From contig NC_091139.1 in NCBI RefSeq assembly GCF_041381155.1, forward strand, positions 7,998,383-8,062,382: a DNA stretch of 64,000 nucleotides, given 5' to 3'. Under the pieces are notes generated by a model. That model saw only the letters and a program-made list of their open reading frames with translations, had not been told where the DNA came from and made no database searches. The translations under genes and the position numbers were made by a program. Each line of letters begins with the position of its first letter. The stretch's first letter is position 1. The DNA comes from Argopecten irradians. Taxonomy: Eukaryota; Mollusca; Bivalvia; Pectinida; Pectinidae. Below are positions 1 through 64,000 of the stretch, piece after piece.

Positions 1-103
1 AATTAATATAACCTTCATGCTATCCCCAGCACAGGTTTATGACAACATGTATACAAAATTGATATACTCATTCACTAACACATATTTCAATCACCCTGTC
101 TAC

Positions 104-184
104 CAATAGTATCATAAACATTACGTGTAGTGTCTATTTTTGTTGAATCCAATCCGTCATAATTGCCGTCGTGGTTTGGCATGT
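104..184 (-). CDS. Locus A: cytoplasmic exon with ITAM-like motif
   Basis: This 81-bp exon has acceptor CAG at its high end and donor GTAGAC at its low end. It reads MPNHDGNYDGL, then DSTKIDTTRNVYDTIG. The two tyrosines form YxxL-x11-YxxI, which fits the ITAM spacing reported for Draper-type engulfment receptors. Locus C has an exon of the same length and frame (51,584-51,664). The remaining tail lies beyond base 1. The reading frame is chosen from paralogue agreement. Membrane signalling is inferred. Confidence 0.72.
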
Positions 185-395
185 CTGGAAATAAATTAAC
201 GTCAGTTAATAATGAACAATGAACTCTACTGCATGTATTGTCTGTTATAGAAAAAAATTACCATTAAAGTTTACTTTTAAATTGTACAATATGGGACTGA
301 GACCAAACTTAAAAATATACAGACTCAAAATTCGATTTAATAACTTTCTTCAATCCCTTTAAATTAGTACAGTGTAAATGGGAAGATGAACTTAC

Positions 396-450
396 GATAC
401 GCATGTAATTCAGAGGAAGGTGGTGGAGTTCGATTCCCTCTGCGCGCATT
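396..450 (-). CDS. Locus A: proline-rich cytoplasmic exon
   Basis: The 55-bp exon has a TTTTAG acceptor and a GTAAGT donor. In the frame that joins the ITAM exon (phase 1 out) it reads RTPPPSSELHAY, against RTPPPSTELHTY in locus C. Entry must then be phase 0, while the transmembrane exon leaves in phase 2, so an unseen small exon or a different donor is needed between them. PPP could bind SH3 domains, but this is a guess. Confidence 0.6.
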
Positions 451-1134
451 CTAAAATATATTTGATAAATATAAACATGTATTTAATTCAGCGCTATAAA
501 TATTTGAAAATACCTAACCGAGAAAGGGTGAATGAGAATAAATAAATATGCCCTGATAGAAAGCTTAGTAATACAACAATTTGAAAACAGAGTTTTTGTT
601 ATTACTGTTTCTAACAAAAGTGAAAAAGAAAATAAAGGAGTATAAATAGAGATAATACAATCAAATGTCAAAATGAAAAAAAAATGCAGACTTATAAATC
701 AACTAAAAAGTACTAATGAAAAAACAAAATGGATCCCTACCAGAGGAACAAAATGTATATAATACGGATAAACAAATATTCATGGTACAATATCATAAAC
801 AAAAACATATTTCACTGCATTTAAAATAACTTTTGGGTTTATTTTTATATTTAAAACTTTCTTTTTTAATGATTATTCTTTATGTATCAATTTTAATATC
901 AAAATATGTTGTTCATGGCTATGGTAAGATATGGTATTTACAGAAAACGAGCCAATTCAAAGTGCAGCAAATGATTGAAAACAACTTAACACCAATGTCA
1001 TCTGTTCCTAATAAATATCAATAGCTAATTCAGTAGAACTATCAATTGATTTAAATATTTCGGTATTATTTAATGTATTCTCCCAAACGATATATGTCAT
1101 GCAATGCACTATGATAATAAAATTATGTACTTAC

Positions 1135-1235
1135 CTCAGGCAGTATACGATTAATCCTATATTACAACTGATGGAGACAGCAAGAAGGCTGCCAACCACG
1201 GCGTATCCGGTGGTGCATTGTGTGTGGGTTGTTTG
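1135..1235 (-). CDS. Locus A: transmembrane exon
   Basis: The 101-bp exon enters in phase 0 and leaves in phase 2 at GTAAGT. It encodes a short Thr-rich stalk followed by a hydrophobic helix, GYAVVGSLLAVSISCNIGLI, ending VYCLR. Exon length and phase equal those of the locus C exon at 53,942-54,042, so this is the single-pass anchor of a type I receptor. An alternative donor GTATAC inside the exon (exon end 1,149) would leave in phase 0 and match the next exon. Confidence 0.75.
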
Positions 1236-1522
1236 CTGAAGCCAATAAAAGATAAAGAAATGTAACATTATCTTCATAAATAAGCATTTAAGAAACAAAC
1301 GAACAAAATGAGAAGAATATATTTGCTATACAGACACTTCTTTGACCCACATTTACCACCAAGTATTTATATCCAGCATACATTCATTTGTAAGGATCAA
1401 GTATATATAATCTTGAATATAACCGTTAATATTATAATTGTACTTATATGATATATACCTCAGATAAATGAACTGAAATGTGGACCTTGAAACACATATT
1501 GTATTTGAAAATTTGTACTTAC

Positions 1523-1569
1523 TTCTTCACCATGACTGATCTTTGTTGTGGCTCCTGGCTGTTTCTGTG
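1523..1569 (-). CDS. Locus A: juxtamembrane exon
   Basis: The 47-bp exon has an AACAG acceptor and a GTAAGT donor. It joins the preceding EGF exon in phase 1 and reads QKQPGATTKISHGEE, leaving in phase 0 into the transmembrane exon. Locus C has the same length and layout (QKQTGTTPNNHHCEK). It is the extracellular stalk between the last EGF unit and the membrane. Confidence 0.65.
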
Positions 1570-2316
1570 CTGTTAATGAATATTGACAATAACGTATATT
1601 TGAACTTATTTAAGTCGATTTAATTTTACGAAAAATAGGGGGGTTTATAGTTTAAAAACAACTATGACTGCTCTTGTTATTAGTAAATCATAGATCTATT
1701 TATAAAGAAACATCACCAGTCATAATGGTGACTGTGATGTGAGAACTTCAAAAGATTTCAAAATCTGTATGTCAACTTACATGTTGACATTTGACTTGGA
1801 CGGATTATATGTACAATTATTGACGTAGTATCGTCAAAAGTATGTACCAATGTAAATACATTTAATCATAAAAAGGAAACAAAAGCGTTGGTAATGATAG
1901 AGGATCATGCATGGTTACCAACATCTAGTAATGTTAAGAGGAAACATCCCACTCATCAATTGAGGCGTTGGGTATTTTGCATGGCGACAGTTTCTCTACA
2001 TATAGTAAGTACAATTTATTCTGTTTCTTTCGTTTTTTAAAAATGCTATAGATCCAAGACTTTAGATCGATATAATCTCCTTCTATCTGCAATTTTATTT
2101 AATCATCATGGTCACGAAACTATATATTAATGTGAATGTATTATAAAGCATGTTAAAACGCCTGCTGGAAATGCAATAGATTTTCATATTTTTAGGCGTC
2201 ATGCAATAGTTTGTATATCAAAATTGGTAAAATGTATCAAGCACACATACATAGTAGAATATTTCAATATTGTCAACAACACATATGTTCATAGGTTACA
2301 CTTATTATTACCTTAC

Positions 2317-2448
2317 CTTGACTACAAGAGTTTCCAATCCACCCCAAACATCCGGGTACTTTACATACCCCAGTCCTCCCGTCACAGTCAGAGTTAGCAC
2401 AATGACAGGTCTGGTTACAGTCTCGTCCGAATGTGTGGTTGGTACAGG
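2317..2448 (-). CDS. Locus A: EGF-repeat exon
   Basis: The 132-bp phase 1-1 exon begins ACTNHTFGRDCNQTCHCANS and has eight cysteines in the spacing of the laminin/MEGF-type EGF repeat. It is one codon shorter than the usual 135-bp unit (KVPGCLGWIGNSC). Acceptor TATAG and donor GTAAGG are both present. It is the last EGF unit before the stalk exon. Confidence 0.75.
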
Positions 2449-2774
2449 CTATATTGCATAAAAAGGACATTATGACATATATATCACTAAGAACAAAGTT
2501 AAGGAGTTGTATTTGATGATAGAGCTAAACAAGATTAGATATCAAAATTATGTTTTGTAAATTTCTATGTTGTTACGAAAAATATTCATGCTATTTCTTT
2601 TCTGTTTCCATTTTTGAATAGTAGCAATATTTAAAGTATTTTATCAATTACTTTGTAACAGGTCTATTCACGAGGACAGCTAGTTAATCACACTTGTTGA
2701 CTTGTATAGTATGTGAATTTAATTATGGTGCGCATACCTATCATATATATATACTATATAAATATCGAACTTAC

Positions 2775-2909
2775 GTTGGTTACAAGCTTGGCCTGACCAG
2801 CCCGCTTCACATCCCATAGTAATACATGCTCCATTTATATGATTGCAACCGGGGATTCTACAGTGACACTCTTCTGAACATCCTGGTCCAAACAATCCAG
2901 TTTGACATC
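2775..2909 (-). CDS. Locus A: EGF exon, EECHC subtype
   Basis: This 135-bp phase 1-1 exon includes the segment FGPGCSEECHCRIPGCNHIN. Its CHCRIPGCNHIN core differs from the CHCANSDCDGRTG core of the other units. The same subtype is found at 54,872-55,006 (locus C) and, in a further variant, at 25,252-25,386 (locus B), so it marks an old, position-specific EGF unit near the membrane end. Confidence 0.78.
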
Positions 2910-3049
2910 CTTCAAGTAAAATATTTTGTTTCACAGTTCTAAAAAATACAGCACACAAACACTTTTAAATGTATCGTCTTTCTTATGCTCAATAATCGAT
3001 ATATTGGAATAAACCAATTTCATTTCTTATATTACAAAAAAAACGTTAC

Positions 3050-3185
3050 CTTGACTACATGTGCGTCCTATCCATCCTTCCATACATCCTGGTACTTTAC
3101 ATTTACCAATCCTCCTGTCACAGTCAGAGTTAGCACAATGGCAGGTCTGGTTACAGTCTCGTCCGAATAGTGTGGTAGTTGCAGG
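3050..3185 (-). pseudogene. Locus A: EGF exon with a 1-base insertion
   Basis: The unit resembles the standard EGF exon over its full length, with donor GTAACG and acceptor ACAG. It is 136 bp, one base more than the usual 135, because of an extra base near its N-terminal HTFGR motif, which shifts the frame. It is either a decayed exon or a consensus error. Many locus A units carry similar single-base changes. Confidence 0.55.
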
Positions 3186-3254
3186 CTGTTTTTGATATAA
3201 ACAAGTATGTGCGTCAATTCAGGACAATATTGCTGAGAATAACCGAAAAACAAA

Positions 3255-3578
3255 TGTCTATGGGTCCTCCCATCCTTCAATACTCCAACCAGGGTTAGCT
3301 TTATTGAAATCAGGCGCATTTTGCACTAAAATATCCGGAAATTCTAACTGCATTATCAAAATGTGATATTTTGAACCTAAATCTCAATATGAATTTCCAA
3401 ATTGATATTATGGTTATCAAGGAATATATTACTGTCAGAAAACATTTTTACTTTTGAAATTCATAATTAGCCCCAGCCAATCAGCGGACGGGTTAAAATT
3501 CTATCCTGGGCTCAATCTTGTATACACAGGGGCCATTTCGAAGGTCTTTTTTTATTTAGTTGGTTGATCCCTATAAAA
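3255..3578. repeat. Dispersed repeat, copy 1
   Basis: About 300 bp closely matches 54,150-54,470 in the same orientation, from the shared start AACCAGGGT to CCCTATAA. The two copies sit in different introns, so this is an interspersed element rather than part of the gene duplication. No coding capacity and no clear terminal inverted repeats were seen. Confidence 0.75.
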
Positions 3579-3579
3579 A

Positions 3580-3665
3580 TACCCCAGTCACCCGTTCTAC
3601 GTCACAATTAGTAATATCACAATGGCAAGTATGTGTACAGTTTTAGCCGAATGTCCAATTATCTA
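3580..3665 (-). pseudogene. Locus A: EGF exon relic
   Basis: A fragment of the EGF exon (the region matching the CHCANSDCDGRTG core and FGRD start) abuts the right edge of the dispersed repeat. The C-terminal part of the unit is not visible next to it, so the unit is truncated. It is heavily substituted and not expected to be spliced. Confidence 0.5.
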
Positions 3666-3699
3666 CAGTGTAGAGTCAGTAGTTACATCTGACTTTCAT

Positions 3700-4700
3700 T
3701 TTTAATATCTTAACCATTATGCAATAGTGGTATAGTATATTGTGTAAACATCAGAGACGCCTTATTATTTCAAAGACACATGTTTTTCGTGGTGTCATTA
3801 GCATCATTCCATTGAAGATAAAAACTGTCTGTCTTATAATATGGAACAAGTGCAAGGTTTATATTCAAAAAACAGCTAAAATTGCAGTTTATAATTTTTT
3901 CTTAAAAGATGAATAAGACAAATTTAAAATGATATAAAAATTACTCTTTATTGCAGTCTTAATTCTGTCTATAGTATTCGTTTAAATGAAATTGAAAATA
4001 TTGACCTCACTGACTGCTTTATGAATTTGGGTAGTAGCTACAAATAAATCTAAAGTATTCGACAAAACTACCATAAGTTTTCGGCTATTAATATATAACA
4101 TACGAGATATCATAGCAGAAATAAAAAAAATGCTTTTGATTAACTTCTACATCAGATAACCGCTGGCACAAATTAGTAACAAAAGGGGACTTCTGTTATT
4201 ACAATTTAGAGTAACTTAAAGGTATATGTGCCATTACTAAGCGAAAACGTTTACATTTTTTTGAAAAGCAAAAGGTTTGATGAATTAAGCAGTGAAAATC
4301 AGGCAACATGGCATTAATTACACTATAAAATTATTGTTTTTATGCCTTTTCGATGACAATATCCCTTGTTACCATTAACAATAGCACTGTCAAAATGTTA
4401 AATGACAAATGAAACTGTAGACTGTAACTTTGCTTGATGGTCTGGCCGTATGTGTTCATTTTACTGTCCTATTGTGTATATGTAAATATTATGACTTTCA
4501 GCTTTTATTTCTACTTGTAAAATTAAAACACCATTCATTTTTAGTATTGTAATCCTCAAAATGTTGGTAACTATTTGTGGTGAATAACATATTAACAGCT
4601 CTTCTTGATTCTTGGATGAAAATTATGGCACAAATAATTTTAAAAATCTAAGTGTTGTATACTCACGATTACTGTTGAAGCCATATTTTATCATGTTAAA
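3700..4700. other. Intron without recognised features
   Basis: About 1 kb of AT-rich intron of locus A. I see no exon-like segment, terminal repeats or tandem structure on either strand. Confidence 0.5.
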
Positions 4701-4754
4701 ATTATTATTGCAACACAATTCAATGTTGTTAAAAAAGAACACTTTATTCGTTAC

Positions 4755-4889
4755 CTTCACTACATGTGTCTCCCTTCCATCCTTCCGTACATCCGGGTAC
4801 TATACATGCACCAGTCCTCCCGTCACAGTCAGAGTTAGCACTATGACAGGTCTGGGTACAGTCTCGTCCGAATGTGTGGTTATCACACG
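4755..4889 (-). CDS. Locus A: EGF exon with a Cys-to-Ser change
   Basis: This open 135-bp phase 1-1 exon reads ACDNHTFGRDCTQTCHSANS at its start and GCTEGWKGDTCSE at its end. The usual CHC is CHS, so one of the eight cysteines is lost and its partner may be unpaired. Acceptor ACAG and donor GTAACG are intact. Confidence 0.72.
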
Positions 4890-5259
4890 CTGTAATGAAA
4901 AACAATCGTCACAAAATGAAAAATAAAAAGAACTGGATTTGGAAATTATACAGTTAGATTATATAAAATGAATGTTCGTTCCACACGGGATGGTATGAAA
5001 TGAGAATTTAAAACTAGTTAATTCATTTATCCTTTCCCCATAATTGATGAGTATCAAAATATATAATTTAAGCATACAGATTATGTAAATAAAATACATT
5101 GACGGAATCATTAGTTATTCGGAGAAATATGAAATAGAAATCGTTGTGTGATAAAGTTTGAATTGCCACATCATTGAGAATTAGAAACGTGTTTTGTGAC
5201 AAAATTTGACATTATTGACTTTTCTTTTGAGCTGAATATAGGACAAACCAAACAAGTAC

Positions 5260-5394
5260 CTCGACTACACGTGTCTTTCTTCCATCCTTCCGTACATCCG
5301 GGTACCTTACATACCCCATTCCTCCCGTCACAGTCAGAGTTAGCACAATGACAGATCTGGGTACAGTCTCGTCCGAATGTGTGGTTGGTACACG
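5260..5394 (-). CDS. Locus A: EGF exon
   Basis: This open 135-bp phase 1-1 exon has all eight cysteines. It starts ACTNHTFGRDCTQICHCANS and ends GCTEGWKKDTCSR. Acceptor ACAG and donor GTACTT are present. Flanking introns are of ordinary length here, unlike the 81-bp introns of the locus B array. Confidence 0.75.
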
Positions 5395-5399
5395 CTGTA

Positions 5400-6240
5400 A
5401 ATTAAGTTATACATTAAATCATTTAGGCAATAGCACGCCTTTATCATTGTAATAGCGTTGCCCGATTACACTGATATTTTTCAAGTGATGTTTAGCTTAT
5501 CCTCTGACAAAATATACCCGATTAAACTTTTTCTTTTACTTTATGTTTATAGAACTATAAAAAAGCCCACTATCTATTTTGAAACATTTAATTTCAATCT
5601 ATCTTCCTCTAATTGAATATTTGATTTAATCTGAAGCAATTAATATATATATCGGAGTATACCATTTAGTCATGGCTATAACGTAGCATTGTTCATTCAC
5701 CGTCGAGCTTCTTATGTAAATATATTTAATACATGTATGTGTATAACGAAACTAGTCGCATCACTTATAGCGATATTTATTTTGTTCTGTCCCAAGAGGT
5801 TTACGTGGTTTACTGTATATGCATTCACCATTTGGTTTTTAATTAGGTGTTAAGCGCCTCTCTCAAAAAAAAAAAAAAAAACAGTCACGACATATTCATA
5901 TTAAATATTCAATCAAGGGGTTATCTTTAATATTTGCAACTTACCATTCATTTTAATACATTTCCCAGTGAATAGTATAATATCTTTATCCTATTTGTTA
6001 ACGGACTAGTATATCCCCATTATTATTTAATAAGAGATAGCAGCTATCTAATTTGTCCATGGTTGAATTATATGTTTTCGCAGTGGCGTCCTATAGAGAA
6101 ATATTGATTATTTGTTCAATAGTGTATAATTTGTAAAAAAAAAAGGATGAAATGATGCATGTTTACATACCTTGAATATATATATTATACATAATAGTCA
6201 GCAACAAGTTACAATAATAGCTTTACTCAATTTTTATGAA
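5400..6240. other. Intron, AT-rich
   Basis: The stretch holds a poly-A run near 5,867 and AT-rich intron sequence. No gene or structured repeat was recognised. Confidence 0.5.
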
Positions 6241-6244
6241 TGTA

Positions 6245-6395
6245 TTACTTGACTACAAGTTGGTCCCTTCCATCTCTTCCATTCCATCCGGGGTACATCA
6301 CATATCCCCAGTTCCCCTGTAAACAATAATTTAATTAGCCACACTGGCAGGTTCTGGTTACAGTACCCGTCCGACGAATGAGTGTCTGCTAACAA
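6245..6395 (-). pseudogene. Locus A: degenerate EGF unit
   Basis: Recognisable as an EGF exon by its order of motifs, but with several small insertions relative to the 135-bp standard, so no single frame spans it. It is either a decayed exon or a patch of poor consensus. Confidence 0.45.
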
Positions 6396-7176
6396 CTATA
6401 GAAGTTAAAATTAACTATAGTTAACATAGCATGTTCTTGAACTAGGTTTCTGCGAGGGAAGTAATGATTATTTATCATTTTTATCAGGTTCTTTATTTTT
6501 CAAAATACAATAACACCATTTTCATATCTTATATATACCATTATTGATAAATACACGTGCTTAATTTCAGTTATTTATGGACTTATTTGGCAATTTATTA
6601 TTGTTTTGAATGCCACAAAAGGAAACTCATTCTTTAACCTTTAGGATAAATCCATTCGGATATTACATGTTGATGCTTTATATTTGACGCATTTTTGCCA
6701 TTGGTAAATTATTATGTGAAACTGTGTTTTTTATACTTGTTTACGTGCTGCACCGCTATAAACTTGATATACTAAATAGATATTCAAAACATTTGCCCAA
6801 CCCTATTGTTTGTATACAGAATATGAAAGTTAGTCTCGATCCCATTTCTTCCATATACCATGGGCTTTCGTGGTTTTAACCAAAGCAGTGGCAATAGAAA
6901 ATAAATATGTTGCAATTTATGTATACCGCAAACCAGAATGCGAAAATAAAACAGAATAAACAAAATTACCATATATTGCACATAGAAAATGGTATATGAA
7001 ATTAAAATCGTATTTGTGCAAAATGTATTTATTGAGAAGAAGCTTAATGCATTTATTAATGCTGAATATGTTTGTTACAAAAGGGCATTATACAACCAAA
7101 GTCACCAAACTTGAGAGTAAAACTGGTGCCTACAACACTTTCGGACATCCAGGGCACTTGTTATAGATGTTACTTT

Positions 7177-7325
7177 ACCTTGACTAAATGTGACTTCACC
7201 TTCCACTCATTCCTTAACTTACGGGGTACTTTACTATACCCCAATCGCTACTGTAACAGTCGGTGTTAGCACAATCGACAGGTTCTGGTTACAGTCTCGT
7301 CCGAATTGGGTGGTTAGTTACAGGC
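7177..7325 (-). pseudogene. Locus A: degenerate EGF unit
   Basis: An EGF exon with a good donor (GTAAAG) and the FGRD and CHC regions still visible in pieces. Single-base insertions break the frame. It is the first EGF unit after the lectin domain of locus A. Confidence 0.45.
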
Positions 7326-7839
7326 TCTGAGTTAAACGAAATACAATTGTTTACGCATTAAAAGGCGACAACTCTTGCTACAAAATAATCAAACGATGAC
7401 AATAAGTCATTGTTCGCGTCTATCAATTTTGTGTCGTTCCATTTATAAAATGCCACATTTGTCTAATTATGTATTATCTATGAGTAATGTGTTAATTTGA
7501 CTTTTGAGAGTCGTGATGTTGGGGCAAAAACATGAAGAACCTTATTTCTCCTTGGTAAATGCATTTCACAATTACATTAGTTTGAGTTGTGCAAGTCATT
7601 TACCAATATCTGTAGAGTAATGCAAATCAGCAGCCCTGTCTATTTAAAATGTTTTTAAATTATTGTTATTTAAGAAAATAACAACTTATATCGTTTTGAA
7701 GGACAATCGTTTTATATTATAGATTTTAATAGGAACCACCCAAACTAATTCAAATATTATTTAATAGTTACCTGTGTAAATAGTCCGTTACCCTAGATCT
7801 AACAAGGATTTGTCTTCAAAGATTGAATACCACCCATAC

Positions 7840-8104
7840 CTCCACCTGTACTTCGCACAGCTCTATGATTGCAGTCGTTGTGTTTTAATACATAACATCC
7901 CTGTGGGTCCATAGTCAGCAGGCCGCTTGTTGTAGAATATAACATATCGACCGGATACAGGACAGTACACTGACTGGATATAAGATGGTAGACCAGGTCC
8001 GTGGTCATGGTAACACAGGTGGGCTGTTCGCAATACTTGGTGGATATTGTGAGCAATAGAACTGTTTGATACGTAAAGGTAAAATCCGGACATTCGGAAA
8101 GGAT
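7840..8104 (-). pseudogene. Locus A: F-type lectin C-terminal half exon
   Basis: This is the second half of an F-type (fucolectin, FTP) domain. The open part runs from DPFRMSGFYLYVSNSSIAHN through LCYHDHGPGLPSYIQ to GRYVIFYNKRPADYGP. The expected end, IIELCEVQVE, is in another frame because of small insertions before it, giving 265 bp against 267 in locus B. Acceptor TTCAG and donor GTATGG are present. It may be damaged or mis-called. Confidence 0.6.
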
Positions 8105-8250
8105 CTGAAGAGCCAGTAAACAGACAGACTTTATACAAAATCAGACTGCTTTCATTATCAAAAACAAGGAATGAATACAGTATTAGGCATGTTTAATATA
8201 TTGAGTGTAAATATATTAAATGCTTATTTCACAATGTATTATATTTAATG

Positions 8251-9252
8251 ATCTGCTCTGGTAAAAAGACTTTTTCGCGATAACCTATTTTTTTTTCTTT
8301 ATATTGATTTTGTGAAACTAGGTGATCATTACCCAAACTTTAAAAAATGGAATAATAAAGTATTTTGGGTGGTATGATCCTATTATGAAATCAAAGACGG
8401 TTTTTGACGGGCAAATGCGTTTTTACCGGAATGTCCTGTGTTGCTCAATACACATGAAATGATAAAGACTAATACTTTCCTGATGGTTGTCTGCATAATG
8501 TATGAAATCTCGATACATTGACCCTATACCAATGTTTTCTGTAAGAAAACAATATTATCACGCAGTTAACCCATTTTTCGGCTCAGTATTGCAGTATATC
8601 TTAAGCCATTTCCCCTAAACTTTGTGGATGTACATCGCCTGGTTTTTTTCATACAAATTCAACGCCTTACAGAAACAAACTTTCTGTCTGATGATGAACC
8701 ATTTTCTGAAACTTTGCAGTTCAAATTAAAAAAACGTTGCTCTTTTTAAAACCAACATGAACATAGGGGTCAGTGTGTTTGATTTTTTATTCCGTTACAA
8801 AATTTGCAATTTTTTTAGCATTTCTTCGTAAAAATTCAAATTTATTTAATCTCACTAAAATGCAAAAAGAAAAGTCCAATCGCTTATAATATAACACTTA
8901 AATGCTTTAAGATTTTCTTCCCAGTGAACCTTGAAAAGATTAACAGCAAAAATGAACTTAGATGTAAAACTTTCGTCGCACAGGCGTGAAAGTGAAAATT
9001 GTTGTAGTAAAAAAGGTTGAAATGTCATCTGTTCTACAACGTGCAAGAAACGCACTTTTTCAATAAATTGTCCATCAAAATTGGTCATTTAAAATTCGTT
9101 TATCAAAAAAAATCTATAAAAACGAATAGAAGTTTATTTTTCTTAGATATTTTGTTTATGGCAAATTACTACACATAGAGACACATAAAATATCTTTGGT
9201 TAATGTTGAAACGAGACTCTTCAACGAGACTGAAAACCTCACCAGAGCAGAT
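8251..9252. mobile_element. Possible TIR element, about 1 kb
   Basis: The segment is bounded by inverted 12-base ends, ATCTGCTCTGGT on the left and its complement on the right. It lies in the locus A intron between the two lectin half-exons. No transposase was recognised inside. No clear target duplication was identified, so the boundaries are tentative. Confidence 0.45.
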
Positions 9253-9685
9253 TCTTAATTCCAAATTGATTGCTATCTCAAAATTACATATAAATGAGGC
9301 ACTGTTCGTCACATGCGTTGTAACGCTACCTCTTTCGGAATAGATTATGAGGGGTTAGTTTTTAAATAAGTGTACACAAGAATTCGTTTTATTAGTCTGT
9401 TTTGTATAATGTTTACAATGTACTAATGAGAGAGCTTACATATTTCTCTCTAAGGCAGGAAAATTGTAACTCTTGAGCAGTTACTTGTCCCTTTCAGTTA
9501 CAGCAAAAAAAAAAAAATACGGACAGTCTAAAACCGGAACCAATTTATCATATGTAGTAGAAATAATCTCAAAACCCAAAATAATATTACTTTTCAAATT
9601 AGCACTTGCCAATCAAAGTAACAAATAATTCATATGTATTTATATCACTTTATTAAGAGTAACATTTATGTTACAAATACATGTA

Positions 9686-10360
9686 ACGTGACGCTACCCA
9701 ATTTGGAACGCTTCCCAAAATGGAACACTTTTAAAATATGTGATACAGAATTTTCAGTTTACAATCTAAACTAACGATAATTATCATGAACAAAAATTTA
9801 CGTGCTGATTTAAATATCTGTGACAATTTTAAATATATAACATTTTGTTTCCAGTTGACTTATTATCTGTATTTTGAAAATGAAAATAATGATAGTTTTG
9901 AAAACTCTCAGGGAAACTGAGGTCGTGAAAATGAAAATAATGAAATTTTGAAAAAACACATATGTTTTAAATAAGAAAAAACGATTGCTGAATGGAAACA
10001 TTTTTTGGAAATTGAAAGAGATGTGACATGAATAAACGAAAAAAATGTTTGAACTTTCTTAATTGAATTCAAACATTTAATATCTTGTCTGGACATTTTT
10101 TTAATAAAACTTTATTTCGGGAGGTTGTTCCATTTTGGGTCATAAAACCGCCTGAAAACACAGGGCTCTGGACAGGGCATGCTTCCATGCTCTTTATTTC
10201 TAAATATATGCACTACTGACAAGTAAACAAATCATGAAATTAAAAATATAAAGCATATTATTTGTGAAATATTAAAGAAAAAAATCTAGATTCAAACTCA
10301 AGTATTTTTTTGTTTTACAATTATCTTCCAAAAATGTGCTCAATTTGGGTAGCGTCACGT
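9686..10360. mobile_element. TA-flanked MITE, complete copy
   Basis: The element has terminal inverted repeats ACGTGACGCTACCC, each flanked by TA, as expected for Tc1/mariner-type insertion. A second inner inverted pair (cccaaaatggaac and its complement) lies near the ends. The interior of about 650 bp has no recognised gene. A partial second copy of the right end is at 33,581-33,741. Confidence 0.78.
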
Positions 10361-10442
10361 TATACACATAATCTATCAGTGCTATTACATGACTCTGTCT
10401 TCATTCGTAATATGGTTATATATAACTTTGTAGACAGTAACA

Positions 10443-10690
10443 TTAATGTACTTTACACAGCTGTCTGTACACGATATTAATAGACTGTATCCATTGGACA
10501 CTACCGAGATCTACTTCCCACCAGGCACCTCCGGATGTCTATTTCATATGGCATCTGTGTGTGAACAACTCCCTGGTTCTGGTATTACACCCTTTGTTAT
10601 AACACCATCTACAGACTTGTCTCGGTCCAAGCACACATAGTTCGATTTTTTTCCATGTATAGAGCTTTGTTTATGGTGGGTTTACCGTGC
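10443..10690 (-). pseudogene. Locus A: F-type lectin N-terminal half exon, degraded
   Basis: Alignable by eye to the locus B exon at 42,594-42,809: the GKPT start, VDGVI, the SCTHTD-like region and the WW-VDLG region are all visible in order. They fall in different frames with stops between them. It is the N-terminal partner of the half domain at 7,840-8,104. The decay is worse than in that exon. Confidence 0.6.
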
Positions 10691-10974
10691 CCTAGATCAC
10701 CTTAAAACCGATCAATGTTAATTATGTTATAGATATATATCCTTAAATTTATCTTTTCCCTCTCTAAAAATCTTATTATAGACAACGTTGAGGATTTCGT
10801 TATACTTATGTTAAACCCGGCATACGTGCCGTATCAAAATGGGAACTTCACTATTACACATTGGCCCGTGATGATGGAAGCATATTGAATAATACGGACA
10901 GAGAAGAGAACCACCAGGTGTAACAATTTGCATATTTTTGATTGGTCCAATTGGTTTTCCTAACATCAGTGGTT

Positions 10975-11075
10975 TTAAAAAATAGATTATTTCTATATTC
11001 TGGCGAATAATTGGGACACGACTGTCCATTATTCATAAGAATAATGGGACAGTGGCCCCATAATAATAGTTTTTG
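10975..11075. repeat. Satellite, left part
   Basis: Short repeats of the form AATGGGACAGTGGCCCCATAA are the same family as the larger block at 12,375-12,865. A LINE-like segment lies between the two blocks. Confidence 0.5.
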
Positions 11076-11214
11076 GCCCCTTTTATTGGGTAAATTCTTT
11101 ATTTATTTAAAGAGGATTGCATACAGCCTAGAAACATACTAGATGGGCTCTTCTCTTCAACATGATACAAACAAACATCATACATATAGTTACAAACAAA
11201 ATATTAAACAAATA

Positions 11215-11285
11215 TTACATGCCACACACCCTCGCACACACACCCTCACACACAACCATCTCCGAAAATGACACACACACAATAT
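11215..11285. repeat. CA-rich microsatellite
   Basis: An imperfect run of ACACAC/CTCACA repeats, followed by a purine-rich GAGAG/GGGG tract up to about 11,345. Confidence 0.7.
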
Positions 11286-11769
11286 GGAAAGGATAATATA
11301 GAAGGATGTGAGAGAAAAAGGGGGGGAGAGAGAGGGGAAAAGGGGCATTCATCAGAATCCGTTTGGTTTTAAAATGTACTACGAAAACATGATCAAATAC
11401 GGCTTTGTTCGATGTTTTCATTAACGGGTTTCTGATCCATATAAAAGTATTTGGACCAGGACAAATTTAACTCGACAAGCAATAAGGGTAGGATTGGTAT
11501 TTTTTTCGAGCAATTTCATTGCATACAGCATGGAGCATGCTTTATATAATTATATTATAAGTTGGACAGAATAGGATGAAATGAATTTTGATCTTCAGAA
11601 TAAGTACGACAATGATAGCAAGATTTGTTTATTAGTTTAAATGATAGATGTGTTCTATGTTGTATAAAGAACGATATAGTACCATTCAAAGTCGAGAATG
11701 ATTCCTTTGGGACCTGTCCCGGTGCCAGTATGTAAATAATGAGTTTAATAATGATCAGAGCGAAAGATT

Positions 11770-12195
11770 TAAGTTAAGAACTGCTTCTAATATTCAGGCA
11801 AGTATTCCATTCTCTGATTGTTTTTGGGAAGAACGATTCGAGAGAGAATGGACTTTTCCGCCAGAAATGATTTGGAAGAATAGTATTTGTGTTTCTAAAA
11901 TTCGTAGTTTTGAGATGCGATGACGTTAAAATTGGACAAGTGTTTTTAGGTATGCTAGGGAGAATTTCGCTGCTTAATCTTATTTTATACATTTTATGTT
12001 TTTCTGTTTTTCCGTCCTACCTTTAAGATGTTTTTTTATTTCCCACGCCAATTCACACAGATGATTAGTATTGTTGGTGAATTTGTATTCATTTGTGCAA
12101 TATTAGTAACTGCCATTCGTTGAACACCTTCAATTAGGTATGTTTTCTGCTGGCTGCAGTTTATCAAATAATTATTTCCCATTTATTCCATAACA
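11770..12195 (-). mobile_element. LINE reverse-transcriptase tail, relic
   Basis: On the minus strand the segment FWRKSPFSLESFFPKTIREW matches the well-known C-terminal signature of non-LTR reverse transcriptase proteins (S-FFPRTIREWN). Upstream, EGVQRMAVTNIAQMN resembles the VQRRAARFV segment that precedes it in these proteins. The frame is interrupted and only the 3' end is present. It lies between two blocks of the same satellite. Confidence 0.55.
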
Positions 12196-12374
12196 GATCT
12201 AAGCATCGTTTTCATAAAGTGTTTCAAGACATGTATCGTGGTATGAAAAAGTAATATCATGCTCAATTGATCTTGAGTATTTTGTTTGCTTTTAACATGA
12301 TGTCCTGAAATATTGGGGATGCCAGTTCTGATTTCCCAACAAGGGATATACCTAATAATAAGGACAGTGATCAC

Positions 12375-12865
12375 GTTTTAATACTGGACAGTGGTCCATA
12401 AGAATGGGACAATGGTCCCATGATAATGGACTATGGTCCCATATTAATCAACAGTGGTCCTGATTATAATGGACTGGTCGGTCCCATTAAAAACTGGACA
12501 GTGGTTCACATTATTTATGGATCAGTGGTCCCGTAATATGGGACAGTGGCCCCATATTAATGATACAATGGTCCTATAATAATGACAGTGGCCCTATAAT
12601 AATGGACAGAGGTCTCTATAAAATAATGGGGACCAATGGCCTCGTAATAATGGACAATGGTCCTTTATAATTTCAAACACGTGGTCATGTAGTAAGGGAA
12701 AGGTGGCCACATGTATACGGGACAATGTACATTCATAAATATGGACAATCGGTCCAATATTAATGAACAGTGGGCCCCTGTTATAATGGCCCTGTAACCC
12801 AGTTAGAATGGATGTGGCACCGTACTAATGGACAATGGACCCCGTAATAATGGATCAATGGTGGC
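12375..12865. repeat. Tandem satellite, GGACARTGGTCCC family
   Basis: About 490 bp of diverged units of roughly 20-25 bp, each containing ATAATGGACAGTGGTCCC-like sequence. The core GGACNNTGGTCC is partly self-complementary. Many units differ by single-base insertions. Confidence 0.8.
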
Positions 12866-13114
12866 TGCATGGATACAACTCCCAAGGTGTACTTTGTTTA
12901 ATATAATTTACATATATTTACAACAAAGGAATAACACAATAGGTGAAATAAGTTGACAATCACTGGTTTTGTCAATAAATTAAAAATAGAGCATTATTTG
13001 ATCATGGTGTGTTTTAATCGTTCATTGTTCTAGTTGAAAATGAATTGCATTTCACTTAAAGCTGTAAACCAAATATCGTAAAGAATGTTTGTTTTTTTGA
13101 TTAGTTACGCATTA

Positions 13115-13395
13115 CAAACGCTCGTGGTTCCACCACCAAAACAGCTTTCCCCTGCCCATCCCAGACTGGACATCCGTCCTCCCAGACACCCACCCGAATC
13201 AGATATCACTGGCCTCATCCCCGTCACTATCGAACATTGGAGCCTACAGGATCAGGATAGCCCCATCCCACCATTGTCTGACCAGTCCCTTGACGTCACA
13301 TTGTCCAGTTTTCTGGGTCACAGCCACCAGTCATTCATGTGACAGGTACACGCCCACAGTATATATCCAAACTGACCAACGGGACATCCTGTGTC
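13115..13395 (-). pseudogene. Locus A: two-EGF exon relic
   Basis: Collinear with the locus B exon at 43,454-43,693 (GCPFGQFGYNC through CQSGWSGQSC). The matching motifs are present but split by small insertions, so no frame crosses it. Its place upstream of the lectin half-exons repeats the locus B exon order and shows that A and B share ancestry. Confidence 0.6.
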
Positions 13396-13399
13396 AAAA

Positions 13400-14260
13400 T
13401 GGAAGTTTCATCCTAAAGGCCTAGGTATTATGAATAAACCTGACGTTTTTAGAAAGATAAAACGATTATAAAAAAAGACTTACTGTTGGGGTGATAATAA
13501 TCTTTTTTCAATAATTATTATGACGGTCAACAGCGACAACGTGATCATTAACAGTCGCGTCCCTATTATGTGTTTCTGTATAGTTTATGATACGTCGAAT
13601 GACAAGATTTAAAAAACATGCTAATGTAAGTTACGATTGAGTTCAATACTTCTATCAGCCAGGTCCAACATTGGCTCTTTATATTTGCACCGTCACTAGT
13701 TAAAACAATCATCTTCAGCTACACGCATTGCTCCACATGAGTGTCTATGATGCTTTCCTGCTTTATACAACGGCGTCACGATTAGTCATTCTCTTTCGCT
13801 CACTATGTTTTCACTATTTACCCCCATATAATGTTTCATGATGCTTTCCTGCTGTCATACACCGTCACTATTAGAATTATATTCAGCTTACGGGTCTATA
13901 ACGATATTACCCCGATTGTGAACAATACTTCCCAGCACTAAATGTACTTACGTTCGCCATTTAACAGAATAGTATCCGAAACTAGAGTATGAAAGGAATA
14001 AATATATAAATACGTATTATGTTCTGTAGTTCCATAAAAATTCTCTCTTGGTTCATCTGATATACAAGTTACATATCAGTTACTGATGTTATTGTAGTAT
14101 CAAGGAAGTAAAAAGGTCACTAGTGCATGATATATGAGCTTTTTTTTGTTATAAGGAACGTAAAGCCGTTATCGAGTTTTGTGTCAATGGAGCTTTGGGA
14201 ATCTTAGTATATTTATTACAATCTTATAAAGATATTTTCGTATGATAACCGTTATATAGA
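13400..14260. other. No feature recognised
   Basis: AT-rich sequence. The upstream lectin 1 and signal-peptide exons expected for a complete locus A were looked for here on the minus strand and not found. Confidence 0.4.
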
Positions 14261-14269
14261 TACTTAGTT

Positions 14270-14835
14270 TAGGGTGAGGATACTCTGAGTTTTCTGTTAG
14301 GGTGGCGCTAAGTTAGGATTAGGATGAGGGATGTGTGGCGGTTAGGAGTTGAGGGGACTGAGTTATTGTTAGGAGTGTAGCGCTAGTTAGGATTGGAATG
14401 AGGGAAGCATGAGTGGCGGTTAGGGTGAGGTACTGAAGTTATTGTTAGGGTGATAGCCTAAGTTGGATTAGGATGACGGCTAAGTGTCGGTTAGGTGAAG
14501 GCAGAAGTTTAGGAGTTCGGGTTGAAGGACATAGTTAGGGTTTGAGTGAGGGCAATGTTATGTTATGAGTGAGCGCTTTAGGTTAGAATGAGGGTTGAGT
14601 TAGGGTTAGTTGAAGGTTGGGTAAGGGTGGGTGAACTGGTTAGGGTGAGGAACTGCGTAGATATAGAGGGTTAGGTTTAGGGTTAAGCTAGGTTAGCTAT
14701 TGTTAGAAAAAGGCTGAGAATTAGAAGGTTGGATGAGGGCTGAGTTAGGATTAGGGTGAGGGCTGAGTTAGGATTAGGGTGAGGGCGGAGTTATAATTAG
14801 AAGGGTGACTGAGTTAGGGTTAGGTATTAGGTTAT
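14270..14835. repeat. GTTAGG-rich tandem repeat
   Basis: About 560 bp of imperfect units with a core period of about 23 bp (gagttaggattagggtgagg). Perfect neighbouring units are visible near 14,740-14,790. It contains many TTAGGG and GTTAGG words, the animal telomere motif, but in a longer unit. Other units are disturbed by single-base insertions. Confidence 0.75.
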
Positions 14836-15009
14836 ATTGATTATATCACCTGGAGATAAGACACGTATTGCCTCCATCACGCCCGATGTGTGGAACCAAA
14901 CAAATGATAATATACCGTATTTAAATTTGGATACATTGTATATCAATTATGGTAGATCATTAAAGGTTGATCTTAGGCCATTATATTGTGTTATTTTTAG
15001 GAGTTGCAG

Positions 15010-15470
15010 AAGGGCGTGACAGAGTAGAATCTATTAAAGTTATATACAAATATCAAAAGTTGATAATTTTTTAGCCCCATTTTAGAATAGGGGCGTTCAA
15101 ATTGTATTTAATATATCACCTATTGCATAGTTCGTAAAATAACGACTAAAGTTGGTAAATCGTGATAGAATTTTGTCTTTCCTAATGCCCCTCCCTTTGA
15201 GCACCAGCCATTTTTTGGCTTGTATTGAGCAGGACCATGTAGAGAAAACGCAAAGGTACTGAATTTTCTGTTCGCCCTGGTACGAGTTCTAGGGCGTCTA
15301 TAAATTGGTAGTATTGCTACTGTTGGTAAGCGCTAGAAACAAGGATTGGGACGACTAGGCAAGTATGTTGTCAGTAATTTATTGGCGAGATATGTATAGT
15401 GGGGTGTATATAACATGTGTCTTCGGGCATGGTTCAGCTGATTATATACAGTTTTATAAAAAGGGCAATG
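15010..15470. repeat. Diverged direct repeat, copy 1
   Basis: About 450 bp collinear with 15,828-16,265. Shared landmarks in order are GTAGAATCTATTAAA, CCTATTGCATAGT, AAATTGGTAGT, GGGACGACT and a closing TATAAAAA-GGCAA segment. Likely two insertions or a local duplication of a dispersed repeat. No coding content was recognised. Confidence 0.65.
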
Positions 15471-15827
15471 TTTTTTAATCTTAAGATTAATAACGTATTT
15501 AGAAACAATTACGTATTGTTGAGGCTATAAATTTTAAAATGTTCAGTTGGCTTTACCCATGAAATACAAACTTTCATGTTCAATTATCCATTTGATGTTC
15601 GTTACATGTTTAGTTATTTAATTCAGTATGAGATAAGACACGTATATGAGACAATTTGAAAGGCAAACAAATGTTAACTTCACCGTTTTTATGTATAATT
15701 GGATGTCATTGTATAAGTGCCACCATCATTACGTGGAGTTGGATCTTTCTTGTAGCCATGGGTAGATTTTAAGAGTGTTTGCAAATGTTTATCTATACTG
15801 ATATGACGCAGATTCACCCGGCAGTCC

Positions 15828-16265
15828 TGACAAGTAGAATCTATTAAATATACAAATATCAGGGAAGTTGCGGATTTTTGGCCCTGCAGGTAGGGCGTTA
15901 GAATTGTACCTGGGCGTTCTAACCCTATTGCATAGTAGATAAAAAAGACCCGACAAAATTTAGGATCTTATCTTTTCTTTCCTAATTGCCTGATTGGCAC
16001 CGCCTCACTTTTTCCTTGTTTTTTATTTCGCCCATGTGAGGGGAAGGCTCTAACTGTTAAATGTCCCCCCTGGTAGACACACCAAAGTCTTAAATTGGTA
16101 GTTTTTTAAAGGTATCCTGCTCAGCGCTCAAGTGCAAACAAGATTTGGGACGACTGGTTTTAATATATGTCAGTATCATGTGACCGGTGTCAACATGGGT
16201 GTGTTGCTTGGTGTTTCGGCGGCATTTTCAGTGATATAGCACTATAAAAATCGGCAACAGTTCCA
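15828..16265. repeat. Diverged direct repeat, copy 2
   Basis: Second copy of the repeat described for 15,010-15,470. It ends in GATATAGCACTATAAAAATC, which I believe occurs widely in bivalve repeats. That last point is from memory. Confidence 0.6.
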
Positions 16266-16279
16266 CTATACTCAAAGAA

Positions 16280-17480
16280 GTCTTGACAACATGTAGTAAC
16301 TGAATCTACTAGTTGGGAGCGAGTAAATTCTGAAACCCGTAGGCCAGTACTGAAAAAAACACAAACTTTCTGTAATTGTCTGATATGGGAAATTGTTGTT
16401 ATTTAATAGTATTGAAGTACAATGACATATAAACTAAAATTTGTTAGTTTCAATTTTTTTTCTACAATTTCATATCATCTTCTTCAACAGTTTCAAAAAA
16501 CTACAATTTTTTGAAGTTTTGTTATTTTCTTGTCGATAAAACTGCCAGCATAACATGGCGACACAAAACTTGCAACTCCAGCAGGGGTTATACCAACTAA
16601 GACTTTATCAATGTTTGAGAATTTGTAGTTAGAGTACAACAAGATTTAGCAATTGTGACTTAATGTTGATTTAGTATTTCCAACTAAGTCGTATGTTAAG
16701 GAAAAATTTTTTTTTCTTTTTTTAAACATTAGGAAACAGTTATCAATTCAAATTCAATTGACATGGATTGGAAGTCAAATGTGCACATGTTAAACTGAAG
16801 GAATTACTACGTTTATCTATATTTTTTAAAGTTTTTCGACCATAAAAAGTTATGGAACATGTTACCAAGGCTTGCAAACATTTAGACAACATTTTCAAAA
16901 CCAATTTCAATTGTAATTACCAAGTCCTTATATAAAAAAAAAAACTGATATACCCATTAAAGTTTCCTCTTTTCTATCATGGATCCAGGTTTTTCTGTTA
17001 CATGTTTGTTGATTGTTCAATATGCTTTTGTGTAATGCACAGAATTTTCATCCCAATGGTTTATCTGGTATTCTAATTTATTATGTTAAATATCTTCTCG
17101 CCAAGATCCCCCTCTAACAATAAATTCTTAACCAAGGTAAAAGAATTGTCATTTTACATCTTGTTAAAATTCAAAATTAACCAAAGATCAAGTTTAATTA
17201 TGTCTTGGACCATCTTAACATTTATATGGGCATTTCACTGATGATGCTGTGTCTTTATAGTGTTAGACCAAAAATCATAATTTTTTTAAATTTGTTTTTT
17301 GAATTTCTTTCTTTAAAATATGTAATCTTGAAAAATTCTGTTTTCCCATGACAATGTTACTCGCTTCCTCCTCTTATAAAACTGGTAATTCTGTCCTCTT
17401 ACCAATATGACATGTTTTCTGCCAAGCTCTTTTATTGTCACAAATGCCAATACGGAAATGTTAAATGAAAGATGGAAATC
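16280..17480. other. No feature recognised
   Basis: AT-rich, with no long frame, terminal repeat or tandem unit that I could support. Confidence 0.45.
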
Positions 17481-17483
17481 CTG

Positions 17484-17909
17484 TTAAAACATTGTAACCT
17501 CTTCGTCATTGTCCTTGATGTCTTCTATGGCAATATTCGGTTTTACAAAACTGGACAATAAATACATCACATAGTATTCTTCAGAATGGATCTGATTTTA
17601 AAGTGTACCTTGGAAAATTCCTCTGTTGTGAGAATTAGAGAAACGTTCATCATTTGTACATTTCTTTGTTAAATAGATGTTGAATATGTTTCCTCTGAAA
17701 ATTGAGCCACCATAGTCATACAGCATTAAAACAGATGTATATGTTTCAGAAAATGATGCATTGAACACAAAGAATTCTCGCATTCTCTTTGAGATTCAAG
17801 AAAAGTCCAACTCTCATTTTCTGTAGTATCCGACAACAACCACATGATCCGTCAATGAACTCTCTTCTATAGACTTGAGGGGTACACAAATTGCATTGTC
17901 TCCTAACAG
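17484..17909 (-). pseudogene. Unrecognised coding-like segment, broken
   Basis: Behind a good TTTCAG acceptor at 17,910 the minus strand reads LLGDNAICVPLKSIEESSLT, then DHVVVVGYYRK. Further open pieces follow (FFVFNASFSETYTSVLMLYD; EEYYVMYLLSSFVKPNIAIE with an acidic end). Composition looks like real protein, but the frame is interrupted. The family is not recognised. It may be the 3' end of an old gene or part of an unidentified element. Confidence 0.35.
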
Positions 17910-18019
17910 CTGAAATAAACAAATACCAGATTTCAAAAATGTATTGAAATATAAATATATAATAAATAAAAATTGCAATAATATAACCGTTTTATATGTT
18001 GAACACACTACCCACACTC

Positions 18020-19930
18020 TTTGGTGTTGAATAGCGTTATGGGCGGAAATATCAATTTTATCATTAACTAGGTGTTTTTAAGAGATTTTTGTCCTCAGTT
18101 TTTTTGTGAGAAAGTGAAAACCTCCCCCCCTTAACTACTGGATATGCATGTTTACAGTGGACAACATTTTGTTGGCATTACATCATAACAGTTGTATTGC
18201 AATGTGTTTAATATTAAAACTACTAAATTGATAGAGCTTGAATTTTTCCTTAACAGTGAATAGGCTGTATTTGTTAAACCTATTTATGCATTAAGTTACA
18301 AAGGTGAAGGGAAAATCAAAACATGACAATTTTTTTATGTAAGTGATATACAACACGTAAAAGATAAAACAGACGAATGAAAAACACATGTGTTCACGTA
18401 AACGCGTTGCGTGTGGCCTCGTCATAAACACTGACGTATGTTAAGCTATACAGTAGGCCTTACGGTGTGTACTTTGTACCAAAACGTGCCGACAAATCAT
18501 GTCATGTGAAATTGCTTACCCGATTTGTTTAGAAAGACTTTCTGGGAAAATATTTGCTTGGGTAGTTGGACTGGATTCTGATTGGACCAGATTTCCCTTC
18601 GAAATGCTCACTACAAAGGCGCCGTTGTGGTTTAAGGTTAACCCCTAAAGACGCTGCTCCCCCTTTGATATCTTGGGGGAGGAACCAAGGAAGGTGCTTA
18701 CTTGGTGCCTGACCTAGGGGAGGAACTCAAGGAAGAGGACCCAGGCCCCTGTGTCATTGCTGGTGCCCACAACGTCAAAGCGGTTTGGGAAAACTCATGG
18801 GGCCCTGCCTGGACCCAGACGTCCTTATTGATATTCCAGAAGTACAAAGTGTGATATAAAGTGCCCGGATGAACTTTGATGTGATAAGTGTCGGGACATC
18901 GGGGTGTTGTTTTTGAGGGCTCAGCAACTTTAACCCCCTGTGCTTGATTCCAGAGAATTTTTAGTGTTACACAAGGAAAACATTATAGTTTGGGCCCGAT
19001 CGGGCAGGGTAGTTACCCCGAACCGCACACATGGTCAGACTTAATTAGTTTGGGAGGGAGCTATATTAGGTAATGGGAAAAGTCTCTGGTCGACCCCAAA
19101 TTTTCATTCGAGTTGGGTTAAGTAAAACCATAAGAGTGGCTTCCCCAGTCTTTTAGGATCGTTTAGGGCCCGGTGGAAAACTTTGTTTTGTTAACTGTAT
19201 GTTTTTGTATTTTTGTATTTTGTTTCCATAATGTCATTTTTTTCCCCTTTAATTTTAAAAATCGTGTAAAAAGGAGGTGGTGTCCAAGGCAGGAAAAAAA
19301 TTATCTAAGGGTACTTTTCTGATTTTGGAATTGTCTAAAGTATAGAGGTAATTTGACTTGGTTAAAAGACTCTCGGGACATTGTTCTGGTTTTATTTTTT
19401 TTTTTTATAAATGCTGGAATCTTGTGAAACCCACAAGGTTAATAACTGCAAGGGATTATTACGTTTATCTATAATCTTAAAGTTTTCTTGTATGGAGTTC
19501 CGGGTCATAGAGCTTAAACATTTTTCTGCCTTGGAAAATTATTCAACTCTCTAAGTTATGTTTGGTGGTGTCTAAATTTGCACAGTGGAAAGTGTAACGC
19601 GTGCAAATATATTATGTTAGGGGTAAAATTAATTGCTGATTGATGTCCATTTCACAATAACAATTTTATTGTCTCACCATTGTAATACTCGACAACATCT
19701 TCTAATATACATTTATTGCAAAAGTAAGCAAGAGTGCCTGTTACAATTTGTGAGCACCCATTTCTGCGCTGAAATTCTCCAGTCTGCTCCGAGGTCACTT
19801 GGCATTTGAACATACGTCAGGTGGGAGTACAAATATATATATACGAGGCATCTGCAGTTGATTGCTAGGGCTGTAAAACAAGTATACAAAGAGAAAGAAA
19901 TACAAAAGAAAAGGAATGAAAATCAACCAT
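18020..19930. other. No gene recognised
   Basis: The stretch 18,560-19,050 is more GC-rich than its surroundings (runs of GGGGGAGGAAC, GGCCC), has many small T- and G-runs, and has no frame. It may be an old repeat. Nothing else was supported. Confidence 0.4.
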
Positions 19931-19938
19931 GCCCTAAG

Positions 19939-20206
19939 CTATATAGTCACTTCTAAACGGATGTGATTGATGTACTCGTAGAGAAAATAAGTGATATTAC
20001 AGGTGAGCTGAGTATTGAATTTTGCTAGCCACCAGCTACTACCTATACCAAGGGCACGTAACTCATGTGACTCTCTGAGCTGTCTGGGGGTTTCATAGCT
20101 TGTCTCCGACAATACTACATTTGATACAACAGATTTGGTTATAGTGAATGTTTTCGTGTACATACCAGTGGTGTTACAGAATAAAGATGTTGTGATAATT
20201 AAATAT
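19939..20206 (-). CDS. Unrecognised terminal coding exon
   Basis: This open segment of 88 codons follows a CCCCAG acceptor and ends in TAG. It includes SLFCNTTGMYTKTFTITKSV, SETSYETPRQLRESHELRAL and GSSWWLAKFNTQLTCNITYF. It has two N-glycosylation sequons (NTT, NIT) and two cysteines, compatible with a secreted or extracellular domain. I do not recognise the family. Upstream exons were not identified. It lies downstream (minus strand) of the last locus B EGF exon, so it could be a separate gene or an alternative end of B. Confidence 0.45.
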
Positions 20207-20639
20207 CTGGGGAAAAAAAAGAAAACATAAGAGAAATAAAAGATAAAGAAAATACTTGTGAATTGGTTAATGGAAATTCATAGATTTGCACAGTGATTCC
20301 TTGATGAAATATAATGATTTCGTTGTTTTAACCTTTGATGGACTGGCATTGTGGTTATTTAGCAAAAATATTAGTATTGAACATTTTAGGGATAATTACT
20401 AGGTGATACTTGTACAGGTTCTATACTTGTGATGTGATATATTGTGTACTGGCATTGGGATGATTGTTATTTTTTTTAATTCCCCATTCCACTTCAGTAT
20501 ATTTGTTATATAGAGAGTCCACCTCCTTTGTTTTTGGTACCATGTTATGCAATTTATTTTATTTTTTTTTTTTTTTTTTTGTTATGATTGCGATTTTGGC
20601 CAGTGAGGATTAATTTAAAGATTATGACATGTTCTATCT

Positions 20640-21180
20640 CCTGCTTAGAATGGCCGCGGTATGTTGATGCATTTCCGTCCTCTGTAATTGTAGGAAGTTC
20701 TTACATTATTTTTTTTTTATTTTTTTTTCTTGCAGTAGGTTGTTAGTGGCTGCGGGTCGCATCCTGTCTAGGTGGTTGGGGGGACAATATACAACCTTGG
20801 TGGGCTTTTTTTTTTTCTTTTTTTTTTCCTTAGCTCACTTTTCTTTATTAAGGCATGTTTGTCTTTGTGCAAAATTTTGGGTTTTATTTTTTCCTCGGAT
20901 TATCTCCCTTTATTAAGAGATGTTTGACTTTGTGAACTTAAGGTTTTTCTTTCCATAAATTACCTCCCCTTGATTGGTTGTTTAAAAATCTAGTAGTTTT
21001 TTTTTCATTCTATGTTTATTCAAGTTCGAGTTCGTGAACTGGATCTTACTTTTCGCTTTAAATGTTTCAACTTTTGTTAGGAACTTTTCTTTTTTCCAAA
21101 TGATCTCCCTAAGATCAGTTTTACGGCTACGGGTCGCAGCCTGTCTAGGTGGTTGGGGGGATATGTTACGAAGCTGCGGT
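20640..21180. repeat. Local duplication with T-rich spacers
   Basis: The word GTCTAGGTGGTTGGGGGGA occurs at about 20,758 and 21,143, each after a GGCTRCGGGTCGCA start. Between them, TTATTAAGRNATGTTTGNCTTTGTG is repeated at about 20,848 and 20,912. Long T runs surround them. Confidence 0.6.
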
Positions 21181-22070
21181 GCGCTCCGTTGCTATATTTT
21201 CCGGAAATTATATTAACTGAGACTTTGGCGGGAATTTGCTGGGACACAAGATCTCGGGACTGCGCCGAGACTTCAGTTTTCTACCGGGCCTTGAGAGGTG
21301 AGGGTTGTGTTTCTGAATCCTATGTAATTTTTATATATTTCGTCGCCCATCCTTTCCCTAATTTGCTGTTATCGTATAGTATGGAAATGCATTAACATTA
21401 CTGTGTGTGCAGTCGATATTTTTGCTATGTTTTTGAGTTTTAAATACTTGTGAAATTGTGCAATGTGGACTTGGCATGTCTCGCTTTTAGACGGGTTTCG
21501 ATAGTAATTAAAAGTCTCCATTCTTGTGTTGAGAGCCGTTGGCAGGCTGTAAAAAGAGTGGAGCCTCCATGTGTTGAGTTTCGGGGTTAACCGTTAAGGA
21601 GATATTTTGAGAATCTTCGCTGGAGAACGGTGGTGTTTGTTATACTATCGATAATCGGCCCGGTGTGTGGGCGTCACGTGCTCGGTCGTTCATTGATGGG
21701 TAGGAGTTAATTCTGATAGCGAAAAACGTGAGAATATTAGCAGCAAAACTTCAATTACACACTACTTCCCACTGAGCCACGCGGGTATTTTCTTGTTGTC
21801 GACTTTACTTATGTTTAATATTAATAAACTGTAAAATGAATTTGATGTCGCCCATTATCCATACTCACTAGTACCTTTGAATATTATAGCGAGACATAGG
21901 AAGGAATCTGCAAGCTAACGCGGCAGTCGAACCCAGAGCAAAACAAATTAATTGTATCATTCTTACTATATGCTAATGACTACAGTCGTAGCAAAACAAG
22001 TCGTTACAAATATACCGTAGTCTCCCAAAACACGCACCTCGCACAACATACACGCAAACACACCGCATAC
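21180..22070. other. No gene recognised
   Basis: Mixed-composition DNA (GC-rich around 21,500-21,700) without a convincing frame or inverted ends. Nothing further is supported. Confidence 0.35.
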
Positions 22071-22074
22071 ATGG

Positions 22075-22135
22075 GAGGCCGTCCTTACATGACCATAGCT
22101 GTTAATAGGACGTTATTTAATCAAACAAACAAAAT
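22075..22135. repeat. Tail of a dispersed mollusc-type repeat
   Basis: The segment CTGTTAATAGGACGTTATTTAATC followed by CAAACAAACAAA resembles the common 3' tail of SINE-like repeats in molluscs (TTAATAGGACGTTAAAC plus a CAAA run). Recognition is from memory. The SINE head is not evident. Confidence 0.4.
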
Positions 22136-22139
22136 TGCG

Positions 22140-23460
22140 GATAGATAGTGTTAATGTCATTGAATACGTTAAAGAAAAAAGTATTTATAAATCTCACCGT
22201 AAAATACTAACATAAATGTTATATATTTATCATACAAGTGTATGTGATGTTGTATAACAAGTAGGATTCCTTCAGAACCCTTAAACAACGACACCTAAGA
22301 CGAGAGTTATATATGTAATATACCATTACGCAGTATAACACACACATTACAACACCGTATTTCCAAACCAAGTTAAGATGAAAAAAACAAACATATACAT
22401 ACGTGAAGAATGTACTATATGAAGAATTCCTAAGAAAATCGCTAGGAGAGTGTTGTAATATCCCATAATTTTCATGATAAATATTCCCTTGAACACATCC
22501 GATCACTTCATTATGTCTTATTGTAGATATATTATTTGTAATGATTACAAGGAAGTAAAATTCCTCCATTACACTATATAGAGAGGGACCAGTAAGGCCA
22601 CATTATCGAAACCGTTATCTGATGTTACCCTACCCTTATCCCGCAGGAATTCCGTATTTTTACATACCGCCACAGCTCAATGTTGTGACCGTTATCTTGT
22701 GATTTGTACACGGGTGGATAATGTTATCTTAGTGTAGTATCATGGCGGATATAAAAAGAGACTATAATGTTTAAGTTAAATTATAAATATCCATTATACA
22801 GTGTGCTATATTTTAATAGAAAGTAGACAAAGAGAATAAATGAAAATATAAATGCATATAAAAAGTTTTGTAATATGAACGCTTTACACATTTTTATCTA
22901 GTGATTTAACTTTCTTTATTGTGATTCCATACACTCTGTGTTCTGTGTACTTATAAACTATGCCACTGTTATTTATCTATTCCAACAAATAAACTACTTT
23001 AATTCCACTTAACTACTTTATTAGAAAAGGGATTGTTGAAACCATAGCATTAAGGATTAACAATATGTAACAAGAAGCCCTTTGATTTATTGGCGTTACC
23101 TACTGATATCTTTGAAAATCAAGTCTCAACCTCGGAAACATACCTTAAAAATGATAATATTAAACAAAACATTTTTTTATGGAATTTTAGATTTTGAGAA
23201 AATTCGCGATACTTACATGTATACAAATCCATTGGGTTTATCAATAATTATATATGGATACATCATATAAAGCTCGCAATTCGTAAAAAAACATATTTTG
23301 TTTAAAAAAAAACGTGTGCTATTAAAGAATCTAAAATTAAATATAGCGAGCTTACAGTATTATAGCATCTTGACCAAAATTACATAGAAATATCAAAATC
23401 GTTTTATCGAGATATTCAGTAACGCACTCACACTTAACAGTGTATGACCCGTATATTCGT
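22140..23460. other. No gene recognised
   Basis: AT-rich. The 116-codon minus frame at 22,219-22,569 has low-complexity, hydrophobic content and no family signature, so it is not called as a gene. Confidence 0.4.
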
Positions 23461-23463
23461 CCC

Positions 23464-23727
23464 TTACTTCCATAATAATGATAATGTATAAAATGTACCA
23501 CTGAGCCCTCCCGCGTCTGAGGGTTTCGAGTTAGAAATACCATTGTGAAAACCAGTTGCTAGGTACTGACCACAGGTGAAACACGTGTACTCCTCATATC
23601 CCTCTGAACTATGGCTCTTGGACAGTGGACCGATAAAAGCTACTTCAAAGTGAGGAATCCTCGATGACCGTTTAAAATAAAATCCTAAGCCATTATCAAA
23701 ATGATAGAAATAGAGTTCGTTTAATAA
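23464..23727 (-). other. Possible coding exon, unrecognised
   Basis: An open frame of 87 codons without an ATG, including KRSSRIPHFEVAFIGPLSKS and YEEYTCFTCGQYLATGFHNG. A GTAAGG donor falls at its 3' end and a CTTAG acceptor lies inside (about 23,681). Composition looks protein-like, but no family is recognised and neighbouring exons are unknown. It could be chance. Confidence 0.22.
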
Positions 23728-24239
23728 TTAAAAATTTAGCTCGTTTTAAAGCAACATATTACATTACAAAAGTTAAAATATAACCATAAATTTCTGTGAA
23801 CGAAGTCTTTTTTCAATAACTTCAGTTCATTCTTTTGATTTCACAACGATTGACACACCGAAGAACTATGCGTTAAATAAACTACGTTAACGTATTTTGT
23901 ATCGAATTACTGAGAATATTATCGTACCAAAACATATTAAAGCCAGTGGCATATGCTGTTCTCTGAGTTTAGTTACTTCTAGCACACAATGATAGCCGCT
24001 ATTTCAAACGATTATACTTACATTTAGGTAATTCGTCCTCACTCCACAATTTGACATTCCGAACCTGATATTAAATCTAAAAAAAAAATTCAATCCATTA
24101 TAGTCCACACCACTTACTACAGTACGCAGAGTATATTGTGAATAGTGCGTTATACTATATTCAAGGATTATACATACATACAATAATAACAACAATAAGC
24201 ATACAATATGTAACAGGGTGCAGGATTTACAATAATTTT

Positions 24240-24475
24240 AAACCTGCCACTGCCAGGGATCGAACTCGGGACCTCTGGATTACTAATCTGACGCTTTTTT
24301 TTATCTTAAAAATATGATTTTAATTTCCCAGACATAGGGCCGCAGGGGTTGGGGCCCCTGGGGTTCCTCACATTACAAGCACTACAATCTATTCAACATA
24401 AAATTAATACAGGCATCAACAAGATAAAATATCAATATTAAAATCTGGCGCTCAACCGATCGAGCTGAAGAGAAG
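24240..24475 (-). mobile_element. tRNA-derived SINE, split by an insertion
   Basis: On the minus strand an A-box-like segment (AGCTCGATCGGTTGAGCGCC, near 24,446-24,467) and a B-box (GAGTTCGATCCCTGG, near 24,246-24,260) have RNA polymerase III promoter form but are about 180 bp apart. The words aatctgacgct and aatctggcgct flank a 150-bp insert, as a target duplication would. Confidence 0.5.
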
Positions 24476-25251
24476 TTCTCTAGCCGAGCGATATATTGCG
24501 GCTAGTATTAACCAGGGTTACAAATATATGTAATACACAATGAGTTTACTCACGATAGTATAAACACTTCTGGTTGGTTCGGTTGTTAGAATAGGAAAAA
24601 CCGATTCACGGGCGCCACATGAACCCGTCCGCCCACATCGGCGACGTCATCGAAGCCGTGGTTCACAACAAGTACTTAAAAATGGTACTTACCTTGGTAA
24701 ACAGTAGCTCCTAAGACTTCGTCTATTTTCGACACCCACTATTTTTATATTAGATTCCAGTACTAACATTTTTAACATGTCATTACCACACATTACTTAA
24801 TAATGATACATGGGGTATATAGATAATACTGCAGTTTTCGTACTAGAATATGCACCTAAATTTTCAGGAAATTAAGATACTATCTAATATTATTATTTTA
24901 TTTTAAGCACGGTTTACAATACCATCAAAAGCGCTTAACTTACTATAACAGTTGCTACTTTTGAACACATCAATAAAGATAATGGAATCAATGCAATGTA
25001 TACAATATCAATCTCCATCCACAAGCATAATATTTGTCTAAATGATATGCTAGGAGAATATTTTAAAAACTCATTTCTTTGTATTTTAGATTATAAATTT
25101 TGGTTCAAGAACAAAAAAAAAACTTTAATTAGGTATTAATGCTTTTCTATTTTATTATATTTTTTATTTTTAAATTATTGAATATATGTGTAGCACCAGT
25201 TATACTTTTCTTTGACGATTAAAATATTTGTGAATGGTTTTATAAACATAC

Positions 25252-25386
25252 GTCCGTTGCACTTTTGGCCCGACCAGCCTTGCTGGCATCCCACGTGGTA
25301 ACATATTCCAGTCACGTGATCACATCCGGGAACATGACAATGACACACTTTGGAACAATTGGTCCCAAACCTCTCAGATGGACATT
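25252..25386 (-). CDS. Locus B: EGF exon, VCHC subtype
   Basis: This open 135-bp phase 1-1 exon reads FGTNCSKVCHCHVPGCDHVT and GWSGQKCNG, with acceptor ACAG and donor GTATGT. It matches the membrane-proximal EECHC subtype of loci A and C, where it is followed by another EGF or the stalk exon. Here I find no stalk or transmembrane exon after it, although the donor shows that another exon should follow. Confidence 0.75.
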
Positions 25387-25399
25387 CTGTATATTGATA

Positions 25400-26160
25400 A
25401 GTATATTATAGATTGTAGAGGGAATTAAATGTAAAAACATATTGCTACACACGTTAAGTTTTTAGTCGATAAATGGAGCCAAGAACCTTACTGAAGCAGT
25501 GTCAAGTTAAACGTTAGGAAAAATAACGTTAAGTAAGATAGAAAAGAAAAGTTAAAATCCCAAATCAGTCGCCTCTTACGATCATGCAATTGGGTCAGCG
25601 GGTATAACTATAGTTAAAGATATCGTTATAAAATGCTGATCACTGATTCCCTGCAGTTTATATAGGAAAAAAGTTCTGACTTTTAATCGACTCAATATGA
25701 AAAAATCGGAATAGAACTACAATCAAAACGCCTTACCTGTGGGCCCGCCGTAGTTTTACAAATGCGATTAAGCTGTGGTACCTTATTTGAGTTTACAATG
25801 CAAATTTTTTTACCATATAAAACATTTTCTACGAAGTATCTCCATTCACGAATGCATAATCAACCTTCTTTTGATATTGAAATGATTTTTTTGATAAATA
25901 TTTCAAATTACATATTATCTCATAATTATCACGTTTTTCTAGTTATAACGAAAGTGTAAACGGCACTAATATCGGCGCTTTCATATCCTATTTTACGCAT
26001 AGCAAAATGGAAACGGAAAAAATAATGTGATGTGTTTACGTTTATTTTTAATCGAAAAACATTGGTTATAATATAGCGTTTAGTTTTCAGAGTAAAGCAA
26101 TGTTGTACTTTCAGAGGAAACCTAATAAAGCAAAGATAAAACTTATCAGCGTATATATTG
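25400..26160. other. Intron of locus B
   Basis: AT-rich with no recognised exon or repeat. It flanks the foldback at 26,395-26,705. Confidence 0.45.
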
Positions 26161-26162
26161 TT

Positions 26163-26308
26163 ACCCTTGACTACACGTGTCTTCCCTCCATCCTTCTCCG
26201 TCCATCCGGGTACATTACATACCCCAGTCCTAACCGTCACAATCTTGAGTTTAAGCACAATGACAGGTCTGGTTACAGTCTCTGCCCGAATGTGTGGTTG
26301 GTGCATGC
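26163..26308 (-). pseudogene. Locus B: EGF unit with small insertions
   Basis: Clearly an EGF exon (FGRD, CHC and GCT-W motifs in order) but longer than 135 bp because of several single-base insertions, including one next to the donor (GGGTAACA). No single frame spans it. It is decayed or poorly called. Confidence 0.5.
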
Positions 26309-26394
26309 TGAGTAAACAAAAACAAGAGATAACAATTAATTCAATCTATTGTTTCTGAGTAAATTGTTTTTTTATATGATAATGAAGTTTAATC

Positions 26395-26705
26395 ATCCGT
26401 GGAGAAGGTGAACGGAATCGGGAGCGCACAGAGGTACGTACCATCGGACTTAGGCTTAGGCGGCATCCGGGGAAGCTCGAAGCGACAATGGCCGACGGTT
26501 TGTTGTTTACATTTTTTTTCAATGCGATAAAAGACACGTATATACTTGAAGAGGAAAAATAAAAACCAACAATATTTGCATGTACAGTGATTCTTTATTC
26601 CATCGATGAGATGTGTTAATTGAATTCGAGCTCCCCCCGAGGCCGCCTAAGCGCCCACTAAGTCAGAGGTACGCACCTCCTGCGCACCCCGATTCCGTTA
26701 ACGTT
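26395..26705. mobile_element. Foldback element
   Basis: Two arms of about 80-85 bp are inverted copies (AACGGAATCGGG through CTTAGGCGGC to GGAGCTCGAA) separated by about 110 bp of AT-rich loop. The GC-rich arms stand out against the intron. No gene lies inside. Likely a MITE-like foldback in a locus B intron. Confidence 0.72.
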
Positions 26706-26993
26706 CTCACACGGTGTAAAATGGATAAACGGCAAAATGATATCACGTTTGCTGCCAGTAATCATCTAATTTGCCATTTATTTACGAATGTATTGATTGG
26801 TGCAGGTCTTACACTACCAAGGGAGTACAAGTTGTAGAATAACAGACACCAGGGGGAGGATGACATACTTGTTTATACCCATGTCAATAGTTATTGGTTT
26901 AGGAAAACACCATATATTCCATAGCTGCATGTCTATACAGTACATTTTCAATATATTCAAATGCCCACTGTTACATTATTGATATTTCCATAC

Positions 26994-27128
26994 CTCGACT
27001 ACACGTGTCTCCTGTCCATCCATCCGTACATCCAGGTACTTTACATACCCCAGTCCTTCTCTCACAGTCATAGTTAGCACAATGACAGGTCTGGTTACAG
27101 TCTCGTCCGAATGTGTGATTGTTACAGA
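26994..27128 (-). CDS. Locus B: EGF exon (array edge)
   Basis: This open 135-bp phase 1-1 exon starts VCNNHTFGRDCNQTCHCANY and ends GCTDGWTGDTCSR, with all eight cysteines. It is more diverged than the units of the array core, as expected at an array edge. Donor GTATGG and acceptor ACAG are present. Confidence 0.78.
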
Positions 27129-27208
27129 CTGTAAAGAAAACATAACATTAATTGGGAAAACTTTGGTACACACATGATACAATTAGATAAAGATGAATGC
27201 ATTGTTAC

Positions 27209-27343
27209 CTTGACTACATGTTCGGCCCTCCCATCCCTCCATACATCCCAATACTTTACATACACCAGTCCTCCCGTCACAGTCAGAGTTAGCACAATGA
27301 CAGGTCTGGTAACAGTCTCGTCCGAATGTGTGATTGGTACAGG
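27209..27343 (-). CDS. Locus B: EGF exon
   Basis: This open 135-bp phase 1-1 exon starts ACTNHTFGRDCYQTCHCANS and includes GVCKVLGCMEGWEGRTCSQ. Splice sites are intact. Neighbouring introns are about 80 bp and nearly the same as those of the array core. Confidence 0.8.
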
Positions 27344-27424
27344 CTGTAAACAAAACATTACATTAATTGGGAGAACTCGTACTTACAAACATGATACAAT
27401 TAGATAAAGATGAATGCATTGTTA

Positions 27425-27910
27425 CCTTGACTACATGTTCGTTCCCTCCCATCCCTGCATACATCCTCAATACTTTAGCATACACCAGTCCCTTCCGTCA
27501 CAGTCAGAGTTAGCACAATGACAGGTCTGGTTACAGTCTTGTCCGAATGTGTGATTGGTACACGGCTGTAAACAAAACATTACATTAATTGGGAGATGAG
27601 TAAAAATTAGCGTAAACGATAATGCAATTGTTTACCTTGATTACATGTTCGTCCCTCCCATCCATCGGTACACAAACATGCACCAGTCCCCTGGTCCCGT
27701 ACAATTAACACAAAGACAGATAAAGATGAATGCATTGGTTACCATTGATTACATGTTCGTTCCCTCCTTTTGACATACATGTTCGTCCCTCCCATCCCTC
27801 CATACATCCGGGTACTTTACATGCACCAGTCCTTCCGTCACAGTCAGAGTTAGCACAATGACAGGTCTGGTTACAGTCTCGTCCGAATGTGTGATTGGTA
27901 CAGGCTGTAA
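27425..27910 (-). pseudogene. Locus B: three disturbed EGF units
   Basis: The unit at 27,425-27,568 has several 1-base insertions. The one near 27,635-27,720 is truncated and rearranged. The one at about 27,770-27,904 has an intact EGF start and core but no normal donor where GTAACA should be. Rearranged copies of array sequence lie between them. These may be an unequal-exchange scar or a local assembly fault. Confidence 0.5.
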
Positions 27911-27985
27911 ACAAAACATTACATTAATTGGGAGAACTCGTGCTACAAACATGATACAATTAGATAAAGATGAATGCATTGTTAC

Positions 27986-28119
27986 CTTGACTACATGTTC
28001 GTCCCTCCCATCCCTCCATACATCCGGGTACTTTACATGCACCAGTCCTTCCGTCACAGTCAGAGTTAGCACAATGACAGGTCTGGTTACAGTCTCGTCC
28101 GAATGTGTGATTGGTACAG
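27986..28119 (-). CDS. Locus B: EGF exon with altered acceptor
   Basis: The body of the unit is standard (HTFGRDCNQTCHC to GWEGRTCSQ), with donor GTAACA. At the 5' edge TTTACAGCC has become TTTACAAGC, which moves the AG by one base and would make the exon 134 bp and out of frame. The unit would then be skipped or would break the protein. Confidence 0.5.
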
Positions 28120-28264
28120 CTTGTAAACAAAAACATTAGCATTAACTGGGATCAACTTTGGTAATACATTACAATTAGATATGATTGAATGCATTGACTA
28201 CATTGTTTGTCACTCGTACTACAAACATGATACAATTAGATAAAGATGAATGCATTGTTACCTG

Positions 28265-28403
28265 ATACTTGACTACAGTGTTCGTCCATCCCATCCCTCC
28301 ATACATCCGGGTACTTTACATGCACCAGTCCTCCCGTCACAGTCAGAGTAAGCACAATGACAGGACTGGGCACAGTATCGTCCGAATGTGTGATTGGTAC
28401 AGA
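28265..28403 (-). pseudogene. Locus B: EGF unit with small insertions
   Basis: It contains the EGF core and a donor GTAACA preceded by extra bases, plus a 1-base insertion near GRTC, so the frame is lost. The preceding intron is also rearranged. Confidence 0.5.
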
Positions 28404-28483
28404 CTCTAAACAAAACATTACATTAATTGGGAAAACTTTGGTACACACATGATACAATTAGATAAAGATGAATGCATTGTTAC

Positions 28484-28618
28484 CTTGACTACATGTTCGT
28501 CCCTCCCATCCCTCCATACATCCGGGTACTTTACATGCACCAGTCCTTCCGTCACAGTCAGAGTTAGCACAATGACAGGTCTGGTTACAGTCTCGTCCGA
28601 ATGTGTGATTGGTACAGG
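28484..28618 (-). CDS. Locus B: EGF exon, array core unit 1
   Basis: This perfect 135-bp phase 1-1 exon starts ACTNHTFGRDCNQTCHCANS and ends GCMEGWEGRTCSQ. It has eight cysteines, as in MEGF10/Draper-type repeats, acceptor TTTACAG and donor GTAACA. Symmetric phase means that gain or loss of whole units keeps the frame. Confidence 0.88.
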
Positions 28619-28699
28619 CTGTAAACAAAACATTACATTAATTGGGAGAACTCGTACTACAAACATGATACAATTAGATAAAGATGAATGCATTGTTAC

Positions 28700-28834
28700 C
28701 TTGACTACATGTTCGTCCATCCCATCCCTCCATACATCCGGGTACTTTACATGCACCAGTCCTTCCGTCACAGTCAGAGTTAGCACAATGACAGGTCTGG
28801 TTACAGTCTCGTCCGAATGTGTGATTGGTACAGG
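28700..28834 (-). CDS. Locus B: EGF exon, array core unit 2
   Basis: As core unit 1 but with GWDGRTC in place of GWEGRTC, the second member of the 432-bp dimer. Splice sites and all eight cysteines are intact. Confidence 0.88.
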
Positions 28835-28915
28835 CTGTAAACAAAACATTACATTAATTGGGAGAACTCGTGCTACAAACATGATACAATTAGATAAAGA
28901 TGAATGCATTGTTAC

Positions 28916-29050
28916 CTTGACTACATGTTCGTCCCTCCCATCCCTCCATACATCCGGGTACTTTACATGCACCAGTCCTTCCGTCACAGTCAGAGTTAGC
29001 ACAATGACAGGTCTGGTTACAGTCTCGTCCGAATGTGTGATTGGTACAGG
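28916..29050 (-). CDS. Locus B: EGF exon, array core unit 3
   Basis: GWEGRTC type, nearly identical to core unit 1 including its intron. Open, 135 bp, phase 1-1. Confidence 0.88.
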
Positions 29051-29131
29051 CTGTAAACAAAACATTACATTAATTGGGAGAACTCGTACTACAAACATGA
29101 TACAATTAGATAAAGATGAATGCATTGTTAC

Positions 29132-29266
29132 CTTGACTACATGTTCGTCCATCCCATCCCTCCATACATCCGGGTACTTTACATGCACCAGTCCTCCCGT
29201 CACAGTCAGAGTTAGCACAATGACAGGTCTGGTTACAGTCTCGTCCGAATGTGTGATTGGTACAGG
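29132..29266 (-). CDS. Locus B: EGF exon, array core unit 4
   Basis: GWDGRTC type, nearly identical to core unit 2. Open, 135 bp, phase 1-1. Above this unit the sequence quality appears to drop. Confidence 0.88.
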
Positions 29267-29346
29267 CTGTAAACAAAACATTACATTAATTGGGAGAACT
29301 TTGCTACAAACATGATACAATTAGATAAAGATGAATGCATTGTTAC

Positions 29347-31535
29347 CTTGACTACATGTTCGTCCCTCCCATCCCTCCATACATCCGGGTACTTTACATG
29401 CACCAGTCCTTCCGTCACAGTCAGAAGTTAGTCACAATGACAGGTAATGTTATAACAGTCTCGTTCGAAATGTGTGATTGGTACAGGCTGAAAACAAAAA
29501 CATTACATGGAGATTGGGAGGAACTCGTGCTATCATAACATGATACAAATTAGATAAAGATGAATGCATTGTAACCTTGACTACATGTTCGTCCATCCCA
29601 TCCCGCCATACATGCCGGGTACTTGTTACATGGCACCGATTCCCCCTTCCGTCACAGTCCAGAGTAGCACTATGAACAGGTATGGTTACAGTCTCGTCCG
29701 AATGTGTGATTGGTACAGGTACAGGCTGGTAAACAAAAAACATTACATTAATTGGGAGAACTCGTGCTACACAACATGAACAAGTTTATAAAGATGAATT
29801 GCATTGTTACCACGCTTGACTACATGTTCGTCCATCCCCATCCCTCCATACAGTCCGGGTTACTTTACATGCACCAGTCCTTCCCGTCACAGTCAGAGTT
29901 TAGCACAATGGACAGGACTGGGCCACAGTAGACGTCCCGAAATGTGTGATTGGTACAGACTGAGTAAACAAAACAAACAAAACTTTTACACATTAATTCG
30001 ATAAAGATGGAAAACTTCGTCCCCTATCCATTCGTACATGATGCACACCTTCCGTCAATAGTAGATAATGAGCACAATGACAGGTGGGGTCAGGTTACAG
30101 TCTCGTCGCATTTGTGTAAAACAAAACCAATATTGACTTTGGTACGACACATACATAAAGATTCGTTACCTTGACCATCCTCCCATTCCTCCATACATCC
30201 GGGTAATTTAACATGCACCAGCCCTTCCCTGTCACAGTCAGAGTTGAGCACAATGACAGGTCCTGGCTACAGTCAGTCTCGTCCGAGATGTGGTGATTGG
30301 TACAGGTCTGTAAACAAAACATTACATTAATTGGGAAAACTTTTGTAACACACATGATACAATTAGAGTAAAGAATGAATGCATTGTTACCTTGACTACA
30401 TGTTCGTCCCTCCCATCCCTACCATACATCCGGGGTACTTTTACATGCAACCAGTCCCTTTCCGTCACAGTCAGAGTTAGCACAATGACATGTCTGGTTT
30501 ACAGTCTCGTCCGAATGTGTGATTGGTACAGGCTGTAAACAAAACATAACATTAAATGTGGGAGAACTCGTACTACAAACATGGATACAATTAGATAAAG
30601 ATGAATGCAATAGTGTTACCTTGACTACATGTTCGTCCCATCCCCATCCCTCCATACATCGCGGGTACATTACATGCACCAGTCCCTCCCGTCACAGTCA
30701 GAGTTAGCACAATGACATGTCTGAGTTACAGTCTCGTCCGTGAATGATGTGATTGGTACAGGCTGTAAAAACAAAACATTACATTAATTGGGAAAACTTT
30801 GGTACTCAACACATGGATACAAATTAGATAAAGATGAATGCATTGATACCTTGGACTACATGTTCGGGCCCCTCCCATCACCTCCATACATCCGTGTACT
30901 TTACATGGCACCAGTCCTCCTACAGTCCGAGTTACCGCACAGTCAGGACAAGTCTAGCGCGCAATCGACCGTCGTCCTCGCTCGCTCGGCGTGTGGCTCG
31001 TCCGAATGTGGTGATTGGTACAGGCTGATAAACAAAACATTACAGTTAATTGGGAGAACTCGGTCTTCGTCGCTACAAACATGATACAATTACCACAACC
31101 CCAAAGATTAAATGCATTGTTAAACTGATGCTACAATGTTGCATGTCCATTACATGTCTGAGGTCCAATTTGACATGGCGGATTCTGTAATACATCCGGA
31201 TGTACATTTCACATGACTGTCCTTTACAAAGTATCACAGTCACAGTCAGAGTTAGCACAATGACACAATAGGTTTTCAGTTTCAATCTTGAATGTGTGAT
31301 TGGTAAGGCTGTAAATCATAACATTAATTAATTGGGAGAACAAGATATCATTTTATCAAACATTAACAGAATTAACAAAATTGAATGCATTGTTACCTTG
31401 ACTACATGTTGTCCATTCCATCCAGTCAATAAATATCTTTATTATGCCCATCAATTCCGTTACAGGCAGAAAAAAGCACAATGACAGGTCTGGTTTATGA
31501 ATCAGTCTTCGTCCGAATGTGTGATTTACAAAACT
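29347..31535 (-). pseudogene. Locus B: about ten EGF units with many small indels
   Basis: Units start near 29,347, 29,577, 29,815, 30,010, 30,172, 30,393, 30,622, 30,853, 31,130 and 31,397. Most carry several single-base insertions in both exon and intron, while the surrounding bases match the clean units exactly. Two units (about 30,010 and 31,130) are more truly diverged. I read the bulk as real EGF exons seen through poor consensus, but decay cannot be excluded. Confidence 0.55.
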
Positions 31536-31959
31536 TTTAACAAAACATTACATTAATTGGGAGAACTCCCTCGTTACAAAATGACACAATTAGATAACAT
31601 TTTTTGAACGCAAATTCACGGATACTAATTATGACAAATATGAAGTATTGAATAATATACAATTTTACGAATCAAGGAGATATCATAAAAGGATAAAAAA
31701 GAACATTGTTAAATACTGCAACACAAGTTGTCCGAAATCAAAATAAAAAACTCATGATCATACTGGTAATTCGTTATAACCGAATTATAATTGACAGTAG
31801 TACACAAGGAAAACTTTCATAAACAATTAGGTCCCAATTTACCTTTTGATACATGATGTAACTCTCAAAAATGAAATTAGATCATACGTTATTTCATCTT
31901 AAATTCCTTAAAATTGTGCTTATGTCTTACATGTGTTTATAATTACTGATATTACCTTG

Positions 31960-32035
31960 CAGTCTTACTTAATCTTTTATAGCGTACAGTTCACAATAAA
32001 CAGGTCTCCATTACAGTCCATACGAATGTGTGATA
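31960..32035 (-). pseudogene. Locus B: EGF exon relic
   Basis: A short stretch matches the EGF core (the counterpart of ACAGGTCTGGTTACAGTC and CGAATGTGTGAT on the plus strand) with many substitutions. It shows that the array once continued past 31.6 kb toward 35.6 kb. Confidence 0.5.
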
Positions 32036-32424
32036 ATTTATTACTAAATAATAAATACAATTGCTTTTTATGCATTGCATAACTTTGAACCAAAAATGAT
32101 ATTACGAGGTAACATTCCGAAAGAATATTGAATGTCATAACTGTAATTTATATATAATACATAATACATCGTATATGAATAAAATGATATAAATAGAATT
32201 ATTGATGTGATTTTTGAAACAATTAAAGCAACATCAGTTTAAAATGATACCTAATGTATGAAATCTATTTTTACAGAATTTACTATTTATCAACATCACA
32301 GTTTAGTAATTGTAATTTTGAAATCATTTTCATAAAATTTAACAACTTCGTTTAACAATTTTGAGCATATGATCTGAATAAATCAATCAGTCTGCAAAAT
32401 ATGTCAAACATTTAATGTACACAT

Positions 32425-33178
32425 TACATTGTTATGCATGAATACTTTCTTGTTAGACATAAATTCATCAAATAACACAGGTATAAAAATAATTGAATCT
32501 CTTGGATCACATGCCACAAGAATCTTAAGTTCAATGTGTTTGTAGACTTATAATCCGAGTGGGTTTGGAATACGCAGACAATGGATTTTGGTTTAGAAAT
32601 CTTTATTTCTGTGCAATCAAATACAGCAAATGTGGTTGGAAACTCCAGCTGATGAACTTTGGGCATGTGTTCATATATAACATCACTTGATGGCCAGATA
32701 GAAAATTATCCACATCATAAATACAAGTAATCCATCCAGTTGGAGAACAATACACTTGCAGTTTGGTTTCTAATGCCAAATCTGTAACCAAGATTCACAT
32801 AATCAAAGTCGTGAGAGACTTTAAATATAACTACATGTAATAACAGTTGATTTTCAACAGACAGTGACATAACTTCTTTCTGTCCATTGGTAGGCAAGTT
32901 GATAGGATATTCTGCAACATCTGATACAAAAAAGTTCATGATATAATCATACTGTTGTGTTGTAAATCCAGTGTAGTATCTGAACTGCTCCTCATTTGTC
33001 TGAAGTTCATGAACATTAAAATGATGTCATTGCTTGTCAGTTTGAACTGAAGAGCTGGAAAATTTTCTCTGTAATGTTTGGTATTTGCATAGAGTGTAAA
33101 AGATGATTTTTCCTGTCTATGTTGGATGTTCTCTTAATTGCCAAATTACAAAACGTCCATCGGAACAACCCCTGAAAT
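32425..33178 (-). mobile_element. DDE_Tnp_4-type transposase remnant
   Basis: Behind a TTTCAG acceptor the minus strand reads YYTGFTTQQYDYIMNFFVSD, then a helix-turn-helix segment (LSVENQLLLHVV; FDYVNLGYRFGIRNQTASVL), then the catalytic start FPTTFAVFDCTEIKISKPKS with HSDYKSTNTL. This order (HTH_Tnp_4 then DDE_Tnp_4) is known from Harbinger/ISL2EU-like DNA transposons. Two in-frame stops lie between the HTH and DDE parts. A frameshift follows STNTL: the next frame continues as LKILVACDPRDSIIF. The protein is then cut short, so the gene is dead. Confidence 0.75.
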
Positions 33179-33580
33179 CAAATGAAGAGACATATCATAT
33201 ATATATATAAATAATTCCATAAACTCAAACAATGCTTCTTAGTTCTTGACACTAATCTCTCGTATAGACCTTTTGAAAATCAAGACATTGTATATGAAGT
33301 TTTATTTGTCCTCAGCATATATTATATAACATTTTGCATTGGTTAGTTTATATTAAAGTCTTGAAAGTCTGTTTTGTCAATACAAATAATTAGTTTAAAT
33401 AATTTAAAAGACTTATTAACATAAAATTATCCTGTAAACCCTTGTTTTCATTTCTTTTTCAAACATTGATATTTATTCGTTAACAGTCTCAGCCTCTCCA
33501 AAGGAAGTTGGGATGGGGTCGCTTAATTTGAGCCTTGACATTCTTTAATTTAAGACTCTCATATATAATTTTATCTCAAA

Positions 33581-33741
33581 ACTTTATTAACATATGCACT
33601 GCTGACAAGTAAACATATCATGACATTTAAAATAAAGGCATCTATTTGTGGAATATTAAGAAAAAAATCTGGATTCAAGCACAAGTAAGAAATTTTTTAC
33701 AATTATCTTCAAAAAGTGTTCCAATTTGGGTAGCGTCACGT
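33581..33741. mobile_element. MITE, partial copy (right end)
   Basis: It matches the right 165 bp of the element at 9,686-10,360, from TATGCACTRCTGACAAGTAAAC to the terminal GGGTAGCGTCACGT followed by TA. The left part is missing. It lies just upstream (minus strand) of the transposase remnant but is unrelated to it. Confidence 0.72.
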
Positions 33742-33959
33742 TACTCCTATATAGAAACGAAATTGATTTGTTTTCTATGCATCCATACACTTGCGTCTGC
33801 AGTACTTAATATGGAATTTGATAAACTCGTTAAATAATTTGACATATTAAATTATTACATACATTTATAATTGTAAGACCTCTACAGACACTTTAGCCCT
33901 TCAAATCTTGATTTCAAGTAGTAATACAAGTATAATTATAGCGTAATTTGGGCCCGTGC

Positions 33960-34060
33960 CAGGTTTGTTGGTGGATGAAAGCTGGAGTACCCGGAGAAAA
34001 GTACCTCACAACTGCCCCTCATGGTATTCGAACTTGTGACCCAGAGACGAAGGGATTGTG
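33960..34060 (-). repeat. Dispersed repeat with B-box-like motif
   Basis: The plus strand has GGAGTACCCGGAGAAAA followed by ACAACTGCCCCTCATGGTAT and TTCGAAC; the reverse reads as a polymerase III B-box-like GTTCGAATACC. I recognise the GAGTACCCGGAGAAAA word as common in molluscan repeats, from memory only. Confidence 0.4.
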
Positions 34061-34189
34061 GAATATATTGGGACATCTTCAATCACTCGGACATGTACAA
34101 ATACTACAATGGAGGTACAACTCTCATTGATGTGAATGTGTTGTAGCCTGTACACATATTAACTGATACTTTGTAATGCATTGTAATCA

Positions 34190-34315
34190 ATTTACCTTTC
34201 CTGTTTACTGATGGTCGAAAAATTTTTTTTTTCCTCTTAGGTGGTTGACGCACAGGGTGTGAACCTTTTGTGTCTCTGCTATTAGGACCATTCCGACCAT
34301 GGAAGTGCTGATTTG
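34190..34315 (-). other. Possible exon of the transposon gene
   Basis: A minus-strand open segment with acceptor AATCAG and donor GTAAAT encodes a basic stretch (HFHGRNGPNSRDTKG, then PPKRKKKIFRP). Its position upstream of the transposase exon and its basic run suggest a linker or nuclear-localisation region. This is unproven. Confidence 0.3.
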
Positions 34316-34329
34316 AAACAAAATGTATT

Positions 34330-35610
34330 ACAATAATTAATATTACTTTTAATGGAGTCAATAAATATGCTTACTTAAAAACCTTGTCCCACGTGTTGTT
34401 TGATCTTTGTAACAGCGACTCCGAGTTGGAGTATCGGTGTATAGTATAAAATAATAATAAAAAAAATCACAAAATATTTGGTCCAAACTCACGCTTACAT
34501 GTATGAAAGATGTACGGTATATTCTCTTAGTTGTATATAGACCCATTTTTAATTTGTAATCCTAAATTAAGAAACAAAAATGCAGACTTCAGTCAAAACC
34601 TAAGTTTTTCTCTTTATGTGACTGGGTCAATGTTTCGTGAAATCGGGGTCAGGTAAAACCCCTATATAAATATAAAATACATGCGCTGTGTTGTCTGAAT
34701 TTACATGTCCCTGTGTCAAGTACTGTCATGTAGCCTTTAGTGAATGATGCTGTTATGACTTTTGACAGGTTAGCTAAGAGACGTGATAGCAAGTACGTTT
34801 CTGCTGAAAGATACTCTTGTAAAATCCTTGTTGTTAATTTTTCCTACAGTTATTCTCAAAACGTGTTTCAATATTGATTATTATCCGCATAACAGCCAAA
34901 CCCCCCTCCCCCTTAAACTAAATACATTTTCACGGGGAAGTAAACTTAAATGTGCCATGTGATCATTGATTGCTGAAGTCTATTTCAAGTTACATGTGCA
35001 TTAATTCCTCAACCATAACTTCATATTCTCTATACCTGCTTGAAATCGAAATCGCACGTAGGCCACTAGTGTCACTGTTGATTGATCTGCATGAAGGCGT
35101 ACCGTACAGTAGTACGCCTACTCACTGATCAAGCTACCTGTCGTCTGCTCGTTCACCGACTGGTCACGTTTTGCATTGATTCACTACGTTTATACCGTTT
35201 CGTACATATATCTAAATAAGCTATATCACTATTCTTATTCTAACTTTGAAATATTTAAAAATAATTTTTTTAAAAACTTACGAAGACGTACCTTTGAACA
35301 AAATGTATTTGTCGATTTTGTCAACATCCAGCTAATCGTGGAGTCTGTTACATGTGCGAATCCACCTCAACATCGATAAATGTTGCTCTTGCATCTCTCA
35401 CACGCTCCGGATACCGAATGTCAAAGTTTCATAGACCAAATGTGCATCCTTTCACCGTTATAGTATCAAAAACGGTCGTAAATGTAAAGTCAAAGGCAGG
35501 TCGGTCAAGCGCCGTGTTTGTCCGACCTAATGGCTGGGAGCGTGACGACAGGACCAAGGTGAAGGGGTGAATTATTTTCATTGGTCAAAAATAAAAAGGG
35601 GCGGAGTCGG
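34330..35610. other. Left flank of the transposon region
   Basis: No recognised gene. The plus-strand frame at 35,352-35,570 has no family signature. Array intron sequence resumes at about 35,618 (CAATTAGATAAAGATG), which sets the right limit of the DNA inserted in the array. Confidence 0.4.
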
Positions 35611-35647
35611 GGATGGGTCAATTAGATAAAGATGAATTCATTGTTAT

Positions 35648-35782
35648 CTTGACTACATGTTAGTCCATCCCATCTCTCCATACATCCGGGTACTTTACAT
35701 ATCCCAGTCCTCCCGTTACAGTTAGATTTAGCACAATGACATTTCTGGTTACAGTCTCGTCCGAATGCGTTGTTTGTACAAA
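35648..35782 (-). pseudogene. Locus B: EGF exon lacking a GT donor
   Basis: The unit is open for 135 bp (VCTNNAFGRDCNQKCHCAKS; GCMERWDGLTCSQ) but the donor reads AAG|ATAACA instead of AAG|GTAACA. It is also the most diverged of its block. Without a GT donor it would be skipped, or read on into an intron stop a few codons later. It borders the transposon insertion. Confidence 0.65.
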
Positions 35783-35863
35783 CTGTAAACAAAACATTAC
35801 ATTCATTGAGAGAACTCGTGCTACAAACATGATACAATTAGATAAAGATGACTGCATTGTTAC

Positions 35864-35998
35864 CTTGACTACATGTTCGTCCCTCCCATCCCTCCATACA
35901 TCCGGGCACGTTACATATCCCAGTCCTAGCGTCACAGTCAGAGTTAGCACAATGACAGGTCTTGTTACAGTCTCGTCCGAATGTGTGATTGGTACAGA
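35864..35998 (-). CDS. Locus B: EGF exon, upstream block
   Basis: This open 135-bp phase 1-1 exon starts VCTNHTFGRDCNKTCHCANS and ends GCMEGWEGRTCSQ. Splice sites are intact. Intron 81 bp, as in the main array. Confidence 0.85.
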
Positions 35999-36079
35999 CT
36001 GTAAACAAAACATTACATTAATTGGGAGAGCTCGTGCTACAAACATGATACAATTAGATAAAGATGAATGCATTGTTAC

Positions 36080-36214
36080 CTTGACTACATGTTCGTCCCT
36101 CCCATCCCTCCATACATCCGGGCACATTACATATCCCAGTCCTCCAGTCACAGTCAGAGTTAGCACAATGACATGTCTGGACACAGTCTCGTCCGAATGT
36201 GTGATAGGTACAGG
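36080..36214 (-). CDS. Locus B: EGF exon, upstream block
   Basis: This open 135-bp phase 1-1 exon starts ACTYHTFGRDCVQTCHCANS and includes GICNVPGCMEGWEGRTCSQ. Splice sites are intact. Confidence 0.85.
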
Positions 36215-36295
36215 CTGTAAACAAAACATTACATTAATTGGGAGAGCTCGTGCTACAAACATGATACAATTTGATAAAGATGACTGCATTGTTAC

Positions 36296-36430
36296 CTTGA
36301 CTACACGTTCGTCCCTCCCATCCCTCCATACATCCGGGTACTTTACATATCCCAGTCCTCCCGTCACAGTCAGAGTTTGCACAATGACAGGTCTGGGCAC
36401 AGTATCGTCCGAATGTGTGATAGGTACAGA
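36296..36430 (-). CDS. Locus B: EGF exon, upstream block
   Basis: This open 135-bp phase 1-1 exon starts VCTYHTFGRYCAQTCHCANS and includes GICKVPGCMEGWEGRTCSQ. Splice sites are intact. Confidence 0.85.
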
Positions 36431-36511
36431 CTGTAAACAAAACATTACATTAATTGGGAGAACTCGTGCTACAAACATGATACAATTAGATAAAGATGAA
36501 TGCATTGTTAC

Positions 36512-36646
36512 CTTGACTACATGTTCGTCCATCCCATCCCTCCATACATCCAGGTACTTTACATACACCAGTCCTCCCGTCACAGTCAGAGTTAGCACAA
36601 TGGCAGGTATGGGTACAGTCTTGTCCGAATGTGTGGTTGATACAGG
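36512..36646 (-). CDS. Locus B: EGF exon, first of the upstream block
   Basis: This open 135-bp phase 1-1 exon starts ACINHTFGQDCTHTCHCANS and ends GCMEGWDGRTCSQ. Its upstream intron is unlike the 81-bp array intron, so it marks the N-terminal edge of the array. Confidence 0.85.
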
Positions 36647-36649
36647 CTG

Positions 36650-37700
36650 TCAACGACATTTCTTTGAAGTTTATATGTTGTTTATAAATGCATCAGTTGA
36701 GACAGTTTTTTCTACAAAATTATATCAGTCGTTGTCTTGAAGTTCTTTCGTTTAAGTCAACCCTTGTGGTAAATTTTATACAACATTGCTCTCCTAAGTT
36801 ATTTTAAAAGATGTTTTTTATTATAAGAATTAATTGAAAAAATAATGATACAATTTATGCACAGGCTAGAATGATAACATAAGAATTTAGCCACAAGATT
36901 TTTAAAGATTAACGTGCATTTTTTTGGTTATAAGATACACACTACTTATTTACCCACGGTACTAGTAAATTCATATGGATGCCAATGTTAAAGTTCACTG
37001 CTGTTTGGGTGAAATATAGCCATAAACTCTATTTGTAAACTAGTAAATCTCACAAACTTGAAAATTAAAAAATGGGGAAAATGTCAAATATCTTCATAAG
37101 GAAGCCATATAGTTGATTAAATATAACACCATATTTCACACTTCATTAATTTACCTTGCATAAATGATCTAGAACGAATTTAATGCTCATCAAGTTTACA
37201 TCTGCATCATGGTATTGCCTAACCTACACTTAAAGGACTATGTATGGTTTTCTCCCGCTTCGGATCTTCAAATACATTATTTATTTGAAAACTAAGTGTA
37301 AGATATTAAGTTGGAGTATTTGAAATATTTAGAAAATGTCTGATGTAATTCTAATAGAAGTTTGTTGGGTTTTTTTTTTTTTTTTTTTTTTGTCTTTTTT
37401 TTTTAATTTTGCAGCTTTAGTTAACATGATAAACATCCAAAATATGCATAGAGCTAAGCGAATTTGACAATTCTCTTCTTATTTGGTCATAGTTTTTGTC
37501 AAAGAAATAATAGTGCGCGGTCTTGGACACAAACTTATTGCGAATAAGAAGGCACTAGAGACACATATTTGTGATATGTATATAAAGTTTGTTTCTATGA
37601 TTGCTAGATAAAAATTGCCGAGATAGACAAAATTTCCACATATATATAATTCATGCATATTTAGGATGATAGCAACTACAGCTGATACAAGACCACCAGA
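36650..37700. other. Intron, with poly-T tract
   Basis: AT-rich. A T run lies at 37,370-37,402. No gene is seen. Confidence 0.5.
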
Positions 37701-37708
37701 CCTACTGT

Positions 37709-38959
37709 CAGGCATGGGGTAATAGTAATCGTGTAATCGTAATCGATTGTAATTAACAACATTTTCTCAAGTAATCGACAGTAATCAGTAATCGAAGGTT
37801 ATTTCGATTACTTGTAATCGTAATCGATTACAGTAAAAATTTACTGTGTAATCGTAATTGCATTTCGATTACTTTTCAATTACATTATACCTAATATGAA
37901 GTTGAATTTAGCAGCCAGTATACTAAGTTTAGAAAGTGTAAAGTTCAACTTGTCTGTTGTAGTTCAACTAAAAGTGAAGATAGATGTAACAGTGTTTAGT
38001 ATTGGTCTATAAAAATCCTTTTAATTAGTTTTCTGATGAAATGTAAGGCTCAAAAAAATACAAACGAATTGTCTATACAGGTACACTTTATAGCTAATTC
38101 TATTTTTCACCAGTGTGCCCATGGGCATAAGAGAATATTGTATTAAACAATGGAAAGCATTGTTTTCATAAAAGTCAACAGGCATTGACTAAGATCAATT
38201 CAGTTGTTTCAGGGAGTATGTCCTCAGATTTCCAATGAACTTGTTGTTTTAGGAAACAATCAGAAGTCAATGAATTCTGTTTGATATTCTCAGTAACTGT
38301 TCTTTTTACCTGTACAGTCAACCAAGATTTATCTGTTTAGCTCAGAGGCATAAGTCACATTTTTGCTTTAAAAATATCCTTAAATTATATATTTGATTCA
38401 TTGTTATATATTTAACATGCATTGCATTGTAAATGAATATTATAAATATAAGAAAAATTACACTGCTACAGATTTCCGCTTTCTAACTAGAAGAATCAAG
38501 AATTAGATTCCAGGTTTAAAATATATACTTGTTGTGTTATACCGTCATCTGCAAAATGCAGGTTATTAATTAACCACATACCAAAAATGCACATGGTCAT
38601 TTCTAAGACACACAAGTTTAAAAAGCATGATGTGGGACAGGTGAAACTTGAAACTAAATCAACAGTTTAACTAATTCCAATGAAACGATTTTATATAGAT
38701 ATAACTGGTCTTGGAATGCTATCAAATTGTAAAAAGGAAAAATTGAAAATATTGTGATAGAAGATAAAATTTAATTAATCAACTAAATATGTAATTGAAT
38801 GTAATTGAAAGTAATTTCAATTACTTTTTGTAAAGTAATCGATTGTAATCGATTATAGGTCAATGGTACCTGTAATCGATTATTAATCGAGTACAGCATT
38901 TTCTCCCAAGTAATCGATTATTAATTAATTACATTTTGAAGTAATTGTGCCCATACCTG
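37709..38959. mobile_element. Non-autonomous hAT element with 8-bp target duplication
   Basis: The ends are imperfect inverted repeats CAGGCATGGGG and CAGGTATGGGC. The element is flanked on both sides by the identical octamer cctactgt (37,701-37,708 and 38,960-38,967), the 8-bp duplication typical of hAT transposons. Subterminal regions are packed with GTAATCGATTAC-type words in both orientations, as in hAT ends that bind transposase. The interior has no transposase frame. Confidence 0.92.
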
Positions 38960-39074
38960 CCTACTGTATACAGAATACATTCGATAACTGAAATTTTACG
39001 TTTTTGTCACGAAAGTAAGTGTTTAAAAATGCAAATTTATTACCAAAGTAAGTTTTGAAAGAATGCAGAATTTT

Positions 39075-39125
39075 TTATTTTTTTTATTTTTTTTTTTTTT
39101 TTTTTTGGGGGGGGGGGGAGGGGGC
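39075..39125. repeat. Poly-T / poly-G tract
   Basis: A run of T followed by about 12 G residues. Such homopolymers are error-prone in sequencing. Confidence 0.8.
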
Positions 39126-39638
39126 ACAATGTTTTGATTATGTCCACCTAAATAGCCATTTAACATGCCCGAACTTATTCATCTTTTTATTAAATTTTCT
39201 GCTATATGTTTTACAATATATATATGAATAGTTCTTCATTATCATAAATTTACTTTTGCGAAAACGGCGCGGCCTTTCAGTGCCCTGTATTCCTTGCTTG
39301 GAAAAAACGCTACTTGTTGTCTTAATTGTCTTCGGATGTTCGATAAAGGAATGTGTACTAAATAAATGTTTTTCATTAAAAAAGTGTGTCACCCGCATAA
39401 TAGTAAAGTTCGCAAACGCCTCTGAATATGAAAATTCAAAACACTAAGCCTTGTCATTGTAAGAAAATGTTTGGATAAATTTAGTATCTAAATCATTATT
39501 TACATTTATGATTACGTAAGACTCGTTTGAGATTTTGGAATTGTTCCTTTGCAAATATAATACCCCCACAGCTGCATGTAATAAAAAAATAACATTCAAA
39601 TATCAATACATTTATGATTGCCTTATACATTTCCCTAC

Positions 39639-39773
39639 CTTGACTACATGTTTGTCCCTTCCATTCTTCCGTACATCCGGGTACTTTACATACTCCAGTC
39701 CTCCTGTCACAGTCAGAGTTAGCACAATGACAGGTCTGGGTACAGTCTCGTCCGAATGTGTAGGAAGTGCATG
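39639..39773 (-). CDS. Locus B: EGF exon
   Basis: This open 135-bp phase 1-1 exon starts ACTSYTFGRDCTQTCHCANS and includes GVCKVPGCTEEWKGQTCSQ. Acceptor TGTAAG, donor GTAGGG. It is an isolated unit with long introns on both sides. Confidence 0.8.
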
Positions 39774-39789
39774 CTTACAGTATATATAA

Positions 39790-40800
39790 AAGGAAACAAA
39801 TTGATGATTTCCTTTTTAAAATGACTGAACCGGTTTCTGACACGTCACCCTTTACTGTTTTGATATCATAACAAAATACAGATCTTATTCTTGATTCTCT
39901 TATATCGTCCATGGAAGCACATAGTTAGGGGGCATTAACCTAGAATAATCAGTCACCTGTTGACGTGACACAATAGGTATGTTATTTAACCCCATTGAAA
40001 TTTGTGAATTTGTGTTATAAAGTCTACAGGGATATTAAAAGTAATTACAGTTTATTAGTTCATATACATTTGGTCCCATCAGAGTCCTTGTAGATTAAGT
40101 TTAGACTTGATCAATAATCGGTAACATCATATTGTACATAATATTAAATCTACGAGAAATGTTGATGGCTCCCCGAGACAAAACATCTACCCCAACTAGC
40201 TTTATTGGTTTAACAATCATATTTCTAGTAGATCTAAGTCTTCACAAAGCAGTTTATTACTTTTGAAAAGAGCGATATTTTCAATTTCAAAATCATTCTA
40301 CACAACAATACAAAGTACAAACTACACTATGACGATAGCAGACTCGTTTGATCAAAAATGGCACAATAATTTCCTCAATCGACTTTTTGAAATCCTTAGT
40401 GACAAATTATATGATTATAAGATAACCTCTCTAGCTGACTTAAAGTTGTTGTGTTCCTTCTGAAACACCTCGCGTTTATCTTTGGTGTAACCTATACACC
40501 AGAAACACCAGTGGAAATGCATACATAATGTATGCAAATGTTCTACAATGGATTAATATACAATCATGTATAGAAAGTGATTAATTTTTGCACCAAATGG
40601 TAATAGATTGATATAACAATTCATACAAGAAAATATCTGATATATGTTATCCGAATTCGATTACATGATTGATGAAATATTTCTTTTCACCAAAGGTAAC
40701 CCAGAATGACGAAAGTGAAAAAAACAATAACAAGTGTTACCTTGATCACATGATATGCCTTATAATTTCATCAACCGACAGCAAAAAAACTATATATATC
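39790..40800. other. Intron of locus B
   Basis: No repeats or frames of note. The small plus-strand frames here have no family signature. Confidence 0.45.
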
Positions 40801-40804
40801 TTAC

Positions 40805-40843
40805 CTTGGTCACATGAAATTCCTTTTCTACCAGGCGGACATT
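40805..40843 (-). CDS. Locus B: 13-codon half-EGF exon
   Basis: The 39-bp phase 1-1 exon encodes ECPPGRKGISCDQ between acceptor TTTACAG and donor GTAAGA. It is the closing loop of an EGF repeat (CPPG-x-x-G-x-x-C). It sits between lectin 2 and the first full EGF unit. Locus C has the same exon (56,207-56,245), which supports it despite its size. Confidence 0.72.
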
Positions 40844-41569
40844 CTGTAAAGACAGATTGAAATGAGAAAGAGAAAAAACATCAATAAAAAAAATTAAACA
40901 ATGATGAGATGTAAAACAAAATAAAACACGACGACTAAATATAAAAAAGTCAGTTTCATTCTTAATTTTAGGTTTAAACATTATTGTTATCTCAGGACCT
41001 GTAGCCACACAAGGCATACACAATGTATTAAGGATCTAAGAACAGAAAATGACAAGAGCACTAGATTTAATGTCATGTATATGTTGTGTACCACCGTTAC
41101 TACTAACGTCAATTCAAAATTATAATGGCCATCTAACGTATTCAATGAATTACGATTTGCATTACAAAAACTGTATTTATTATCAATCAATGGTCGTATA
41201 ACGAACTATAGAAAGATAAGATAATTTTGTTTGATTGTAGAACAGCCAAATTCCTGTTGATTGTTCTGACAAGAAATCAGTCAATCTCGGATCTCAGACG
41301 TGACAGCGCCTCTACCAACTGTCCCAAAAGAGTATGTTCCGTCAAAAAAGGATAGCTACAGAGCTGATTAAGGTTAGCTATTCTATTCATACAGGGGTCG
41401 ATTTCATCCGCAAAGTGCTCGAAATCAATATTCATTAGAATTCATATATAAATTTTGGTAAATATATTGGTAATATTAACTGATTTTAAACTGTCGTGTA
41501 AGGTTAATTGTATTTAGTATTTTGCCTCGATTAGTATTAAAGGTAGGTTTCGCCCAACACCATATATAC

Positions 41570-41836
41570 CTCCGAGCACCTGTACTTCACAGAGCTCTAT
41601 AACTGCGGACGTTTTGATATAATATTTAACATCCTTGGGTTCATAGTCAGCAGGCCGTTTGTTGTAGAATATAACATATCGACCAGATACAGGACAGGAC
41701 AGTGACTGGATATAGGATGGTAGCCCGGGTCCGTGGTCATGGTAACACAGGTGAGCCTTACTCAATACTTGGTAAATATTGTGAGCAACTGAACTGTTTG
41801 ATACGTACAGGTAAAATCCGGACATTCGAAAGTTGT
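41570..41836 (-). CDS. Locus B: F-type lectin 2, C-terminal half
   Basis: This open 267-bp exon joins the 42,594 exon in phase 1 (Tyr codon across the junction). It reads NFRMSGFYLYVSNSSVAHNI, LCYHDHGPGLPSYIQSLSCP and IELCEVQVLG, the usual end of the fucolectin fold. The RxDCC-type sugar-binding stretch is replaced by YRQLYNFR, so the two arginines remain but the aspartate and paired cysteines do not. Fucose binding is therefore uncertain. Acceptor TTTTAG, donor GTATAT. Confidence 0.85.
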
Positions 41837-42593
41837 CTAAAATACAAAATGATATTTGATAAATTCTCAAGATGACAAAAGCAAACCAAACATATATGTA
41901 ATTAATAAAATATAAAATAGTGATTATTAGAATGATTCATTAAGACGGTTGACAACAAATGTATTTCAGAAATATGAATCAGACTAAAATCAGTATGTGC
42001 TGCATCGTGGAATGTGTTTTCAGATGTTATTATTATGATTGTTAAAATAATTTGAATTCCGTTTGATATAGATTTGTCACACAACTTAAGCAGGAATTAT
42101 GCAAAAAAATTGCTCATAGTTCTTGTTATCATGTTATAATTTTTAAGGATGACTACATAACGACAATTTTTTGTGCATTTGGTGTATTTACTCATATGTA
42201 TAGTGACCTTGGCCTCATAGACAATGGTGTCCACGATGAATGAGACATTTCCTTTGGTAGCATTATATACATATGTTCATCTCTTTTTGACGTATGTTAA
42301 TTGCTCGTGGTATTAATGTCTCAGTTGGCTGCCTTCACAGCTGCTCTGTGGCTGGAATTTCATACAGAACGATGGCATAATTCATACCCTTTACGAGTAA
42401 AATTTTCCCACTACCGGTGCGTTTCTTTGCTTAATTTATCCACAGTAATATTCAGTACTGTAGACTGTAGCTGCGTTTGTGTTTTTGTGTGTTAGCAGAC
42501 TGTTAAAATTAGTTTAGTTTATGTTAGTTTATTGTTTGTTAGTAAATAGTCGGCATATATATTCCCTATGTTAACGTTCCTACAAGTACTTAC

Positions 42594-42809
42594 ACAGCTG
42601 TCGGTATACAATGTTAATTGTCCGTATCAATTGGACGGTCCCGAGATCTACTTGCCACCAGGCCTCCGGATGTCTCCCATTTGGATCTGTGTGAGTACAA
42701 CTTCCGGGAGGTTCAAAATCCTTTGATATAACCCCATCGACAGCCTTATATGCTCCATATATACTATAAGTTGTACTCTGTCGGGTGGGTTTACCATATG
42801 CAAGATTTC
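42594..42809 (-). CDS. Locus B: F-type lectin 2, N-terminal half
   Basis: This open 216-bp phase 1-1 exon reads NLAYGKPTRQSTTYSIYGAY, KAVDGVISKDF, SCTHTDPNGRHPEAWWQVDL and INIVYRQL. The KAVDG, CTHT and WW-VDLG motifs are diagnostic of F-type lectins. Acceptor TTGCAG, donor GTAAGT. It follows the two-EGF exon and pairs with 41,570-41,836. Confidence 0.87.
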
Positions 42810-43453
42810 CTGCAAAAGTTGATATTGATAGTGAGAAGTTTACTCAAAGGAAAGGTCACGTAGCAAAATTACTCTTTTCCTTTTACATTGAAGTAACAGG
42901 ACACTTTCAGGTTAATGAACATAAAACCTTCCAAACAGAGGATGGCGGGTAAAATATTAAGACGGAGAAAGCCAAGACAAACATAGATGTAGAGATTTAT
43001 GTCTTTAGTCAATCATGTGCATAGCCAGATAAATGTGTATTACACATTTTACCAGTGAAAATAGTGAGCAAATAATCTTGATACCTTTAAAACATTTACC
43101 TTATTCCCTGAGTATTTTGCACACCGGATGTACTTCGCGAAGAGTCAAATCAATTACTATTTCTATGATTTTGTATAAATATATTGTATAAATTGCCTCA
43201 TTTAAATGGTACTTTGACATATATCACTTCAGGTATTTACCTGCTGTTTGATAACAATTTATACGATTAAATCAAACGTTATAACTGCAGATATATCATC
43301 GCCAGGGACGCTTTTTTGTCATATAACTATTAAGTAGACGACTAGATAGATTATAAAGTGAATTATGGAAACTACAAAGTATTGTGTTTCTAATTTTAAT
43401 ACAATTATTTTTGTTATTTGTAAATTTCATCAAATTAATCAAAGAGTACTTAC

Positions 43454-43693
43454 GTCGACTCACAAAACAGCTTTGCCCCGACCATCCAGACTGACATCGT
43501 CCTCCCGGACACGCCCCCGTATCTATATCACAGGCCACGCCCCCGTCACAGTGACATTGGAGACTACAGGACAGCCCCATCCACCCTGTCTGACATCCCT
43601 TGACGTCACACTGTCCAGTATCTGGGTCACAGCCACCAGTCATACAGTGACAGGTACCGCCACAGTTATATCCAAACTGACCAAATGGACATC
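43454..43693 (-). CDS. Locus B: two-EGF exon between the lectins
   Basis: The 240-bp phase 1-1 exon encodes GCPFGQFGYNCGGTCHCMTG, GCDPDTGQCDVKGCQTGWMG and CHCDGGVACDIDTG to GWSGQSC. That is one full 8-cysteine repeat and a second that shares its start. Acceptor ACAG, donor GTAAGT. It separates lectin 1 from lectin 2. A degraded copy in locus A is at 13,115-13,395. Confidence 0.87.
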
Positions 43694-44341
43694 CTGTGAT
43701 AAAAAAATAGACGTTGTCTTACATATATATATAAAGGTGATCGAAAAAGGTTGTAGGATTAAAGCCATTTGCACAGAAATAACTAATGACCAATATTCAG
43801 CTTTCATAGTTATCGTTACTATGGTAATATGACTCTTATGTTTGTTACTACTTTCGAATTGAAGCTCCTGTGTATACACGTTTTAGCTTAGAATTTAATT
43901 TGCTGTGGCAAGTCGATGTTGAAGATTCGAATTAAAGTTGTTTTGTAATAGAGTAATTATCCATCATTCATTGGCATAAGTTATGAGACTCAGAATGAAA
44001 TTCAGGTTAAAAATACATTTGTTATTTAGATAATTGATGAATAAAACAATAGATGTTCAGAATTTTTTTAATGTAAAATGCACTTTATTTAAATGGGTCT
44101 CAAAAGGGAACATTACAGAATGGCTTCTCTCTCTTTTATGTAAATTATTGTTTTGTATGAGATATTAGACTGGTTATAAAACATGATAAAGGGACTTTAA
44201 TCAATAGGTCTACTCCAGTACTTTGATATTACAAAGTTCTGACATTGTGGTCTATGGTAATTCAATAAGTTATTTTGTCTGTTTATAAGTAAATAAAAGA
44301 AGGTAGAAATATATTCCATGAATATCAAATGATACACTAAC

Positions 44342-44578
44342 CATAGACTTGAACCTCACACAGTTCAATAAGTGCGTCTTCTCTGTTTGATCTAATGTTG
44401 TAGAACACGACGTACCGTCCTTTTACATGACACTGCCGGGTCTGGTTAAATGTTGGTAACCCAGAACCGTTGTCATGGTAACATAGATGTCCGTCTTGTT
44501 CATTAATAGAGCCATCAGGTCGAGTCATGTCGGTGTTGTTTGTAACGTACAGACTGTAGCCTTGTAGACGACGTGCAT
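44342..44578 (-). CDS. Locus B: F-type lectin 1, C-terminal half
   Basis: The 237-bp phase 1-1 exon reads DARRLQGYSLYVTNN, GHLCYHDNGSGLPTFNQTRQ, CHVKGRYVVFYNIRSN and IELCEVQVYG. With the previous exon it gives YRHHDARRL at the place of the canonical R-x-D-x4-R sugar site, so a modified site with Arg and Asp still present. Acceptor TACAG, donor GTTAGT. Confidence 0.88.
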
Positions 44579-45096
44579 CTGTAAATATAATAGTAAACTG
44601 ATTCATTAGGAAGAAAATCGTGAATATAATGCTTCATTAATTTCATCGTCGTTGTCTGCCATATAACGTCACATCCATTTAAAAGGTTTAAATTAAGATA
44701 TGTTAGATGTTGGTAGGTACAAAATTTGTAAAGGGTAAAGTAGCGGGTTACTGAATTCTTAAATAAAACAATACATTGATGGATATATCCATGCTGGGGA
44801 AGTTTTTTTCAGGAAATTGCGATGTTGAAAGTTCGTTATGAACTATATATACTCTTTCGTACTTCAGAATCGCAAAGAATGGCCAAAAAGATAGAACATC
44901 GCTATCAGTCTTAAATATATATAGATGTGCCTTAAAATAAAAAAAGGTTGTCCTAGAATTCAATGAAACCGCAATTAGGTGGAGGGGAACAGCTCATTTC
45001 ATTTGGAAATAAATTAAATCACATTTGTTATATTATGTGATAAGATCAAACGATTGATGTATCTATCTTTACCATTTTCAGAGCTGCACTACTAAC

Positions 45097-45303
45097 CATG
45101 ATGTCTGTACGTGATGTTGATCATCTGTATCCAATACACCTGTCCTAGGTCTACTTTCCACCAGGCCTGGTGGTGGCCGACACCTGTGTGGGAGCAGTGT
45201 CCACTCTTTAACTGAGTCGTGAAGAAACCGTCCACTGCTCTACCGGCGTTGTTATTCCCATATGTTGAGCTTTGTGTTGCTGGATTGTTTAGAGCCAAGT
45301 CTC
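45097..45303 (-). CDS. Locus B: F-type lectin 1, N-terminal half
   Basis: The 207-bp phase 1-1 exon joins the signal-peptide exon to give SSRDLALNNPATQSSTYG, then AGRAVDGFF, GHCSHTGVGHHQAWWKVDLG and INITYRHH. NPATQSS, AVDG, CSHT and WWKVDLG are F-type lectin hallmarks. Acceptor ATATAG, donor GTTAGT. Confidence 0.9.
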
Positions 45304-45309
45304 CTATAT

Positions 45310-45720
45310 AAAATGGATTAGTTCAGTTCTGACCGTATGTATAAAAAAAACAATTCTTCATCATACGTTTGTAACGTCGCTATCCGGGTCCTTATTTATT
45401 CATCCATACCGATTTAGTATAACTCGCTTCTGACATCGGTATTTAAGTGAAGATTTTCTCTGAAAGCTATCAGAGTGATCAATTGACGTGTATCAATCTA
45501 AAGATGTAATAATCGGTATATGTAGTACAATTTTGAAGATCCGTGTTTGAAATAAAATCCAAAAATCAGAATTGTTGCTTAACAATCATATGGATTAGGC
45601 TACCTTAAGCCTACCTACTGGGACCCAAAATGAAAACCATCGCGTCAGTTTGTACATGTAACTACAAAATGATCGTTATCATTTATAACTGTGTACCAAT
45701 CTTTTTGCAGAACATACACA
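45310..45720. other. Intron 1 of locus B, proximal part
   Basis: No feature recognised. The intron between signal peptide and lectin 1 is about 3.6 kb in all. Confidence 0.5.
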
Positions 45721-45858
45721 GTACATTCCTTGTTACTTGATGAATACCAGTTATATTTCATTGAGTGATCGAGTGTGAAGAACGAGTGGAAAATATCTAA
45801 GTGGCCACCTCACAAGATGAAATATTACTGGTATTCATCAAGAAAGCAAGGAATATTC
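45721..45858. mobile_element. Hairpin element in intron 1
   Basis: Arms of about 40 bp (ACATTCCTTG through TTGATGAATACCAG to ATATTTCAT) are inverted around a loop of about 55 bp. No coding content. Confidence 0.65.
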
Positions 45859-46039
45859 TATTTATTACATTCGTTTTCTCGTTTTTATTTACATAAGACC
45901 ATCACTCCTATTTCCGCCAAAGGTGATTCCCCATTGCAATTTGCGGAGTTTTTTGCCCTTGATATTATAACTTCGTTTTTTTTACCATAACGTCATAATT
46001 CTACACAAAAATATGACGTTATTTTTATGCACAAATTAA

Positions 46040-46160
46040 TGATGCAACAATCAAAATTATATTTTCACTGTCAATACTGTATTTCGATTGGTCAAAAGCG
46101 AGTGAAAATATCAAAAGTGATATTTTCCCTCCAGTGATATTTTCACCGTAAAACCTCATA
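46040..46160. repeat. Short inverted GAAAATATC motifs
   Basis: Repeated TATTTTCACTG/AGTGAAAATATC words in both orientations around GTATTTCGATTGGTCAAAAG. Likely another foldback-type dispersed repeat. Confidence 0.45.
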
Positions 46161-46199
46161 TTTCAATTAGAAAAATGTAATATATATAATATATATATA

Positions 46200-47480
46200 T
46201 ATAATAAATACATGTGCACAGTGTAAATGGATGGTAGTTGTGTTGCGAATAAAAAAATTCGAGTTTCGAGCTACGATGGACACGCCAAAATCATCCCACT
46301 TGTAACGCCTCGAATTAACTATCGTACATCAACCTCGTGTGTATAACAAGGACATCCATTTTGAAACTAAGGGACTGTTTTTATAACAACTGGTTGCCAC
46401 CAAGGACAAAACCTTTCGAAAATTGCAGATAGGGTGTAATTAGCAGATAGGGTGTAATTAGACACCTATAACATCCGAGGTTATGTTTGACATCCGAGGA
46501 GCTCCGATTGAAATCATCCTTATATACTAATAATCATCCAGAAACGGGCAATCAATATCCGGAATAAAATCAATAAAAATATCTTTTTATTTTATTTTTT
46601 ATCAAAATCTTTTTACATAATTTGAAAGATGCCATTTCGGAAAATAGTTGATTTTAATACAGAATCGCAAAGAGCAAAATATTTGCCCCAGAAAATTTAT
46701 GTATTTCCTGCTGAATTAGACTCTTTTTGAAGCCAAAGTTTGAGTCAAATCAAAGAGCTTGTTATATTTCATAAAAGAAAATGAAAATTATCAATGTATC
46801 TAATTATTTATGTAATTTTATATGTGTCTGTAATAAAATAATCAAAAAAACACAAAAAGGGTAAATGAGTATCATAAAAAATTGAAGGGTAGTAGTGCAC
46901 TGCCCATTTGCATATTTAAGTATTTTCAGAGCGAAATTTAAGGGGTATCAAAAGGCAAATCTGTCATATTTTGAAAAATAATACGATGAGGTACGCTTTT
47001 TATTGGCTTTTCGTATTGCAACTTGTCAATTTTTATGCAATTTCCAAAAAAAATCGGTTTTTGTTTTCAGAAAAAAAAAAGAGAAAAAAGTGACCATTTT
47101 TCAATTTAGCACTAAAATTGGGTCCGGACTTCTCTAAACAAAATATCGTTTATTCGTTTCATTACGGAAATCTTAGATTATTTAATATAGTTAGGAATTG
47201 CATTGCTCAATATCACTAAAGATATAAATATGATATCTGCATATTTTTTATTTGTTTAGTGAAGTTACAGGTAGGAAATATCATTTTATTGAGTTAAATT
47301 AAGTCATTAGGACCCATTTTTAAGTAACTTGGTGCCATATGATTTTAGGTGCTTTTTCTGACCAGAGTATGCCTAAAATTTAATTATAAAAAATAGCCGA
47401 AATTCTTCAGAGGAGACCAGAAGTGACGGTTTACCTTAAAGGTAAAACCGTGTTATGTTTTCACAAATAGGGATATGTTA
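46200..47480. other. Intron 1 of locus B, middle part
   Basis: AT-rich. The 18-bp word AGATAGGGTGTAATTAGC is nearly duplicated in tandem at 46,427-46,460. No gene was seen. Confidence 0.45.
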
Positions 47481-47482
47481 AT

Positions 47483-47947
47483 CGTTATTCCCTACGAATT
47501 ACCCGCACCGAGATTTAGCCCGCGGGAAGCAAAATCAGACATTTTCTATAATTTTGTAAAATAAATTGCAGATTGCCCGTGGGTTGTACGTCGATGTAAT
47601 CCTTGGAAGTACTGTGCATTTGTATTTCATTATAGTACGTTGTTATCTGTTATAGTAATTTCATTTGGAAACGGTATAGATTTATTCAAAGATATGCAAT
47701 GTTATCAATACAATTTTTTTTGTTTAGAGATAGGTTTTAATTGTAAGAAATATATAGCTCATTTGGAAATAGTTAGAGGGCTATTTTCTGTAAACTGTGA
47801 AATAGTTTACAACAGATAGCCCGCATATGTTTTTTTTCAAATTTGGTAATAGTTTCCACAGATAGTCCGGATCGGCAGATAACCCGCATTAGGCATCTTC
47901 TGATGTGATGTATCATATAACCCGCGGGCAATACACAGGGAATTACG
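47483..47947. mobile_element. TIR element with ACCCGC motifs
   Basis: Imperfect inverted ends of about 24 bp (CGTTATTCCCTACGAATTAC then CCGC; right end complement CGTAATTCCCTGTGTATTGC then CCGC) bound 465 bp. Inside, ATARCCCGC-like words recur near both ends. There is no transposase, so a MITE is likely. Confidence 0.6.
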
Positions 47948-47949
47948 GT

Positions 47950-48930
47950 GGTGGTATTTGCTTGTTTTTCATTGGTACAATTTAATTTCAATCAAAGAAA
48001 AAGTATACATTCAATGATTGAGTATGAGGATAAACAATGCAAACATCTGAAAAGCATTGATTCAATATGGTATATAAAACCAACGGTACTATTTAATAAC
48101 CACTTAACAGTACTTAAAATATTCAGAGCCAGAACGTTTTTGTAGAAACAAAACAGATATAATAATTAAATGGTTATAAGATGATGCGAGAAAAAATGGA
48201 GAGGTTGAAATCAGTCGATTTTTCGATTAGGAGGCTATGAATTAGAAGGTCAAGGTCGAGACAGGGTTTCATACATAATGTTATGAAATATAATTTAGTG
48301 GTTTTTAATTAAAATTACAATTTGGGTGACGAGAGAAAAGACAATGGTAACGAGATAATAATGAAGATGGGAAGGTGATGACTAATAGAATTGTCCTTGG
48401 TGATGTGACTAAGAGAGTTCTTCATCCCCTTTGGGATTATCTTGTATCAGCTCACATAGGGCGAATGATTCTTTTCTCTTACCTGTGTACAACTTTGTGT
48501 CTCAAATACTGATTTGTCAGCAGTGCAAGCAAGCTTGATATGACATGGACAAAGTTTCATCGTTGCTGTCGTATTGACCATTTTGCATTTTTCGTGACGT
48601 CATGCTACTGATATTGCATTGGTATGTCACTAAGTCATTTAATTGTTGAGAAAGTCCAAATATTTCGTGGAGCTTGCCTTTACCAAAGATTGAGATAACA
48701 AAAATCTCGCAAATTTAATAATCTCAACCCGAGGGAAAATAGTCTTTAGTTGAAAAGAAAGGCGAAGATATTTTTTAAACTGATCAGGAGGGCGACTGGA
48801 GAGGGGTCGAAGTATTTTCAAAGGAGCCAGATCAATGACCGATACGTTACAAGTATTTTGTAATAAAATACAATGTAGTCTTGATATTTCACAGCATTTG
48901 GTAGACTATTTTTGATAGATATTCAAAGAT
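47950..48930. other. Intron 1 of locus B, distal part
   Basis: No feature recognised. Confidence 0.45.
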
Positions 48931-48936
48931 ACTCAC

Positions 48937-49006
48937 GTGAACTCTTCACAGAATAAAGTCCAAAATAAATCACCAGGAAAATATTGTAGTTCCTGATCGA
49001 TTCCAT
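48937..49006 (-). CDS. Locus B: start codon and signal-peptide exon
   Basis: The 70-bp coding exon reads MESIRNYNIFLVIYFGLYSV then KSS, followed by donor GTGAGT after the first base of the next codon. It is a classical secretory signal with a short polar start and a hydrophobic core. It joins lectin 1 in frame. The start is fixed by the upstream TATA box and by the signal's length. Confidence 0.85.
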
Positions 49007-49036
49007 GTTAAAAAGCTCCATCAAATGGTTCCTTAT

Positions 49037-49065
49037 TACGTCATTGTTATCTTTATTTATATTAT
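49037..49065 (-). promoter_or_regulatory. Locus B: TATA box and CRE-like site
   Basis: On the minus strand ATATAAATA lies about 45-55 bp upstream of the ATG, giving a short predicted leader. TGACGTAA (CRE/ATF-like) sits between it and the ATG at about 49,036-49,043. Confidence 0.5.
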
Positions 49066-49554
49066 TCGGGCAGCAACCCGGAAGACAATTTTATCTGTAT
49101 AACTAAATGATATGGTATCAAACCCCTGTCACTCATATGCTATCTAGGGTCATGAGCAGGGGCTTAATGACCTAAAACACATATATATTTTAGAGTTATT
49201 ATAGCGATATGAATTATGTTTAAGTGCAAAGCATACTTACCGCTGTTGTATTGCACTGTATATAAAGTGATTTGAGATAATTCATCACGCACTTTCCGTT
49301 TGACTGTATTAATTCAAGATTTAAAAAGAGTCATGTGTTACAATATTATATTCGGCTTGTGAACCTATAGATGTTTTGAACATTTTTCTAAAGGATAAGT
49401 GTATCAGTGAAAGTAGATAGTGGTACAGACAGCGATACATACAATGTATTTTATCATGGAATATCTTTCAATAACAATTTTGAACATTTCATTTAAGGCT
49501 CTGTAAAATCAATACACACACATAGGATGGTTGACTTTTCCATAGCTTTTAACT

Positions 49555-49560
49555 TTTATT
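49555..49560 (-). terminator. Locus C: possible polyadenylation signal
   Basis: AATAAA on the minus strand, about 230 bp after the locus C stop codon and about 500 bp before the locus B promoter. Confidence 0.4.
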
Positions 49561-49787
49561 TAAATGAACATAGAGATTGTTGCACTTGAGATTATGAACT
49601 ACATGAATGACAATTCAGTACGTATTTAAATTTGTAACATTTAATGTATGCAGCTAAACTGATAAAACAGCTATGAAGTAATGTTTTCGTTATCTATATG
49701 GCAAAACATCAAGTAATACACAAATTATCAATATAAATATTTATCTATTTGTTTCCGCCAAACTCTTGTTTTAAACCGAGATGCCGC

Positions 49788-49849
49788 TTAACTTCTGAAT
49801 ACCACTGATAAGGGACTATGTAAAATTTGGTTTTCTTTCTCCTCAAACT
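49788..49849 (-). CDS. Locus C: last exon of the tail
   Basis: A 62-bp exon with acceptor ATACAG joins the ITAM exon in phase 1. It reads EFEEKENQILHSPLSVVFRS and then TAA. It gives the tail an end shortly after YDTL. It is not seen for locus A, whose end lies outside the window. Confidence 0.6.
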
Positions 49850-49858
49850 CTGTATAGG

Positions 49859-49947
49859 AGAAACACCGAAAACTGTGAAATAGTCAAGATAATGAATTAT
49901 TCGAGGCCTATTCATTATCTTGACTATTCCACAGTTTGAGGTGTTTC
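49859..49947. repeat. Near-perfect hairpin at the last-exon acceptor
   Basis: Arms of about 37 bp (AGAAACACC through ACTGTG-AATAGTCAAGATAAT) are inverted around a 12-bp loop. The hairpin starts within 10 bp of the acceptor of the last locus C exon, so it could affect splicing or simply be an inserted foldback. Confidence 0.75.
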
Positions 49948-50146
49948 TAATACTTAAAACATGGCATTGAATGTCACACATGTTCTCCACTATTACACTG
50001 GGTATTGTTCAACTATTCCATAGCTCCAGGTAAACCCTTACTACCTATTTAAACCTTGAGACCTATTCATAATTTATTTATTTACCTCACTCGGAGAACA
50101 AGAATCATGATTTGCATAATTTTTCTAAAAATCCATACACAGGTAT

Positions 50147-50335
50147 TCCGTCTTTGCATATTACAGAGTTAGTTCCCTTGCGGGTAGGTATCGATTGTTA
50201 CGTCATTATTTTGTGAGCGTTATTCACGTCGTTTTCTCAGAAATGTATGACGTTACGCTCGCAAACACATGACGTCACAATCGATACCTACCCACAAGGG
50301 TAAATAACTCTGTGATATGCAAATACAGAATACTT
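50147..50335. mobile_element. Large palindromic foldback
   Basis: Arms of about 65 bp (TTGCATATTACAGAGTTAG through GGGTAGGTATCGATTG to ACGTCAT) are inverted around a centre with further GTAACGTC/TGACGTTAC symmetry. It contains several TGACGTCA-like words. It lies in the locus C intron before the last exon. Confidence 0.8.
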
Positions 50336-50344
50336 ACACTGAAA

Positions 50345-51580
50345 CATTTACTCAATTCAGTTTTCACTGTTCAACATGGAGGACCATAAATATCTAGATC
50401 AGTATATGCAGTAGTGATGGTTTTTGGAAATAAATTTGAAGTGATTTGGGTAAAAAATCTTTTCCAATGCAGCACAGGCCTAAGAGCGAAGTTTAGAAGA
50501 AAAAATACAACAAAATAATCCCCAATGTTTTGGATACATACACAAAATAGTAAAATTGATTTCCAAAAGAGTATGCTTTTTAAAGTAATCCTTGGGAATT
50601 ATTATCTTCTTGAAAAGTGTTGGGATGTAAATTTGTTTGATTGATGCCATTTCTATGGAATATGAAGCGATTTGGATATACAAAATATGGGGAAAATAAG
50701 CATGTCGAGCATCTGTAATTTCGTTTTGGTAGAAAATTCAGAATTTGTCTCATGGGATTCAATCTTCTCTCTTCTGGATTGGTTCAAGTGAATTCTTCTC
50801 TGGGTTATAGATACAGTGGCTGTGAAAGAACTGATAAAAATTATTTTGGAATGAAGCGATGAAAATTGTATACATATATATATGTTTATTGGTATTATGA
50901 AAATAAGTTTACAAATACATCACAACAACGTTGACAAGTACGTTGACAAGTACCTGGGTTAATCTATTATCCATCTTTGTCTAAACCTTAATCCTAAGCA
51001 ACTTAAGATTTACTGAAAGTATGTAGGTACTTCAAGAATTAATAACTAAATAGTTGATTGGGGGCAAAAAGAAAAACAACAATGTAATATAACATTATTT
51101 TAATCATACACTAACATGAAAAGCAAATGAACATTACAGACATGACATGATCTCTACATGATCAACGTCAACAGTCATATCTATATTGCACGATATAACA
51201 CAAAGAGGCTTAAATACACAACCTTCTACTTAAGATTCTCGTTACGTCATTATTTACTGACGTCAAGTCATGACGTCACAATATATTTCCAGTAAAATAA
51301 AAAACGCTCCAGATTATATAACACTATTGCCGGATACAAAAATATTACACGGGCAAAATCACCGGATATCAGGCAGATTATGAACTTTCAAAGAACATAT
51401 ATGCACTTGTGAAGTGTAAATACCAAAATTTCTTTAGGATACTCAGGCATGACACACTTCACGAAAACATTAGCACAAAAGTTATCATGGTTGATGCATT
51501 AGGCTACTTTTCAAATTAAGATTTACGGGTATAATATGTCGTCCATTCAACCATAGGTTCACAAAATAAATCGCTTCACT
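50345..51580. other. Intron of locus C
   Basis: No gene or structured repeat was recognised. The small frames near 50,500-50,760 have no family signature. Confidence 0.45.
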
Positions 51581-51583
51581 TAC

Positions 51584-51664
51584 CAAGGGTATCATAAACA
51601 TTACGTGTACTGCCTATTTTCCGTGAATCTAAGCCTTCATAGTTGTCCTCTACGCCTGGTATAT
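51584..51664 (-). CDS. Locus C: cytoplasmic exon with ITAM-like motif
   Basis: The 81-bp exon has acceptor TGCAG and donor GTAAGT. It reads IPGVEDNYEGL and then DSRKIGSTRNVYDTL. The motif is YxxL-x11-YxxL, as in locus A (104-184). Acidic residues precede each tyrosine, a favourable Src/Syk-type context. Length, phase and motif are conserved between paralogues. Confidence 0.75.
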
Positions 51665-52648
51665 CTGCAAATAATGAAATGTCGGTAAATAATGAACTCA
51701 ACTACATGAATAATTTGTGATTATAATAAACAATTATTTTGGATATATTTCGGTTTTATAATTATACATTTGTAACCTTCATCGACGATTCTGACGTCTT
51801 CCTTGCTTACATGTATGAAGATGTACATCGCTTTAAGATACGGAACTAGTGTATACGTGGTTAAGAGATTGTCAGTATAACTGGTTACTCGCTTAATTCG
51901 AACATTCGGATAACTCGAAGTTTTCTCGTGGTCTCTTTGAATTCGATTTAATCGAGTTCCACTGTACAAAAAGATATTGCAAAGACATGCATTTGGGGTA
52001 ATATTTAACACAAACAAATCATAGTTAAAGTTTACCTTTAGTTTTGTACATGTTCATGTACATACTTCCATAAATATAGAGGTCCATATTAGACATACTA
52101 TAAAGCAGATTCAATCTTCAGTTTCGAATAAAACTTTATTTGACTTCAAACTTAAACACAGTTTCATAAAATAGCATCACCCTTTTTATGTTTAGATTCA
52201 ATTTACTTAATGTTCAGTGTTTGGCCAGATAATAAGGATACACATGCAAAAGTGCCACACATGTAAATCAGGCGTGGCAATTTGCTTGTGTAAGCATAGT
52301 GCGTAGTTATATAAACTTTATAGTACAGACTAAATTAAACACAGGAGAATGTTTTGAGATGTAATATTAAAGAAACAACTTATGGTTATTGGAGTAGTGC
52401 AAGGTTAATTTTCGCGAGTGTAGGTTTTGTGTGTGGCCTGTATGCAGAGCATTTAGATGTTTTGATTTATATACTGATGATAAAATATAAAGGGTCTATT
52501 AATGAAAGCGTTTGATACTGAATGTTTGAAGTGAATTTCAAAAATGTGATATTTATCCGTTGCTTACTGTCAATTCTTCAGCGTAGTTAAATACAATACG
52601 GTAAATGATCACCAAACTATCTACCGATTACACACATGTAATACTTAC

Positions 52649-52703
52649 GATAAGTATGTAGTTCAGTGGAAGGAGGTGGAGTTCGAGTTTTTCTTCCGCG
52701 CAT
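52649..52703 (-). CDS. Locus C: proline-rich cytoplasmic exon
   Basis: The 55-bp exon has acceptor TTCAAG and donor GTAAGT. It reads MRGRKTRTPPPSTELHTY, joining the ITAM exon in phase 1. The basic start suits the membrane-proximal face of a tail. As in locus A it does not fit the phase of the transmembrane exon when that exon ends at GTGAGT. Confidence 0.62.
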
Positions 52704-52709
52704 CTTGAA

Positions 52710-53670
52710 ATATATTTGTTTAACTATTCATCTTATTGGAGGTAACTGAAATTGAATATGTATGCTTCCATTCTAAATAACTTTCCCTTATGGTATGTCA
52801 GACACGTAACCAAAGAAAGAGCAGGTGAACATAAAGTAATATATGTTAAAGTGGCGATAATAAGGTTAGCGAATGTACAAAAACAGAGAAGGAAACTGGT
52901 ACACTGTACATCAACTATAATTTGCAGGTGAACCTAGTTTTTTTATATCCATTCTAGCGTCATCACTGAGTAAATTGCTTTATTTTTTGGTGATATTATA
53001 TTTATCTTAATAAGATAATGGTCATACATTTCACATGTTGACCACTGGACCCATACCAACGTAAGATTGTAGGATACGAATCATTTGAAGTGGTAAATAC
53101 GGTGCCGAGAAGTAATTCAAACATTTTGAACCAACAACAAAAAGTAAACTTTATCCGTCAATACGATCACGTGAATTTGTTTTTCCACATCTGACGACAT
53201 TTTTTTTCTAACTTGACCCCGAATATTAACCTTCCGTTAAATGAAACGTCATATTCACCGGAATGACGTCATTTTTTCGATAATGAAACTCTGGTATGGA
53301 GGTGTCGTCTTTTTCATGGCTAAAGGCTAAAGCAAGGCTTCGATGGGTAATTATTGATTTTAATTATTCCCATATTGTTTCAATGCCATAATACACACTG
53401 AACAGCTTTACTGGAACTGTTTGTGAAGGCCCTTATATATTTCCCACGGTACTGTCGGTAGTTAAAATGAATACACCTGCATTCAGTTTAGTGAATGAAT
53501 CTTTTCTTACGCATCAAAGAAGCTTCGAGCAAAACCAAGAACATAACTGGATATTTTTTTTCGTTTTTATTGCCATTTATATAGGGATGGTTGCAGGATA
53601 AACAAAATACGTTTTTCTAAGTATCGCATTAAAATAAGCCTTGTGTTGTAAAATACTAACCAAGTAATAA
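52710..53670. other. Intron of locus C
   Basis: No gene recognised. A phase-correcting mini-exon was looked for here and not found. Confidence 0.4.
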
Positions 53671-53679
53671 CAGATATAG

Positions 53680-53872
53680 CTGGCCCCAGTTTCATGAACA
53701 TTCCTTAACTTAAGGAAATCCTTAACGTAAAATTCTCCATAGGAAAGCATAACGGAAGTTAAGGAAAACCTTTAAGTTAAGGAACCTTCCTTTAAATCTC
53801 TAATGCTTTCCTATGGAGAATTTTAAGTTAAGAATTCCTTAAAATTAAGGAATGATCATGAAACTGGGCCCT
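53680..53872. mobile_element. Palindromic MITE, TTCCTTAACTTAAGG family
   Basis: About 190 bp forms a near-complete palindrome: GGCCCCAGTTTCATGAACAT through CTCCATAGGAAAGCAT, then its inverse. The arms are almost continuous. This type of GGGCCCAGTTTCATGA palindrome is, from memory, widespread in invertebrate genomes. Confidence 0.82.
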
Positions 53873-53941
53873 GGGGATGGAAAACATGTATTATATTCTT
53901 AATTTGACCCATTAATACGCAAATAGCTAACAGAAACTCAC

Positions 53942-54042
53942 CTTATGCAGTGTACAATAAATCTCATATTACAGGCAACAGAGAACGCAAGAAAGCTGCT
54001 AAACACACCGTACACCGTGATGACGTTTGGGCAGGTTGGTTC
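53942..54042 (-). CDS. Locus C: transmembrane exon
   Basis: The 101-bp exon enters in phase 0 and reads EPTCPNVITVYGVFSSFLAF then SVACNMRFIVHCIR. The hydrophobic helix is interrupted by an arginine (NMRF), unlike locus A (NIGL). Donor GTGAGT leaves in phase 2. An inner donor GTACAC (exon end 53,956) would leave in phase 0. Confidence 0.72.
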
Positions 54043-54149
54043 CTGTGGCAATTAATACTTAAATAGATGTAAGAGAGCAACCAACTAAATAATTTTACAT
54101 AGAGTTTTATGATTAAGGTTTAGGTTCTCCTATAACACTAGATAGAAAA

Positions 54150-54470
54150 AAATGTGTGGGTCCTTCTGCTCAAACTCTAACCAGGGTAGCTTTATTGAAA
54201 TCAGGCGCATTTTGACTAAAAAATCCTGAAATTCTAACCTATTCATTATCATAATTGATATTTTGAACCTAAATCTCAATATGAATTTCCAAATTCATAT
54301 CATGGTTATCTAGGAATAATTACCTGTCAGAAAACATTTTTACTTTTGAAATTCATAATTAGCCAGCTAATCAGCGGCCGGGTTAAAATTCTATCCTGGG
54401 CTCAATCTTGTATACACAGGGGCCATTTCGAAGGTCTTTTTTATTTAGTTGGTTGTTCCCTATAACAGCA
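54150..54470. repeat. Dispersed repeat, copy 2
   Basis: Near-identical to 3,255-3,578, here between the stalk and transmembrane exons of locus C. See copy 1. Confidence 0.75.
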
Positions 54471-54547
54471 TCTACGTAAAATGAAAAATTTCTTACCAAC
54501 AAATTGCATAGAAAATTTAGACCTGATGTACATAAAGCTTTACTTAC

Positions 54548-54594
54548 TTTTTCACAATGGTGATTGTTTGGTGTGGTTCCTGTCTGCTTCTGCG
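54548..54594 (-). CDS. Locus C: juxtamembrane exon
   Basis: The 47-bp exon reads QKQTGTTPNNHHCEK with acceptor ATCAG and donor GTAAGT. It has the same length and phase as the locus A stalk exon. Confidence 0.65.
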
Positions 54595-54871
54595 CTGATA
54601 GTGATAATGATAAAGTCAATGAAAAGTGTATTTTATTCTTGTAAGTTAACATTTCTGGTGAAAACACAAACGTCATAATTTTCATGAAACAATTTTTTCT
54701 GTCATCAACTAAAATATCATGACTTCTCACAATGTTCAAACTTCATCTTATAATCTACAAGTTGTTTTTGATCTTTTGAACCTAAAGGTCTATAACATTC
54801 ATACTCATAGTAAGCATGAGGATTTGTATCTGATCATAGAGTACATAAATGTGTATTTAAATTTAACCTAC

Positions 54872-55006
54872 GTTGGTCACAAGCTTTTCCTGACCAGCCC
54901 ACTTCACACCCCACGTTGTGACATGTTCCATTAATATGGTTACAGACGGGAATCCTACAGTGACACTCTTCTGTACAGTAAGGACCAAAACGTCTGTGTC
55001 GGCATT
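54872..55006 (-). CDS. Locus C: EGF exon, EECHC subtype
   Basis: This open 135-bp phase 1-1 exon reads RRFGPYCTEECHCRIPVCNH and GWSGKACDQ, with acceptor TGTAG and donor GTAGGT. It is the closest relative of 2,775-2,909. Unlike the next EGF exon it has no stop. Confidence 0.75.
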
Positions 55007-55162
55007 CTACAAATAAACCTTTAGTGACTAGATAATAAAAACACTTATGTTTAAATTTTGTCCTTGTTTATGGGAGTTCAATGAAACGTTATTATTTCCA
55101 ACACGGCTTCATAATTATTTCTAAAAACGTTTGCGTTTCTTATGGTAAACGTATAACGTTAC

Positions 55163-55297
55163 CTTGACTACATGTATGTCCCCTCCATCCCGCGTCACAC
55201 CCGGTTACATTACATATTCCAGTCTCGTCGTCACAGTCAGAGTTAGCACAATGACAGGTCTAGGCACAGTCTCGTCAGAATGTGTGGTTGGAACATG
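55163..55297 (-). pseudogene. Locus C: EGF exon with two stops
   Basis: A 135-bp unit with normal splice sites. The FGRD glycine codon is TGA and the CxQTC glutamine codon is TAG. The rest is standard (CHCANSDC to GWRGHTCSQ). Both changes are single substitutions, which argues for real decay rather than sequencing slips. Confidence 0.7.
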
Positions 55298-55309
55298 CTG
55301 TCGAATAGA

Positions 55310-56200
55310 GGGGCACATATGTATGTTAATGGATGTTATTGCCTCCAAAAGGACAGAACTGATCATGAACAAAGTAGTCCTTTAATGTTTTACAGAATAA
55401 AAATTATCATCATTACGCATGCACCTCTGTACTATAATCTCTTTCTAAAAAAGACCATTTTCCCTAAGTCCCAAAGAAGTAATTTTAACCAAAATCCAAC
55501 AACGATTATCACATTTTCAAGCCGGGACGCCCCTTTATCAACACGCATAATGCTATAGAATTTACAATAGAAGACGACGAAGAAAACAAATATCTCAAGT
55601 AGAAGACAATAAATAAGCTGAGGGTGAAGGCGGAATTCAGTAAGGTTTGGTCATCCTCGTCAAAAGAACGCTTTGAATGAAACCATAGAGATGTTTGAAA
55701 CATCTCGTGAAGTAACAAAAGTGGATTCGCCTAAGTCGTCACAGTTTTCAATGTAGTAATTCATTCATAAGAGACAAACAAAAATCTATAAACATTAAGT
55801 AAATTAATGAACGACAACAGTCAAGATCCGATTAGAATACTAGAAAATTAAAGAGATGTTGATATTAAAGAGAAAATATATAGAAAAAATATACAGATGA
55901 TAAAATCAATCACGACCGCAGATGATGATTATGTAGTAGTAAATTTAGAAGTCGAAATAAGGACCATGCAAAAGTATGCTTATCTTGAAACTGCTAATGT
56001 TACACTTGTGAATTTAGCAACTATACAGAACTGTTTATCCTCTTTGACCTACTTCGCTGCCATAAGAATCCATACTATATTTCGAAGCATAAATATTTAT
56101 TGTATTTGTTTGTAAAGTATTTATTACAATACATAATACCAGTAACAGCCGAGATTTAAAATGAAAAAGATTTTTTTTTCAAAAATGACGCAATGGTGAA
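55310..56200. other. Intron of locus C
   Basis: No feature recognised. A plus-strand frame at 55,897-56,115 has no family signature. Confidence 0.45.
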
Positions 56201-56206
56201 GATTAC

Positions 56207-56245
56207 CTTGGTCACAAGATTGGCCTTTCCAACCAGACGGGCATG
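56207..56245 (-). pseudogene. Locus C: half-EGF exon with lost acceptor
   Basis: It matches the 39-bp exon of locus B (CPSGWKGQSCDQ) with donor GTAATC, but the acceptor TTTACAG reads TTACAAC, so no AG precedes it. Confidence 0.6.
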
Positions 56246-56727
56246 TTGTAATACATCAAACATGTAAACACAAATCTATAAAAAGATTAAAAAGGGGGGA
56301 TTCTGAAATACAGTTGGTTTAAAATACCAACAAAACAAAATAGTGTTGTCCAGAGAAAATTAGTAGGTTTCAACATATGACTCGTCGTTAAATGCTTTGG
56401 TCCGACTTGTATAACCAGATTAGTGTATTCGCCTTATTCGCATGTATTCGTAATAAGCACCTTACTTTTTCTGAATTTATTATTTTATAATTCAGTGCTA
56501 TTTCTGTATATTTTACCAATACATCTTTGAAAGTTGTATTTATATGTGTCTGTCTCTATGGTATTTTGTGTTCTATACGTAAAACACAGATGTAATAAGA
56601 GTTCAATTATTGCCATTTTTAGCAAACATGTAGTCTCGATAATTAAAGTAGATACTGATAAAAACACTCAAATGACAACCTACATTCAGGTTCAGATGTG
56701 GAATTGATTAGTTTGTATCACACATAC

Positions 56728-56989
56728 CTCCGATCACCTGGACTTCACACAGTTCTACAACTGCGGACGTTTCGCTATATCATGTAACATTCCGAGGTTC
56801 ATTGTCAGCAGGCTGTTTGTTGTAGAATACAACATACTGACCAGATATAGGACATGAAAGTGACTGGATATAGGATGGTAGGCCGGGTCCGTGGTCATGG
56901 TGACACAGGTGGGCTGATCGCAATACTTGGTGAATGTTGTAAGCAACTGAACTGTTTGATACGTAAAAATCCAGACATTCGGAAAAGAT
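56728..56989 (-). pseudogene. Locus C: F-type lectin C-terminal half, broken
   Basis: Collinear with 41,570-41,836 (LCHHDHGPGLPSYIQSLSCP; QYVVFYNKQPADNEP; VELCEVQV). It is five bases shorter, with a frame break near its start and a TGA before the final strand. Splice sites are intact. Confidence 0.7.
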
Positions 56990-56999
56990 CTGAAATTAA

Positions 57000-57540
57000 A
57001 TTGAAAGTAACAAACAGATAACGCTCTAGGCCAATATCATAATTGAAAATATCTCAAAGCAAAAATAAGCTCTAGGTAGAATTCAATTTTATATTTTAAT
57101 CAAGAAAATTCATGCTAACCCATGTAGTGGAGCAGATAAATGCAGAAATATGACCGAATTGTGCACATTATGATAAAAGCATGACAACTCGCACAAATGA
57201 ATTTTAAGCCATAAGAATTAGTTTGGGCCTCTGAGCCATCGCGAATTTCTCTATGACGTCACTAGCGGCCATTTTGGAGATGGTCGCCATTTTTTTCAAA
57301 ACCACATTAAAGATAAATGGAAGCAATCTTTCTGAGTATTTTTTTTTTATTTTATTCAACTTAATTGATGTATGAATGAAAAATAAAATATTTGCAACGC
57401 TAATTGTTGAAAATTGACAGAATTTCAACAATTATTGAATTTCTATAACTGTGATCAGTATGTACATACCTGAACACGGTTTGTCACCTTGCATTTCCAG
57501 GCATGCACTTTCAGTATAAATTCATCTTTCACATATGAAC
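57000..57540. other. Intron of locus C
   Basis: No gene recognised. Confidence 0.45.
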
Positions 57541-57547
57541 TTACACA

Positions 57548-57685
57548 ATTGTGTGTACACGATGTTAATTGTCTGTATCTGTTGGAAGGACAACTCCCGT
57601 CCTAAATCTACTTCCCACCCAGGTAATAGGTGGAACTGGGTGACATTTCCAATTCCTGGATCCCTGTATAGAGTACAAAAACTTC
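57548..57685 (-). pseudogene. Locus C: F-type lectin N-terminal half, relic
   Basis: Only the second part of the exon is recognisable (the counterpart of the WW-VDLG and IN-VYRQ region), with frame breaks. The first part is lost or unrecognisable. No signal-peptide exon was found upstream for locus C. Confidence 0.5.
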
Positions 57686-57699
57686 CATGGAATGAAGGT

Positions 57700-58880
57700 T
57701 CCTAAATTTTTAATGTTATTAATGCCGCGCCACCATCAAAATACATGTATCTGGATCCTCACGTTTTTTGACCCATTTGCTGTAATAGCTAAACAAAAAC
57801 CGTGGAACTCTGTCGAAATTGGGATGGAAAGGTTCTATATTAAGCCAGTTTTGGTCCAATATTGAACCTGAAAAACAAGATTTCTCAGAAATGTCTACGT
57901 AAGCTGGTTTTCATCTGAGAGCCTGTATTTATGCAACTTTTAGTAAATATATGAAATATGAGAAATTAATTTAATCTAATATTTCAAATTGAAAGAAAAA
58001 ACAATTTCAAAGAATTTGCTTAATGACCCCTATTAGGATGCCCGCGCCACTCCTCCGGCCAAATATGTCCAAAATATACTTAACTATTCCAAAGTAGTGC
58101 GGCTCGGCGACTGTCGCTATATACCTCCATGTAGGTGTAACCCTGCCCTTTTCAACAAAGACATATATTATATTTGATTAAGTAATGCTAAAACAAAGTA
58201 CTTTCGTGAGCCATTCACAGAACATATACCAAAATACACAAGAAGAAATATTTTGTGATTTCCTGTTATATTATGTTAGTAGTTCAATATGATCTTTATC
58301 AAATGATGCTATTTACATATTTCTGCACTTGTTATGTACAAAGAAGTTAAATCCCATATTGTAAGGTTTTTATAGCGATAAGGAATGCTATACTATCAGT
58401 ACAGACGTTATCTAAAGTTAATAAATCCTGGTGACATTGGAATTTAATATTAATTTTCTATAGCACAGTATGTTAACCATTTTATACATGCAGCTAAAAT
58501 AACCCTTATATTAGGACACCATTCTTGAATCTCCACTTTGTCATTTTATTGGTTTAGTATTAGACAATGTTTTTATCCGTGTTGGCATGGAAACGATAAC
58601 TAGGAATCATAAGACTGTAATTAAATGGATTAAAAGTTGGTAGCAGTCCTGGTCATAGCAGGTATAACTAAATGATATCTGAATAGTGACAATTCCATTT
58701 TTTATTTATTCTAACTTTTATATTTTCTGTCACAAGGATTTTTCATTTCGATTTAATAAGTAATTTCTATCGTATACGTTATCATATTAATATAAGATAT
58801 ATGATTTACAAAATCGTTTTGTCTTTTACATTTAGCAGGGACATTAGATTAAGAACCATCTTCAGATTCCACTCCTTTCC
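57700..58880. other. No feature recognised
   Basis: AT-rich intergenic or intronic DNA between the locus C relics and the segment at 58.9 kb. Confidence 0.4.
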
Positions 58881-58889
58881 CCTGCCCCT

Positions 58890-59165
58890 CTAATTATTAT
58901 TACAACTGATATTTACCACGAGTGTCCACATACTACATACATGTACGTCCTTATATGACCTTAAATGGTCTATTGTTCGTGCACTTTTCCAAAGCCATGA
59001 AGACAAGTAAAGGTTTCCTTCTGTGTATCGTTCATAGTAAGGATCTGGTCTTGTACATTCAGCTTTTTGCAGTAACGGTCTGCACCAAACTTCCATGAAA
59101 TAATCTCTGAAAGACCTCGTTGACCAGGTGTTTCCATACTGACTAAAGGGATTTATAGGATAATT
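58890..59165 (-). other. Coding-like segment, unrecognised
   Basis: An open minus-strand frame of about 91 codons ending in TAG includes GHNYPINPFSQYGNTWSTRS, FRDYFMEVWCRPLLQKAECT and RPDPYYERYTEGNLYLSSWL. It is rich in Trp, Tyr and Cys and looks like a real extracellular or enzyme domain. The family is not recognised. A second frame is also partly open, so chance is possible. Confidence 0.33.
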
Positions 59166-59169
59166 ATGA

Positions 59170-60605
59170 CCTCATAAATTTCCGTTTTGGTTGGTAAGGT
59201 TATATAGTGTCAATCCCAAGCAATTAGAAACCAACAACTCAAACCAAACTAAACCACATTTAGCGTCCTTATCTTCCCTAACTATTACTGAAGATTACTT
59301 CAACTGGGTTACTCTGTTCATTAGTGTTGATATCAAACTGAAGATGATGTACCTCTCCGTCATTAAACAATATAAAGTTTTTAAGTCACGGTTAATGTCT
59401 CCCGACATACCACAGTACTAGTTTTATTCCACCTCTGGGTTACGTATCCGTGTGGCAGTTGACAGCAGGCACTAAAACCTGCCATTGGATGACATTGGCG
59501 GTAAATGCGACTAACTCATGTACCACGTGATACCCGATAGCGTTTGTACGGAAAAAGCATCTCCAGTGGTGATGGAATTTGACTCTTTGCAATCTTTTCG
59601 CTGAATTGAGGTTAGCACCGCGGGTTATAATCTTTAAATGACGTACATTCACCAATAGAAGCAATACAACGTTATCAAGTATCACGCGGTAAGTGCATTA
59701 AAATCCAATTTCACATTCAAATGTCATTCTGAAACTATTACAATCGACATAAAGTCCACTGAAAAGACCTTAAAATCGATAGTTCACAGTGATTGTTAAT
59801 TTTAAGAAATCGTTATGCAATAATTTCCAAAATGTTTTTCCTTAGAGAACTTTATTCTCTTCATGTCGATCGATTGAGCGTTTGACTATTAGAAATGTTG
59901 AAAATAATATACCACTATATACAGAGCAGCCATTTACAGATAAATCAGATGATAGAAAATTTATTTTTTTTGTATAATGTATGGTATCGTCATTAATTTG
60001 CTTTGTGAATTTTGTTGTTTTGTCAAATGTGAAATTAAAATTGTGACCTGAAATATGCATGTCTAGTTTTGACGACTCAAAGAGGACGCTCACTCTTTTT
60101 GAGCATCTGGTGCTTCTCGTTCGCTTTCAGAAGCCTCAGTACAAACATGACGTTTATCTGGTTTTTATCGATTTTCAGTTAAATTGAATGTCATATTGGT
60201 GATACTTTTAAATATATATCTAACTTAATTATTAATTACTTATTTTTAATTAATATATGTTTAACTTGATTGATATCTCAGTTACTACGAGGCCGTGATT
60301 GAATGATATTTTAGATGTACTGAAAGAATATTAGTTTTTCGCCAATTCTGAGTTGCGAGATTGAAACCCACGTGAGACATTTGTCAAATACTATATTACT
60401 CCTACTACTTACCCCGTAGTTTTTTGCTGACGCTTGCTGTTAAATAGGCCAAACCAATTAATTTATCATTTACTACACCATATTAGAATGCGACGGCCTA
60501 GGCATTAAAGTGCATTCGAGTGGCTGAGATTATTTAAATGTTTCATTAGTGCATAAGGCATTGTATAATATTATATTCATACAAAATTGTACAAAAAAGT
60601 CTTAT
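59170..60605. other. No gene recognised
   Basis: Short frames on both strands without family signatures. No structured repeat was seen before 60.6 kb. Confidence 0.4.
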
Positions 60606-60612
60606 TTTATTT

Positions 60613-60768
60613 AAGCAATGAAATCACTATTTTTTAATTTTATCGGGGTATGAAAGAAATTTGTTCGCAAACTGTATTAATCCGCGTAGCGGATTCTCAC
60701 AAAAGTTTGCAAACAAAATTTATTTCATAACCCGTTGAAATTAAAAAAAATAGTGACTTCAATGCTTA
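60613..60768. mobile_element. Palindromic foldback
   Basis: Arms of about 63 bp (AAGCAATGAAATCACTATTT through TATGAAAGAAATTTG to GCAAACT) are inverted around a centre with ATCCGCGTAGCGGAT symmetry. Confidence 0.8.
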
Positions 60769-61089
60769 TAATCAATTTTCCAGGCTACTTTATAGAATAA
60801 AATACGTTTACACGTACGATTCCATTGATTTTTTCCAAGGGATTCTTTTTTTCTAAATCGATACCCAATGTCAATGTTTCTATTGTGACGTCACGATAAC
60901 GTCGGGTTTCCGCGCCATTCTCGGATTTTTGTTATTCATCGTGGAATGAAAAAAATGAATAGGCTAATCAGAAAGCCATTAACATAGAGAAAATTAATTA
61001 TCAACAAATAATGCCATTCCTTAACCCGACAAGACATCACTTCGATCTTATTTACAGGTAGTAATATAAGACTAATACATATGTGGATA

Positions 61090-61205
61090 TGAAGAATAGG
61101 GATATTCTACCCGAGGGTCCCAAAATGTAGTAAAACCCGAGGCTTGCCGAGGGTTTTGCAACATTTTGTGATCCCGAGGGTAGAATATCTCTATCCTTCA
61201 CATCA
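61090..61205. mobile_element. Palindromic foldback, CCCGAGGGT family
   Basis: Arms of about 50 bp (AGGGATATTCTACCCGAGGG, then CCCAAAATGT) are inverted around AAACCCGAGGCTTGCCGAGG. A smaller palindrome with TTGCATGG-CCATGCAA follows at 61,475-61,490. Confidence 0.78.
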
Positions 61206-61569
61206 GCTTATGAAAGAGTATTTTTCTTTCACACCTCGACATTTTATTGCAATTTTACAACTATATTATACAGCCATTTTGAAATAAATTCGAGGAAACC
61301 CACGGCTGTCAACATTTTTCATACATGAAACATTACGTGATATTTCCAACAAAAATTCCTTTGTTTGCATCTTTTATAGTAAAACTAGTCAAGTTTGTGG
61401 AAAAAAAAATGTTAAAGTTTTACCGAGAAATAGAAATTTTGTTGACGTTGTGACGTCACTTAGGCTTTATTGCATGGGTAGCCATGCAATACAGCCTCAG
61501 GCGGCATGAGTGTATTGTCCTAGACCAGCCAGTATTACACCCGTAGGTATGAAAGAAAATGTATTCCCG

Positions 61570-62510
61570 AGGCTCTTCTGTAGTATATATCTAAAATGTC
61601 ATATTGGCATGTACATACTCAGAAATAAACTAATAGAATATCATACATAGGAACGTACACGTGACAAACACAAAACAACAAAGATATACATTGTTATTGT
61701 CTTTATTATATTTAGAATATGAGAAAAACAAACGAGAAAATGAAAAGAAACCAAAACAATAAAAGATATATGTAACTTTTAATTCTTCATTGACATGAAA
61801 CAGGAAATACTTTTAAACGGCATGAATAACAAATGCCGCATACTTATTTTTTCAAATATCAATACAACTTTCTACCTGATACATTTGTTCTCATTTGCCA
61901 TTGTATGGTGATATCAATAAATATTCCAACATGTATTGCTGAAATGTCGTTCATTCTTTTCAATCAATATATTTGTCTTAATCGCCTCTATTCATATGAA
62001 ACGTGCAATATCCCATTGCAAATGATTTCGCTTAATTTAATTTACTATTATATTTTTCCAATTATTTTGTATCCATAATTATTTGTATGCCAAATTCAAA
62101 ATAGATTTAAATTTAAATATAACTCATTGATGCTAAAGGTTCTGGGAGAAATATTCTCACTCATTTTAACACAAAAAATACATGGGTGTGACATTTGTGA
62201 TGAAAAAAAGAATACATATTTATTGCAATGTATATCAGAATTTATATCTAAAACTAAAATATTTTTTTAGATTTCTTTACGGTAAACGATTTTGGATATA
62301 CATTAATAAAATTCATTCAAGATGTAATGTTAAATGTTAAGATATTTTATTGATAATTGTTACTAATAACTATCGGATTACATATCACTTATTTTGCATA
62401 GCATTTTTATATTTGTACTACATGTTGCGGAATAGTTTACATTGTATATATTAAAAAAATAACTAGAAAAAAACACTTGCATTTCTCATTTTTAATGTCC
62501 ATCGCCAGTT
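61570..62510. other. AT-rich, no feature recognised
   Basis: Downstream of locus D on the minus strand. No frame or repeat was supported. Confidence 0.45.
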
Positions 62511-62521
62511 GTTCTTTTTTC

Positions 62522-62527
62522 TTTATT
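62522..62527 (-). terminator. Locus D: possible polyadenylation signal
   Basis: AATAAA on the minus strand, about 190 bp after the locus D stop codon. Confidence 0.4.
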
Positions 62528-62713
62528 TTATTAGAAATTCTACTTAATGTAATTCAGTATCCCTTACTACTTTTCTAATGGAACATAATTACACGTGTTT
62601 ATCATTTGAAACTACCATTTGTGAGGTATTTACAGTTTAACTACATGCACATTATTTGTCTATAGATTTAAAATGAGGTCGACATAAACTGTGCATTTAA
62701 GGAACAGATTGTA

Positions 62714-63048
62714 CTATTTCCTACATACAGATGTGATGAAAGATTTCAGGCGATGGAGATCCAATGCTATGATACACCCAAACACAGAGACCAGGACCCC
62801 AACTCCAAACACAGATCCAAGATTCCTGGCTGATTTTCTGTTATCTGCAGCACAGACGAGTGTCCGTCGGTAGAAACTGGTCTGTTTTCTGTCTATTGCC
62901 AGTTGTTTCTTTAGTTGTTTCATTCGCTGGGTCAGTTCTAACATTGTGGGGACTGTTCTGTTTACATATCGACAACACCAGATGTCTGGACAGGAAGTTG
63001 TAGTGGTGTTTTGCGATGATGGAGATGCATCACAAATCATTCCATAGC
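62714..63048 (-). CDS. Locus D: C-terminal exon with membrane helix
   Basis: A 335-bp last exon with acceptor TTCCAG joins the lectin exon in phase 1 (Gly across the junction). It encodes a Ser/Thr-rich linker, a CPDIWCCRYVNRT segment, a charged probable coiled coil (LTQRMKQLKKQLAIDRKQTS), a helix LGSVFGVGVLVSVFGCIIAL and the end HRLKSFITSVCRK, then stop. The arrangement of cysteines, basic helix and glycine-rich membrane segment recalls a C-terminal module I associate with many molluscan surface proteins (from memory). No ITAM is present. Confidence 0.8.
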
Positions 63049-63059
63049 CTGGAACAGAA

Positions 63060-63840
63060 TGTTCAAACAAACATTCATGTAAAAAGATACATAAGTCGTT
63101 GCAGAGAAAGGACGAAGTTGTGTTTTTGTAATACAATGGTATCTCTAATACCAAGTTACCCAGATATTCTTTACTTTGAGATCACTGGTCATCTAATTAT
63201 TTAGGTACATTATTCCAATCATGTTTTTGCAATAATTGTTTTTTAAAACATATCGAACATTTTCGTGCTTGTAGGCCTACCTTCGACCATGTAAGTGACA
63301 ACACAAATGTATTATCCTCCTTATTAAAACTGAAGATAAAAAATAGTAAGATCATTTAGATTATTTACATTGCACAAACTTCATCTGTGAAAATGGAAAG
63401 CGGAACCACATGTAAAGTTGATTTCTCGTATATATCTTGGTATTTTGTAAACAAACATTTTATACGCGATGTATAATACACGTGACTGTTTCCGGGGCAT
63501 CTGAGGGGCTATTCTCTACTTACTGATACTTGGATACTGTGGATATTTGTTTATATTCTTCATAAAGGAGTATATATAAATTACTTAAGTATAACATATT
63601 TTATTTTGGACAATAGAACCGGTGTTATGAGGAAAAATTATATAAGACATCGAATATATCAGAGCATGTTCTATACTCCCCCATGATGTCGGTCTGGTTG
63701 ACTTGGATCGGGGTATGATTGTTATTCTTTAAATTTTGTATTCACCAAATCCATGTTTTCTCGAAATTCAGTATTGGTATTATTATAAATCAAAACCTCC
63801 CTATTTAAGTTTACTTTGTTTTCAAAATAAGTTAAAATAT
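63060..63840. other. Intron of locus D
   Basis: AT-rich intron, with no feature recognised. Confidence 0.5.
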
Positions 63841-63850
63841 GAATACTGAC

Positions 63851-64000
63851 CTGAAACTTCTACCTCACATAAAGCTAGTGGTCTCCCTTTTGCGTTTCGC
63901 ATGTAAATACGTAAATACCGTCCCAAAGAGCCGTTTGTACAGGGGAAAACTCTCTCCTCCCCATCCCCTATACCGCCCCCTTCGTGAAAGTGACAGAGTA
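63851..64000 (-). CDS. Locus D: F-type lectin C-terminal half, partial
   Basis: The exon is open to the window edge and ends at donor GTCAGT. It reads LCHFHEGGGIGDGEERVFPC, GSLGRYLRIYMRN and LALCEVEVSG, matching the LCYHD-x-GRYV-x-LCEVQV end of the lectins in loci A-C but clearly more distant. The N-terminal half and signal peptide lie beyond the window. Confidence 0.78.

What the first reader, a model, noticed from the sequence alone, without database searches (positions are those of the whole stretch)
104..184. ITAM-like tail, YxxL-x11-YxxI
The tail exon of locus A carries NYDGL and VYDTI eleven residues apart, within the spacing reported for the Draper ITAM. With a lectin-EGF ectodomain this would be an activating receptor in a mollusc.
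Basis: partly seen in the sequence, partly recalled or inferred. Interest (0 to 1): 0.75.

Follow-up and report, generated by a model that had tools for sequence, protein, structure and literature searches.

The report
ITAM-like tail on EGF-repeat receptor
A cell-surface receptor gene in this invertebrate-like DNA ends in a short tail with two signalling tyrosines spaced as in the fly clean-up receptor Draper, and a neighbouring copy keeps the same tail, so it probably passes an activating signal, although which splice form is made is still open.

Summary
Minus-strand exon 184..87 reads MPNHDGNYDGLDSTKIDTTRNVYDTIGRQGD-stop: YDGL-x11-YDTI. A paralogue 51 kb away (51664..51576) reads IPGVEDNYEGLDSRKIGSTRNVYDTLGK-stop; both tyrosines, both +3 residues and the x11 spacing are kept. 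These are the only two acidic-type tandem pairs in six frames (0.17 expected). The spacing equals that printed for Draper-I (YXXI-X11-YXXL). The tail is therefore probably used in at least one isoform. The lectin part is weaker: lectin exons beside A and B are decayed, intact ones lie about 40 kb upstream of A's TM exon, and the one checked lacks the fucose motif. Best reading: a type I EGF-repeat (perhaps lectin) receptor with a Draper-spaced, ITAM-like tail. Reviews already report ITAM/hemITAM receptors in oysters, so this is a variant, not a new kind. The boldest open idea is a tandem-acceptor switch between the ITAM tail and a frameshifted, ITIM-like tail.

The parts
87..184 (-). Tail exon of locus A to the stop codon: MPNHDGNYDGLDSTKIDTTRNVYDTIGRQGD*
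   Evidence: Direct reading; acceptor ttatttccag|AC
150..161 (-). First half-motif YDGL
105..116 (-). Second half-motif YDTI, 11 residues after the first
396..450 (-). Juxtamembrane exon of A; tandem acceptors: exon start 450 (55 nt, frame without ITAM) or 439 (44 nt, ITAM frame); donor ATC|gtaagt
1135..1235 (-). Transmembrane exon of A, phases 0-2: QTTHTQCTTGYAVVGSLLAVSISCNIGLIVYCLR
1523..1569 (-). Exon between EGF repeats and TM of A, phases 1-0
2317..5394 (-). Four EGF-like exons next to the A TM exon that are open with phases 1-1 (2448-2317, 2909-2775, 4889-4755, 5394-5260; the 4.9 kb one has lost a cysteine), plus a fifth copy near 3179-3048 that is out of frame from the usual acceptor
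   Evidence: tblastn; exon phases; Pfam EGF_STAB1-2 5.2e-10 on the four joined, below cut-off singly
7836..10618 (-). Decayed F5/8C lectin copy nearest to A (8099-7836 with a stop and indels; 10618-10448 with indels)
41568..42807 (-). Intact F5/8C lectin copy (42807-42592 plus 41825-41568)
   Evidence: Pfam F5_F8_type_C_2 1e-9, PDB FBP32 2.1e-13, on the two halves joined
44340..45301 (-). Second intact F5/8C lectin copy (45301-45104 plus 44567-44340)
   Evidence: Pfam F5_F8_type_C_2 3.4e-8 on the two halves joined
51576..51664 (-). Paralogous tail exon, locus B: IPGVEDNYEGLDSRKIGSTRNVYDTLGK*
   Evidence: tblastn 1.6e-14
52649..52703 (-). Juxtamembrane exon of B with the same tandem acceptors (exon start 52703 or 52692)
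53942..54042 (-). Transmembrane exon of B, phases 0-2
   Evidence: tblastn 1.4e-6
54548..54594 (-). Exon between EGF repeats and TM of B
54873..57619 (-). B ectodomain remains: open EGF 55004-54873, EGF with two stops 55298-55161, F5/8C half with a stop 56984-56724, decayed first half 57619-57539

Best explanation
Locus A is the 3' end of a gene for a type I membrane receptor with EGF/SREC-like repeats and possibly F5/8C lectin domains. Its 47-residue cytoplasmic tail (RGNRTPPPSSELHAYHMPNHDGNYDGLDSTKIDTTRNVYDTIGRQGD) carries one ITAM-like module with Draper-type spacing. Most likely working: ligand clustering lets a Src-family kinase phosphorylate both tyrosines; a tandem-SH2 kinase (Shark or Syk type) docks on the pair and signals towards engulfment or inflammation. 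Shown: motif, spacing, conservation in one paralogue, TM and EGF context, and a GT-AG splice route that puts it in frame. Inferred: use of that route, phosphorylation, kinase docking and outcome.
For: Both halves are acidic at +1 with L/I at +3, 11 residues apart, in two paralogues. They are the only such pairs in the window, far above chance. The four 3' exons are homologous and in the same order in A and B, with identical exon phases. The distal AG gives an open frame into the tail in both copies, and among the AGs I listed it is the only route shared by both. That frame puts arginines/lysines right after the TM and a shared TPPPS-[ST]-ELH-[AT]-Y segment. X11 equals the Draper-I ITAM, which binds Shark (PMC13148388 passage); Draper-I Y949F fails to rescue the wound response of draper mutants (PMC4503800 passages).
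Against: By eye the proximal acceptor (atatattttag in A, atatatttcaag in B) looks better than the distal one (gcgcgcag / gcgcggaag, no pyrimidine tract) and gives a different tail without the ITAM in both copies. The substitution test between A and B favours this frame only weakly: one-sided fractions 0.112 for the whole tail, 0.077 for the core, 0.141 for the ITAM alone; and a closed frame of the same exon is just as identical (17 of 28, with stops), so identity alone does not pick the frame. Only one paralogue was available, and its ectodomain exons carry stops. No RNA, no protein data, no external relative. YxxL/I pairs also fit endocytic sorting signals.
Confidence: 0.55

Rival explanations
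1. The tyrosines are YxxPhi endocytic sorting signals of a scavenger-type receptor, bound by the AP-2 adaptor, with little or no kinase signalling.
For: YDGL and YDTI, YEGL and YDTL fit YxxPhi (recalled consensus). EGF repeats of the window resemble scavenger receptor class F (weak PDB hit, E 0.0049) and the stabilin EGF model.
Against: Both motifs have an acidic residue at +1 and sit at exactly the Draper ITAM spacing in both paralogues; a sorting signal needs neither a pair nor a fixed spacing (recalled).
Confidence: 0.2
2. The exon is normally read in another frame (proximal acceptor), so that the receptor has a short tail without ITAM and the motif is a relic or chance.
For: Proximal AG looks stronger, and both copies stay open through the 55-nt exon, ending as RMRAEGIELHHLPLNYMRITCQTTTAIMTDWIQQK* (A) and RCAEEKLELHLLPLNYILIIYQA* (B).
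Against: In that frame the tail-exon peptides keep 13 of 28 residues and stop at different places in A and B, while the ITAM-frame peptides keep 17 of 28 with no stop; chance of the acidic pair is about 1e-4.
Confidence: 0.15
3. Locus A and B are decaying gene copies and neither makes a working receptor.
For: Lectin exons near A and B have stops and indels; one B EGF exon has two stops; on the A side an EGF-like fragment at 3660-3601 has a stop and the copy at 3179-3048 is out of frame from the usual acceptor.
Against: All four 3' exons of both copies keep open frames, phases and splice signals, and four EGF exons next to the A TM are open in phase. Decayed phase 1-1 exons could simply be skipped.
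Confidence: 0.1

Closest known systems
Draper-I (Drosophila; CED-1/MEGF10 family)
   Same: EGF-repeat ectodomain, single TM, tail ITAM with x11 spacing (YXXI-X11-YXXL in PMC13148388); Draper also has splice forms with an insertion in the ITAM (II) or without it through a frameshift (III).
   Different: Order here is YXXL-X11-YXXI (A) or YXXL-X11-YXXL (B). No NPxY in the tail exons seen and no EMI signature found by two patterns in the window; F5/8C lectin exons nearby instead.
Oyster hemITAM C-type lectins CgCLec-TM1 and CgCLec-HTM
   Same: Bivalve membrane lectins with a tyrosine motif reported to couple to Syk (PMC13027682, review passages).
   Different: C-type lectin domain and a half ITAM; here EGF repeats, F5/8C domains nearby and a two-tyrosine module.
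Oyster IgSF receptor CgIgIT2
   Same: A review ascribes a classic ITAM to this oyster receptor (PMC11999971 passages).
   Different: Five Ig domains. Two of the three papers it cites have titles that call the receptor or its signalling inhibitory, so the review's ITAM label should be treated with care.
Vertebrate canonical ITAMs (CD79, CD3, FcR gamma, DAP12; recalled)
   Same: YxxL/I pair, often with acidic +1 residues.
   Different: Canonical spacing is x6-8 (recalled); here x11.
SREC/stabilin-type EGF receptors
   Same: Four EGF exons joined match EGF_STAB1-2 (5.2e-10); another double EGF weakly matches SCARF1 (0.0049).
   Different: Their tails were not compared here; F5/8C domains are absent from them (recalled).

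Membership tests
ITAM (general) | Two Yxx[L/I] in one cytoplasmic tail | tested here: met
   (in the protein only if a route in the ITAM frame is spliced)
ITAM (canonical vertebrate) | Spacer of 6-8 residues (recalled) | tested here: not met
   Spacer is 11 in both copies
ITAM (Draper type) | Spacer of 11 residues | tested here: met
   Draper spacing from PMC13148388 passage
ITAM (any) | Phosphorylation by Src kinases and docking of Syk/Shark SH2 domains | not testable with these tools
   needs experiment
ITAM (any) | Motif in the translated frame | tested here: inconclusive
   Distal acceptor yes, proximal acceptor no, in both copies with the main tail acceptor
CED-1/Draper/MEGF10 | EMI domain at the N terminus | tested here: inconclusive
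   Two EMI-like patterns (recalled) absent in six frames; no profile scan of the whole window, and the gene's 5' end is not defined
CED-1/Draper/MEGF10 | NPxY in the tail | tested here: not met
   None in the tail exons of A or B; further exons of A outside the window not excluded
CED-1/Draper/MEGF10 | EGF repeats before a single TM | tested here: met
F-type lectin | Domain fold | tested here: met
   By sequence profile: F5_F8_type_C_2 above cut-off in 2 of 2 joined copies; the half-exons alone gave no family; FBP32 2.1e-13 for the one copy searched. No structure was predicted
F-type lectin | Fucose motif HX24RXDX4(R/K) | tested here: not met
   Copy 42807/41825 reads YRQLYNFRMSG across the exon junction (read by hand); motif from PMC5712786 passage. 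Only this one of two intact copies was checked

The most novel reading that the evidence does not exclude
The two AGs 11 nt apart, kept in both paralogues, are a built-in splice switch: the distal AG makes an activating ITAM tail, the proximal AG shifts the frame and makes a short tail whose LNYMRI/LNYILI fits an inhibitory ITIM (consensus recalled). One 11-nt choice would turn the same receptor from activating to inhibitory, a parallel to the ITAM, altered-ITAM and frameshift forms of Draper.
Probability: 0.12. Interest if true: 0.75.

Novelty: new variant of a known kind. Interest (0 to 1): 0.48.

Why it matters
If the tail signals, Draper-spaced ITAM signalling occurs on a receptor family built from EGF repeats and, possibly, F5/8C lectin domains, apparently outside the CED-1 family, in a tandemly duplicated locus. 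That would help date the ITAM-tandem-SH2 pairing and ask whether invertebrate families of duplicated recognition receptors plug into it. The tandem acceptor makes a clear test of whether ITAM use is switched by splicing.

Tried and rejected
Loose ITAM pattern as evidence: rejected, 45 seen against 29.9 expected. A hidden micro-exon between TM and juxtamembrane exon to repair the phase: none met my splice and frame criteria in A, four unconvincing candidates did in B, no A-B pair; weaker splice sites were not enumerated. Other acceptors of the juxtamembrane exon: A 493 (98 nt) and B 52731 (83 nt) have the right phase but, read by hand, run into in-frame stops. Other acceptors of the tail exon after the proximal route: in A the only one with the right phase (296) has stops before the tail; in B two weak AGs (51701 and 51647) would restore the ITAM frame without the distal AG, so B has more than one possible route, but A shares neither. 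Exon skipping: closed within nine codons after the TM in both. Substitution-pattern test: too little power, reported as such; for the juxtamembrane exon neither frame is favoured (fractions 0.23 and 0.46), and the TM exon shows no constraint (0.80). ITIM reading of the proximal frame: 2.6% of open shuffles of the A exon and 4-5% of synonymous resamplings give one by chance, so only weakly suggestive, and A and B are not independent. Outside relatives: none in phages, in PDB by the TM-tail at E up to 10, or in viral or GTDB contigs; a 20-mer hit in a viral contig (L001) reads STRNVYDTV but the rest of the frame looks unrelated, taken as chance. Literature: in the listings of 10 searches (lists capped at 20-25 rows) I saw no title on an F5/8C-EGF receptor with an ITAM; I read passages of some papers, no whole paper, and the library lacks most subscription journals. 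Draper primary papers were not held.

Full report
What is there. On the minus strand, exon 184..87 begins after ttatttccag and reads MPNHDGNYDGLDSTKIDTTRNVYDTIGRQGD followed by TGA. YDGL (161..150) and YDTI (116..105) are separated by 11 residues.

More than chance. In 64 kb of AT-rich DNA the loose pattern is common (45 seen, 29.9 expected), but with acidic +1 residues at both tyrosines only two places remain, against 0.17 expected (the largest of 60 simulations also had 2), and the two are homologous to each other. Shuffling each tail's residues gives the acidic pair in 8.5e-5 and 2.5e-4 of shuffles.

Paralogue. Locus B, 51664..51576, reads IPGVEDNYEGLDSRKIGSTRNVYDTLGK-stop (tblastn 1.6e-14); 17 aligned residues are identical (61% by the aligner; 17 of 28). 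Upstream, in the same order, both loci have a juxtamembrane exon, a 101-nt TM exon and a 47-nt exon before it; the four exons align at 69-82% nucleotide identity. The B ectodomain is damaged: one EGF exon with two stops and a lectin half with a stop, so B may be decaying; its 3' half is open.

Frame. The TM exon leaves two bases (phase 2) in both loci. The next exon, if begun at the T-rich acceptor, has 55 nt and leaves phase 0, which puts the tail exon in a frame that ends as ...LNYMRITCQTTTAIMTDWIQQK* (A) or ...LNYILIIYQA* (B). An AG 11 nt further on gives 44 nt and phase 1, and then both loci read through to the motif: CLRGNRTPPPSSELHAYHMPNHDGNYDGLDSTKIDTTRNVYDTIGRQGD* and CIRKTRTPPPSTELHTYHIPGVEDNYEGLDSRKIGSTRNVYDTLGK*. 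A one-base indel between A and B at this acceptor leaves both exon lengths equal. By eye the proximal acceptor is the stronger one, so this is unsettled. In B, but not in A, two other weak AGs before or inside the tail exon (51701, 51647) would bring the proximal route into the ITAM frame. The improbability of the conserved acidic pair argues that the ITAM frame is used in at least one isoform. In B the sequence after the motif (CTTG|GTAAGT) could also be a donor, in which case the tail would continue; the motif would be kept.

Selection. Between A and B the tail has 22 substitutions in 86 bases, at codon positions 4, 7 and 11 in the ITAM frame. Random placement of as many substitutions gives as few amino-acid changes in 11% of trials for the whole tail, 7.7% for the core and 14% for the ITAM alone. 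This leans towards the ITAM frame but is not significant with one pair, and a closed third frame shows the same 17 of 28 identity.

Ectodomain. Four EGF exons next to the A TM are open with phases 1-1; a fifth copy (3179-3048) is out of frame from its usual acceptor. The four joined match the stabilin EGF model (5.2e-10; single ones stay below the cut-off), and the double EGF at 43.6 kb weakly matches SCARF1 (0.0049). F5/8C lectin domains are clear at 45.3-44.3 and 42.8-41.6 kb when their half-exons are joined (Pfam 3.4e-8 and 1e-9; FBP32 2.1e-13 for the latter). The copies nearest to A (10.6-7.8 kb) and B (57.6-56.7 kb) are broken. So a lectin-EGF-TM-ITAM protein from A with intact lectin domains needs a gene of about 45 kb; tblastn found no other TM or tail exon of this kind in the window at E below 0.01, which fits, but linkage is inferred. 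In the one intact copy checked, the fucose motif HX24RXDX4(R/K) (PMC5712786 passage) is not met (YRQLYNFR).

Comparison. Draper-I's ITAM is given as YXXI-X11-YXXL and binds Shark; Draper-II has an insertion in it and Draper-III lacks it through a frameshift (PMC13148388, figure-legend passage). Draper-I Y949F fails to rescue macrophage recruitment to wounds though it rescues corpse processing (PMC4503800 passages). Vertebrate-like Syk homologues were found only in invertebrates with CARD-CC and Bcl10, while Shark does not follow that distribution (PMC5978004 passages). Oyster C-type lectins with hemITAM are reported to use Syk (PMC13027682 review passages). So activating tyrosine-motif receptors in molluscs are not new; I saw this architecture with x11 spacing in none of the listings of my ten searches.

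Limits. No genome, RNA or outside relative was available. That the organism is a bivalve rests on the look of the sequence and was not tested. Verdict: real, conserved in one paralogue, probably translated, plausibly a Draper-spaced ITAM; function untested.

Noticed in passing
396-450 and 52649-52703: Two AG acceptors 11 nt apart in both paralogues select between an ITAM frame and a frame with LxYxxI (ITIM-like) and an early stop.
   Followed up: partly
26992-31500 and 35649-36647: Two arrays of near-identical EGF exons (copies about 216 bp apart), the first fading into decayed copies with stops and frameshifts towards 31 kb.
   Followed up: no
62717-63181: Minus-strand ORF that looks like a separate short TM protein, downstream of a very weak F5/8C-like match (63878-63849, E 7.2); its end (DLHRLKSFITSVCRK) has no tyrosine and it matched no Pfam family.
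   Followed up: partly
41568-45301, 7836-10618, 56724-57619: Four sets of F5/8C lectin exons: two intact, two decayed; the decayed ones are those beside the two TM-tail ends.
   Followed up: partly
13141-13386: Decayed copy of the double EGF exon at 43467-43691, suggesting a broken tandem duplicate of the lectin-EGF unit.
   Followed up: no
51576-51590: In B the motif is followed by CTTG|GTAAGTGA, a good splice donor overlapping the stop codon; the tail might continue in a further exon.
   Followed up: no
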